A DNA stretch of 64,000 nt from contig CAIIXF020000005.1 in NCBI GenBank assembly GCA_903813345.2, positions 29,145,375 to 29,209,374 on the forward strand, in the 5' to 3' direction. This document shows positions 1 through 64,000 of the stretch, piece by piece. Source of the stretch: Owenia fusiformis (Eukaryota; Annelida; Polychaeta; Sabellida; Oweniidae). Position numbers and translations under genes: made by a program. The notes under the pieces were generated by a model, which did not search any database, was not told where the DNA came from, and saw only the letters and a list, made by a program, of their open reading frames with translations. Positions within the stretch are counted from its first letter, which is position 1. Each line of letters opens with the position of its first letter.

Positions 1-621
1 TAACAGCTTCAGTCGGGGTGTCACCCATAAAGCTTCACCCAGGCTTGTCTTAATTTTCAATTTTAGTTTGCTCTTTTATAGTTTATCGTCTATCTATATG
101 AAGTCTATCCTGTTTTGTTGCACTTGATTAATTATAATTGTTGTATACACTAAGTTCTCTATGGTAAAACCTGCATATCAAAACACCTCTCTAATCTGAA
201 CATTTATCAATAGGCTATTAATGCTTTTTTGGTTTTATTTTTTTTAATCTGGCATACACTTCCTTGAAATATGAATGAATCTGCCATTAACCAAAAACTT
301 TTGGCCGATCCTGATGATACAGGTTTTACTATTATAACTAGACTTTCATTAAAATTATGTAGTAAGGCTAGGGAATAGTATTATCATCTTTTGTTGAATG
401 CTGTTGATGTGCTTTTCTCATTTCTTCAAAATGTGGCTATTAAATTAGTAGAATCTATATAAACATTTTCCATATTTTAATACTAAAAGAATATATTTAA
501 TTATACCAAGTTAAAACAACTTTAATATCATCATATCATTTAAGTACATGTAGTTATATAAACACAAATGAATGCCTCAGTGATGTTGATCACATACCAA
601 CCTATTGCCCTTCTTTTCCAG
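1..621. other. Intronic/upstream DNA of PTPDC1, no gene seen
   Basis: AT-rich non-coding sequence without a recognisable exon, RNA gene or repeat. It ends at a splice acceptor (ttcttttccag) before the first visible PTPDC1 exon. It is therefore probably an intron of that gene, whose phosphatase-domain exons lie to the left of the window. Confidence 0.6.
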
Positions 622-3600
622 TGTCCCTCAGACCTATGAATTCTCGCTCTCCCAGTTTCTAGTGAGACAAAGACACATGCTGCATGGCTTTGAAGCCAGG
701 AGATTGAAACACTTACCAAAGGTAACATGCACATACATGTACATGTACAGTGGTGCTGAACTTATTATGCATATTTTGGAACATAGGGACTATGGTACTA
801 TGACAGTAGAAATTTTCCAAACTCACATATTTTAACATACACCCTACATGAAGGGAGGGGGTCACCTTTTGCCTTTTGTCACCTTTTCTTGTCCGTTACC
901 ATATCTACATGGTCTTTCTCTGATCACCTCGTATAGTGTGACATACTAAAATTCATTAAATTATTGTAGAGCTGAACTTTGAAATAAACTGTTTATTTAT
1001 ATGTCAATTTGATTGTTAGACTCTGGCAGAATAGTGTTGATATACTGTATGCACAAAAGTAATACATTTAAAAATCTTATATTCTTAATTATTATTTTCA
1101 GATCATTTACTTCCTGTGTGAGGGTTTATTAGAATTAGCACATAAAGGACATATTGCGAGTATACCTAGTCAAGACAACTTCGACATTATCAAAGAATCA
1201 GCCCCAGGGGCATTTCTCAATGCGACTCCTGCCAAGACATGCCTGTTACCCCGTCCGTCCAAGTCAGGGGGTGATTTTACGCATGTGCAATCTGAACGAA
1301 AAAATAAAAGTTACGAGGACTTAGAAAATGGCGACCAATTAAAAATGAACTCAAATATTGATGATTTGGACAATGCAAGTATCGTTAGTGGGATATCAGG
1401 ACCTCCATTGCATAAGTCAAGGTCACAGACAGTGCTGCTCCCTGGTGGAGATGCCTCTGTAGCTTCAGTGGCTGCAGCTCTAGGAGAAACCGAATACACT
1501 CCAGAGGTCCTAGAGAAAGTAAAATTGTATAAGGTGAGCTTAAAACATTTCATGATTTATATTTTCATTATACCTTAAAAAGGTATGATACATGTATTGT
1601 CGTCAAATTGGCAGGTAGGTGGCTGTTTCTTATCTGCGCAGCTCCAATCTGCTAAATGGATTAATTTGAAATATTTAAGAGAGATCGGCATGAAAATGAA
1701 GAATTGATAAGTTTTTGAGCATGTTTCATATTCAAATTTCAATGGGGCCATTTTTGATTTTTAGATACAGTATTGTCCCGACCTTGTTTATGTATTGTTC
1801 TGATTAAAGTTATTTGTAATTTCAGGAAAAATTGAATTGTGTCACACGAACATATAAAGAATTGCAGCTTGAGAAGAATCCAAGTGTTCTGTGCTGCCTC
1901 ATGTGGGACTGGCTGGACCATCTCAAGGTATAGAATCTCTTCTGTTTTACAGGTTTTACATATAGTATTTTTGTGTGTTATACAATATAGTAATATCACT
2001 GGAATATCACTTGAAAGTAGATAGTTACATTACATACCAGGCCCGTAAGACACTTTTCTCCAAGGGGGGTGCGGTTTTAACTAAAGAGAAAATAAAATTG
2101 TCAATTTTTTGCCGCGTATATCAAATTGCGTAAGTCAAAGGGGGGGGGGGGGGTCGGTTACTTCCTATATTTTGTAGTATTTTATTGTTTTCGTATTGTT
2201 TTTAGACTATATATTGTCACAAGCAATTTGGAGAAACACTGGAATAGGGAGAGGGTGTACTAGAAGGGCATAAATGCCCGAGAACTTTTAACAGTTCAAG
2301 ATCACATTCAGTGATTTCTGGACCCTTTCAAGGTGTTTTAATTGAAGAAATAGAATCTATTTATAAGAAATTCAGATTTTTTCAATTACTTTCTTCTTAG
2401 AGGGGTACCAAGGAAAATTTTACTAATTCAAGATGCTGTCTGGTTAATTCTGAGCACTTTTAATGTGTTTGAGTAAATGAATGCTTTAGTTTTTGGGGTG
2501 GGCTGCCAGAAAGTTTTATGTTTTTATGATTTCATCTAGGCACTTTTAAAGTGTTTAAAATTAACAAATGCAACTTCCAAACTTGTGAGGAGTGGCCCAC
2601 TCCCCCTAGAAAATTTTACACTTTTGAGATGCCATTTGGTGCTTTCTGGGCACTTTTAAAGTGAATGAGTCAATAAAAAAATGTGAATGAGAGGGTGAAG
2701 TGGGATGGAGTGCCAGAGGGGGAGCAAAGGTTTGTCCCCAAGAAACAATACCATATCAAGGTGCCATTTGATGATGTCTGGGCACTTTAAAAATGTCTGA
2801 GACAATACATGAAATCCAAAATTTTCTCAATTGTTTCGTGGGGGATATGAGGGGTGGCCAACTCTTCTAGAAAATTTTACAATTTTAAGATGATATTTGG
2901 AGCTTCTGGGCACTTTTAAAGTGTATGAGTCAATCGAAAAAAAATTGAAAAACTATTACATTTTTTCAATTATTGGGGGTGTCAAAGGGGGATGCCAGAG
3001 GGGGAGGTGGGAATAGGGTGCCAGAGGGGGAGCAAGTGTTTTTCCCCCATATCTGCCCCCAGAAACATTGACCATATCAAGGTGCTATTTGATGAAATCT
3101 GGGCACTTTAAAAGTGTCTGAGACAATGCATGAAATAAATTCAGAATTTATGTCAATTGTTTTGTGGGGGATGTGAAGGGTGGCCTACTTCCCTGGAAAT
3201 TTTTCAATTTTAAGATGCTATTTGGTGCTTTCTGGGCACTTTCGAAGTGTATGACTCAATAAAAAATTTGAAAAAATCAAACAATATTTTGGGGGATGTC
3301 AAAGGGGGAGAGGGTGCCAGAGGGGGAGGTGGGGTGGTAATGCAAGAGGACGAGTAAGTGTTAGTCTCCCAGAATCATTGACTATATCAAGGAGCTATTT
3401 GATGATGTCTGGGCACTTTACATGTGTCTGAGATGATACATAAAATAAATTCAGAACTTTTCAATTGTTTTGTTTTGGGTGTGAGGGGTGGCCCACTCCC
3501 CCTAGAAAATTTTACAATTTTAAAACACTATTTAGTACTCTCTGCTCTGTGCTCTCAATTTTTATGGAGGAGTGTCCAGGGGGGCGAGGGTGCCAGAGGG

Positions 3601-4890
3601 GGAGGTGGGGTGGGGTAGGGATCCCGAAGGGGAGCAAGTGTTAGTCCCCCAGAAACATTGACTATATGAAGAAGCTATGTGATGATGTCTGGACATTTGG
3701 GCACTTTAAAAGTGTCTGAGACAATACATAAAATAAATTCAGAACTTTTCCATTGTATTGAGGGGGGTGTGAGGGGAGGCCCACTCCCTCTAGAAAATTT
3801 TACAATTTTAAGATGCTATTTGATGCTTTCTGGGCACTTTAAAAGTGTATGAGATGATGAAAAAAAAATTACAAAAAAAATAAAAATTCAAAAAATATTT
3901 TTAAAAATTTTTTGGGGGTGTCAAAGGGGGGTGCGGTCGCACCCATCGCACCCCCCCATCTGACGGGCCTGCATACAGTAATATCACTGGAATATCACTG
4001 GAAGGTAGACCTAACACACCATCCAAGAAGCACTGTGTTTCTTGTTTTTGTGCACTAATATACGTAGACATTATAAACACTTTTTTTTGTATAAGTTGTC
4101 ATCTGGTCAGATAAATGGCCATAATCTATAAATGCAACAATTAAAGTCGTCTTGCCTAAGCAAATATTCAATTATTTTTTGGGCAGCTTTCAAATGATAT
4201 ACCAACTGGTCTTTCAAGTCATGTGACCTGCTTTTGACCAATCACAAAATGATTTATGATTATGTTTATTCAGGAGCCTGTCTTGCGAATCCAGGACTTG
4301 AACATATTATTAAACCACATGGAGGAACCAATGAAAGGACTCAGAAGACTAGAAAAGGTAGACATATAACACAGTGAACGATATGTACTCACAAAAGTTG
4401 AATATGATTATGGCAATGTATTTAGTAATGTAAACACTCCACAGAACTTTCTCAGATTTTATATATTTAAAACAGATTAAGCGGCTAATCCTAACTTCAT
4501 ACTGCATTTTATTTTCCATTCAATCATAACTCTGCTCTTTGTCTTTTATTTTATTAATCATGGCAATTTATTTCAATAAAAAATAACAATTCTTTTGTGA
4601 CTTTCTTCCAGGGGAGTAAAACTACTACCAGTTATCTTTTGAAGTTAATTGCACGTCTCCAACCTATCGACGATGACCTCGAACATCACATATTATTCCG
4701 AATGATCTCAACATTGACTCATCAAAATATGCTCCGGGAGCATGAGTTTTCATTTGATTCTACAAAACAGACGATACGTAGAACTGCAAATGATGTGGAA
4801 ATGAGGGAAGGTATGATCCCTGGTGTAATACGATTTTTCATTGCTGCTCTTGAAGAGCTAAGACAGGAAGCTGAAAATGAAACAGAATGA
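622..4890 (+). CDS. PTPDC1: Protein tyrosine phosphatase domain-containing protein 1, C-terminal exons (5' part off the window)
   Basis: Five coding exons, 622-721, 1102-1533, 1826-1927, 4274-4357 and 4612-4890 (TGA at 4888-4890), encode the last 331 residues in one frame. All junctions have GT and AG, and every junction visible here is phase 0. Family blocks recognised from remembered PTPDC1: LVRQRHMLHGFEARRLKHLPK-type motif in exon 1 running into 'IIYFLCEGLLEL' in exon 2, 'LCCLMWDWLDHLKEP' across exons 3-4, and 'PIDDDLEHHILF' in the last exon. The catalytic dual-specificity phosphatase domain (HCxxGxxR) should lie upstream and is not visible. PTPDC1 is a cilia/centrosome-associated phosphatase in vertebrates (family knowledge). 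The linker between the blocks is shorter than I remember for the human protein. Candidate poly(A) signals aataaa occur at 5248 and 5437. The gene converges on CRBN. Confidence 0.9.
2140..2153 (+). repeat. Poly-G tract
   Basis: Fourteen consecutive G near the left end of the CAGGCC element. It may be of uncertain length because homopolymers are error-prone, and it can form a G-quadruplex. Confidence 0.8.
2270..3930. repeat. Degenerate tandem repeat inside the CAGGCC element
   Basis: About five imperfect copies, roughly 300 bp each, of a unit containing 'gatgctatttggtgctttctgggcactttt' style text (quoted in parts: gatgctattt, ttctgggcac, ttttaaagtg), alternating with 'gaggggtggcccactccc'. G-rich runs such as 'agagggggaggtgggg' recur in each copy. 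Nothing coding was found. Confidence 0.75.
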
Positions 4891-4916
4891 AGAAATATTC
4901 TGTTGTATATTTGGTT

Positions 4917-5178
4917 GGGGATCCATATTAGAAAAAGGGGAACTAATTATGAATCAAAAACAAATTAATAATCATTGCAAAAATGTAATAAATTTTTGAT
5001 TAATGATTATTTTTGGCAAAAGTACAGGCTGTCATGGTAATTTGTGATGGGGGATCCATATTAGAAAAAGGGGAACTAATTATGAATCAAAAACAAATTA
5101 ATAATCATTGCAAAAATGTAATAAATTTTTGAATGATTATTTTTGGCAAAAGTACAGGTTGTGGTAATTTTTGATGGG
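4917..5178. repeat. Tandem duplication, two ~133-bp units
   Basis: The text 'atccatattagaaaaagggg' begins at 4921 and again at 5054, and near-identity continues through 'ggcaaaagtacagg'. The second copy lacks a few bases ('ttaa'). It lies just after the PTPDC1 stop, probably in its 3' UTR. Confidence 0.85.
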
Positions 5179-5959
5179 GTGGATATCAAGGTCATATTCT
5201 TTTAGAAAGATGCTCGTTAGGTGTTCCATTACCCTTGAATCGTGCATAATAAAAAAGGTTTCTTAAATGATAAATGAATCCAATAGAGAATGTATTTTTA
5301 TTGTGACCCATTGCTAGAGTCATATTGCGTTATGATTTGTTAAATGAAATGATTATTTAGAACATTATAACCTCTGTTGGACTCTTAGCAGTTTGGATTT
5401 TTTCACTGAATTTGAACCTGTGGTCAGGTATTTTTCAATAAAACATGTTTTGGACAAGTACACTTGTCCCTAGGCAGACAACAGGAAACTTGAGTTAGCT
5501 TGTTAACTTGAAGGGAGGGTCATAAAATCTGAACTGAAAATGCGTGGTGGGTTGGGGGTTGATACTCAGATCAACCTCATTTAACAGATTTCTCTGGCCC
5601 AAGTGCTGAATGGGTTCTGGTTCATTTATTGGAGAAAGTAGAGGCCTATGGGTATGGGTACTGACCAGACCTCAACATACAATAAGCATTGTAGGATTTG
5701 TGCTGAGTGGAACATAACACCACCTAGTTCAGGAATACATATAGCCCAGTGCTTTAACTATATGGAGCAAACTCATGAGGTCTGATTAGAACCCCTGTAT
5801 GGGCAGTGAACTATCATTACCTAACCTGACCTGGGAGTCTTGGAGAACCAAAGAATCTAAGTCCCATTGGGGCTGGATCAACCAGACCAACAAGTCCATA
5901 ATTACAGAAAATGGGCTGAATCTCAAAAGTAAAAGTATATTATATATTACCATGTAAAT

Positions 5960-6073
5960 GTAATATTAGCCTTGCCCAAGTCGGCCTTGTTTACTTATCT
6001 TGATTTCTATTGGTAATAATTCAAGATCAGGATAAGTAAAAAAATACTGACTTGGGCAAGGCTAGTGTAATAT
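5960..6073. mobile_element. Short foldback element (MITE-like)
   Basis: The left arm includes 'gccttgcccaagtc' and the right arm its inverse 'gacttgggcaaggc'. Both arms continue inwards with 'ttacttatc[tc]tgat' and its inverse. No coding capacity. The boundaries are approximate, near 'taat/atta'. Confidence 0.75.
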
Positions 6074-6905
6074 AAATTTTTCAGATTTTGTGGAATACAC
6101 TTGTATATAATGATTGTATTCTGTATGAGCATTAATACTATGAATGTTTTTTTCAAGTTTTATCACTGTATGAGAATCATGGAACATCAATCTTTGTTTA
6201 ATAAGCTCATATGGGAAAGGGATATATGGCCAAAGATGACAATTAAAAAAACTGAAATCATGAATACATCAATTGGAATTTTCTCTATATCTTCATATTT
6301 TATGTATGATTTTAGAATGTACATAGTATTAAGAGAGTTTATTTTGCATGCCGTCCAGAAAATGTAATGCACAAAATGCATTGTTATTATTGTTATTTAG
6401 TCAACATGTACACAGTACCTCGAAGGAGGATATTTATATTGCCCCCTGATTTTCCCTACTTATCTTGCATGGCCCATGGCGTATAGGGATAACAGGGAAG
6501 GATATTATTATATTAATAGTGATAATTATTTTCCACCTTTTTCACTTTCAACAAGCTTTAATTTGATATACATTTCAAATCCTACTGTATTCAAGCTATT
6601 TTCTTTAAACAATCATGATTCAAAAGTTTCCAGGCAAAGAATATAAAATATATGAAGGATTAAGGTTTTGGGACATTGTTATTGAGTTTGTCAAATACCT
6701 CTTTGTAGGTATTACTGGTAATAGGTTTTAAGTGTAGCTGTATGTATAGCTGTATGAATGTACACACTGTCATTTAAATCGTTGATGGTAATGGTATCTC
6801 AAGAAATGATATATGATATTAATATTTATGTACAAAATATGTAAGTGATATTTCTACAAAATTGACTCGTGCTACTTTTGCCACAAACTAACAAATATAA
6901 AGCAC

Positions 6906-7198
6906 AACCTTCTCGCTAAGGATTGACTGATTTCTAACTCCGTGCAAATCATTGGTGGTCTTTAAGTTTTTAATTGGTTACAGCAAATACATAGCTGCTT
7001 CAATCCCATAGAGAGCACTAAGATCAAAGAAATACATATGTGAATGATGTTCAAATTTTACTAATCACTTATAGATCTTGCAGTGCTCTCTATGGCATTA
7101 AAGTAGCTATGGATTTGCTGTAACCAATTGAAAATTCAAAGACTATCAATGCTTTGCATGGAGTTAGAAATCAGTCAACAATTAGAGAAAAGATTGCC
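6906..7198. mobile_element. Foldback element with ~110-bp arms
   Basis: The left arm (from about 6906, containing 'gactgatttctaactcc' and 'ttggttacagcaaat') is repeated inverted from about 7080 ('atttgctgtaaccaatt', 'ggagttagaaatcagtc'). The central loop is about 60 bp. No target duplication was identified with confidence. Confidence 0.75.
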
Positions 7199-8887
7199 AA
7201 TTACATTTTTTAGTGAACATTGGTTTTAAAACAAAGCCAGACGTAATTTGAAATAAAATCAAGACTATATTAAAAGAACCCAGGAATTTATGAGCTACCA
7301 AATTGGACACATTTCAAGCATTTGTATTATTTAGTATACATTTACTACATTTGTATTACAAAAGGGTTATGTAGATGAATCTACAATTTACATTTTAGAA
7401 GTATTTAAAGATGTATTATATTTATATATTTCTTCCGTCCTTGTTGTGTAAATGTATATTGATATATTTATGTATAATATATTTAAAAAATAAATAAAAA
7501 GATTACTACTATATATAAATAAATGATAACTACTGTATATGAATAAATATATGAATGTACTAGAATATAGAAACATTTATGTTGCATTTTATATTCTATT
7601 TTAGTCTAGAGCATTCTAGCAGCAGAGTTAATAAACTCTGAAATGTCGAATCTGAAGTTTTTTGGGGGAATTATGTACAACTATTGCAATTTGCAAGGCA
7701 TAATGCAAAATGTTACCACCTGCCATTTGTAACAGACACCAACCACTGTATGCCAAACACCATCCACAAAAAGTTTGAGACTACAATTAATATGTCAACA
7801 CTTTTGGTGATTACTTAAAAATGGCTATGGAATTCTCCTTTTAAACTCTATAGTTGCAAAGGTCGATCTTTCTTCATTCCCAAGAAATTGTAATTTTAGT
7901 TTACAAAAGTTTAAGACTAGGTCAACAAAGTTATTTTCCGAGGTTTAATATTCTCATTCCTAATGGAGATTTAACTAAGGATGTACTGAGGATATATGTG
8001 ATTATTAAGCATTAAAAGTAATTTAAACAAAAATCAAGTATTTTCAGTTGAAGCTTTAAATTTATTTCTACAAAAATAACAAAATTGCTCCAGGCAAGCA
8101 GAGCATTAATAAATAAATAATTATATCATATAATATGAGCACCTCTTGATGTGAATTTTTTTCAAGCAATGCTAACTTTTACACAGGTTTAACTGTAAGA
8201 CACAGTAAGAAATGTAAACAAGCAATAAATTTGCAATAAGCATTATTACACATTACCTAAAGCAAAATTGTATTTCACTTATTGCATTTTAAACTTCCAC
8301 GATTTAAATTCCTTATCTCAAATATAAAACAGAATTCAAATAGGTCATCATGGGCATTCAACTAGATGTCATCAAATGTTAACACTTTAGTCCTTAATGC
8401 TTAAGAATGTAGATTTCCTAAAATCTCAATAAAACTGAGACTTTAACTTCATACTTTATTAATGGCAATGGATACATGCCTTTATATTATCACTATTGTT
8501 GTGAAGTAGACTAGTGAGTTGATAATTCATTACAAAGCAGGAGATATACAGGGTACAATGTAACTTTATACTTTTACAGGCTATTTAATTATGCCTTTAA
8601 AAAACCATCCGAAAAGTAAAGTGACTGCATCCAAGCAAAACTCAATGGTTCACAGTGATGGGGTCCCATTCAAACACGTTGCAGTATCCAAACAACTACG
8701 TTGGGATTAATGGTGACTAAAATGGCATTTTTCCTTCGGTCAAACATAAGCTATGTCTTTAAATCCTGTACTAAATTACTCTTTTCCATCCTCTTTTTAA
8801 GACGGCCTAGACAGAGGTTTATTCCATTTACACTTGGGGGGGGGAGAGAGAGAAATCTAATGGCACCAGGGGGGACATTGGGGAAGG

Positions 8888-11800
8888 TCACATTAATGGT
8901 ACCCAGGGTGAATCACTTGTATCGTCATTTTCAAGTCCAGGTAACAAAGCAGATCTTGTAATTCCCCAGAACTTATCAGGCTTTAGTTTTTTCTTTGTGG
9001 CAGTGAACTTCCATCCCATGTGTGTATGACAGTGGGCACATTGCACTATAGTCCAGGCATACCTGAAAAATAAGTGTATTTCATAAGCGATGTGTGAAAC
9101 TGGGCTATATAAATTACAAAACAAGTTTTGAAATTAGCATCTTATTTCATACTATAGAAGAGAGCATCAATGTTTGACTTAAAAAGTACCTCTAAGAGCA
9201 AATAGGAATTTCATATTGTTTTTGAAGAAGGAAAATATTTTTTGTTAATAGCTATCATTTAGTTTTAATAAAAGGTTATTCATTATTTCATGCTTTGTAT
9301 AAGCCACTTTAACAGTGAAGAAATGCAGATATTGAAACATCAATGTGTTAAAACATTGAACAATGGAAGAATTTAGTTATGATTGTCAAAAATTATATTG
9401 ATGAGAAAAAAAATAGAGAAAGAAATTTTAAAGCTCAACAGAATATCATTGGAGGAGACAATGAGAATCATCAAAACCTACCCTGGAAACCAGCTGTGTT
9501 CTGTAGAAGGGCCACCCACCATGCTTAGGTTCTGTGCCTTATACACGGTGAGTGTCTCATGTACGTGACCCCCAGGGTTGACATAGGCTGCCATAGGGCC
9601 TTGCAACGTCATACTGAACACTTCTTTCTTGTTGGTTATTTGGCGTCCACAGTCTTTACAGCACAATATTGTACACTGGAAAATAATTTACTTCAGAGTT
9701 TTGTATGAGCAACAAAGCAATCACCAATATTATACAGTAAGGCATTACAATTTAGTATGAAAGGGTTTTATCCTGAAAGACATTACTAGAACTGAAGGGC
9801 TTTATACAGAAAGGTATAGATAATATTGGAGGGCTTTATACAGAAAGGTGTTAATAGTATTGAAGGGCTTTATAAAGAAAGTATTAATAGTTCGGAATGG
9901 CTTTATCTTGAGACATTACTAGAACTGAAGGGTTTTATACAGAAAGGTATAAATAATATTAAAGGGGTTTATACAGAAAAGCATTACTATTATCAAAGGT
10001 CTTTATCTATACAGAAAGGCATTACTAGTTCTGAGATATTTAAGTAAACATACAATCAGAAAAAATCGAATTAATTACTGTTCTCTAATTCTTGAAACTA
10101 TGGAACAGCCATGTACCAAATTAAATGGCCTGTATACATTTTTCTTACCCTCTGCATGATGCTAAGCTCACACCTCAACCTCTGTATGGTGCTATCTATT
10201 GTCAAAAGTTGCAACTTCATGCCATCGTCCAAAGGAGCATTCCCCGCAACCCAAAAAGAGAAATCTGTAGGGTCACATGGCATATTTTCTTCTCGAATAG
10301 TCTCGTTCCAACTCCGGAGTTCATCTTTTAATTTTTCCATTATACCTGACTGAAATTGTTAAAATTAAATTAAAAAAAGACCGTTACACAGAAATATAAT
10401 ATTAGGTACACTAAAACCTGTATTAGTAGAACACCTTTAGTACCATTAAAACTGTTCCTTATGGGAAGTGTTCTACAGGTTGATCTAACACTGAGCTAGA
10501 GAGACATAGGACTCTGAAGTGTTCCACTTATGAAGGTGTTCTACTTACAGAGGTGTTTCATTTGACAGTTCCATGCCTTAATACATATCTAAATAAGGTT
10601 TAAACTATAAGACTATCCCACTGGAAATCTTTCTGAAAACTAAATGTATGAAGTTTAAATGGTATATAGCTTAAAATTGTTAATTGAATTACCTACCACA
10701 TCAAACTGCTTATACACCCAAGGTGGCCACCATGTTAAATGGGCACTAGAGAATCTGTTTATCTGAAAAATGAACATTATTCAAGATATAAAATTTTCTT
10801 GGGCATGATCAAAAAATCTAACCTCTTATTTTATGTTTCATTTAAGAGACATTACACTAAATTGTGTTTACACTGATTGTGTTTTTCATCTTTGAAACAA
10901 ACAAGGTGCCTTTAAAATTCAAAATACAACAAATACAGGTGCCCTTAAAATTATTAAATGTTGTAATCAAACTAAGTGCTCTAAAATGAAATGTTCAAAA
11001 CAATGGAAGGTGGATTCTTAAAATAATAAACATTAAAAAACAAGGTCGTTAACCTACTTGTGGCTTTTTAGTTTTTGTTGAATACTGGAAATATTGTCCA
11101 TGGGCGTCTACTGCAACTTGATCCTGTGGCTTAATGATGGTTTTAGAAGAGCAGAACTTCCTGTGGGAGGGGGGTATAGCTCCCCCTAGGGGGTCACATA
11201 CTTCAGCCTCAGACAAGATATACACTTGAGCTATGAGAATGCTAAAAAACAGCACACGCTGAATTTATTTTAGAGCCCTTATAAAGAACAGATGACACTC
11301 CCCTCCATATGTTTGGCAACTGGAAGCTTTCTTCCAAGGCTTTGCTATGTGATCCAAATTGGGACTTCCAGTTGCCAAACTTGTGGAGGGGAGTGTAAAC
11401 TAAGAATAGAACAATGATGTGATAGAATCAATTTGAGAGGTAACAAAATTATATGAAAAATGGCTTGATTCAAAATATTTAAAAAAGTATGGTAGTTTTT
11501 CATAGGATTGGAATGGCAAATTACCCATCAAGTTGTCGTCTAGTTTCTTTGACTTTAAATCTCTGTCGTCCCATAGCTTTCACACGCACAGTTGTGATTC
11601 CAGAAAGCTCATCTGTTTCTTCTTTGGCTGAGAATATTTCAGCTGTTGTTCCTACATCTGCTAACACAGCTGTGAAATCTTGGTCGTATCTACAACACCA
11701 ACCAAATAAACCAATCATTAAGAACCATGGTATGGTGCAAAGATATAAACCAACCTAGATGCAATTCTTCATCCCTATTCATTTCTGTTCTTCTTACAGA

Positions 11801-14800
11801 GGAATATATATCCTGACTTTCAAACCAAAATATTGATTTGGATTTGTAGTCTCGAACTTTGAGAAACTTAAATAGCACAGTTGTGTGACCTAGTTTGATG
11901 ACCTTTGACCTTGAAAGGTTTACTTAGTCAGAGCTCAGTAAAGTCTTTTGTGATTAAGCTGACCAAAATTTACATCCAAAAATCAATTTGAAAAATCAAC
12001 TTTTTTGACCTTTCGAAGGTCACTGAAGGTCAAGTAAAGGTCAAATCCTAAAACTAATGTCAGATTTGAACTCCTGGCAACTTGTAGATGATTTTCAAAA
12101 AAAAATTGGTCAAATTGAAGCAAGTTGAAAAATAACTTATTTTTACTGTTTTTTGACGTCAAATATCTCAAAAACTGTAAAAATTTGATGCTGACATATA
12201 TTGAGCAATATGTAGGGAATGCTTAAATCTAGTGATGACGTAATTTATTGCAAGAAATGATCAAGTATAAGGCAAACTTTGAGAAACTTGTCAATCACAA
12301 AACCAGCCATTGACTTTATACATGAGAAAGTTTCCTGAAAATGAACAAAAAAGTCCTACTTTTTGTCAAATTTTATAGAGTAAACACCAAAAACTGTAAT
12401 TCCAAGAGCTTTGAAATCTTCAGAGGACATAAGTTGCATATAACGCAACTACTACAAGTTATTCTTCTTCAACAAAATGTCTAGTATTTACAGAAAATTT
12501 GACTTTTTGACGTCAAAATCAGCAATTTCTCGGAAACCGGGCAAACTTGGGAAATGGCGATGATAGGTCAAATAGGCATTATGGATATGCATAAAATGAA
12601 TGTGGTTAAGACTCAATCCGAATAGCAGTTTTTCTTTGTGCGGCCAATGTTGACGGACGGACGTACCAACGGACGGACGGACCAACGGACGGACGCCTGG
12701 TCAATCCCATAGGCTCACTGTGTGAGCCAAAAAGCATATCCTAGAATATCTGTCAATACTCTATAATGTCTAATACGAAAAGATTTTAAAATTCGACATC
12801 TGCAAAAACTATAGTATTCTAGTAGCCTTAAAAAAAGTATTCAAACTTTCAAAGTTCACTACAGTATAAACTGTCAAATTGGAAAATCATTGAAACCAGC
12901 CAAATGTGTTTGAAATCTTGGATTGACAGATGCTCACGTTTGAACAATGCTAATCAAAGGCAGATTAAAAATAGAACCAAAAAGTGTTCACATTGAGAGG
13001 TGTTCAAGTTAAAAGTCTTAAGATATACAGGTTTTACTGTATATTCTTACCTTACATTTATCATGCCAAATGTCTTATCCTGTGAGATAACTCTATTTAT
13101 CATGGACACAGTGGCTGGTTGAAATATGTGTAGAGGGACTGTTTGCCCGGGAATGAGCACAACACCAGGGAGACAAAGGATGGGGAGGGATGTGTAGGAG
13201 TCATCATCTAGAACTGTACGTCCCCTAATATCCTCCATGTCAGCACCAAGGTACTAGAATTATATTTGATTGGATTTATATTAAAGTCCCCATGCAATGT
13301 TTGAAAATATAGTCTAATCATTCAAATAGTTTTTCATGACTTGAAATACATTTTTGGAAAAAATGTGACTTTTGAAAAAAATGTATTCATCTTATAATTT
13401 TCAAATATTTGAATTTTCCATCTTTTCAGAAACAAAAGATTAGATTTCTAAATCATCAAATATACAACACTTAACATTGTAAAATGCACTATTTTCTCTA
13501 CTCCATTGAACAGATCAAGAAAAGGTAATCTTAAAATGATTAAATTGGAAATAAAACAATCTACACATACATAATGTATTGATGAAGGATAATAAAAAAT
13601 AAGTATATAAATAAATAAAATAAAACAAAAAAAGTTTCTCTTACTGAATGCTCCACAGGTAGCGATCTGTCAAAAGTCATGTCACGTTTTTTGGTTTTCT
13701 TTTTCTTTTTGGATTTCTTCTCCTTCTTTGCTTTGTTATCTCCTGACGCATCTGGATTGTTTTGTACATCTGGATTCTGCTCGGCACCTGGATTCTGGTG
13801 TATATTATCTACTGGATTGTCGTAATTTACAATTTGCATATCGATGTCATCTGGATTTACGTCATATGCATTAGAATCACTTGAATCATCCTCTGCAAAA
13901 AGATCAACAAACGTATATCTTAACATGTATATATCTTCATAAAGTTATTGGAGGCAAACTTTTTTATAGCTTATTGAGGTCAGAGAAGGAGATGTAATGA
14001 CCCATGGGCACTCCTCCGAGGAACTGTAGTGCAACAAGCCAGATACTGGACATGAAAGGGAGTATGCTAACTTCGATGACCCGTGTGGAATCGAACCAAG
14101 CCTCTTCAGCTTCAAAATCTGATGCTCTACCCCTTAGTCATAAGGGCTAGCCACTATAACTAGGCTTGAACAGCGACTTGCTTTTGGGGGTCATAAACCA
14201 TATCTCTGAAGGACAACATCAATTGTTACTAATTCCACCTCAGAGTCAGATGCTCTACCCCTTAGCCATAAGGGCTAGGCCCTTTGCCTCGAGCGAGGGT
14301 TTACGTAAAACACCGACCGCCGACCACCGACCACCGATCAGTCACTCTCCACAGTTGGGTACATGTGGTCGGTGGTCGGCTGACGGTCTTTTACATAAAG
14401 ATGTAAAAATGCAAAATTTGAAGTAAAACCTAAACTGGGAATTCAATGACTATAGTACCTTTACTAGGTCGTGATTTAAAAACGTATAATTATCATTTCA
14501 AATCACGATGAAAACGTTACATCGTCGTGGTGTGTAATGTCATCTTTTTAAGTGATGTTTCAGTTGTTAGAAGACCAATTTCATCCTGGTTAGTCACTTT
14601 GGAAAAAAACGCACGTAACATTGCATTAAGTTCATTCTTCATTCATATGAAACGCAATAACAAAAACACACAAACATCGTCGATGTTGACGTCGTAACGT
14701 TATGTTTGATTTCTCAGTTGTTAAACGTCAACTGGTAAAAACTACATTTGATATGACAAAAAAAGCTTTCTAATGGTGTTCTGATTCTAATGGTGTCACT

Positions 14801-15814
14801 TTTAATCCCGATAAGAGAACGCATGTACGTAACATTATATCGTGTTCAGTATTCAGTAGGCTATGACGATAACAAATCATTTTTGTTTCGAAATTGTTAA
14901 ATTTCAGTAAAAATTAGGATAGATTCCCGTAGAAACGATAGGTTGGTTAATGATAGGTTAGGACCTAAGGCAGGACAATTAATCGAGAGGAGACGGTCAT
15001 GACCAATTTGTTTGCTTGCCATTCGTTGCAAGGTACAAAATCGGTAAAAAACGTTGCCTAGTCCAACGATTGACATTCAAAATCAAATTATTAATATTCT
15101 AAGGCTACAAATATGTTCGGTCTTTTACATGATATGGTCGGTCTTTTACACATTTTCTTCAAACCCTGTTTTGAGGCTACCAGTGGAAAACACCGACTGG
15201 TCGGTGGTCGGTGGGGTCTTCTTTTCCGTAAACCCCTCGAGCGATAGAGGCATCAGACTTTGGAGCGGAATTACATGTAAGGCCCTGGGTTTGATTCCAG
15301 CATGGGGCATTGTATTTAGCAAACTCCCTATCAGGTCTAGTATCTGACATGTTAACTATAGCTGCCTGGACAAGCGTGCCCAGGGTCGTTATCGAGACAT
15401 GGTTAATTTTACAGAGTTTTACACATTCTTATTCATAACTGTTGGCTTTGCTAAAACCCTTTGTGCATGTGTAATTATGCAGTCAAAACTCAAGGTGATA
15501 ATGGACGTTGCCTGTAAAAGGTCTTCGTTAAAGGTAATGACGGCTAGCTCTAGGGTCATTTAGATGTCATGAGCATCTAATATTCAATTTTCCTATTCAG
15601 ACTGTGAGTGTGATGCATGGTCCAATTTCTAAAATTCAACAAATTATACATTCCCTTGTAGAGCTTATGGAACTTCGAAAACATTAAAACTGTTGTCCAA
15701 ATAAAACTTTAGTATTCAAACTGTGCCTAAGAAGTATATCTGAGAAATGCTATTACCTGATTCGCCCTCATTTCCCATATTTACACCAAGCAATGGAAGC
15801 AAGTCTTCAGCCAT
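8888..15814 (-). CDS. CRBN: Cereblon, substrate receptor of the CRL4 E3 ubiquitin ligase (complete, 9 exons)
   Basis: Exons on the minus strand: 15814-15757, 13892-13645, 13253-13051, 11689-11525, 11241-11058, 10762-10697, 10349-10149, 9675-9482, 9062-8888. They sum to 1494 nt (497 aa; human 442), and all junctions have GT-AG and matching phase. The start ATG (15812-15814) opens [10 protein letters not shown]. Residues ~20-95 are acidic then Lys-rich. The LON-like domain begins after '[12 protein letters not shown]' (~103) with '[13 protein letters not shown]', and 'IGRQRF'-type text (here AMGRQRFKV) marks its middle. The helical DDB1-binding region covers ~225-375. The CULT domain covers ~376-490, with zinc ligands C381/C384 and C448/C451 and the aromatic cage W437, W443, W457. 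Known function: DDB1-CUL4-RBX1 adaptor recognising C-terminal cyclic imide degrons. It converges on PTPDC1 and diverges from DNAJB9. Confidence 0.97.
9770..10040. repeat. Minisatellite in CRBN intron
   Basis: About seven degenerate copies, roughly 35-40 bp each, of 'gggctttatacagaaaggt' plus 'attactagaactgaa' or 'ataatatt' variants. It lies between CRBN exons 10349-10149 and 9675-9482. The open frame across it is a by-product of the repeat. Confidence 0.8.
10407..10590. mobile_element. Mariner/pogo-like MITE remnant ('acactaaaacctgta' end)
   Basis: It begins 'tacactaaaacctgtattag' and contains repeated 'gtgttctac' and 'gaacacct' motifs in both orientations. Similar ends occur at 13020-13042 (inverted, 'tacaggttttactgta') and 23160-23240 ('tacagtaaaacctatata'). 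Boundaries and family are approximate. Confidence 0.4.
11295..11396. mobile_element. Small palindromic MITE in CRBN intron
   Basis: The left arm 'acactcccctcc...gtttggcaactggaag' is matched inverted by 'cttccagttgccaaac...ggaggggagtgt'. It is about 102 bp with a ~40-bp loop. Confidence 0.8.
11890..12735. repeat. Dispersed repeat ending in (ggac)n and 'tcactgtgtgagcc'
   Basis: Sequence with 'gacctttgaccttgaaagg', a (ggacggac)n tract at 12651-12695, then 'ggctcactgtgtgagccaaa', a palindrome. The same tail style ('gacggacaag...ctcaccatgtgagctgat') occurs at 56350-56410, and (tccg)n tracts occur at 19855 and 23343. It fills the CRBN intron between exons 13051 and 11689. Limits are approximate. 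Confidence 0.45.
13990..14155 (-). mobile_element. tRNA-derived SINE (head readable on the minus strand)
   Basis: Read on the minus strand it carries a tRNA-like head: 'ggctagcccttatgac', an A-box-like 'taaggggtagagcatc', and a perfect B box GGTTCGATTCC (complement at about 14088-14098). A non-tRNA body follows. No clean tRNA cloverleaf was confirmed, so it is a SINE or tRNA pseudogene rather than a tRNA gene. Confidence 0.6.
14225..14296 (-). mobile_element. Second tRNA-like SINE head fragment
   Basis: 'gatgctctaccccttagcc...ataagggctaggcc' repeats the head of the SINE at 13990-14155 in the same orientation. It abuts the left end of the 939-bp element and a '+' strand SINE split by that element. 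Confidence 0.5.
14297..15235. mobile_element. Non-autonomous DNA transposon, 9-bp target duplication (MULE-like)
   Basis: The termini are inverted: GGGTTTACGTAAAA at the left and TTTTCCGTAAACCC at the right. The next ~30 bp of each arm are rich in 'ccgaccaccgacc' / 'ggtcggtggtcgg'. A perfect 9-bp duplication CTCGAGCGA flanks it at 14288-14296 and 15236-15244. The size is 939 bp and no transposase is visible. A 9-bp duplication with GGG ends suggests the Mutator/MULE group (inference). Confidence 0.85.
15236..15400 (+). mobile_element. SINE split by the 939-bp transposon
   Basis: Starting in the duplicated CTCGAGCGA it reads 'tagaggcatcagactt ... ccctgggtttgattccagc'. This is a tRNA-like head with a B-box-like GGTTTGATTCC. 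Its first bases (cctttgcctcgagcga) lie at 14281-14296, on the far side of the insertion. Confidence 0.5.
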
Positions 15815-16236
15815 TTTATGTTTACAATTTATTTTCATAAAGATGGCGCAAAATCAGGTCTGACCAATCAGAACACCGTTCGTGTACTTCCGACTAAATT
15901 TACTTCCGGATTTAAAAAACTTCTGATATTTCATTTTGTCATTAGTATTTCATTAACTACAGAGCTCTTGGAGGTTAGATCACTTTTTCGACAATAAAGA
16001 AGGTAATTACAACATACAAGTAGTATCTGAGCTAAGTTTTGAAACAGTTTTCTTCTCAAATTAGAAGTTGTATTTGATCAATGTTTTGACAGCTTGACAG
16101 TTTTTTCAAGTTTTGACCTCACTCAGGCCACAAATGCCAGTCATATCGTATTTTCGTAGTATGCTAGACTCAATAAATATATATTATCTTTGAGGTACTG
16201 ATACTTTTACACATACGACGGTATCTATAACTCATG
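15815..16236. promoter_or_regulatory. CRBN upstream/promoter region
   Basis: About 420 bp upstream of the CRBN ATG before the nested transposons begin. No TATA box or other decisive element was seen on the minus strand. Listed only because the CRBN promoter must lie in or beyond it. Confidence 0.35.
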
Positions 16237-16328
16237 TAGAGTCCATTTCACCACATGCTATCTATTGCAAGACTAACGCCTGGTGTAACCGTCACCATGT
16301 TATTCGGTGTTTTTTAAGTAGCGCAAGG

Positions 16329-16798
16329 TAGTGTTGTCGCGATTAATCGATACATCGCGATATACATCGCCAAAGCTGGTTCTGGCGATGCATCGATGTC
16401 TGAAACAAAACATCGATGTTTTTGAAAACAATTAATTTGCTAAAAATCGCTCTTTCTTATCTTATTTTGACGCAAATTGCTTACCTTTTTTCATGTCTTA
16501 TTTCATTTCCCAATGTTTTCTGATATTCTTTCGCTTTAAAACTGTTTTAGCTAGTCGAAATGAACCATTAATCTAAAAAATTTACTTTACTTTCATTTCA
16601 CCGTTACTAGAAGTTCCCGGATGTACCAGCGTACTTTTATTAATTTGTTCTGTTCGGTATTTTAGTGCATTAGCGTTCGGTATTTCAGTGCACTTTTCTC
16701 GAACTTTTTCTCGATGTACATCGCGATGTGCATCGATGTTTACTACTGAAAATTGCCGATGCATCGATGTACGATTAAGGCACATCGCGACAACACTA
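16329..16798. mobile_element. hAT-type MITE with 8-bp target duplication
   Basis: Inverted ends TAGTGTTGTCGCGAT / ATCGCGACAACACTA, flanked by a perfect 8-bp duplication GCGCAAGG (16321-16328 and 16799-16806). 470 bp, with many 'catcgatg' palindromes. The 8-bp duplication and TAGTG end are hAT hallmarks. Confidence 0.88.
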
Positions 16799-16806
16799 GC
16801 GCAAGG

Positions 16807-17048
16807 ATCCTGTCATGACCATGGTAATGTTAAAGCCTAATATGACCGTGACAATGCTTATAAGGCCTGTCATGACCGTGGTAATGTTAAAGCCTGATAT
16901 GACCGTTACAATGCTTGCAAGGCCTGTCATAACCGTGACAATGCTATATTATATTGCAAGGCCTGTCATGACCGTGGTAATGTTAAAGCCTCGTATGACC
17001 GTGACAATAGTTCCAAGGCCTCTCATGACCGTGGTTGTATTTAAAGTA
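16807..17048. repeat. Minisatellite 'catgaccgtggtaatgttaaagcc'
   Basis: About four units of ~55-65 bp alternate 'cctgtcatgaccgtggtaatg' and 'tatgaccgtgacaatgctt' (shown in parts). Inverted partners ('accacggtcatggcagg') lie at 18950-19045 in the opposite arm of the 2.87-kb element. A 79-codon open frame across it is a repeat artefact. Confidence 0.8.
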
Positions 17049-17326
17049 GCTTGAGAACACTGTAATGACAATTTTTCTTCGTGTTTAACTACCTTAAATA
17101 TGTAAATAAAGACTACTAAAAATGTGTATTAATTTCACAACGAAAACCTAATTTTTACTCATAAATAATTTGTGAACAAACTATATCTCTACTCTCATTC
17201 AAGGAGCTTCGATTCGAAAGCATATACTTTCTATAATGATCAATTAATAAGAATGATCAATTAATAAGATTTATCCATAAAAAATACCAACAGCAATGGG
17301 CGAAACATGAAGGTCATTAATGTCAT

Positions 17327-18918
17327 CCCAGCCTTTCAGTAGGTGATGTAGGTTCGAACCTAAAGCGAACCTAAAAGTGAATCCCACAATTTGATGGCTA
17401 CCTAAACGAACCTACTTCATGTAGGTTCGCTTTAGGTTCGAACCTAAAACTACCTAAAGCACTTTAAAAAAATCAGAAACTTGTAGGTAGTTTTAGGTTC
17501 GAACCTGAGGCGAACCTAAAAATGTTATACTTTTTCAGGATTTACCTAAACCGAACCAAATAATCTTAGAAATTATCTAGAGTTACCTAAAACTACCTAA
17601 AACACTTAAAAAAATCGAAAAGTTGTAGGTAGTTTTAGGTTCGAACCTAAAGCGAACCTAAAAACATAGTCATTCTTCAAGAGTTACCTAAAGCGAACCT
17701 AAAAATCTTAATTCTACCTAAAACACTTCAAACTTGTAGGTAGTTTTAGGTTCGAACCCAAAGCTACCTAAAGCAAACCTACAAAACAGAAGTTCTGTCA
17801 CAGCCACTAGGGGCGCTGATAGCAGGAAGTATCAATGCATTGTGGGTATAATATTCAAACTAAAATCAGTTAGACAGGAAATTTGGAAATAGCCAGGAAA
17901 ATGGGGAAATATGCTGAAATGACCATCACATCAGTGCTCATTTACAAAGTACATGTAAGTAAGTGTACAAATGATCAATCAATATATTATTTTTACCTCT
18001 TGAATACCCAGAATGACAGATATATCTGTCACAGAATTTTTCACTAAAACTGCTCTAACTTTGGCAATTTTTATCCAATCTTCACAAATGATGTTTTAAA
18101 ATGGGTCTATGTTTACTATTCTTATGAAATCAAACATCAACTGTTGTGTTTTTAGATGTAAATATCAAAAAAACTGGCAAAAAATAAACAATACTCTGGT
18201 TTCAAACCCTTTTTAGAGGCTGGTATTCAAGAAGTTAAGTGTTATAAAAGCATGCAATTATAAAATAGGAGGAATTTTAAATAAATGTACCTGAGTGAGA
18301 AACTAAGCATCAAAATGTGTGAGAAATAAATAAACAGTTGACATATAGCCTATACAGTTCACAAGTTTGTAGGGTCCAGACACCCGGCTACCTCCATAGG
18401 CCAGCTTAGGACCATCATTGTAAATAAATGTACTTGCGTGAGAATATATGCATCAAAATGTGTGAGAAATATATAAACAGTTCAAATCAATAAATCAAGT
18501 CATCCAGCTGCTGGGTGGTCTAAAGCCAACCCAGCCCTTGGAAGTATTTACCTAATGCGAACCTACGTAGGTTCGCTTTAGGTAGTTTTAGGTTCACTTT
18601 AGGCGATGTTCAAATATGCTAATTAGATTCAGGTTCGCTTTAGGTGACCACCTAAAGTGAACCTATAATTACCTAGAGCGAACCTATAATTACCTAAAGC
18701 GAACCTACCTAGGTTCGCTTTAGGTAGTTTAGGTAGTTATAGGTAGTTATAGGTTCGCTTTAGGTGATCACCTAAAGTAAACCTAGACCTAATTAGCATA
18801 TTTGAACATCGCCTAAAGCGAACCTACCAATGGAGTTTTTATATGGGGAACTACCTAAAGCGAACCTAGAAATCCTAGTTAAATATATCACCTAAAGCGA
18901 ACCTACTGAAAGGCTGGG
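17327..18918. mobile_element. Foldback unit built from 'aggttcgctttaggt' repeats
   Basis: The ends are inverted: CCCAGCCTTTCAGTAGGT at 17327 and ACCTACTGAAAGGCTGGG ending at 18918. Next to them are clusters (17341-17790 and 18540-18905) of 'ttcgaacctaaagcgaaccta' type short repeats in both orientations. No clean target duplication was seen. The centre (17800-18530) has no recognisable gene. Confidence 0.7.
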
Positions 18919-19518
18919 AAAGGTTGCGGTCGCGCCAGGCTTACACGATTACACTACCACGGTCATGGCAGGCATTTTAATATAATACAGCATTGTCGCG
19001 GTTATACCAGGCTTTCACGATAACATTACCACGGTCATGGCAGGATCCTTGCGCTACTTAAAAAACACCGAATAACATGGTGACGGTTATGCCAGGCGTT
19101 AGTCTTGCAACAGATAGGGTCTCCATTTCAATGCTTCATTTCGTCAGTAGAACGGCAAAAATAAGAAATTGGGAGACTATTGTGCAATAATATATGGAAA
19201 AGTATATTCATAATGTACATGAATGACATTTGTATATTTCAGATTTTTTAGTTTTTTGTGCAATAAGCCTGTGCCGTCTTGTAATTTGAAGAATTTCGGC
19301 CATGTTAATCTTATTGAAAATAACATGGCAGAGAAACATCCAAATATAAGAGGCCACACACTTTATAAGCCAAACTAGAAGCAATCCAAGATATACAAAT
19401 GTCATTCATGTACATTATGAATATACTTTTCCATATATTATTGCACAATGGTCGCCCAATTTCTTATTTTTGCCGTTCTACTGACGAACTGAAGCAGTGA
19501 AATGGACTCTAGTTTACA

Positions 19519-19609
19519 CGGGGAGTAGGTCAGTCACACACCTCTCTAATATTCTCTATGTTCTGATATAGGGAATATAAGAGAGGCAGAGAGGGGTCAC
19601 TTACTCCCC
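19519..19609. repeat. Hairpin/MITE, ~91 bp
   Basis: 'ggggagtaggtcagtcac...cctctct' is matched inverted by 'agagaggggtcacttactcccc'. It lies immediately right of the palindromic MITE. Confidence 0.65.
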
Positions 19610-19776
19610 ATCACATTTTATTTCGAGGTTGCTACAGAGTTGTTGCTCATTTAGACTAGAGTACAGGGAGGCAATATCGTCTATGTAGGTAACTGATGGA
19701 CACTCAGTGTATGCAGCCCCCGGGATGCAGCCATTTGTCCGACAATTGCCTACATGGACGACATTGCCTTCTTGTC
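19606..19776 (-). pseudogene. Possible orphan Cys-containing exon
   Basis: An open frame on the minus strand (about 57 codons) has six cysteines spaced like a secreted domain (GNCRTNGCIPG ... YTECPS ... QQLCSNLEIKCD). It ends at a good donor (GA|GTAAGT), with a possible acceptor 'gttgccatag' upstream. Neighbouring exons were not found and the protein was not recognised. It is wedged between a hairpin and a Helentron-like element, so it could be a captured or abandoned exon, or chance. Confidence 0.25.
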
Positions 19777-19794
19777 CTATGGCAACAGTAATTA

Positions 19795-21068
19795 TCCCAA
19801 CGAACGAAGTTCGGTAGGGATATAGTGAAGCCATCCATCAGTCAGTCCGTCCGTCTGTCCGTCCGTCCGTCTGTCCGTCCGTCTGTCCGTCCGTCTGTCC
19901 GTCCGTCCGGAAGATAACTCAAATACTAGTAGACGGATTTTCTTCATATTTGATGGAAAGATGTATATTGGTGAATAGTTTTACGCAAAAAAATTGTTTT
20001 CAAGATGGCCGCCGCTTTAAAAATGACGGCACTTTTTCGCAAAAATCATAAATTTTTCATTCTAAACCAAAGTAATTAATATTATTGTTTGAAATTTTGG
20101 TAGTATATTCACAACACTTATCTATTTCACATATATTCCGTGTTTTTCATCCTGACCCCCAGGGGCCGTGTATGGGGGGTCAGGAAAACAGAAATTTTCG
20201 CTAATTTTTAGATCTTTCTGAAGTATAGCTTTATTATACTCAAATGAAAGGCAATTAAGAGCAGATTGCAAATATTGTATCTTTTTTCTGATTCAAGCCT
20301 CGTAAAATTCAAAATGGCCGTCTAATGTACGATTTCGCAATAATTTTTCGATCCCTTCAAAGTATGGCTATATTATACTCAAATTGAAGGAATTTTGGAG
20401 TAGATCCAGGCCTCGAAATTAGCATTGCTAAGGTAGTGATTTGCTACCTGTTTTCCCAAAAACACTACTTGTCATTTCCTCCAACTAGCTAACTTCACTA
20501 GTACCTCAACTTACAACTCTCCATGTGAAAATATACAGATTTTCGATTGATTTGCCGATCAGCTGATCTTTGTTAATTCTTGTTCGAGCTGAATCACAAC
20601 TTTTACAATTACGCAAAAGCAGACCAATCATAGTCGACTTCATTCCTACTATCAATGAAATATGTATGTAAATTGCCTTAAAACATATAGTAATATCTTG
20701 GTAAGTATACATTTATTTACAATGTAATATCTTATATTATTGCGTTGCTAAGTCATAAAAGTATTTAGAAATCTCTGATCAAAATTATCACTACCTGCTT
20801 CTCTGAAATAGCTACCTGGAAAATTCACTAAGTAGTGAAACAACTACCTGATAAAAAAAGTTAAGCGCAAGGCCTGAGATCACATTAATGGTGTTATTTT
20901 TCAGATTTGTACCTCAGAAAATTCAAAATGGCTGCTTTGCAGGAATTCGCAATTCTAAAATCTAATTTTTTCAATTTTAACCAAAGTAATGAGTATACTT
21001 GATTGGAATTCGCTAATTGATATTTTGTTCGTTGGGATTTGCTACTCCGCGGAGTTGCCGTTATCTAG
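19795..21068 (+). mobile_element. Helentron-like non-autonomous element, copy A
   Basis: The 5' end is A|TCCCAACGAACGAAGTTCGG. The 3' end has the subterminal inverse GTTCGTTGGGA (21027-21037), then a perfect hairpin ACTCCGCGGAGT, 9 bp, then CTAG|T. A TC 5' end, 3' hairpin, CTRR terminus, A/T target and an asymmetric (subterminal) inverted repeat are the signature of Helitron2/Helentron elements (family knowledge). It contains a (tccg)n tract at 19855-19910, 'aagatggccgccgctttaaa' type text, and an inserted MITE (20407-20876). No Rep/helicase is visible. Confidence 0.7.
20407..20876. mobile_element. CAGGCC-ended MITE with 5-bp target duplication, inside Helentron copy A
   Basis: The ends are CAGGCCTCGAAATTAGC and its imperfect inverse (GTTAAGCGCAAGGCCTG). 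They are flanked by AGATC at 20402-20406 and 20877-20881. 470 bp. It has the same end sequence and 5-bp duplication length as the element at 2038-3971. 'gctacctg'/'caggtagc' motifs recur inside. Confidence 0.75.
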
Positions 21069-21339
21069 TTGTAAATGTATGTAGCCCTACAGCCTGTATA
21101 CCATAACAGGAATATGATACATATTTAGTTGAACAAATATGTTGTAGACTGTATTGAAGGACTTTTGGTTTTTAAAAGCCAGGACAGAAGCAATTGTTGG
21201 CACAGGCTGTGCCCTCATAACCTGGGTTTGCCGCTATCCAAACCCACTTTTGCAAAAAGTGAACGGTTCATTTTTTGAATTGTTCGGGTTATTCTCTGGA
21301 GTTTTCAATTCAGGAATTATTAGAAGGGTTCCTCGTAAT

Positions 21340-21410
21340 TAATAACATTTTAACAAGCATATTAGGGTCCCCAGTGCACAGCAACGATGTAATAGCCTAA
21401 CAGTCGTCAC
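21340..21410 (+). mobile_element. Possible LINE 3'-tail fragment
   Basis: 'ggtccccagtgcacagcaac' followed by 'tagcctaacagtc' resembles the 3' UTR of the LINE at 58600-61880 ('ggtccccagtgcacagcaac ... gtagcctgacagtc'). Short, so tentative. Confidence 0.45.
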
Positions 21411-21601
21411 ATATTTCAGCAAGAAAAGCAGCAAACTAAGTGTTAACCTGTCATGAGAAAAATAGACCCTATACATCCCAAAACCATGATCTAACATGGA
21501 GAGAAATAATGTCTAACACCCCCCTTCAATTGACCTTTTGTGATCAGAATTCAGGAATTTTGTTTATGGATACTGTTGTCACGTATTTCGTCTTATTGGT
21601 G

Positions 21602-22013
21602 TGACGTCATATAGAAAAGATATTAGACATGATGGCATCACGAAATGGCGGACACGTGGCAGTTTTGAGCTAAAAATATTGTCGTTTCTTTTATGAAAAC
21701 CATGGGTCGGATATTTACCAGGTATGCCGATTTGACTAGATCATGAGTTTATCTTTATATGTGTGAAGTTTCGGTGAAATTCATACTAAACATCGATGCC
21801 TATAAGCGCCCCCCGTTTTTATCAAAATCGGGGGGCGTTTAACCGCTATCTAAATCATGTCAGTAGAATCTAAGACTTGGCGTGTGCTTAGAATGAATGT
21901 TGATCTAGTCAAATCAAACACGTTTGTGAAAAATAAATCAATAAAGCACGAAATATAGAAGATAATCTCTCAAAATCAAACATCTAATGCTGAATGGCCT
22001 AATTGTGACGTCA
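21602..22013 (+). promoter_or_regulatory. Candidate ER-stress response elements upstream of DNAJB9
   Basis: Two perfect palindromes TGACGTCA (21602-21609 and 22006-22013) and ACACGTGGC (21652-21660; inverse GCCACGTGT) lie 90-500 bp upstream of the DNAJB9 start. CRE-like TGACGTCA and (G)CCACGTG are the cores bound by ATF6/XBP1-type bZIP factors, and vertebrate DNAJB9 is an XBP1 target (family knowledge). The transcription start is not known, so this is inference. Confidence 0.4.
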
Positions 22014-22102
22014 CTACAACATAGAATCCATCCGGTGATCGCAAATCATCAATTGAGAGCCATGCTGATTTTCTGTGTTTCATGTATTTTTCAGGTTTCA
22101 CC

Positions 22103-24646
22103 ATGAAGTGTGATACATATGTAATACTAGGGACATTCTATGGTATAGCAGTCATCCTAGACTCAACATTAGGAAAGAAATCCAAAGACTATTATGAACT
22201 GCTAGGTGTAAAAAGAACTGCAAGTGAAAAAGAAATTAAAAAAGCATTTAGAAAGTTAGCTGTTAAATATCACCCAGATAAAAATAAAGATGATCCAAAG
22301 GCAGCAGAGGAAACATTTATAGAAATAGCAAAAGGTATTAAAGCATGATTTTTGGTATGATTATTTAAAAATGTTGACTGAATCAATGTGAATATGTAGA
22401 ATTCAAATCTGATTATAAATTCTTTGTCATATTTTGGGTTGAATCCAGTTGATTTTTAATCATTTGTTATTTGTTGTAGAAAAAGCATCCCCATCTTAAT
22501 TCCCCTTTTTAATGGTAAACCTGTTACCATATATTCTGAAAGTGAAAAAAAGTTTAAAACAAAATACATTGTCCATAAATCTACATCTCTATTTCCAGCC
22601 TATGAGGTTCTATCAGACAAAGACAAAAGGAGACAGTATGATCAATTTGGAGAAAGTGCATTTGAAAATGGAGGCCAAGGATATGGTGGACAAGGATTTG
22701 ATTTCAACTTTGATGATTTCTTCAAAGGATTTGACTCACACTTTGAACATCATAACACTGCTCATAATGGCCGAGGGCACTTCGATGACTTCGATAGTTT
22801 CTTTAATTTTGATAATCTCTTCGATGATGATGACTTTGGTGGGTTTGGGGATGATGATGATCATTTCGGAGGTGGAAATGGATTCCATTATGATTTTGGT
22901 GGTGATGATTTGTTCGCCAGTATGGACGATATGTTTGGAGATCACCATCACCATAACTTCCACCAAGAGGTGCATAATAACCACCACCAGCAAGCCCACC
23001 AAGCACATGCCAGAGCTCAAACTGTACATAGGCAAAGTCAATCAAGCCATTCAGGTATGTATTGTGTCTCTCATTAAATAATCCGTGAAGTGATTTTGAT
23101 GGCATTGCTGTTTGTGATAGAAACTGGCTACCCCAATGATTGTACGGACACAGATGAAGTACAGTAAAACCTATATAATAGAGCCCCTCCTTTAGTAGAA
23201 CACTTTTTAAAGTTCAGATACGCATTACCTTATGTAGAATACACCTCTACAAGTGTGCGACGCATCCCAAGTGCACAGGTGCATTATGAATTAAAGATAT
23301 AGTTATTATCCCATCGAACGAAGTTCGGAGGGATATAGGGAACGCCTCCGTCCGTCCGTCCGTACGTACGTCCGTCCGGGCAATAACTCAAATACCGTTG
23401 GCCAGATTTTATTCATATTTTGTATACATATACCCTATGGGGGTAGAAGTTCTGCTCGAAAGCCGGTTTTCAAAATGGCCGCTCATTTAAAAATGGCGGC
23501 CATTTTAGTGCCGATTTTACAGTAATTTAGGTGCAATATGTAAAACTGTAATAGCAATATGTTTTAAATGTAAAAAAAATTATATAGGACATTAATAAAG
23601 CTAAAAATGTAGATATTAAAAAAGCACATGGCAGCCATCTTGAAAAATGGCGGCGTTTTCTCGTTATTTTACGATTTTTGCTGTAACTCGAAAAGTAGTG
23701 GAGCGATTTTGTTCATATTTGGTATGTGAATACTATAAGCATGGCACACTGTCTAATGACACTTTTGGTAGAAGGCGGCCATTTTGAAAAATTGCGGACA
23801 TTTTGAAAAATGGCCGCCATTTTAACTTATTTTACTAAATCTTGAAAAGTAGTGGAGCGATTTTGTTCATATTTGGTATGTGAATACGTATAAGCATGGC
23901 ACACTGTCTAATGACACTTTTGGTAGAGGGCGGTCATTTTTCAAAATGGCCGCCATGTTAACTTATTTTACTATAACTCGAAAAGTAGTAGAGCGATTTT
24001 GTTCATATTCGGTATGTGAATACTGTAAGCATGGCACACTGTCTAATGATACTTTTGGTAAAAGGCGGCCATTTTGAAAAATGGTGGACATTTTGAAAAA
24101 TGGCTGCCATTTTAACTTATTTTACTATAACTCGAAAAGTAGTGGAGCGATTTTGTTCATATTTGGTACGTGAATACGTATAAGCATGGCACACTGTCTA
24201 ATGACACTTTTGGTAGAAGGCGGCCATTTTTCAAAATGGCCGCCATTTTAACGTATTTTACTATAACTCGAAAAGTAGTGGAGCGATTTTGTTCATATTT
24301 GGTATGTGAATACTATAAGCATGGCACACTGTCTAATGACACTTTTGGAAGAAGGTGCCCCTTTTGAAAAATGTTCGATGGGATTCGCTACGCTTTGGCG
24401 TTGCCGTTGTTCTGGTTGAGAATGAGAATCAAGGCTATTATCTAGTCCTTTAAATACTAAGTGGACACTGGAGACTGGACATAACATACAGTAGGTGTAC
24501 AAAGAGCGATGCAGGTTTTCCTGTTCAACAATTGCTTTCATTAAGTACTTACATGCATTTTTTTTATATTTTCAGGAGGGAGAAGTTGTAAGACAGTTAC
24601 TCAAAGAGTTGGGAATATGGTGTCAACACATACTGTGTGTACTTAA
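22103..24646 (+). CDS. DNAJB9: DnaJ homolog subfamily B member 9 (ERdj4), ER-luminal J-protein
   Basis: Exons 22103-22334, 22599-23054 and 24576-24646 (TAA at 24644) give 252 aa, all junctions in phase. A 5' UTR intron acceptor (tttttcag) sits 9 bp before the chosen ATG. Residues 1-24 form a hydrophobic signal peptide. The J domain covers ~28-93 with the HPD motif at 57-59, which stimulates the ATPase of the ER Hsp70 BiP. A Gly/Phe/Asp-rich stretch ([10 protein letters not shown] ... [10 protein letters not shown]) follows. Residues ~195-225 are unusually His-rich ([20 protein letters not shown]). The C-terminal block [15 protein letters not shown] matches the conserved end of ERdj4. Known role: ER-associated degradation and IRE1 regulation. 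Intron 2 carries Helentron copy B. Candidate poly(A) signal aataaa near 25229. Confidence 0.95.
23160..23265 (+). mobile_element. Mariner/pogo-like MITE end fragment in DNAJB9 intron
   Basis: 'tacagtaaaacctatataat ... tagtagaacac' matches the end of the repeat at 10407. Only one end is convincing. Confidence 0.35.
23309..24415 (+). mobile_element. Helentron-like non-autonomous element, copy B, in DNAJB9 intron 2
   Basis: The 5' end is A|TCCCATCGAACGAAGTTCGG. The 3' end has GTTCGATGGGA, hairpin ACGC-tttg-GCGT, then CTGG|T. It has the same architecture as copy A. The interior holds (tccg)n at 23343-23378 and a tandem array (separate entry). It is in the same orientation as the host gene. Confidence 0.7.
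23690..24365. repeat. Tandem array (~145-bp units) inside Helentron copy B
   Basis: Five copies of 'aactcgaaaagtagtggagc' + 'gattttgttcatatttggta' + 'aagcatggcacactgtctaa' + 'ggcggccattttgaaaaatgg', starting near 23693, 23840, 23976, 24131 and 24262. Minisatellites inside Helitron-type elements are common. Confidence 0.88.
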
Positions 24647-27600
24647 GAGCTTTTATACTGTCCGTTCACAGCACAGTGTGTGCAGTATATAGTTATGAGC
24701 CTTCCATTGATTACTGTATAATTATTTTTATACATCATGATTCTGTTCATCTTGCTCTTGCAAGCCTCGGACTTATCCTCTTATAGAATGTCACGATTGA
24801 GTGTGAGTCGATGATGGATTCTAATTATTAGTGCCAATATACATACAGAAGGAGAAAGTGATGTTCCATATTTATGCATCATTTGTGGAAAATGCAGTTA
24901 TGTAAAAATAGACAAATTCGGTAAATTTTGCCACCTGTTGGCCATGATGTCATTCTTTTCAGAACAGAACTAGGATTAACCTATTGCTCATTTTCAAAAA
25001 CCTCTTTATTTTCTTTTACAAACATGGCTGCTCCAAATTACGATAGCCAATACCAGTATATCCTTGTTTCTGTGGTCCACCAAAAGTGGCCAGGATATAT
25101 TGGAAATGTGTATTGAATAAGTTGACCCCATGTAGAACAAACATGATAATGGGTCAATGAAAGTAATATACTAGTAATTTATATTCTTGGGAGAAAATAG
25201 ACAATGTGGCATGAACATCAAGTTTGGAATAAAAGGTGAAATGAGCAGTTCTACCCATGTCGGAACTTTACATTGTATTTGCATAAACATGTTTACGATT
25301 ATAATAATTAGTCACAAGGGTCAAGCAAGAATCAATTTCAGAAAATAAAATTTATTCATTTTGAAGGTAGATTGTAGAATTTTTCTCTGTATATTTTGAA
25401 CAAAATCCCAAATGAACATGTAGACATCAAAACAAATATATATTCAATTTTATTTACATTCTCACAATTTAGTTCTATAATACTGTATATTTTGAATGAC
25501 TTTAGTTCGAAAAGATAATTATTAGATGTAGTTGGTTAGTAGTTGTAGGTGGACATTGCAATATGCAGGGTACTCACCAGGATTATTGTTGTCAATTATA
25601 AAAATATTGAGTACACAAAATTCTGTAAATTCATTTTCAAACACTCAATTTCGTTTGTACTTCTGAACACCTCAAACTGAGAATTATAAAAAGGCATAAA
25701 TTTGGCATTATATTACTTGTTAAAAGACAAATTGAAGTGTTTCTTTGAAATCTGTATTGATAGCTGTTTATTTGTGGCTATATTTCATTAAAATAATTTT
25801 TTTGGAGCTGGGATTTTATTTTGTAATTTAAATTATGCAGATAATATTCATGTTCGCTTCCAAATTAATGTGTACTCAAGTGTGAAATTTGTGATGATTT
25901 GTCCAATCAGTCTTCATATTTATGTTTAAATCATTGTTGCGTGTTGCTGCTGCATCTAGAATTGTACATGTGCAATTGACATTGTCAGTTTCAATAAGCC
26001 AAAGCTGAAATTGTTCACCTCTAAGAAGGTCAACTGTACAAATAGTGAACTGAAATTGTCAACGAGAACATGATTAATGCTTTTCATCAGCTAAATTGAA
26101 GTTGATAACTTGATTTGAGGTTGACAATATCAGTCGCTTAACTGGGAGGTTAACAATTATATCCTAAGTGCAAATTATTTGTAAATGTGTTTGTATGTTA
26201 TATAAAGCTGTATATAGAATAGGTCATACATATTTATTTCAAAAAGATTTATTTTTAAGAAATGTTCAATGATTGAACGTAGCGCTATGCAGAAATATTT
26301 GGTTTTGTATAATCGAAGCAGGCTTTGATGAAAAAATAGATAAAATTATAGCCTAAATGAACAGGAAAAATACTATTACCAAATTACCAAAAAATATTTG
26401 GTGTCAAATAATTTAAAAATTCAAGATTGAGAAAGTTGAAATTAAAAAAGCAGGTACCCCTGAGGTTACTTGACCAAATGAATAACGTAATATTATTCTC
26501 AAAAGGTATAAATATTCCATTGATCTCTAATGAAAGTATTTTCTTTTCGTCGGAGGTCTATATTACTTAAAGTGCAGTAAATGTAAATATCAAACTATAT
26601 TTTAAATGAGTCTGCTGCATAAACAAAGATGGAAGTAAAAACACTCAAAGTTTCGTAAATATTTAATTCAAACAGAGTAGTATGAAATATTTCGTACACA
26701 TACTTTTCATCTTTGTTCATGCATAAGGATCATGTGTCTGAGGCAAGGACGCATTAAGAGTTACCGTATTCTCTCTAATGAGCGCAGTTTAAATGAGCGC
26801 ACATGTGACTTTTATGTTGAAAATGGTCTCAAGAAAATATGAAGTTTAATGCATTAGTTTGGATTATTTACACAAGCTATTGATTGATGATTATATTTAA
26901 TGCAGAGAAAGAAATACAGGAGCTGAAGAGGATGTCAACCTTAGTGATAACAGCTAGAAATATTTTAATTTGGAAACCGCACTGTGCACTTATTAGAGAG
27001 AATATAGTACTTTAAAGAGACACTGGATTTTCTCAGAACAAGGTCCCTTTAGTATGTTCACTGTCCAGTACTGCATTTTCACAAAAATGACCTATCATGT
27101 GTGCTATATTTTCCTATAGCCTACAAAGTACATAAAATTAAGAAGATAAGAATCTATATTCAAATCAATAAATAAATCTACCAGGGCCTTATTGAGAGAA
27201 ATTCCAGTTAAAGTTTGAAGATGCTCTATTGGATTGCCACTGACATACTATATCAATGTAAATGCATAATTCAGTATTATGTAAAATCTGTAAATGAAGT
27301 CAAACAGGTGTCCACTATTTGGTAGACAAATAAAAATCTAAGATAAGAATTTATAAATGAATAGTTGCTGTTAGTCTTTGAGTCCCCACCAATCATCATC
27401 CTGTAGCTGATTTATAAAAGTCAATTTGTAACTGAAATTATCTATTGATAGTGACGATTAAAATCAAAAAAGCTAATTTAGATTCTACTATTTATTAGTA
27501 TTTTATTTTTTATATTTATACAGCTGGATCACACGTAACTTAACCTGTAAGTCTGTTTAGGTGATCTTATTTGTTACATCCATTAATATTCAATTCTATT

Positions 27601-27832
27601 CCAATTCAATACAATTCTTTATGCATCACATTAGGATAAATTGAAATGCTGTCCATTCATTATTCAAAATTCACAATCTGAATTGTCAGTAGTTTATTTA
27701 TAGTACTTCTTTATCAATAAAAAATGATTTTCGAAGAATTTAGAAAAATATCTTGATGTCCAACTCATTTGGATTAGCCAATTGTCTTAAAGAAGTGCTG
27801 CCACGTAAATGCTAATGCTCTAGACCTCGTTT
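24647..27832. other. Intergenic region between convergent DNAJB9 and NOL8
   Basis: AT-rich. The left part is presumably DNAJB9 3' UTR, and the right end holds a candidate NOL8 poly(A) signal (AATAAA on the minus strand, tttatt at 27693-27698). One MITE (26764-27007) is present. No other gene or RNA is supported. Confidence 0.6.
26764..27007. mobile_element. TA-flanked MITE (mariner-like)
   Basis: The ends are CCGTATTCTCTCTAATGAGCGC and the inverse of CTATATTCTCTCTAATAAGTGC, each bordered by TA. 244 bp, no coding capacity. Confidence 0.7.
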
Positions 27833-30800
27833 CTAGAAGCTCCTCCTGGATGGTGTTCCTCTCCCTCGTCCTCTACCACGTCCTCGTTGATTCTCTCGAC
27901 CCCGCGTCACTCTCACCTGTCTTACTGCCCTCTTGTGGCGGGTCCTGTATGCCTGGAATAAGTTCACACAATTAACAAACATTTCAAATCAATATCCTGA
28001 AATAAAAACATAAAATATGCAGTATTAAAATGCTTCTAAAATCATAAGATAAACTTATTTCTGATATTTTAATCTTTTAACTCGAACCTTTACATAATGG
28101 GTTTGCATACTGATGCCCCGAGAAGACAAATAAACATAAAAGGCATTTAGCCACCTTAATCTCACTAAAAAGTAGTCCAAGATGTCAGGGCACACTAGCC
28201 ACCTTAAGCTTGCTAGGTAACTTCTACTCTGTCTGACCCCACTAGCCACCTTAAGTTTGCTAACTCACCTCTACTCTGTCTGGGCGTTTCTCCAACCAGT
28301 TCTCCTTTAATGCATCCTTGTCTTCAACAGGATGAAAGTAGGAGTGGCAATCTGAAAATATTGAGATATTCTTTATTTGGAAACATTTAAAAGGAAACAC
28401 TATTCTTATACAACCAGGACCATGGGGTTGTTGAGATATCTAAATTTTCCCTTTTCTTAATTTTTCTAATATTTGGACAATTTAGATTTGATTGACAACA
28501 ATAGAGCAAATTGATGGTGATCTTTAACATAGCAATGCAAAAATTACCTTGGAGTCGCTCGTCATTTTCAAAATAAAAGAAAGTGGTTGTCATTGTTGTT
28601 GTTTTGGATTCTGTCTTGGTTTCCTGCTCGTCACCTCTGAAAATACAAGGCACTTAACATCAAAATATGTCACCACTTGATAAATATAAAAGTACAACAC
28701 TTAGTCGCAGATGCTAAACAGACCAGTCACAAAAATGGTGGCTTAATGATATGTTACCACTTCTTGGTGGTGGTATAAAACAATAGAGCGCTATCTACCA
28801 GCTCCAAAGATGCATAAAGCAATTTCGTGATTGGCTTAAAGCCCTGGAACTGAGAAGGGAAGATTGCCTAACCATTTTGACAAGATTTTCGCATGATAAT
28901 TAAGTAAACTTTCAGTGAATACTTTAAAATCAAAATATAAGAATTTTGGGAGCATCTGGACAAATCTTATGAATCCATCAGACATTTGTTTTAAAAGTTT
29001 TTATATGCAGAAAAGGTGGATACAAAATATGTGGATGAGTTTATTTGAATGCTGATAGGATATGAAAAGGTGTACATATGTAATAATATGTTAGTCTCTA
29101 TCCCCTATCATATTCCTGATTTGCACCCTTAGGGTAAATAGATATTTCTAGACCACTGAATTGCATGTACCACCAAGGATGGTTTCACACAGTACTTTCA
29201 GATGTGACTGAATTGTGGATATAAAATGTGTGGGAGAGTGTACTTGAATGGTGATGGAATCAGAAAAAGTGTACATATGTAATATGTTAGTCTTGATTCC
29301 TAATCATTTTTGCAATGGTAATGGTACTAAGAGTCAGATTTGACTGAGTTGTGGATATAAAATGTGTGGGAGAGTGTACTTGAATGGTGATGGAATCAGA
29401 AAAAGTGTACATATGTAATATGTTAGTCTTGATTCCTAATCATTTTTGCAATGGTAATGGTACTAAGAGTCAGATTTGACTGAGTTGTGGATATAAAATG
29501 TGTGGGAGAGTGTACTTGAATGGTGATGGAATCAGAAAAAGTGTACATATGTAATATGTTAGTCTTGATTCCTAATCATTTTTGCAATGGTAATGGTACT
29601 AAGAGTCAGATTTGACTGAGTTGTGGATATAAAATGTGTGGGAGAGTGTACTTGAATGGTGATGGAATCAGAAAAAGTGTACATATGTAATATGTTAGTC
29701 TTGATTCCTAATCATTTTTGCAATGGTAATGGTACTAAGAGTCAGATTTGACTGAGTTGTGGATATAAAATGTGTGGGAGAGTGTACTTGAATGGTGATG
29801 GAATCAGAAAAAGTGTACATATGTAATATGTTAGTCTTGATTCCTAATCATTTTTGCAATGGTAATGGTACTAAGAGTCAGATTTGACTGAGTTGTGGAT
29901 ATAAAATGTGTGGGAGAGTGTACTTGAATGGTGATGGAATCAGAAAAAGTGTACATATGTAATATGTTAGTCTTGATTCCTAATCATTTTTGCAATGGTA
30001 ATGGTACTAAGAGTCAGATTTGACTGAGTTGTGGATATAAAATGTGTGGGAGAGTGTACTTGAATGGTGATGGAATCAGAAAAAGTGTACATATGTAATA
30101 TGTTAGTCTTGATTCCTAATCATTTTTGCAATGGTAATGGTACTAAGACTCAGATTTGACTGAGTTGTGGATATAAAATGTGTGGGAGAGTGTACTTGAA
30201 TGGTGATGGAATCAGAAAAAGTGTACATATGTAATATGTTAGTCTTGATTCCTAATCATTTTTGCAATGGTAATGGTACTAAGAGTCAGATTTGACTGAG
30301 TTGTGGATATAAAATGTGTGGGAGAGTGTACTTGAATGGTGATGGAATCAGAAAAAGTGTACATATGTAATATGTTAGTCTGATTCCTAATCATTTTTGC
30401 AATGGTAATGGTACTAAGAGTCAGATTTGACTGAGTTGTGGATATAAAACGTGTGGGAGAGTGTACTTGAATGGTGATGGAATCAGAAAAAGTGTACATA
30501 TGTAATATGTTAGTCTTGATTCCTAATCATTTTTGCAATGGTAATGGTACTAAGAGTCAGATTTGACTGAGTTGTGGATATAAAATGTGTGGGAGAGTGT
30601 ACTTGAATGGTGATGGAATCAGAAAAAGTGTACATATGTAATATGTTAGTCTTGATTCCTAATCATTTTTGCAATGGTAATGGTACTAAGACTCAGATTT
30701 GCCTGAGTTGTGGATATAAAATGTGTGGAAGAGTGTACTCGAATGGTGATGGAATCAGAAAAAGTGTACATATGGAATATGTTAGTCTCGATTCCTAATC

Positions 30801-33800
30801 ATTTTTGCAATGGTAATGGTACTAAGAGTCAGATTTGACTGAGTTGTGGATATAAAATGTGTGGAAGAGTGTACTTGAATGGTGATGGAATCAGAAAAAG
30901 TGTACATATGTAATATGTTAGTCTGATTCACTAATTTCATTATATTGATAAATCATGAATATAATGATGATTATTCCATAATAACATGTTTTCCCTGGGA
31001 AAATAACAGGGAATAAAAGTGTTATTTGAAAAATCCCGTATCAGATCCCGTATCAGCCAAAATCCCGTATTGGATCCTGTATCAGCAAAAATCCCGTATC
31101 AGATCCCGTATCAGAAATATTCCCGGTAATTTCTCTTGAGTTTTACGCTTTTCGTCTAGCACATCTCTACAGGAAGTAAAAAAATCGTTTGGAAAATTGA
31201 AATTATTGAAATTATTATCATCTAGTTTACGTCTATTACTGTGACAAAGGTCTATTACTGTGACAAATATGTCTAGGTATGCAACAGAGGATGTTGATGA
31301 CTTCATTAAAATTGAAAAAAAAATATTATGAAATAAATAGGTTATTGATGGTCGTGATGGAATATGGATTTTATTCCGAGGGAAAATATGATATTGGCCA
31401 AGGAAAATATCATATTGACCGAGGGCGATAGCCCGAGTGTCAATATGATATTTTCTGAGGCCAATATCATATTTTCTCAAGGAATAAAATCCATATTCCC
31501 TCCCATTAAATAACCTCTATATATTGAATAGCATTTAAATGTCCTTAATGTGGATCTACCATAAAAATAGATAATATTTACACTTTATTTGCAGATGTTG
31601 CATCATCTTCATCTTCATCACTGCTGCTATCATAGGAGAATGGGTTAGATTGCCATGGTAACATAGTGGATGCTGTTGTACCACTCTGTCTTGATTCAAC
31701 TTCTGCTACAATATAATTTAGGATATTAGGTTTGGGATAATGATATTTATTACTAGGTTTCACAAAGTAATGGAGACATTCTTTGATTTTCATGGGGATT
31801 TTTTTTCTTTGCGATAATGTACATGTATGTTAATGTATGCGTATGAAAATGCAGATGACATTGGCCTACCTTAATCAGTTCCAAGTCATAAATTTCAGCT
31901 TATTTGTTTCCCTAATATTGCTACTGACTTATATTGATATACTTACATGTATTTGGATCACTGTCTTTTTCACGACAAACATTTAACCTTTGTCAATAAT
32001 GTCTTGTTTCCATTTAGTTTTATAACATTTGATTGTTCTCTATCTACTTGTATTTGATCTTGTTCTTTTGTTACTTTTCACTTTTTACTTACAATGGGTA
32101 CATGTGCTTTATATGCTTCTTAAAACAGACATACCTGTACTGGATGAATCCTTCATAAGGGAATCACTCGCCGCCGTAACATTTCCTTCATCATCTTTAT
32201 CACCCGCATCCCCTCCAGACGAAAATGCTGAAAGGAAACTGAATGGTGTGTTTTGTCCCTGCTGGATGGATTCCTTCAAATTGTCTTGCACCTCAAAGTA
32301 CTTTTCAGTGGATACCTCAGGAAGGGTTTCTTCTTCTTCTGGTTCAGTGGCTGCTTCTAGAGCTGCTTTGTCCTTGGCCCTAGCTGCTTTAGATCTATGA
32401 AGACACATATTATATCAGATGATTTATATGCTAATGACCAGCGTTTTTTCAGATATTTATATTCCTTATATTTGAAATGTCTGTAAATGTTTGGATCGAA
32501 CAATGACTACTTATATGACTCAATGATTCATTTTAGTCTGACAATAACGTTGTTTTAACCTTGTCAAAGTTTATTATTTGAATTATGAAATAAATGATTA
32601 TAAAAATTTGATTCATGCTCCTTTATTTGAGCTACTGATGTTGGAACTTCGGGGTTAGGCCTGATCAGACATGACATAAATCATTACAAATACAATGTAC
32701 AGAGTGATGCAAGTAAATTAGAATAAAATGGAACACTAACTTCAAAAGAGTAAAGTGTAAAAGTAGTACTAAAGTAAAATACAAACTTTGAGGTTGTAAC
32801 ATCTCTCTTTATCTCAAACTTCTGATGCTCTTCTTTGGTAGGGTCAAATCTTGGTGCTGAGAAACTACTGCAAATAGAAAACTCAATAAATGAGCATTAT
32901 TATTGAAGAAATGTAGTTTGAATTACCACATTAGGCCAGGAGCATGTATCCTTCACATTATAGTTTCTGTGCTTATTTTACATTTTTGTGCAATGTATAA
33001 GCTTTTATGCAATGCATGTATACATGCTTATTTCTGCATGATTCAGATAATGTATACACTAATTAATAATTCCAAACTACATGAAGTTGTAAAAAACAGA
33101 TAACAAATCACTTATAGTTTTGAATTTTACATTATTTTAGAAATAACAAGGAAATGGTAGAATATAGTGTAACTATCTTTTTTGTCCTATGATCAAAAAG
33201 CAATGCAGGGTATTGGAGAGGATTTCATGTAAAACCTTTTTTTAAAATTATGATCATAAAAGGTGTTGAATGATGGAGTCTGGAAAATGAGGTGTCAACC
33301 TAAAATATCAAAATGAGTAGAAAGAGAGCCTTAGGCGATGATGTTATGTCATTTAGAGTTCAAAAGTGCATTTTATTTCATAAACATTGAATCAATGCCA
33401 TCCACATCAGATATATAACTCAAACTGTGAATGACCTTTTTGATGAACTATCGATTGATGACAAAATTGGAACTACCCCTGAAGCTGTCAAAAGACTACC
33501 ATCTCAACATGACTGACCAGGTATCGTGTTTGTAGCCTTGACATCACAGAGAGATAAAATATGTATACTGAAATCGAAACATCAGCTCAGACACTCTGCA
33601 AAATACCACAATGTTTATATTGACATCAGGAAATCTAGGGAACAACTACAGCAGGAATATTTAGTGCGCTCTCTCAGGAAAATAACCTGTCCTCCAAAAT
33701 GACTACCACCCACCCACCCCAAATATTAGGGCTATGGAGGAATTATACACAATGCTAAGAAACTGTCATGTGTATTTTCCCTGGGTCACTGTACTACAGT

Positions 33801-36800
33801 AATACCCTTGTTTACATCGGGTTGATCTTGGATATTCAACTGCACATTTCATGTACCTCATAAAAAGTTATAGGCTAATAAGGCCATAAGAAGGCTATTG
33901 AACCAAGAAAAATCAAAGGATTATTTTTGTTAAGAAAAGAAACACATGGACTTATTTGCGCAACATGATTATAACTACAAACATTCGAATCATTTTTGAA
34001 TCAATATTGAAACTGGACAACAAATGAACTGGATGGCACAAAATAACATCAACACGATACGCAAAGATACACTAATTACTTTGATATAAAACTAACAACC
34101 CCATGGACTCATTCTTTAATTATATCGAATCTATGAATTGAATCGCACAAAATAATTTCAACAAATACTGTAAATACTTTGATATAAAAAGTGTCTCATA
34201 AGCCGGAGACGGCTGGGGGCTATTGCCTTTATTTCTTGTAAATGTATAATGTCTTAACCATGTATAGCCTGTGACACTATAATAAATATTTAAACTAACT
34301 ATAACTGATTATTCCATCAAACAAAAATTTGAATGAAATTTGTGAAGACTGTTGAATTGTGCTTTCTATTAGATTCTTTGACAAAACAGCAGTACAAAAC
34401 ACAGCAAAAACCTATTTTCAGCAAAAATAATCATGAATAAAACCTCTTGTTTTAACTGATATTTAATAGGCTAGAATGGTTTGGAAGGTCAATTTTTCCA
34501 AAAACATGTTTTGAATGAGAAAAACAAAGATAGAATTGATCAATTTCAATGAAAAGTCAGTTTTTATATTGTGTTAGAGAGTGACCAGATCAACTTGACC
34601 TTGGAGTTTTAACACAGGCCATCAATTTCATGTCCAAATATAGAGCTGTCAATCAAAATCTTGAACTGTGTGACTTGTTAAAGTTATTTTTAGTTTGAAT
34701 GATGTGGATGATTTTTCATCTTGGATTGTTCTCAGAAACAGAATTGAGGTTTTGTAAAATGTTCAAATCAAATTTATAATCACTTAGATAGACTAATAAT
34801 GTTTTTTGATAAATATATACATGTACAGGTCAAAATGACCTACTTGAAACAGACACTGAAAAAATATTAGTTTAGTGAAATGAAACAAAGCGATTATCAT
34901 TTGTAATTTGTAGATATGATAGAAACAAAAATATTAGAATAAAATTCTCAATAGCTGGTAATTCAAGTTATCAAAAATTACATTTTTTCATGGTGGCCAT
35001 TATGAATTGAGCAGCCATTTTAAAATATCTTTTCCAGCAGTGTACTGAGTCCATTCAGTTATCAGCATATAAAATTTGAACCAAATCATCAACTGGTATT
35101 CGAGTTATAATAGACTATATAAACATATAAAAATGGGCCCTATTTTGAAATTAGGGGTCATATTGACTATGCCTTCCTGAGTAGCATTTCTTGACTGAAT
35201 TCTATAGTGTGTATTGAAGTTATCAAAGATTATATTTTTTTCATGAAAAGTGGTGGCCATTCTAAAATTCAGCAGCCATCTTGAAAATTTCACCATGAGC
35301 AGAGGTCTTATGTCTCGAAGGCACCAGCATGAGATGAACTGACTTCTCTATATCACTACTGAACTTAGTTCAGTGAGATAATTAGAGTTTCAGTCATGTT
35401 TTGAATGATTCTCTCCCTTTATGCTGAGCCCAACTGATAATATAAAAATAACTTCATTACACCAAGTTGAAAATCAAGCACCCAATTGAGAACTTGGAGA
35501 TTATGAAACCTTTAAAGACTGGAATCAAGTTGACTTAAATATTTATTGAATGGCCCATGTTCTGTGATGTCCATTCTATTTTAGACTCAAAACAGGAAAA
35601 TTCATGGATTTTACTGAGTTGAAGGTGCATGTTGGTTTATTTACTAATGCTTCATCCTAACGATTTATCTTAAATCTAAATCTAACATCTCCAAAGATAA
35701 AATTAATTTTTTCAAATATATGCAAGGAGAGAAGTAATTTTTGGGTCGCTTACGACAACTGCGTACAATTTCTAATTATCCATGTCAGATTTTCCCATAA
35801 AAATTGTAGAAATAGTGCACAAAGCATTACCTTAGAGAAGACTTGGTATTTCTGTCCACTTTCACATGGCCGACAACACTACTGAGTATTTCTAGTGCCC
35901 TCTCTTTCTCACTCTTACCATCAATGTTGTCATCATGTGTCTCCATGGCGACATCTGGAATATAAACACATGACTGATGAGTTGGACTCAAGGATGATGA
36001 CAAAAATGTAATAATCAGGATATCTTCATGAATTTTCATGTGTATATGAGTGTTCAATGTGGAAAACTATGGTGTACTCCAGTACTTACATAGCTACAGC
36101 TACAACTTTGGAATTTAGAGAAATTAGGTTTTCCACTGACAGGCTCAACAAGCCAAATCACTCCAAAATGATTCCGTAATGTAGATAAGAAATAGTATTG
36201 ATAATTTTTATGAAAACAATCCAAATAATGATTGTCATGTCAGTTAATATCATCATAAATGAAAGAAATATTCCATAATTAGAATTGCATTTTTTGTCAC
36301 TCTACTCTAAATGAATATAAAATTGACTCATTGGCACTTATACAAGGTATGAGCAAAATGGGACAAGAGAAAAACATTTCATTAACAATTTTATGACAAA
36401 GAATATTCTTATCACCTTGTAGTTTGCCTTCATCTCCGTCCTCATCGCTCTCAATGAATCTTTCATCCAATTTGAAACGACTGTCATTTCCAAATCTCGA
36501 CTGTAACTTGATCAGCTTCTTCCCTGCCTCCCCTTCATATTCAGGACGAATCTTAAACATCTCAGCATCCTCTTTATCACTTGAGTCTGATTCGCTGTCA
36601 CTATCAAATAAGGACTTTTTCTCCTTGGATAACTTACTCTACAATTAGAGGATTTCTTAGTGAACAATTCAATTAAAAATGGTACTATTCAGTGGGCACA
36701 TGTGACGAAAAAATCTATTTCCTCCAAAACGAGTCACAAGTAGGAGCCACCAATGGTGTAAGTTACCGGCATGAATTTTTTGAAGTCACATAAAATGGAT

Positions 36801-39800
36801 ATGAGCTTTAGTTCTTTTGTCCAAAACTATTGATAAATGAACAGATGAATGGAAGGACGAATGGATAGGTGATTCATAAATTGGAATGATAGTTTCAATT
36901 TTGCTATTGATAAAAGTTGTAATAATGAAGATTCACAACAAAAACAGTTCAAGGTCTTCAATTAATTTTTGTAGAAAAAGGAAGAGCTATAGTAAGTTTA
37001 AATTCTAGACTGATGGAGACTAAGTATTTCTTAATATAATATATCACATATCAAGGAGGATTGGCTCCTAGGATTGAAACTCAATATTTTCCAATAATGA
37101 AGACGTCGCAAATGTCATTATTTTCTGAAATTATAACTACTGTACGCCCGGTATTATTCGCGAGCTTTAATAGCCGCGAAACCGTGTTTTCGCAAAATTC
37201 GCGAATTTCACAAATTCAGAAGTGCGTGCCGGGCTATGTTTGCCCTTTCTGCGTCGTTGTACACTTTATATGTTCCACGCTTGGACTTCATGTTATTTTT
37301 AGCAATTTGAACTTCAGTTTCTATAATATCGTCGATGTCATTATTAAGCCTAGGCCCATTGGTAGTAGTTGGCCTAACTAGCCAACGTAAAATAGACATG
37401 TTGGTGGAAATCATCCAATTATCGCCCAATAACACTAGACGAAACGTTTACACAAAACGAAATGCATTTTGTAGTTCTTCTTACAGATGTAGGAATGGAG
37501 GGATCAGAAGTTGACGAAATGCATCAGAGCCCCGGGTAAAAACAAATTCCCGGGGATTTAATTGGCAATTTCGCGACGATAATTTTTCGCGATTTTAACA
37601 CCATCGCGAAAAGCGCGAAAGTTAATCGCACACGAATAATACCGGGCGTACAGTAACTATGAATTCAAAATAAACAGTCCAAAAGATTCTATTAACCAAT
37701 ATCTCGATCATTTCTCATGAGTTTTGGAATTTGGAATATATTATTACTTCCTTACTCTAAATAATAAAATATAAATTGATTAATATGCACCTTAGGTTTC
37801 ACCACATTTGGATCATCCAGTGATTTTCCAGAATCAGCTTCTTTCACAGCCGTTGCTTGAACAGTGACATCATCATCATCATCGTCATCGGAGTCAAACT
37901 TCGTGTGCTGCGCTTTACTGGTCTGCTTGTCCTGGAGAATAAAATAGCTTGTTATGATCATTTGTCTGTTTGTATGTTTTGTTGTTATACACAATGAAGT
38001 ATAAATATGTGAATCAACATGACTGGTAGGATCCATAGTGCTGTCCCTAGGTCTGATTTCGTTACTCGGCTCGGAAAAAAGGTTTGTGGGTATCATTTTG
38101 TTCCAGACACTCTCTAGAATAAATTCATCTTGGGTGGAGTAAAAATGTGTGGTAAACGAATTTGCTATGGGCAGTTAAAGAGGCGCCATCTATTCATTTT
38201 CAAACAGGGTGTAGGGGTATAAAATAATTTTTTAACACATTTTAATAGTAAAATGACATTGAAATACTAATAAAATCTTATCAAAAACATTATTTACAAT
38301 CAGTATGAATTTTCTTGTGTGGATTAGGGTGAAAATAAGGGCATATCTTGAAATTCACTACAGGGGCGCCACCTATTTTGGTACTTCTACCACGTGTAAT
38401 AACTTATTTTAGATTCGTTAAGGTACGAAATGTACTGAAAAAATTCATTCTGAAGGCCCTATATATGTTCATACCACATACTTAAAATTAGATCAATAGC
38501 TTATGTACCGGCCGAGAAAAAAATTATTGAAATTTAAAATTGTGGTATCATGCAGGATAGGGGTGACCATATCTCACATTATTAACTTCCAAAATATGGA
38601 GCATATGTATCTCAAATGTGCTCAAAATGTTGTATGTACTCTTGCTTTGTCATAATATTACTAATAAGAAGTAGAAAAATGATTATACATTTTAGAAATT
38701 ATTAATTCTCATTTTGGCTTCTGACGTCCCAGGGGTGACCATATCTCACCTTTATAACTTCCAAAATATGGAGCATATGTATCTCAAATGTGGTCAAAAT
38801 GGTGTATGTACTCTTGCTTTGTCATAATATTAGTAATAAGAAGTAAGAAAATGATTGTACATTTAAAAAAATATTAATTCTCATTTTGGCGTCTGACGTC
38901 CCAGGGGTGACCATATGTCACCTTAATAACTTCCAAAATATTGAGCATATGTATCTCAAATGTGCTCAAAATGGTGTATGTACTCTTGCTTTGTCATAAT
39001 ATTAGTAATAAGAAGTAGAAAAATGATTGTACATTTTAGAAATTATTAATTCTCATTTTGGCTTCTGACGTCCCAGGGGTGACCATATCTCACCTTAATA
39101 ACTTCCAAAATATGGACCATATGTATCTCAAATGTACTCAAAATGGTGTATGTACTCTTGCTTTGTCATAATATTATACTTAAATAAGATGTAGGAATAT
39201 GATTATACATTTAAAAAATTTTAATTTTAATTTTAGCTTCTGAGGTCCCTCAATAACTTCTAAAATTATGTAACATATACAACTCAAATATACCAAAAAT
39301 GGGGCATATGGTCTTGCTTTGTCATAAAATTATTCATTAGATGTAGAAAAAATTATTACACCTTTTTTGAATTGAAATTTTCATTTTAGCTTCCGAATCT
39401 GATATCCCAGGGGCAACTATATCTCACCTTGATATAACTCTCACAGTATGCAACATATGCATCTCATATGTGTGCCCAAAATGGTATAAATATAGTCTTG
39501 TTTTGTCATATTTATTGAGATTCATAAAATCAGAAGTTCAGAATTTATGGATTTGACTGTCTCCCCTGAAGGATGCAGCTACATATAGCCCAGAGACAAT
39601 AAGATCTACTTTCAAATATTTGCATCTTCTCCCCAAACACTCCTTATATTACAGGAACAATGGACAATAAGTCTTTTGCATGCCTTGGATGCAACATCTT
39701 TTGTATACTGGTAGCCTATCAGTAGTGTGAGTACCCTAGCCTCTTTTACCAAAAGTTTTACCTAAAGTTTTGATGTCTGGAAGGAAAACAGATCACTCTT

Positions 39801-42800
39801 GTTCTTGGCACATCTTAGGAAATTTACAAGAGAATTAGTATGATATACCTTCTCCCTTGTTCCATTTCTATGTTTTATATGTGGGGAAGAAATATTACTT
39901 AATTTGCACAATCATTTATGTTCATGTTCTGCATATTTTCACTGTTGGGTTTTAGCATGTTAATGATCTAATTTTTGGCATGGTCATTCAAAAGGACAGG
40001 TGGCGGTAGACCCCTCTTTTAGCCCCCCTTCAAAATAAGTATATATTGACATGGAATTGAAGAGGAAGTATGACTTATTACTTAAAATGTGATTTCTGAG
40101 AATTTAGACATTTGACCTTGACATTAGGGTAGTTTAAAGGTCAACTTTGAAAGATGCTATTTTTGTCACAATTTTGCCATTTTCTAATACAAGAAATGAA
40201 AGCAATTGGCTTAATTTTGATTTTGACTGATAATAAGGGGCCCCAATAAGCCATGTGAATGGAAATAAAAATATTCACCGGCAATTACATGAAAATCTTG
40301 AGAATAAATCCCAATATGGACATTTTTGGGGGGATAAATTTTCCTGTTTCAAAAATGAATGTTCTTGTTGTCTTTTGAGACTCTAACAGTATCCTAATAT
40401 AAGCATGTTTTAAGAGTTGGGATGTAATTATTATTTCAAATACCCATGGCATGACACTCAAAAGATTGCCTAAAATAATTTCTACTTATTCCCTATTGAG
40501 AAAAACACTTAGGCCATTCAAAATAATTATCTAATTAATGTCACTAAATTCTATGTTTTCAGAAAAAACAAAATGTTTCCATGTACTCTGTACTTGTAAT
40601 GCATATAAATGACAGAGGGAATTGAGATCATGAAATATATTGTATTGAAATGAGTTCCAAGATTGATTAAAAACTACATGTATATAAGCTCTAGCATTGT
40701 CTTCATTAACAAGGTCATCTGAATCAAGAGGTGTTACTTGCTTTGCCACAATGTGTTATTGCATTTTCACTTTAAATAATATATAAAACCTTTAATATTG
40801 TCTTCATTAAAGGAATATTCCTTGCCAGACCCTTTCTCTCTTGATATGGTAGCTATAATCATATATATAGTTTCCATATTTAGCAAAACATGGGAAAATG
40901 TTTTAATATGGTCAATATTGATCATTTAAAAATCTAGTGCTTATTTCCAGTGAGCTGCCATCTTTTAAGATTTCTTGCAGGAAGTGATGTCATCAACTCT
41001 CAACTTCTATAACCTTGCCTGTAACAGTATAGGAAAGTAGCACAAAATCACTTCTAGACAAGTGATCATTAGTTTCTGTGCAAAAATATTTTCAGGGCTT
41101 GTCAACTTAGAATAAAAGAAGAGATTTTCAGATGGATTAAATAAGATACAAAGTTGAAAAAGAATATTAGCTGGTTTTGTAATTCTTAATAGCTCTTCAC
41201 CTAATGCTATATGCAAAGTTGAGAGTCGATGACATCACTTCCTGTGTGAAATTTTAAAAGATGGCAGCTTACTGGAATTGAGCATCACATTTCTAAGTGA
41301 TCAAATTTGACCATATCAAAACATTTTTGCGTGTTTTGCTAAACATGGCAAGCATATATATGGTTATAGCTATCATATGAGGAGAGAGATGGTTTGGCAA
41401 GGAATATTCCTTTAACAAGGTCATCTGAATCAAGAGGTGTTACTTGCCTTTCCACTTTGTAGTTTTTAATATAAGGCCCTTCGATGCCAACATATAATTA
41501 ATTTTGAATGGCCTAATCTGTACATGCAGTTATGTAGTGTACATGTATACCCAGGTTAGCAGCCATATTGAAAACATAAACCAGTCAGCCTTATTTTCAT
41601 CACAAAAGTTAAGTTTTAGTGGTGAGCCCAAACTCCCACAAAAATTATATTTGCAGAGAAACTACTTTACAGTCTCTGCATTATACAGTTTCAATATCTT
41701 TTTTGTGGGAGAATGGGCTGATGGTTAAATCTTCATCGAAAGGAAATGAGCACCATGCTAAAACTTGATAACAAAGTGAACAAAAAATGACAATGTTTTC
41801 CAGATTTGCATTGGTAAACTTCATACATAGCTAGATTTTTTAAATGTTGTACTCCGAATGCCTGCATGCCATATGTTCCATATAATAAATTCTATGTAAT
41901 GATAAGTTTTGATATTATTTTGATGGTAAACATAGTGTGTACCCATATTCAGACAGCCTTGTGATAGGGGTTCTTACTGCCAATTTTTCAAAAAAACTGA
42001 AAACTAATGCCACTTTTTGAAATTGCACCCCTCAAGAAAAAAGGTTTATCTACAACTTGCAATCGGTTTTGAAAGTAAATGGAAGAATGAGTTTTTTGGA
42101 AAAAGTCTAAGTTGACCAATAGTCTCTTAAATGGACCTGTTCTTTAATTTAATGGAGGAACTATAGTTTTCCATAATCTGTTATGAATGGAGGTTTTGGA
42201 GGCCTAATAAACTGAAGAACTTTGCTCCTGGATATGGTTCTATCAAATGGTACTGTTAGGTTTTCAAGTTGCCTTTTGTCGAATGTGCTATATTGTTCTT
42301 GCCCCATCTCAACAATTGTATTCACTGTATGGCCTATCATGCCAAGAGTAATGCAAGTGTTCCAAAAGCTAAGCTCTTCTCTGGGACCCAAGAAGTGCGG
42401 GACGTCACAATCATAAATTAATATTTCAATACAATCAATGTATGTTGTATGACAAACATGAAAACTAGAGAATATGGCTAGAAAGATTTATCATTACAAA
42501 GAGCTCCTTTTCCCGTATTTTACGTACTCAAAATCCCCTAATTCAGTGTATGATCCAAGGTGCATATATTGCAGGCCACAGGATAACATATTAACACCTT
42601 ATCAACATTTGTCATTATTCATAAATGGAGTAAAGTACTCCCACTATTGATAGGCTAAAAGGATTCCTGTATGGATTACAAAAGATGTTTGGTCCAAGTT
42701 ATGCAAGGGAATAATCTCATCCATTGTACCTCTAAGGGGTTTTAGGGGAGCAGATGCAAATATTTGAAAGCAGATATTATTTGCCCTGAATTATATGTAG

Positions 42801-45800
42801 CTGTAGAGGAGACAGTCAAAATCCATTGATTCTGAACTGTTGATTTTATGATTCTAAATAAATATGACAAAACAAGACTATATTTATACCATTTTGAGCA
42901 CACATTTGAGATGCATAAGTTGCATATCGTGAGAGTTATCAAGGTGGGACACCAGAGGCTAAAATTAAAATTTAAAAAAAAATGCAATCATTTTTCTACA
43001 TTTCATTAATAATATGAAAGACAAGACTTTTCTGAGAATATTTGAGGCGTATATGTTACATATCTTAGAAGTTATTATTATCATTATATGTTGCGATATG
43101 ATTACCCAGGAACGTAAGAAGCTAAAGTTTAAATTTTTAAATGTATAATCATATTCCTACATCTTATTAGTATAATATTATGACAAAGCAAGAGTACATA
43201 AATCATTTTGAGTACATTTGAGATACATATGCTCCATATTTTGGAAGTTATTAAGGTGAGATATGGTCACCCCTGGGACTTCAGAAGCCAAAATGAGAAT
43301 TAATAATTTCTAAAATGTACAATCATTTTTCTACTTCTTATTACTAATATTATGACAAAAAAGCAAGAGTACATACACCATTTTGAGCACATTTGAGATA
43401 CATATGCTCAATATTTTGGAAGTTATTAAGGTGACATATGGTCACCCCTGGGACATCAGAAGCCAAAATGAGAATTAATATTTTTTTAAATGTACAATCA
43501 TTTTCTTACTTCTTATTACTAATATTATGACAAAGCAAGAGTACATACACCATTTTGACCACATTTGAGATACATATGCTCCATATTTTGGAAGTTATAA
43601 AGGTGAGATATGGTCACCCCTGGGACGTCAGAAGCCAAAATGAGAATTAATAATTTCTAAAATGTACAATCATTTTTCTACTTCTTATTACTAATATTAT
43701 GACAAAGCAAGAGTACATACACCATTTTGAGCACATTTGAGATACATATGCTCAATATTTTGGAAGTTATTAAGGTGACATATGGTCACCCCTATCCTGC
43801 ATGATACCACAATTTTAAATTTCAATAATTTTTTTCTTCGCCGGTACATAAGCTATTGATCTAATTTTAAGTATGTGGTATGAACATATATAGGGCCTTC
43901 AGAATGAATTTTTTCAGTACATTTCGTACCTTAACGAATCTCAAATAAGTTATTACACGTGGTAGAAGTACCAAAATAGGTGGCGCCCCTTTAGTGAATT
44001 TCAAGATATGCCCTTATTTTCACCCTAATCCACACAAGAAAATTCATACTGATTGTAAATAATGTTTTTGATAAGATTTTATTAGTATTTCAATGTCATT
44101 TTACTATTAAAATGTGTTAAAAAATTATTTTATACCTCTACCCCCTGTTTGAAAATGAATAGATGGCGCCTCTTTAACTGCCCATAGCAAATTCGTTTAC
44201 CACACATTTTTACTCCACCCAAGATGAATTTATTCTAGAGAGTGTCTGGAACAAAATGATACCCACAAACCTTTTTTCCGAGCCGAGTAACGAAATCAGA
44301 CCTAGGGACAGCACTACCAAGAAAGTATTAGGCTTTAAAGTTTAGCCACAATACTTCATTATGATGCAAAGATTTGTGAATACAAAATAAAAGTAGGACT
44401 AGGACCTCTTCCCAAAATAGAGATACATGTATTTGATCTACAATTATTTACCATTCAGCCCCTCGGCATTGATGTAATTAAAACTTACAAGTGAAGTCAA
44501 AGCAATTTTCATGGCAGATTGCTGTTCTTTCATCTCCTTATGTTTCTGCTTCAGAGCATCAAGTCTCTTCTGATTGGCTAATGCATGCTTCTCCTCAGCA
44601 GTCTGATTGGTTGTGATTTTGGGCACCTTGGTTTTACTACCGTCAACAGTCTTAATGTTAGCTTCAGATTTGCTCTCTATTTTCATTAATTCGGTTTCTA
44701 TTTTAGGTTTAGTTTCTATTTTGGATTCTTTTCTCATTCCTTCGGTCGCTACTTCAGGTTTAATTTCGTTTTTCATCTCCACCTCAGAATCTGAATCATC
44801 AGATGAGGACTCTAATTTTTCACATTCTTTCCTATTTCTAACAAATTCTTTCATTTTTTCAGTGGACATTTTCTTTTTACTGGTTGTCATAGCTGCAGTT
44901 TCAAACATTTCAAAATCAGACCCACTGTCTTCTTCTTCCAACTGAGTAATAACCTTATTTGACGCAAGATTTTCATGAACTTTTTTTGTTTTCATTTGAG
45001 GTGTTTCAGTTTTTATGGGTTGTGAATTTTCATTATCAGATTCACTTGATTCTTCTTCAGATTCACCAGAGTCATTTTCTGATTCAGAAACTAATTCACT
45101 TGCAGAGTCATTAGATTCATCATCCGACTCTTCGAACTCCTCATCTGATTCATTGCCTGAACTGTTTGAATCAACACTTGATTCATCTTCAACATTTGAA
45201 TCAACACTTATTTCATCTTCATTGGGAGGTTCACTTTCCTCCATTGCACTTTCTGTTTTAAGATTTCCTGAATTGTCATTGACATTTGCCTCATCTGAGC
45301 CACTAGCAGATGAAGCATTTTCACCTATAGATTCCTCACTTAGAGGAGTGTCTTCATCAGATGACTTAGTGAGGTTTTCTTGATCAGCTGGTTTAACAAT
45401 TTCATTTGTTGATTTTTTATGAGCTCTTGATTTATTTCCTATTTTAAGATTAGATTCATTGTTGCGTTCTGTATTATCTTGCTCTGATTCTGAGCTGGAG
45501 TGATATTCAATTTCATTTTCAGATTTCAATTTTGAAGATTCATTATCATTAGTGCTATCATCCTCCCGAACAGTCTTTCTCATTTTATTTTCAATGTCCT
45601 CAATCTTAATTTTTCCTTTGATAATCTTTTCAAAATCATCCTCACTGTCGCTGTTATAAGTCCTTGGTTGCCAAGTTCTTCTCTGATGAGGTACATCATC
45701 CACTATGCCACTCTTGAATTCATCAACTGTGTTCCACTTTAAAATATTTAAATTAGTCTGTTGACTTTGTTTCTCCGATGATTTGATTGTATTTTTTTCA

Positions 45801-46239
45801 TTTTGCGTTTTAACCTTTTTCTTTGCTGGTTGAGGCCCTCCTACTGGTATTGTCAAACTACTTGTGCTATCTGACCTTTTTCTCGTCTTTTTCTTCATTT
45901 TTAATATGACCTGATCTGTATCTGCTGATCCCGTTGAATCCCTCTCAGAATTTCTTCCTTTCTTTTGTTTCCCTACCTGCTCAACTACATTTTTCTTAGC
46001 AGTTTTATCTAAATCCTCTTGAAGTGAAACAATCTCAAATTCACTAAGCCGAGGCACGATTTCAGTCTCAACTAGTTGTTTTGTTTTTATATTTTTCAGA
46101 TTTGTCAAACTGTTCAGACCAGATGATGTTGCAGTTACTTTAGTTGTTATTTTTTCTGATGGAGTGCTGGACAAATTGTTCGACTCAGGAGTCTTCTGGG
46201 CATCAACCACAACTTGATTTTTTCTTTTCTTCTGTTTTT
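27833..46239 (-). CDS. NOL8: Nucleolar protein 8, C-terminal ~997 residues (5' exons with the RRM not found)
   Basis: Minus-strand exons: 46239-44489, 37931-37791, 36638-36416, 35954-35831, 32867-32787, 32394-32135, 31705-31582, 28636-28548, 28351-28269, 27952-27833 (TAG). Phases agree throughout (2 + 998 codons). The large first visible exon is a low-complexity Ser/Asp/Glu/Lys stretch ending with a coiled helix (ANQKRLDALKQKHKEMKEQQ). Then come family blocks FDSDDD, FKIRPEYEGEAG..LQSRFG, RFDPTKEEH, LPEVSTEKYFEV, FFYFENDERLQ and, at the C-terminus, a basic tail with (RG)5. Vertebrate NOL8 is a nucleolar protein for ribosome biogenesis that binds Rag GTPases, with an N-terminal RRM (family knowledge). 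The exon at 32787 uses a GTTTGT donor. Introns contain a satellite array and a 6.3-kb inverted-arm element. No RRM is visible up to the next genes. Confidence 0.85.
29015..29212. repeat. Diverged first copy of the satellite
   Basis: 'gtggatacaaaatatgtgga ... ggtgtacatatgtaat ... atgttagtctc' is clearly related to the 136-bp unit but strongly mutated and about 60 bp longer. It suggests the single-copy ancestor from which the array grew. Confidence 0.65.
29213..30945. repeat. 136-bp satellite array, ~12.7 near-identical copies, in NOL8 intron
   Basis: The phrase 'ataaaatgtgtgggagagtg' recurs every 136 bp from 29221 to about 30850. Copies differ by only a few bases (for example 'gtctgattcc' lacking two t, 'actcag' for 'gtcag', 'aaaacgtg'). 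The copies towards 30660-30930 are slightly more divergent. Open frames across it are artefacts of the period. Confidence 0.95.
31035..31120. repeat. Short tandem repeat 'atcccgtatcag'
   Basis: Six or so copies of a 12-16-bp unit (atcccgtatcag, sometimes with 'caaa'). It lies between the satellite and a palindromic MITE. Confidence 0.8.
31339..31516. mobile_element. Palindromic MITE, 178 bp
   Basis: 'aggttatt...gaatatggattttattcc...atatgatattggcc' is matched by 'ggccaatatcat...ggaataaaatccatattc...aataacct'. The centre 'gggcgatagccc' is itself a hairpin. Confidence 0.8.
32868..35830. other. NOL8 intron, no element delimited
   Basis: About 3 kb. The stretch 34970-35300 contains two loose repeats of 'ggtggccattatgaattgag cagccatttt' type. 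The same family is seen at 56200 and 62540-62740. Otherwise nothing recognisable. Confidence 0.5.
37140..37653. mobile_element. TA-flanked pogo-like element with a fragment of coding sequence
   Basis: Inverted ends CTGTACGCCCGGTATTATTCG / CGAATAATACCGGGCGTACAG, bordered by TA. 514 bp. On the minus strand a 75-codon frame (37435-37208) contains SKRGTYKVYNDAERANIARHAL. This is very like the N-terminal helix-turn-helix start of CENP-B/pogo-type transposases ('KRGxYxxYxxExRAxIxxxA', family knowledge). The rest of the transposase is missing. In NOL8 intron. Confidence 0.7.
38560..39600. repeat. ~172-bp tandem repeats, left arm
   Basis: Four good and two decayed copies of a unit containing 'ggtgaccatatctcaccttaa', 'acttccaaaatatggagcat', 'tactcttgctttgtcataat' and 'tctgacgtcccagg'. 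The inverted counterparts are at 42890-43800. Confidence 0.88.
40811..41411. mobile_element. Palindromic TTAA-site MITE, 601 bp
   Basis: Inverted ends AGGAATATTCCTTGCCA / TGGCAAGGAATATTCCT, flanked by TTAA at 40807-40810 and 41412-41415. The arms are near-identical over about 200 bp ('gaagtgatgtcatcaactct' and inverse). The uninterrupted target sequence exists next door at 40696-40741. TTAA sites suggest piggyBac or Kolobok mobilisation. Confidence 0.88.
41418..42730. other. Centre of the 6.3-kb element, nothing recognised
   Basis: It contains 'ttttgaatggcctaat' at about 41500, the inverse of 'aggccattcaaaataatt' at 40512, which marks another nested inverted pair. A 76-codon minus-strand frame (42391-42161) has balanced composition but no recognised motif and no splice context. 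Confidence 0.5.
42890..43800. repeat. ~172-bp tandem repeats, right arm (inverted)
   Basis: The same unit in reverse complement ('atgctccatattttggaagt', 'cctgggacgtcagaagcc'), again about four good copies plus decayed inner ones. Confidence 0.88.
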
Positions 46240-48748
46240 CTACAAGCAAACATGTACATAATATTATGCAATGATGGTGGGATTTCTGGTGATCTGACTG
46301 GCCTATGTGAATTCTAAGATATACAGAACAGATATTCCACTCTGATGTCACTGTTTCAATGCTCTGACATCTTCATCTTCCTCCTGTTATAAAATGACAC
46401 GATTTGATGGGCCTAATAGTGGTACAAGCCAAATTTTCCAAAATGAGGCAAACAGTAGGACCCTGAACCACTATAAAATGGATATGGACATTAGTTCAGA
46501 CGAATGGCAGTTTTCAATTTTCTGAAAATTGTGGACAGATGAACAGATCAACAAGTGCATGATTCGGGGCATGATTCAACAGGCCCACCATGTGAGCCAA
46601 AACATTTAGAACACTACACCCTGTATGCCCAATATCATAAAGATAATATGGGGAGATATTTTACATTGAATAACTTGTATATTCATATATTGTACATATA
46701 AAACAATATACTCCTACTTGGTACATGTTTATGAGACCGAAATAAATTGCAATGCGAAAAGATGATATTTTGCTTATGAAATCATATTTTATTTGATTAT
46801 ATCTCCACCTTGAATTGAAAAGCTGGGTTTGAATATATACCACATGCATATATGAGTACACTGCTTTGCAAAGTAATTTTTGTGTGATATCACCCCTAGG
46901 TTTTTATATTTTACCTTTGAGTATTTTTTTCAAAATGTGATTAATAAAGTATTCAAAATAAAAGGAAACTAAAAATAAAAATTTGAAATAAAACGAAACT
47001 AATTTCAAATTCAACAAAAACATGCATTTAATAACACATGATAAAAAACTGAAAGCAAACAAGGCATTAATAACAATTTCTCACCCCATTGTGAAGAGTA
47101 AATACTGAAGAGTAAACATGTGAACCCTGGATTCTGAGAATTAAATGAGGTTGATCAAGTTTAGGTTCGGGTGACACCCTAACCTCAGCCACATGAACTT
47201 AAGGTGTTACCATAGTGATCCTTTGATACTGATTATAGTGATACTATTCAATTTGGTAACTTTTCTGATTTTTACCATTTAATTTGGCTGATTTGGGCCA
47301 ATCTTAATTTCTGTGAGTCAACTGCATGATGAAAAACTGCATGATTTTGAAAGAATTTTTGACCAGGGAAAGGGGGTTTGCTTGAACTCCTCGACCCCCC
47401 CCTCCACGGGTACGGGCCTGCAACACTTGTTCTCTTTTCAACTTTGAGGCGATTAGTAGGTGGCTTTGCTTTGTTTTTCTCAGTATATTATACACATTAC
47501 ACATGATTTCATAAAATTGCTTCCCTGAAAGACATACTTTAAGAGGGTTTACAATGTATGGCAAGAGCAAACTCATAGCTATTCCCAGAGATTTATTTTA
47601 TAGTGTGATTTATAGCCAGCTTTCAGTCAGGGGGGTGTGACCACCAATTTTTTTTCTGGTTTTCAGTCAGGAGGGGGGGGGGGGGGGTGCGATTGTGACA
47701 AAAGGAAGGCAAAAATAATGTTTTTTAAGATTTGTTAGAATTCTCAAAAAATTGATGAAACTTCCTTCAAAATTGAGCTACAAGCTTCAAAAATAAAAAG
47801 CACTTTAAAGCTCTTTTCTTCTATCTAACGGTTCTATTTTCTATTGGTTATTGGGGGGAGCGATCGCATCAAAACTATACAGGGAAACACAGAGATACAT
47901 TTACAGTTTGCATAGTTATCTATTTGTCAATTATATCGATTTTCAATGTACAGGCAACTGACACCCATGCGGGTGTATATAGTTCCATATGATTATATTA
48001 CATAATTGTATTTATCAAGATGACAAGATATAAAACTGTTTTTTAAGATAGAAAGTTAGAAGAAAAGTGATAGAAGAGAAAGAAATATACATATATAAAA
48101 TATATAAAAGCACATATAGCTAAATGTTATACAGATTAATTTAATGTACCCAGAGGTCTATAATAATGTTGTTTTGTCTGCAGAAAATATAAATAAGATA
48201 AGACTAACTAATTTACTAATTTGACATTCATATTTTTCAAATTCTGTCATATGTTCCCTCTGGATAACATCATGATATGATATCATCTCCAAAATGACAA
48301 TAGATTGGGTTGTCAGTAGAAAAATCTATCAAGCAATATTTAATCTATCAAAACCTCATATTTTAAATATGGTATTAATAATAAGTTTTTTCTAGTCAGG
48401 ATAAAAAAACAAATATCATTAATACATTATAAGCGAGAGACATAACTATGAAAATAAACTGACAGAAAATCATAAATAATGAGAACTTCCTGAAATGACA
48501 TGTTAAAACTTCATTTCTGGGAAGTACGATGATGCAGCATTTTCTGCAGATTTCAATGTAATGCTTTATTGATTTTCTGAAATGTTGGTATTTCCATTCA
48601 AATATCTTATTACAGTATATACAGTCTTTTTATTAAACCTCATACATTTTTAAAGCTTCAACATATTTGGTATATTGATCTAAATAATACAACTATTAAG
48701 GCACAAGACAGTCATCCAAGAGTGTTCAAACAACTTGTCGGAGTTAGA
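46240..48748. other. Region between NOL8 first visible exon and small-protein gene 1
   Basis: An acceptor for NOL8 (tgcttgtag) lies at the left edge. An isolated 'acgggcctg' at 47409-47417 with adjacent G-rich text, and poly-G at 47673-47687, look like remains of a CAGGCC-family element. No RRM-coding exon was found on the minus strand. Confidence 0.5.
47673..47687 (+). repeat. Poly-G tract
   Basis: Fifteen consecutive G followed by 'tgcg'. The context 'ggggggtgcg' resembles the subterminal part of the CAGGCC element at 2038. Confidence 0.8.
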
Positions 48749-49912
48749 ATGGCTCACCAGCGTCATGTACAAGGACATGTGCAACAACAATTACATCATT
48801 CTCCAGTAGAGGACCCTGGGTGTATTGGGAACACCATTTCCTCGCATTATAGCTACCACAACAGTAAGTAAATTGAAATTTTTTTTAGATTATTTTGAGA
48901 ACTCTATGTGTATTATAAACATCATGTTGAACCTGGGCCTGAACAGGTCATGAGATTGATGATCAATTTGAGCTAGGATCATGTGTGATAACTGGTAAAT
49001 ATATATATTTTTTATACAATGTAGTTCACATCAGTGTACGTATTAGTTGGGAAAAGGTTTCATTGGGATTGAATCCCCAGTGCTCGAAAAGTTAATATAA
49101 TTGTTTAAGTTCTATGATTGTTTTAGAAAATAGCCTTATATGGTTAAAAGCTCAAGCAAAAATTCAAAAAAATTCAACATTCTTATTTAATTTCAGACAG
49201 ACCAATCATCATCAACAGCAGACCTAACAATAAAGATGAACGGGTATGTTAATTAACTTGATTATTTCTATAATGTTAATCTTAGTAGTAATTGATTTCT
49301 ACATAAGTCATGTGAAGAGTTGGATGTTGTGATGAATCCACAACATTACAGTGTCTAGGATAAAGAAGAAAATAAGCTATTTTTGATCTTATAATGTTAT
49401 TCAGCATTCTCTCTAGGATTTTTTCTCAAGTGGGTGCAGGATTGTCATTTTCACAATTCTGACCAAAATTGGTCAAAAATGCCTATTTTTCTTGATTTTT
49501 CTCATTTTCAAGTGGGTGCAAACATATTTTCAGACTGGTGGGTGCTAGCATGTTTTCAAAATCTCAGGTGGGTGCTGCCCCCACTACTTTAATGCTGGGG
49601 AGATCACTGATTTGATCAATTAATGGGTTAAGACTAATGCAATGTTTCATGCTGTTTCAGAGAAATGTTAAGTTGGGCCTTGCTGTCGCTGGTACTAGTT
49701 TTTCTGGTGGAGTAGCCATTGGTCATGGTGCTGCAGCTGCAAGTAGTGCTGCAGCTGCAAGTAATGCTGCATTTTATGCTCCATTTGCAATGGCAGCCAC
49801 TGCTCCGTCAGCTCCAGTTGGAGGTACTGTCCTGGCTACCTTGGGTGTTGCAGCAGTTGCTGTTATAGGAGTAGCAAGTGTTGGATATTTAATATGGTCA
49901 TTCTTTAACTGA
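48749..49912 (+). CDS. Unrecognised small Ala/Gly-rich membrane protein, gene 1 (137 aa)
   Basis: Exons 48749-48863, 49197-49243 and 49661-49912 (TGA) give 414 nt with matching phases and good splice sites (GTAAGT, GTATGT). Residues 1-38 are hydrophilic and His/Gln-rich (MAHQRHVQGHVQQQL) and end with IGNTISSHYSYH. Exon 2 adds a basic spacer. Exon 3 (55-137) is hydrophobic: a Gly-zipper-like segment LAVAGTSFSGGVAIGHG, a doubled AAAASS/AAAASN block from an 18-bp DNA duplication, and a C-terminal membrane helix (~110-134, ending LIWSFFN). There is no N-terminal signal peptide, so it may be inserted post-translationally by its tail. A homologous gene lies downstream at 54856-64000. An ISG12/IFI6-like Gly/Ala membrane protein came to mind, but no signature was seen. 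Function unknown. Confidence 0.75.
49395..49605. repeat. Dispersed repeat with 'agtgggtgca' motifs
   Basis: 'agcattctctctaggatttt ... aagtgggtgca ... ggtgggtgct ... aatgctgggga' lies in the second intron of small-protein gene 1. Its ends are weakly inverted (agcatt/aatgct). Tentative. Confidence 0.35.
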
Positions 49913-50321
49913 AGAAACTCTCCCAATGTTAGATAAATTGTATGCATGAAATGAGCAGTAACACAGACCAGTGGGATATGTGGAGAGGGGCATAATTCCT
50001 CCCACTCACTAGACACTCACTAGATAGACAAACAGGCCCTCAGCGTCATTGCATTAACATTACCAACGCAAAGCAATTCATCATAATTCTAATACAAAAC
50101 AATATAGGGTAAAAACTGTGTCAAGTAGAACAACATTGGTATTGGACATACCTACTTGTGCTAAGATCCGATTAGTGAAACTTTATTTCTTTTTTTCACT
50201 AAATCACAGCCAAAAGGCGTAAAAATTAAATGGTATTATATTAACGTTGTCTTTGTGATAATCAGTATGTTTTCTTTTGACCTGAAACTGCTAAATCATT
50301 ATTATGTCCCCTCTCAATAAC

Positions 50322-51375
50322 TAGGGGTGGGACGATGACCCGATGAGTCGATTCCCCACAGGTTGAGGCCTTCAGGTTGACTCGAATCGAATCCTCTAGT
50401 TGAGGAGTCGACTCGTTCGGGTTGAAAATGATGATAACTTCCCCGGGTTATAATTCCAGGCAATTTTTGGTATCTAAACTGTGGATTTCAAGGCTTTCTT
50501 TCATGATCTAGCCCATCTATGTGTTTATATTAGTTATTAGAAATGTCCAGAGTATTATTAATGTAATAACATTACTTGTTTGTATGTAATGATTGGAATA
50601 AAATAGAAATTATAAACTTCGTTAGACTTGTTTTTTTTCTTTGTGGTGATTAATTTACGAACGAAAATAAAATGACGTTCGTTATTTTATCTTTATTATT
50701 AATGTATGTTGTCATTCCCTGTGAGAAATTTTCTATGTTTTATGAGTAAACAAATTGTTATTATCCCCCCGAATACAAATATATGACAGGTAAAACGATA
50801 ATAATGGGAACAAACTCCGACTTTTTTGTTCTGTTACGAAAGTTCTACATGTTCGTTAAATGTCTAATATACGAACGACCACAGGCTTTTGTGTTCGGTA
50901 TTTGTTTTTAGATCTTAAATAAAAGTTGTTGAAATTTGTGCTTTTTATCAGATTATATCCGAATTCTTTTCAACTCAAATACTTTAGAGTGTTTCTAGTT
51001 TGAAAACTATGAGATAAATCCCTGATTTATTGATATTCGTAAGTGTTGGGTGTGTTGTTGCAAACGCGCCGGTCATTCGTAGATATATGCCTGTTCAGCA
51101 AAAAGAAACATGTCCCATCACCATGACCTTCATGCATGATCATATCCGTTTGGAAAAATAAATACAACGCAGAGATTTGCAAGTTAAAACATGTTTTATT
51201 CTCTATAAATAGTAAATACTATTAACAAGTAGTTATAATTCACCAAAAATCAGTCATGTACTCTTTAAGGAAATATAATGTATATAACCCGACCCGAGTC
51301 GGAACTCGAATCGGATTTTTCTGGCCCGACCCGACCCAGACCCGAATCGTGCCATTTCGACCCGTCCCACCCCTA
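50322..51375. mobile_element. hAT-type DNA transposon remnant
   Basis: Inverted ends TAGGGGTGGGACGA / (TCG..)GTCCCACCCCTA. The flanks 'tcaataac' and 'caaataac' look like a degraded 8-bp duplication. Internal subterminal 'gagtcgactcg' and 'cccgacccgag' runs are present. No transposase is readable. Confidence 0.65.
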
Positions 51376-51967
51376 CAAATAACAAAACAGCACCATGGGT
51401 ACTGGGATAGATATAGAGTCCAAAATCCCTACCTAAATATTTATCCAGAATATCCAAAGATTAAGAATTTGTTTGCATTTTTTCAGCTAATAAATGGCAA
51501 CCATTTTGAAAATACAATGCTGATACAAATTAATTGATAAGTCGTATAGTTGGCATATTATCTTGAATTGAACGTTCAATATCCCAAACTCCCCCAAACT
51601 GCAGAAAAGTATACACCGCAAATCATATTTACCTAAATGAGTGTATCCAAGGCTTCAGACCAGCGTATGCATAATGCATTTGTCATGATTCTGAGCTGAA
51701 ATTTTGCAAAAATGAAATTGAATTTGGTTTGTTTATTGTGTACCCTGCGTGCAGAGTCTCACTCTGCCTAGTAGAAACCATACTACAGTTTAGTAGCCCC
51801 ACCCCCACGACAGGTGCCGGTGACAGTTCGGGTAATAAATCACTTCTGACCTACGCGCTGACTTTTGTTCCATCAATCAGCGAGCTTGAAGAAACAAGCG
51901 CCAAAATAAATTCTGAATTGTCATTGGTCAATTCCGGGCTTAACGATGACGTCAGAAGGAATGACCA

Positions 51968-52317
51968 TATATAGAACGTCGGTCAAATTTGGCCGACGAG
52001 CATTGATTGGCGCGGTGAGTTCACAGGTTTATTTTAGTTTGAAAGAGTGAAGACGGAGCTCTCTTTTAAGAAGTGAAGTCGAACGAATGCAAAGGGTATT
52101 TATTGTGGTTAGGTTTTACATAATTATAAGTGCTCAGAAGCAAATAATTCATTTGCGCAATATGATCAAAGAATCTGATTGGTTTTAACTTTACCACGTA
52201 CATGTATACACACAATATGTGCCATGTTTTTCTTGTAGTGATTTCGTTTTGTTCCATGGAGTTTGTGTTTCAGTGTAACTTCCACAAAAATGGCGGACTA
52301 GTGACAGAATTAACAGG
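51968..52317 (+). promoter_or_regulatory. Candidate promoter and 5' UTR exon of small-protein gene 2
   Basis: A TATA-like 'catatatagaa' (51967-51975) is followed by ~350 bp without long frames, ending at a donor (aacag|gtaaaa, 52317). The next acceptor before the gene-2 ATG is near 54820. This is an inference from spacing only. Confidence 0.2.
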
Positions 52318-53186
52318 TAAAATCACTTCAAAATTTAAGAGAACTTTATACCTATAAAAGCAAATTTCACTCATATAAAGTCATTTCAGTGCTTTTTCTA
52401 CATTTTGACTTAATACCTTAGAGATTGAATAATCAAGTTTTTACAAGATTTTACAATATTTTACTAGATTTACAAGTTTTACAAGATTTACTAGATTTAC
52501 AGTCTATTGAAATCACTATATGTGGAGGAATAAATTAATTCATAATGATGCAACTTCTTGTTAGAAGACACAGGACTCTGGAAAATAGGCATTTGAAGCC
52601 CTGTATATCTGATTCTGCCTTTAAAGTTTGTAAATAGATATTATAGAGAGCTATTTTTTTTGGTGATTTTTACTTTTAATATTTTGTACTAGTAACTTAT
52701 CATATAATATTACTATTAAACTATTTATTTTTCACTTTATCCCAATTTTATGTTTCATATTTTAAAGTTATGTTGAATGTCATCACTTGGATTAATCTGT
52801 GAGGGAACATTTTTTGCGTTCTTTGTGGTCACAGTCTTTAGGCTTTGTCTAGTTATATAACCCCTTCCACTGGAGGGAATGCCTTCCCATTATACTCATG
52901 GTCAATAGATATCTGTATTTTATTTGATTGGTCCGTAGATATTTTGGTAATAGGAAACACTTATTCCAGACAATCTCCAACAACCAGTATTCCAAATGAC
53001 AATACTTGCTGTGGATCCCACAATGCAATTCTTCAGAGCTTTGTTCAATATGTTTTATTTAAAGGAGTGACAAAAGTCACAGGTAAGGCTGTGGTGAATA
53101 CAACCTTTAGAAATATATACAGATATTCAACTCCACAGAATTCAATATTTGTATAATGTTTGCAGCAAGGTGGAATATTCCTTTAA

Positions 53187-54660
53187 AGGCCCACTTTGCG
53201 TCATCAAAGCTAACAATAATTAATCAAAAAATATTTTCAATCTGTCAATCTTTATATATCACGTTTTTATCAATGCCATTGAAAAATGGCAAAGCTGTTT
53301 GTATTACATGATACATTTATTGTTAGTACCCCACACACAATTTTGTCGCCTACTTTAATGTATTGTAGAAAAAAATCCAATGAGAATTTTCTCATGAAAT
53401 TTGGCATACATTAAATTGAAACAATTTGTGACACTCAAATTTTTTGTTTGGGGTAATATGACTTCACCACAATTTGACATCGGTTTCTAAATTGCTACGT
53501 ATTTACTGATTTGACCTAAATTAAGCAAAATTTTGAAACAATTTGTAACAAATTGAATTACAAAATTAATTTGAATATTCTGGTCAATCCTATCCTATTT
53601 AACACCATTATAATCCACAGGTAAAAGCAAACCTGAACCAAGCAGGAGTGACTGTTATAATGTTACAATGTTATGATGTTACCCCTGAAAGGTCACATGT
53701 TAAACCCATGTGGATCATTTCATGTTGTCCAACAAAAGGTAAGCGATCGGTGGCCACCAGTGAGTCATTGGACGAATATGGCCTCCCTATCATAGGCCAA
53801 CGAGTGCAAGCTCACTGTTAATAATGCCTTAAATGACTTAAACAAAATACACGCATTTTCTTGAGATCTTATGAGATCCGAGCTATTGGAAAAGATTTTT
53901 TAATCGAGTGAGAAAGTAGGAAATGCTGTAGTGGTAGGATGCGATTGAAATCCACGCAGGGATGTCTTTAAGTGCTCTGATAAACCTTTTTAGACTTAAA
54001 GCCACCAAATCATATGATACATGCACCTACCCATGTATTGAGAGTATTAATAAGGGCCTTCACTCTTAAAAAATAATAAAACCACACTTACAATATTCCT
54101 ATTTAGGAGTTAAAACATCTCCAACACATAGTAACAATATTAAACATATGTAATGCAATAAGTTTGTAATCAAAATGTAATCAAAATGATTAAAACTCAT
54201 TTTGAAACTGCAAAACTGGAAATTTTCGTCGAATTTTGTTAAAACATGAATATTTTAAAATTGCTTGTTTTTCGTCAATATTACTTAAATTTCCAAATAA
54301 AAAAATCTGAGTGTTACAAAATGTTTCAAGTTAAAGTGTGCCAAATTCCATAAGCAAACCCTTTTTGGATATTTTTCTACAATACATCAAAGTAGGCGAC
54401 AAAATTGTGTGTGGGGTACTATAGAAGTGTCACTATCTTTTAAAATAATTAAGTAATTAAAAACGTGCACTTTGTTTAGATGTGCATGCATGTCTAATGA
54501 TCTCTGATCTTCAAATGCTTTTTTCTATGCGAGTTATTTTTTTCTTGGTTAAATATTAAAGCAAATCAAACTTTATTTCATATTTGAGCGAGTGTGTGAG
54601 TAATATGTTTCAATGTTCTTTTTTTCTTTTTTTTTCTTCTAAATTAAGTATCGTGGGCCT
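53187..54660. mobile_element. TTAA-site MITE, 1.47 kb
   Basis: Ends AGGCCCACTTTG and CGTGGGCCT are flanked by TTAA at 53183-53186 and 54661-54664. Subterminal inverted blocks include 'gtaccccacacacaattttgtcgcc' (in parts: ccccacacacaattttg, tcgcctacttt) and their inverse near 54390-54420. No coding sequence. Confidence 0.75.
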
Positions 54661-54855
54661 TTAAATATCTATTGAAAACAAAAATGAATCATTAGAATAA
54701 ACTTATGATAAGGGACTTCCCCGTATATGACTCAGACATGTTATTTCTGAGAAATGCTGAATTTGTATCATTATTCAGCATAAATAATACTACTAGTACA
54801 ACGTTAGAACAGGAGACATAGATTCCAAAGTGTTCCGACCAATTGGACGGAGGAA

Positions 54856-57800
54856 ATGGCGTACCAGCGACATGTAGGAGGAAGTAGACGTATGCAGCAA
54901 CAGCTAGATAATAATTCTACAGAAGAGGATGATAGTATAGGGAATAGCATTCCCTCATCCCATTACACCCATTATGACAGTGAGTAAAAGACAAAACATT
55001 TATGTATATTATTTCTCTGAGAATTTTACACATAAAATATTATCTTATTATGAGGGTCAGGAAATCCCTGTGTTTTATTCTGACGTATATATGTCGTATT
55101 GTGATTACACAAAATTGAAAATTAATCAGACAACAGTTTTTCACTTCAGAATTTGAATCGCGAGATTTGGTCTTATTTCTGTATGTTGTATTATTACATG
55201 TATTATTACATAAAAATTTCAAAACACACAAGAAATAATTTTAAATATATTAGTTCAAATCATTTCAATTGTTATTTTGAATTTACAGCCAGTTACAATG
55301 TCATACATTAACAATATGCTTCTTATTATAATCACATATTCGAACATGACTGTATTCACGCCTTCTATAAACTGTAAAAAAGTCAACATTTCACCCGGGT
55401 ATATCTGTGAAGAATACCCCTGGTAATACGTATAATGTGTGACGTCATAACGACGGGTCGTAGTAATGGTGGACCATAAGGAATATTCTAAACATTTTGG
55501 TGAGTTTTCATGTTCGAATCGTAATATAGACCTCAGAGCCGGGATAATGTCGTCGAATACACCCCTTAGGGCTAGGCACAAAAGGGTTCAAAAGCTTTTG
55601 TGCTTAGCTCTAAGGGGTGTACGTTTGTGCCTAGCCCTGCGGGGTGTATTCGACAATATTACCCCTGCTGTTCGGTCTATATTTCTTAATTAAATTTCAA
55701 CAAAGTGGCTCTATTACTTTTCCAGTTATAGCAAAGTAAATAGTACCATGGGTACAAAAGTTTGGTCTTGTACATTTGTTTCTGTTTTTTCATATGCTGT
55801 TGCAATATGGTGATTTTATTGCTTATTTGAAAGTTCTAAATAGAATTTTGAATCAGACTGTAAAACAAGAATCCCATCAACAGAGGTTTTCAAATGTGCC
55901 ACTATTGTGGACTGACTGAGAGACAGATGGACAAATCAATGTTAACTAAAATGGCTGAAATGCCGATTTTTTGAAACAAAATTATTTCATAAAACTACTC
56001 TTTATAGTGACATGGCTTTTTACAATGTAGGACACCTGAAATTATTTATAAAGCTACCAAATGGTCTAAAAGTGAATGGTGACCATTTTAAAAGGCGAGC
56101 TTTTGAACCAGGAGTCAAAGGGGGGTTTTCTTCATTGATGTTGAACAAAAATAACTTTAAACAGGAATCCTATCGACAGAGGTTTTTAAGAAAATGGTCT
56201 AAAAGTGGATTTAATGAGACAAAAATGGCAGCCATTTTGAAAATAGGTGAGCTTTTGAACCAGGAGTCACAAAGAGGTTTTCTGTATAGATATTGAACAA
56301 AAATAATTTAAAAAAGAATCCTGAGAGAGGTTTTCAAACATGTCACTATTGTTGACGAACAGACAGACGGACAAGTGAGTGATTGCAAAAGCTCACCATG
56401 TGAGCTGATAAAAAACTTGAAATACAGGGTGTCTGGAAAGTAAAGATACAAATACTCTAATTTTAAGAGATTTAGTTTCTTGTAATGAAATCGCTACAGA
56501 TTATAGAGGAACTATATTACAATACATCTACCAACTTTTATAACATATAGTCTAAATGTGTTAAAGTAACGGTTGTCATGGTTACGGTGGTGAGGGGTAT
56601 GCGGAGCAGTTCTAGGATATAGATAAATTGTGATCAATTGCTAAAATATAACCATTTTAAATAGTGTTTATTATTGTATTTCTTCAGTTTTTTGTTTTGT
56701 TCAATATTGCATTCTTGTTGCCATAGGATTATTTTTAATATAACGATATCATTGATACACATCAGAACTATGTAATGTCACAAGTATAATCAAAGAAAAA
56801 GAGTATATAAGTGGTTAGAAAAAGGGTCCCTGGATTAATAGGAAAGTCAATAGTGCACCTCCACAGTCAATGCTCCAATGCACAAAGCAAAGAAAACAAA
56901 TCTTACAATTGAATGTCTTGACATCAACATTTTTGTACAATGGCCCATATTTCCCTGATAATGTCCCGCTGGACTTCTACATTAATGAATATGTTAAAGC
57001 AATTTGTGAGAAGTTCAACATAAAAATGAGACTCGGCTGGGAGCCAATGTTATCAGCAATCTTAGAGACTGGCAGTAAAGGTTTTGTCAGGTCTTGAATT
57101 TCCGGTCAAAATGCACCAAGAATGTTTAGATAAAGGTGGAAAATACATAATACTGGATAACAGAAGTAATGTCAAATGATTAATTAATTTTACAGTACTA
57201 ATCCTTTTGCTGTTGTGGTACATAATTTGATGCATAATAGCAACAGACGACGGAGTGTCAAGATGATATGAACAGGAGAAAAGAATTATAAAACATAATT
57301 GTGACACTGCTGCACATACCCGCGACTCCTGTTACCATAACAACCATAACTTTTTTATTTTGAAACAATTTGTAATGTCAGTTGCAGGATAAATTGTTAC
57401 AATGCCATTCTACAATCTGTAGCAATTTCATTTGACAACAGGTAAATCTAATGAAATTAGAGCATTTGTATCTTTACTTTCCGGATACCCTGTAGCACAT
57501 GTAAAACTGGCCGTTTTTCATAATGGCAGCTCACTAGCCAAATTGTCATTTTGTGAGGGTGTCTGAAAAATCTCAGATGATGTAAATTCTAATAAATTTT
57601 ACATAAAAAGAGTTAAATATATAGTGTGTGTCATTACACTATCGTCTTTTGCTTTTTTCACAAAACACCAATTTCATACAAAACTGAACCTTTGTCCAAG
57701 ATTTTGACTGTCTCCAAGTGCGTTTAGTAATATTAAGCAGTAATACTCATCTCTCGGAGATGTTATAATTCTCTGGAACTTCAGTTAATGAAAATTTTTT

Positions 57801-60800
57801 ACTTACTTCTAAATAAATCTAATTTTGAGTCACTTCAATAGCAATAACACCTAGTTTTGTCAAATGACCTTTTCTTATATAACATTATAGAAAGGATTTT
57901 ACAAGAACTAAATTTAGATGTTTTAATTTTCCCTTTGTCAGCTAGAACGTAGAGCTATACCCCTCTGCAGTTGAAAATATAACATTTTACAAATCTGCTT
58001 TATTTTCCTCAAACATGCCCATATATTTAAATATATTGTTGGGTTTTTCTAAGTCATGCTAGGTTTCAATTCTTACCTAAAGATGGCAGCATAGCTGTCC
58101 ATCAAGACTTAACAAAATCAGTGAAGCCAAAAGCCACAACTCTGTTCTTTTCACTCATCATATAGGCAACACTTAGTCATTTCTCATAACCAGACTAGCT
58201 GAACTCTGTTATTTTCACGAGCCTGTATCTCAAGACTTAAACATTTTACATCCAACCAAAGGGGCTGGACTTTGTCATTTTTCAACACCAGTGGTTCATG
58301 ACTTACACAATTTTAATCATTCATACAGTTGGACTTAACCATTTTCAGTGACATTTCAGTAAGAACTTAGAATAATTTGATCATTAAGTTTCATTGGCAC
58401 TTTGCCAAATTGGTCATTGGCAGGTTGCCAATCGTGGTTTGGCAACATGCCAATATTAGTACTATATAAGAGGCTTCGAAACCTCACCCTGGAGTTGTCT
58501 ATGTCTATGTCAATAATCTGCAAAAGGCTAATAAGCCCATATAAAGCAGATATATAATTTAACAGTGATAGAATTTGAATAGAATATAATTTAAAACCTT
58601 AACATTTAAAAATAGATCTATGGTTTACATCTCATTTTACCTGGGGAGACTGTCAGGCTACCGCGTTGACATCACCCCTCTTTACCAGTAGTGCAGGCTT
58701 GTTGCTGTGCACTGGGGACCCTTTACATTAAAACATAGATCTATATTAAAAACACACCTATTTAATTGCAGTTATTGACATAGGCATAGTATGATGATTT
58801 AAAACTACTTAGACTGTCACAGTCTAAGATGTCACCAGGTAGAGTGTTCCATTTAGCTATTGTCCTAGGGAAATAGCTAAATTTGTATGCATCCGTTCTA
58901 GTTGATGGTTGTATGAACTTAGAAGGATGATACAACCTAGTGTTGGTATTGATCTGTTGGCGGAAGTATGGAGGCACGTCGATGGCTGCTAGGTTCTGCT
59001 TTCCTTTGTAGAAAAGGAAAACTCTAGCAGCCTCTCGACGCTCCTTCAGGGGCTCCCACTGTAGGTCTTGAAGAGCTTTGGTGACGCAGCCTGGTTCCCT
59101 TGAGTGACATTTGGTTACAAACCTGGCTGCTCTTCTCTGTACCTGTTCCAACATATCAATATCTTTTTGTCGGTATGGATCCCATGCCGAGCTGGCATAC
59201 TCTAAATTAGGCCGGACTAGTGACTTATACGCCTGAGCCTTCACTTTTTCAGGGCATTGATGGAGGTTGCGCCTGAGAAATCCAAGCACCTTATTGGCTT
59301 TGGATACAATAGTTTGAATATGTGTAGTCCAGCGTAAGTTATTTGTGATGTCAATTCCTAGGTATGGGATGTGTGTTACCGACTTAAGGTTTTCCCCTAG
59401 CATGGTGTAATTGTGCATGATAGGGGATTTACCTTTGTGAATATTTAGCAAATAGCATTTTGATGGATGGAATTTCATTTGCCATTTTGATGCCCAGGAG
59501 ACCAGTTTATCAAGATTCTCCTGTAGTGTTAATGCATCTTGCTTGCTTTCGACTGTCATGAATAAAAGGCTGTCGTCGGCAAAAAGCTTAAGGCTGGCTG
59601 AGGATGATAGGTTATTGCCCATATCATTGATATAAACAAGGAAACAGAGTGGTCCAAGAACTGTTCCTTGAGGAACTCCTGATTTTACTGGAGTTTTTGA
59701 ACTTGATTCACCATCGAGCACTACCTGTTGTGATCTTCCCACAAGCCAGGATCTGAACCAGTTCAAGTTATTATTGCGAATTCCATAATAGTCGAGTTTG
59801 AGCAAGAGGCGTTCGTGAGCCACCGTGTCAAACGCTTTGGAAAAGTCTAATACCAACATGTCTGTTTGTTTATTGTTGTCGAGGGCCCGAGCTATATTCT
59901 CTATTGTATTGACAAGTTGTGTTTCACATGAGTGCTTTGACCTGAATCCATGTTGGAATTTTACTAGAATTTCATAGAGGTCAAAGTGGGCCATAACATG
60001 ATGGAATATAATATGTTCCATTATTTTACATGGAACTGACGTCAGAGATACAGGCCTGTAATTCACAGCCTCATCTCTTCGTCCCTTTTTGTAGATAGCA
60101 GTAACATTGGCATGTTTCCAGTCCATAGGCACTAAGCCTTCATCGATAGACTGTTGAAAAATTATTTGAAGGAATGGTGATATGCTGTCACTGCATTCCT
60201 TCAGGACCCTAGTCGGAATAAGATCGGGTCCAGTGGCTTTTGATGGATTTAGGCCAGTTAGCAGTTTGTGAATTCCTTTTGTCGAAATTTTGATATTTGG
60301 CATTTCAGGAATTTGACTAGGTACCATTGTCGATAGAGTGGCATCCTCATCTGTGAATACAGAATTGTATTGGTCATTGAGGATGTTTGCTTTCTGGGCG
60401 GCGTCTGTTATTTCGTCGCCATCTTTATTACGCAGCACGCTGATACCTGATGCATCTTTGCGTTTAGACTCTATGTAGCTCCAGAAGCGTTTGGTAATGC
60501 CTTTGTGCTGAACATTCTCATTTATGATTTCGCTTTCATCAATGTCAAGCAGATCGTTGATGTAGCGCTGATGTTCTTTACGAATTTCACTATGGATTAA
60601 TTTCCGTAGTGATTTGTATTTATGCCAATGATGAGGTTCATTTGAACGTTTGGCAACATTATATCGTCTTTGTTTCTGTCGGATCATTCTCAGTATCCTG
60701 GTGGTAATCCAGGGTACTTTGAATTTCCCACTTAGAGTTTTACTTGGAATATGCTCATTGATTGACGATATTAATGTAGATTTGAAGGAGGACCAGTTGT

Positions 60801-63800
60801 CTTCAACTGATCTACTTTCAGAGTTCTCTTTGAATTCGCTGAACTAAGATCGTAGAGTCTCTTTAAGTCCAGTCCATTCTGCCCGCTTGTATATGTGGAC
60901 CTTACGAGGCTTCTTTTTCTGAATTTTCATTTTTAGGTTTATATCACATAGGACTGCCTCGTGATCACTCATGCCCGGAACCACCGAGATTCTTTCTGCG
61001 AGGTTTGGGCATGTAGTGAATACTAAGTCAAGGATGTTATTTTGTCTAGTTGGTTCCTTGACTAGTTGGGTTAGGCCATGATCATCAGTTATTGTAATCA
61101 TCTTCTCATTAAGATCATTAGAATATTGAGAATTAGGCCTTATAGTTCCATTCTCCCAATCGATGTCTGGTAAGTTGAAGTCACCACATAGGAAGATGTT
61201 TTTCATATGTGTATTACCATTAGCATAAAGTTTATCGAGGGATGTTTGGAGCGAGTCCAAAGCACCAGTATCGTTGTTTGGTTGACGATAGAAGGATCCA
61301 AACAGTATGTCCCCATTTGATAGAGATGCTTTGGACCATATGATTTCGCAATCAGCTGTCGCTTCATATTCGACTGATATGAAGTCACTTTTGACTGCGA
61401 TAAGGACACCGCCAGCACCTTTCTTTCGGTCTTTCCTGTATGGAGGTGGGCTAAGGTAGTCTTGACCGAATATCCATTTGCTGTCGATGGTGTTGTCCAG
61501 GTGAGTCTCACAGCCTATGATGACATCTGGCTTGTGAGTTTCAATTAGTTGTTGAAGGTGTAGTTGCTTCTCATGACTAATTAGACTGCGGAAGTTGATA
61601 GACATGAGGCGAACCTGGTTTCGCCTCTTTCGTGCAGTCGGCCTCGGTGGTTCTGATTCGGTAGAATCAGATGATGATGACGAATTGTCAAGATCAGAGA
61701 GAGCGCTGAAGGAGTTTGTTACCGAGGAATGAGAAAGAGTGGAGTCATTGAAGAAGCTGTTGGAAAAATTAGGTAGGGCACATCCAGGACAGATCCAGGT
61801 GAAACTGCCCGCGTCAAGAAAAACATTGTACTCAGCAGAGTTACGATCCGGAGTTACGATTGGGTCTTTTACAGTCAGTACAGTAGCTCAGTAGTATATA
61901 AATTGTACATAGATAGTGTAGTTTGACTATATATAATAATAAAGAAGCCTATGTTACTCTAACTCTGAAGTTTGTCGTATCATATTGGCGTCATCGTTTC
62001 GTAGAGACCCAACAATATATGGATAAGGTAACAGCATGCTATTTTCATACAAACATAAGTGTACCTATGATGGGGTCAGGTCATCCCATTGGTTTTGAAG
62101 GGGAAATGGGAAACAAGGCATTTATTCAGAGTTTTTCTTAGAGTAGTTTTCATCCTTTGGACCTCGCTAGTAATTTTGACCTCCCTAGTAATTTTGAGCA
62201 GCTGCTACATCATACACTATAATACCTCTAATTCTTAATGTTTCAGGCAGATCAAGAAATATCAATCGAAGAAGGCAATATGATAATCCACATGGACGAT
62301 CTTATAGGCCAGATGGACAGGTTTGTTATTTCTCTTCATGCTTTCTTTGGTAGAAACTATTTTTTACACTTTACGACCAAGACTTACAGAAATGGATTAA
62401 TTACATTTTTAACAAAATTGCAGCCATTTTGAATGAGTGGCCATATTGAAGATTCCCCTCATTTTCCCCTAAGACATTAGCCTACAAAATTTTGAACAAA
62501 TTCTATAAATAGTGGTACTTTAAGTTATCAAAAATTAGATTTTTAAGAAAAATGGCAGCCATTTTGGCATTCATTGGCCATTTTGAAAATCACTCTCTGA
62601 GCAGAGTTCCTATGTCCATCAGGCATCAGCCATTAAAAGTTGAACCAAAGCCGACGACAGATATTTTGGGTTATCAAAGATAACATCTTTTATAAAAAAT
62701 GTCAGCCATTTTGAATTGAGCGACCATTTTAAAAATTCCTTCTCTCCTTTACCCTATGAAATTTGAAACAAATCCATCAACTGGTAATCGACCCATTCAA
62801 ATGAATGAAAGGATGGACAAATGGATGGACAGCTTCTCTGAATCTCTACCAGATTTTGTTAAGTGGGATAGTGAAGACATAAGTATAAAGGAGGAGGGAA
62901 AGTATCACAACAGATTTCGGACAGTCATATGTTGGATTTTGGCTATTTTCTAAGGAGTACATTTTTCTGAGTACATTTGGGTATTTTAGGAATGTAGGGA
63001 ATACAAATTTCTAACTTTCTCCTGAGAATATTAAATTGTAGCGAGTGTGTATTGACTTAACATGAAAATATGCACCCTTGACTTAACATTAGGTATTACA
63101 ATATCCCTTTTAGACATCATTATCCTTTTAAATATGTCCTCATAGGTATACTTATCAATGCTATAATTAGTTCCAAAGGAGCACACACAATCTAAACAAA
63201 TGGTATGAGTGATACATACCAAGCCTTCTCATGTTCTATATGAACAATCAAAGTAAAATCTATAATTTAAAACACATGCAGTGCCAACTACGACCGTTAA
63301 TTTGAATTCTAGACCTACCAGTTGTTTGAAAATCAAGGATTGTGAGTCTCATACTGCCAAATTGAAAATTCCCCCTTTGGCAGGTATTAGCTTGTAATAT
63401 GTGAGCTGAATCTGTCAAGCGGTATTTGAGTTATTACCCATACAGATAGACAGATGAACAAATAAATGAAAAGACGGACTAATGGACAGATGGCTTCTCT
63501 AAATTCCTCTCGTAACTTCATTTGGTTGGATAACTAGATTCACCCACTGGTGTTTGAGTTATCAAAGCTTCACATTTTTTATCAAAATTTGAAATTTCTT
63601 CTGGAGCAGCGGTCATAAAAGGCATTGGTTTCTAAAAACTGAACCCAATCTGCTTACAAGTGCCAGATGGCTTCTCTTTATCCCTCCTGAACTACAGACT
63701 AAATTCGATGGAAAGATTAAAAAATGACTATAATACCTATACATTAGTACACCTTTATCTCGTGCAATAGTCATCAGTTCTCTACACACATGAGAAATGT

Positions 63801-64000
63801 CATTGTCAAATTATCATCACAATTTCAGTTATTATGGTCAAATAAGAGTCATTTTTTCATTTCAGCGAAATGCCAAAGTGGGTTTCGCTGCAGCTGGTGT
63901 TGCTTTTTCTGGTGGAGTAGGCCTTGGCCATCTAGTGTGGGGCCCAGCTGGTGCTGTAACACCCATGACAGTTGCTGCAGGCTCTGGAGTAGCAGTTCCT
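54856..64000 (+). CDS. Unrecognised small Ala/Gly-rich membrane protein, gene 2 (runs off the window)
   Basis: Exons 54856-54979, 62247-62320 and 63866-64000+ have the same phases as gene 1 (phase 1, then phase 0). The N-terminus MAYQRHVGGSRRMQQQL and the exon-1 end IGNSIPSSHYTHYD match gene 1 (MAHQRHV..., IGNTISSHYSYHN). Exon 2 is longer and Arg-rich (SRSRNINRRRQYDNPHG). Exon 3 opens RNAKVGFAAAGVAFSGGVGLGH, directly alignable with gene 1 RNVKLGLAVAGTSFSGGVAIGH. The frame is open at the window edge, so the C-terminal membrane helix is not seen. The first intron (7.3 kb) holds a LINE, a mariner remnant and a foldback. The exon-2 donor is GTTTGT. Tandem duplicate of gene 1, function unknown. 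Confidence 0.7.
55523..55683. mobile_element. Palindromic MITE, 161 bp
   Basis: 'aatatagacc...gtcgaatacacccc...gggctaggcacaaa' is matched inverted by 'tttgtgcctagccct...ggggtgtattcgac...ggtctatatt'. A second, inner hairpin 'aaaagggttcaaaagctttt' is present. Confidence 0.75.
55850..56410. repeat. Diverged tandem copies of an 'aatggcagccattttgaaaa' repeat
   Basis: Three passages share 'aatcctatcgacagaggttttcaa' type text and 'ggtgagcttttgaaccagga'. The end is 'gacagacggacaagtgag ... ctcaccatgtgagctgat', the same tail type as at 12735. Confidence 0.6.
56425..57492. mobile_element. Mariner-like element remnant with transposase relic
   Basis: Inverted ends CAGGGTGTCTGGAAAGTAAAG / CTTTACTTTCCGGATACCCTG, bordered by TA. 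Near 56935-57090 a + strand frame contains NGPYFPDNVPLDFYINEYVK. This resembles the mariner-type 'WPPxSPDLxPLDFxLWGxxK' region around the last catalytic Asp (family knowledge). The rest is decayed or deleted. Confidence 0.7.
57493..58599. other. Intronic DNA of small-protein gene 2, left of the LINE
   Basis: About 1.1 kb without a recognisable gene. It contains a short 'gccaaattggtcattggcag gttgccaat' repeat at 58395-58455. Confidence 0.5.
58762..60843 (-). pseudogene. LINE reverse transcriptase segment
   Basis: Same frame as the endonuclease, resuming after the TAG. All RT landmarks are intact: palm aspartate in LDFSKAFDT (59821-59850 region), GVPQGTVLGPLCF, FADD box (59566-59595 region). 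The stop TAA is at 58762-58764. The segment is 694 codons, and the stretch from the first ATG (60687) is 641 aa. No frameshift was seen. Confidence 0.92.
60844..61605 (-). pseudogene. LINE endonuclease segment, ends at in-frame TAG
   Basis: Exonuclease-endonuclease-phosphatase domain from MSINFRSL to the stop TAG. The catalytic landmarks are E in CETHLD, GDFNLPD and the terminal SDHE. The frame upstream of this methionine is also open to about 61880, so the methionine is not the true start. After the TAG the same frame continues as FSEFKENSESRS into the RT part. Confidence 0.85.
62321..63865. repeat. Intron of small-protein gene 2 with diverged 'ggcagccattttg' repeats
   Basis: Passages at 62420-62460, 62540-62590, 62690-62735 and 63340-63380 share 'gtcagccattttgaattgag', 'ggccattttgaaaat' and 'tggacagatggcttctct', suggesting an old tandem or dispersed repeat. 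No coding exon was found between the two gene exons. Confidence 0.5.

Follow-up and report, generated by a model that had tools for sequence, protein, structure and literature searches.

The right-hand end of the window, a stretch of 64,000 nucleotides of Owenia fusiformis DNA, raises the question of whether two neighbouring sets of small coding exons form a pair of real, related genes and, if so, what kind of protein they would encode. The first-pass annotation had read them as a tandem pair for an unrecognised family of small Gly/Ala membrane proteins.

Exon structure, similarity and selection

The observation of a tandem related gene pair holds. Both genes are three-exon models, placed in tandem and head to tail on the + strand. 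Gene 1 spans 48749-49912 and encodes 137 residues. Gene 2 was completed from 10 kb of DNA read across the window end; it spans 54856-64273, with its stop 273 bases beyond that end, and encodes 201 residues. The features of the locus are as follows.

48749..48863, + strand: gene 1 exon 1, 115 nt, coding, ends in phase 1; start ATG, donor GTAAGT
49197..49243, + strand: gene 1 exon 2, 47 nt; basic linker
49661..49912, + strand: gene 1 exon 3, 252 nt including TGA; Gly/Ala segment and C-terminal hydrophobic helix
49728..49771, + strand: 18-base tandem repeat, 2.4 copies, in gene 1 exon 3, Ala/Ser run
54856..54979, + strand: gene 2 exon 1, 124 nt, ends in phase 1; head starts MAYQRHV
58762..61887, - strand: non-LTR retrotransposon inside gene 2 intron 1, antisense to gene 2
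58762-60843, - strand: reverse transcriptase frame of this element, PF00078 4.1e-34
60844-61887, - strand: endonuclease frame of this element, PF14529 6e-14
62247..62320, + strand: gene 2 exon 2, 74 nt; longer Arg-rich linker
63866..64273 (63866..64000 inside the window), + strand: gene 2 exon 3, 408 nt to the stop

The splice junctions were taken from the first-pass annotation and verified by reading frame and splice consensus. Introns 1 and 2 have phases 1 and 0, respectively, in both genes, and all four introns begin with GT and end with TTTCAG. Neither model contains an in-frame stop. In both, the frame has a stop upstream (48578 for gene 1, 54805 for gene 2), and no other in-frame ATG lies between it and the start ATG. 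The common structure of three coding exons that had been proposed is thereby borne out. The end of gene 2, sought to the right of the window, was found at the stop at 64273, and it revealed a C-terminal VGYLIW..FN matching gene 1 (VGYLIWSFFN in gene 1, VGYLIWAAFN in gene 2), so that the C-terminal helix is common to both proteins. Gene 2 had also been described as having a lengthened linker and lengthened introns, and it does: exon 2 measures 74 against 47 nt, intron 1 7267 against 333 nt and intron 2 1545 against 417 nt. About 3.1 kb of the growth of intron 1 comes from the insertion of the non-LTR retrotransposon, whose endonuclease and reverse transcriptase frames are separated by a stop.

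We measured the similarity between the two proteins as a local alignment score, compared with shuffles of the partner sequence. The whole proteins scored 222 against a shuffle mean of 46, a value reached by none of 500 shuffles. Exon 1 (88 against 22), the start of exon 3 (81 against 24), the last 30 residues (84 against 28) and the whole of exon 3 (135 against 62) gave scores reached by none of 2000 shuffles in each case. These figures uphold the conserved N-terminal MA[HY]QRHV and the exon-3 start RN.K.G.A.AG..FSGGV..GH that had been noticed by eye. The motif given for the end of exon 1, IGN[TS]I..SHY, is indeed shared, but a gap of one residue is needed to align it (IGNTI-SSHY / IGNSIPSSHY). 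For exon 2 the score was 17 against a shuffle mean of 18 and was reached by 1313 of 2000 shuffles; the linker is therefore not detectably conserved.

At the DNA level, a blastn comparison of 46701-50600 with 52801-66200 gave E < 1e-5 only for three matches, all of them exonic, the six further matches having E values of 0.044-0.53. The introns of gene 1 and gene 2 therefore differ, as had been stated. The exon-1 match starts 34 (gene 1) or 32 (gene 2) bases 5' of the ATG and extends 9 bases into intron 1, which indicates a short stretch of 5' UTR common to both genes. We also considered an internal duplication of two helices and set it aside as unproven. The comparison of the exon-3 start with the C-termini was suggestive for gene 2 (shuffle fraction 0.011 with its own C-terminus, 0.007 with that of gene 1) and not for gene 1 (0.29 and 0.39).

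A dN/dS near 1 between the paralogues had been named in advance as an argument against selected proteins. By the NG86 method the ratio was 0.32 over the 86 codons of three conserved blocks (bootstrap 0.15-0.61), a value pushed low because the blocks were picked for conservation, and 0.53 over all 136 MAFFT-aligned codons (bootstrap 0.31-0.90), where the Gly/Ala middle is aligned with little certainty; both samples are small. With YN00 the blocks gave a dN of 0.27 and a dS of 0.59, a ratio of about 0.46, and the 22-codon exon-3 start alone gave a dN of 0.40, higher than its dS of 0.24. A fair reading of these values is that the ends of both proteins would be under purifying selection, and we do not claim strong constraint. 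Together with the shuffle tests, the NG86 ratios below 1 favour the earlier argument for real, related and selected proteins, and we regard both genes as probably real and under selection.

The same data can be held against the view that the two genes are decaying or non-coding duplicates, that is, open frames left by a family being lost. Such a loss would fit the finding of only two copies (see below), the ratio of 0.53 over all aligned codons, the retrotransposon in gene 2 intron 1 and the absence of AATAAA or ATTAAA from the 1 kb downstream of the gene 2 stop. However, the reading frames and splice sites of the two genes are all intact, and the NG86 ratio reaches 1 or more in only 0.001 of the bootstrap resamples for the blocks and 0.009 for all codons. 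We consider decay very unlikely.

Copy number and family

The genome searched comprises 498.26 Mb in 525 contigs, and pattern searches across these 498 Mb found gene 1 and gene 2 and no further copies. The pattern FSGGV..GH had two matches, both in the gene pair (control 0). VGY[LF]IW had 18 matches, 16 of them outside the two genes (reversed-pattern control 7), and MA[HY]QRHV with at most one mismatch had 17, of which 15 were outside (control 2). Each outside site was inspected by eye, and no relative was seen among the 16 VGY[LF]IW sites or the 15 MA[HY]QRHV sites; in all 15 outside heads a stop follows within 30 residues, and none exceeds a score of 40, compared with 88 between gene 1 and gene 2. 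When the genome was searched at the protein level (E <= 1, six candidates each), again only exons of gene 1 and gene 2 came up. The search with gene 1 misses exon 3 of gene 2, and the reverse is also true, so this search is insensitive and remote paralogues could be missed. A 29-residue query joined from the motifs of the first-pass annotation had no match in the genome and carries no weight. A COX1 model, which had matches in 8 of 14 control genomes, had none here, and a molluscan haemocyanin domain likewise had none, a result without weight because no control gave a match either.

More copies had been thought possible to the right of the window. The end of gene 2 does lie there, but tblastn over the window and the next 9.5 kb, with the low-complexity filter off, gave no third copy, all off-gene matches having E values of at least 0.077. 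Among viral contigs there were 71 pattern matches and among prokaryote genomes 34, none of which was confirmed as a relative.

The failure to recognise a family was reproduced in every library searched, and we use the word unrecognised for a protein without a significant match in Pfam, NCBIfam, PDB sequences and PHROGs (exon 3 only for the last), a sense that refers to these libraries and not to metazoan proteomes. In Pfam, gene 1 had no match at E <= 10. The only Pfam match of gene 2, to DUF2207_C (PF20990, a predicted membrane protein), had an E value of 0.31 and scored 11.2 bits, where the cut-off is 33, and gene 2 is not a member of that family. NCBIfam gave no match at E <= 1, and PHROGs gave one weak match, to gene 2 (E 0.22). 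The folds of PDB and BFVD, searched with the weak model of gene 1 exon 3 described below, gave no matches, and no paper on this protein appeared among the titles and abstract openings listed in the literature searches. Among PDB sequences, gene 2 had two matches (a legume lectin, E 0.048, and an NADH-quinone oxidoreductase subunit, E 0.67) and gene 1 had 13 (E 0.29-0.61: 11 copper oxidases, a microneme protein and a geopilin), which we judged to be due to chance or composition.

These searches leave room for the possibility that the two genes are rapidly evolving members of a family with annotation in other animals, such as an 'uncharacterized protein' orthogroup, and are invisible to the libraries used. 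Searches frequently overlook short proteins of biased composition, the libraries contain no metazoan proteome, and the two genes do not even find each other's exon 3 in the genome protein search. Against this stand the Pfam results, with nothing at all for gene 1 and a match far below the cut-off for gene 2. We give this possibility about an even chance, and it is compatible with the reading that we prefer below.

A more specific proposal is that the genes are a divergent branch of the Ifi-6-16 family (IFI6, IFI27/ISG12; PF06140), whose members are small, hydrophobic, Gly/Ala-rich membrane proteins. The composition, the size and the predicted hydrophobic helices are similar, and other loci of this genome contain members of the family, with four matches above the curated cut-off of 29.1 bits, two of which are separated by about 10 kb on one contig. 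However, PF06140 gives no match to either protein at E <= 10, and two of the four genomic members were compared and do not align: the profile comparison of exon 3 with their exons gave a probability of 1% over one column, in what is a weak test with two sequences a side, and BLASTP of gene 2 exon 3 against one of these exons gave an E value of 1.7. Moreover, the motifs MA[HY]QRH, GYLIW and FSGGV are absent from the 3.1-3.2 kb around the two compared exons. The likeness to IFI6 and IFI27 (ISG12) appears to be one of composition only, and we regard descent from that family as highly improbable.

A predicted membrane protein

The layout of the two proteins had suggested a protein inserted into the membrane by its tail. 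In 19-residue Kyte-Doolittle windows, values above 1.6 occur only at 104-137 in gene 1 and 167-201 in gene 2, that is, in the last 34-35 residues. The next-best windows reach 1.41 just before the C-terminal cluster in gene 1 and 1.52 in the spacer of gene 2, and the Gly/Ala segment at the start of exon 3 peaks at 1.30 (gene 1) and 1.40 (gene 2), under the usual threshold. No window of the heads is positive, the best values being -0.35 (gene 1, starts 1-50) and -0.52 (gene 2, starts 1-60), and an N-terminal hydrophobic signal is absent from both proteins by this measure. Both heads are polar; that of gene 1 starts MAHQRHV and is His/Gln-rich, and that of gene 2 is rich in Gln, Asn and acidic residues. 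Beyond K58, gene 1 lacks K, R, D and E entirely; gene 2 has only three Glu beyond K70, and in both the tail that follows the hydrophobic helix is about four residues long.

The AlphaFold2 models of the exon-3 products were each built from two sequences. That of gene 1 is weak (mean pLDDT 64.7, pTM 0.31) and has helices at 2-42 and 53-82. Its pLDDT, averaged by block, is 76-85 over residues 61-83 and 55 or below over 21-60, apart from two blocks with 56 and 52. That of gene 2 has a mean pLDDT of 36.1 and is unusable.

Tail-anchored proteins, as a biophysical class, are likewise characterised by one strong hydrophobic segment near the C-terminus and by the lack of an N-terminal hydrophobic signal. 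A tail-inserted membrane protein is therefore plausible and consistent with the hydropathy. Unlike that class, however, the pair has a second, weaker Gly/Ala segment at the start of exon 3; as this segment is conserved between the copies, a two-helix hairpin could also be formed. The spacer is the region in which the two proteins differ most in length, and the 18-base tandem repeat in the spacer of gene 1 makes slippage a likely source of this change.

We therefore favour, with a probability of roughly 0.6, a lineage-restricted or fast-evolving duplicated gene pair of an unrecognised family, which would encode a cytosol-facing membrane protein, tail-anchored or two-helix, with a freely varying Gly/Ala spacer. 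If expressed, the protein would be made in the cytosol with a polar, soluble head and a short basic linker. Its strongly hydrophobic C-terminal helix would then be inserted tail-first, most likely into the endoplasmic reticulum, since tail-anchored proteins with a short tail lacking basic residues tend to go to that membrane. The Gly/Ala segment may form a second, weaker helix on or in the membrane and might pack against itself or against partners through its small residues. The head and the anchor would be constrained, and the spacer between them would be free to change length.

A bolder version of the same idea is a two-copy family born in this lineage, whose product would be a tail-inserted, Gly-zipper-like membrane protein whose head and anchor stay fixed while its Gly/Ala spacer expands freely. 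This protein might oligomerise, and it would have reached an IFI27-like build without common descent; we think this version unlikely. Lineages commonly have duplicated genes of their own that encode small hydrophobic proteins. If the pair is absent from other animals, it would be a clean case of a young membrane-protein gene diverging, with its ends held, its middle free and an intron enlarged by a retrotransposon. If it is present in other animals, it would be an ordinary uncharacterised family. The present evidence gives the protein no role, and the weight of the finding is accordingly modest.

Other features of the window

A search with the bacterial code found no tRNAs in the window. A DnaJ-domain gene of at least two exons lies at 22025-23077 on the + strand (PF00226, 5e-20); it has a Gly/Asp/His-rich tail and resembles a co-chaperone of the DNAJB9 type of the endoplasmic reticulum. 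The open frame at 44444-46372 on the - strand encodes 642 residues rich in Ser, Glu and Lys and has no Pfam match at E <= 0.01. With the frame at 36297-36638, it may form part of a nucleolar-protein gene, with a putative resemblance to NOL8. The window also contains a tandem array at 29198-30935, made of 12.8 copies of a 136-base unit with 98% matches, and two arrays of a 172-base unit, at 38559-39249 (4.0 copies) and 43132-43793 (3.8 copies). The latter two lie about 3.9 kb apart in opposite orientation and are 97% identical over 662 alignment columns, forming an inverted pair.
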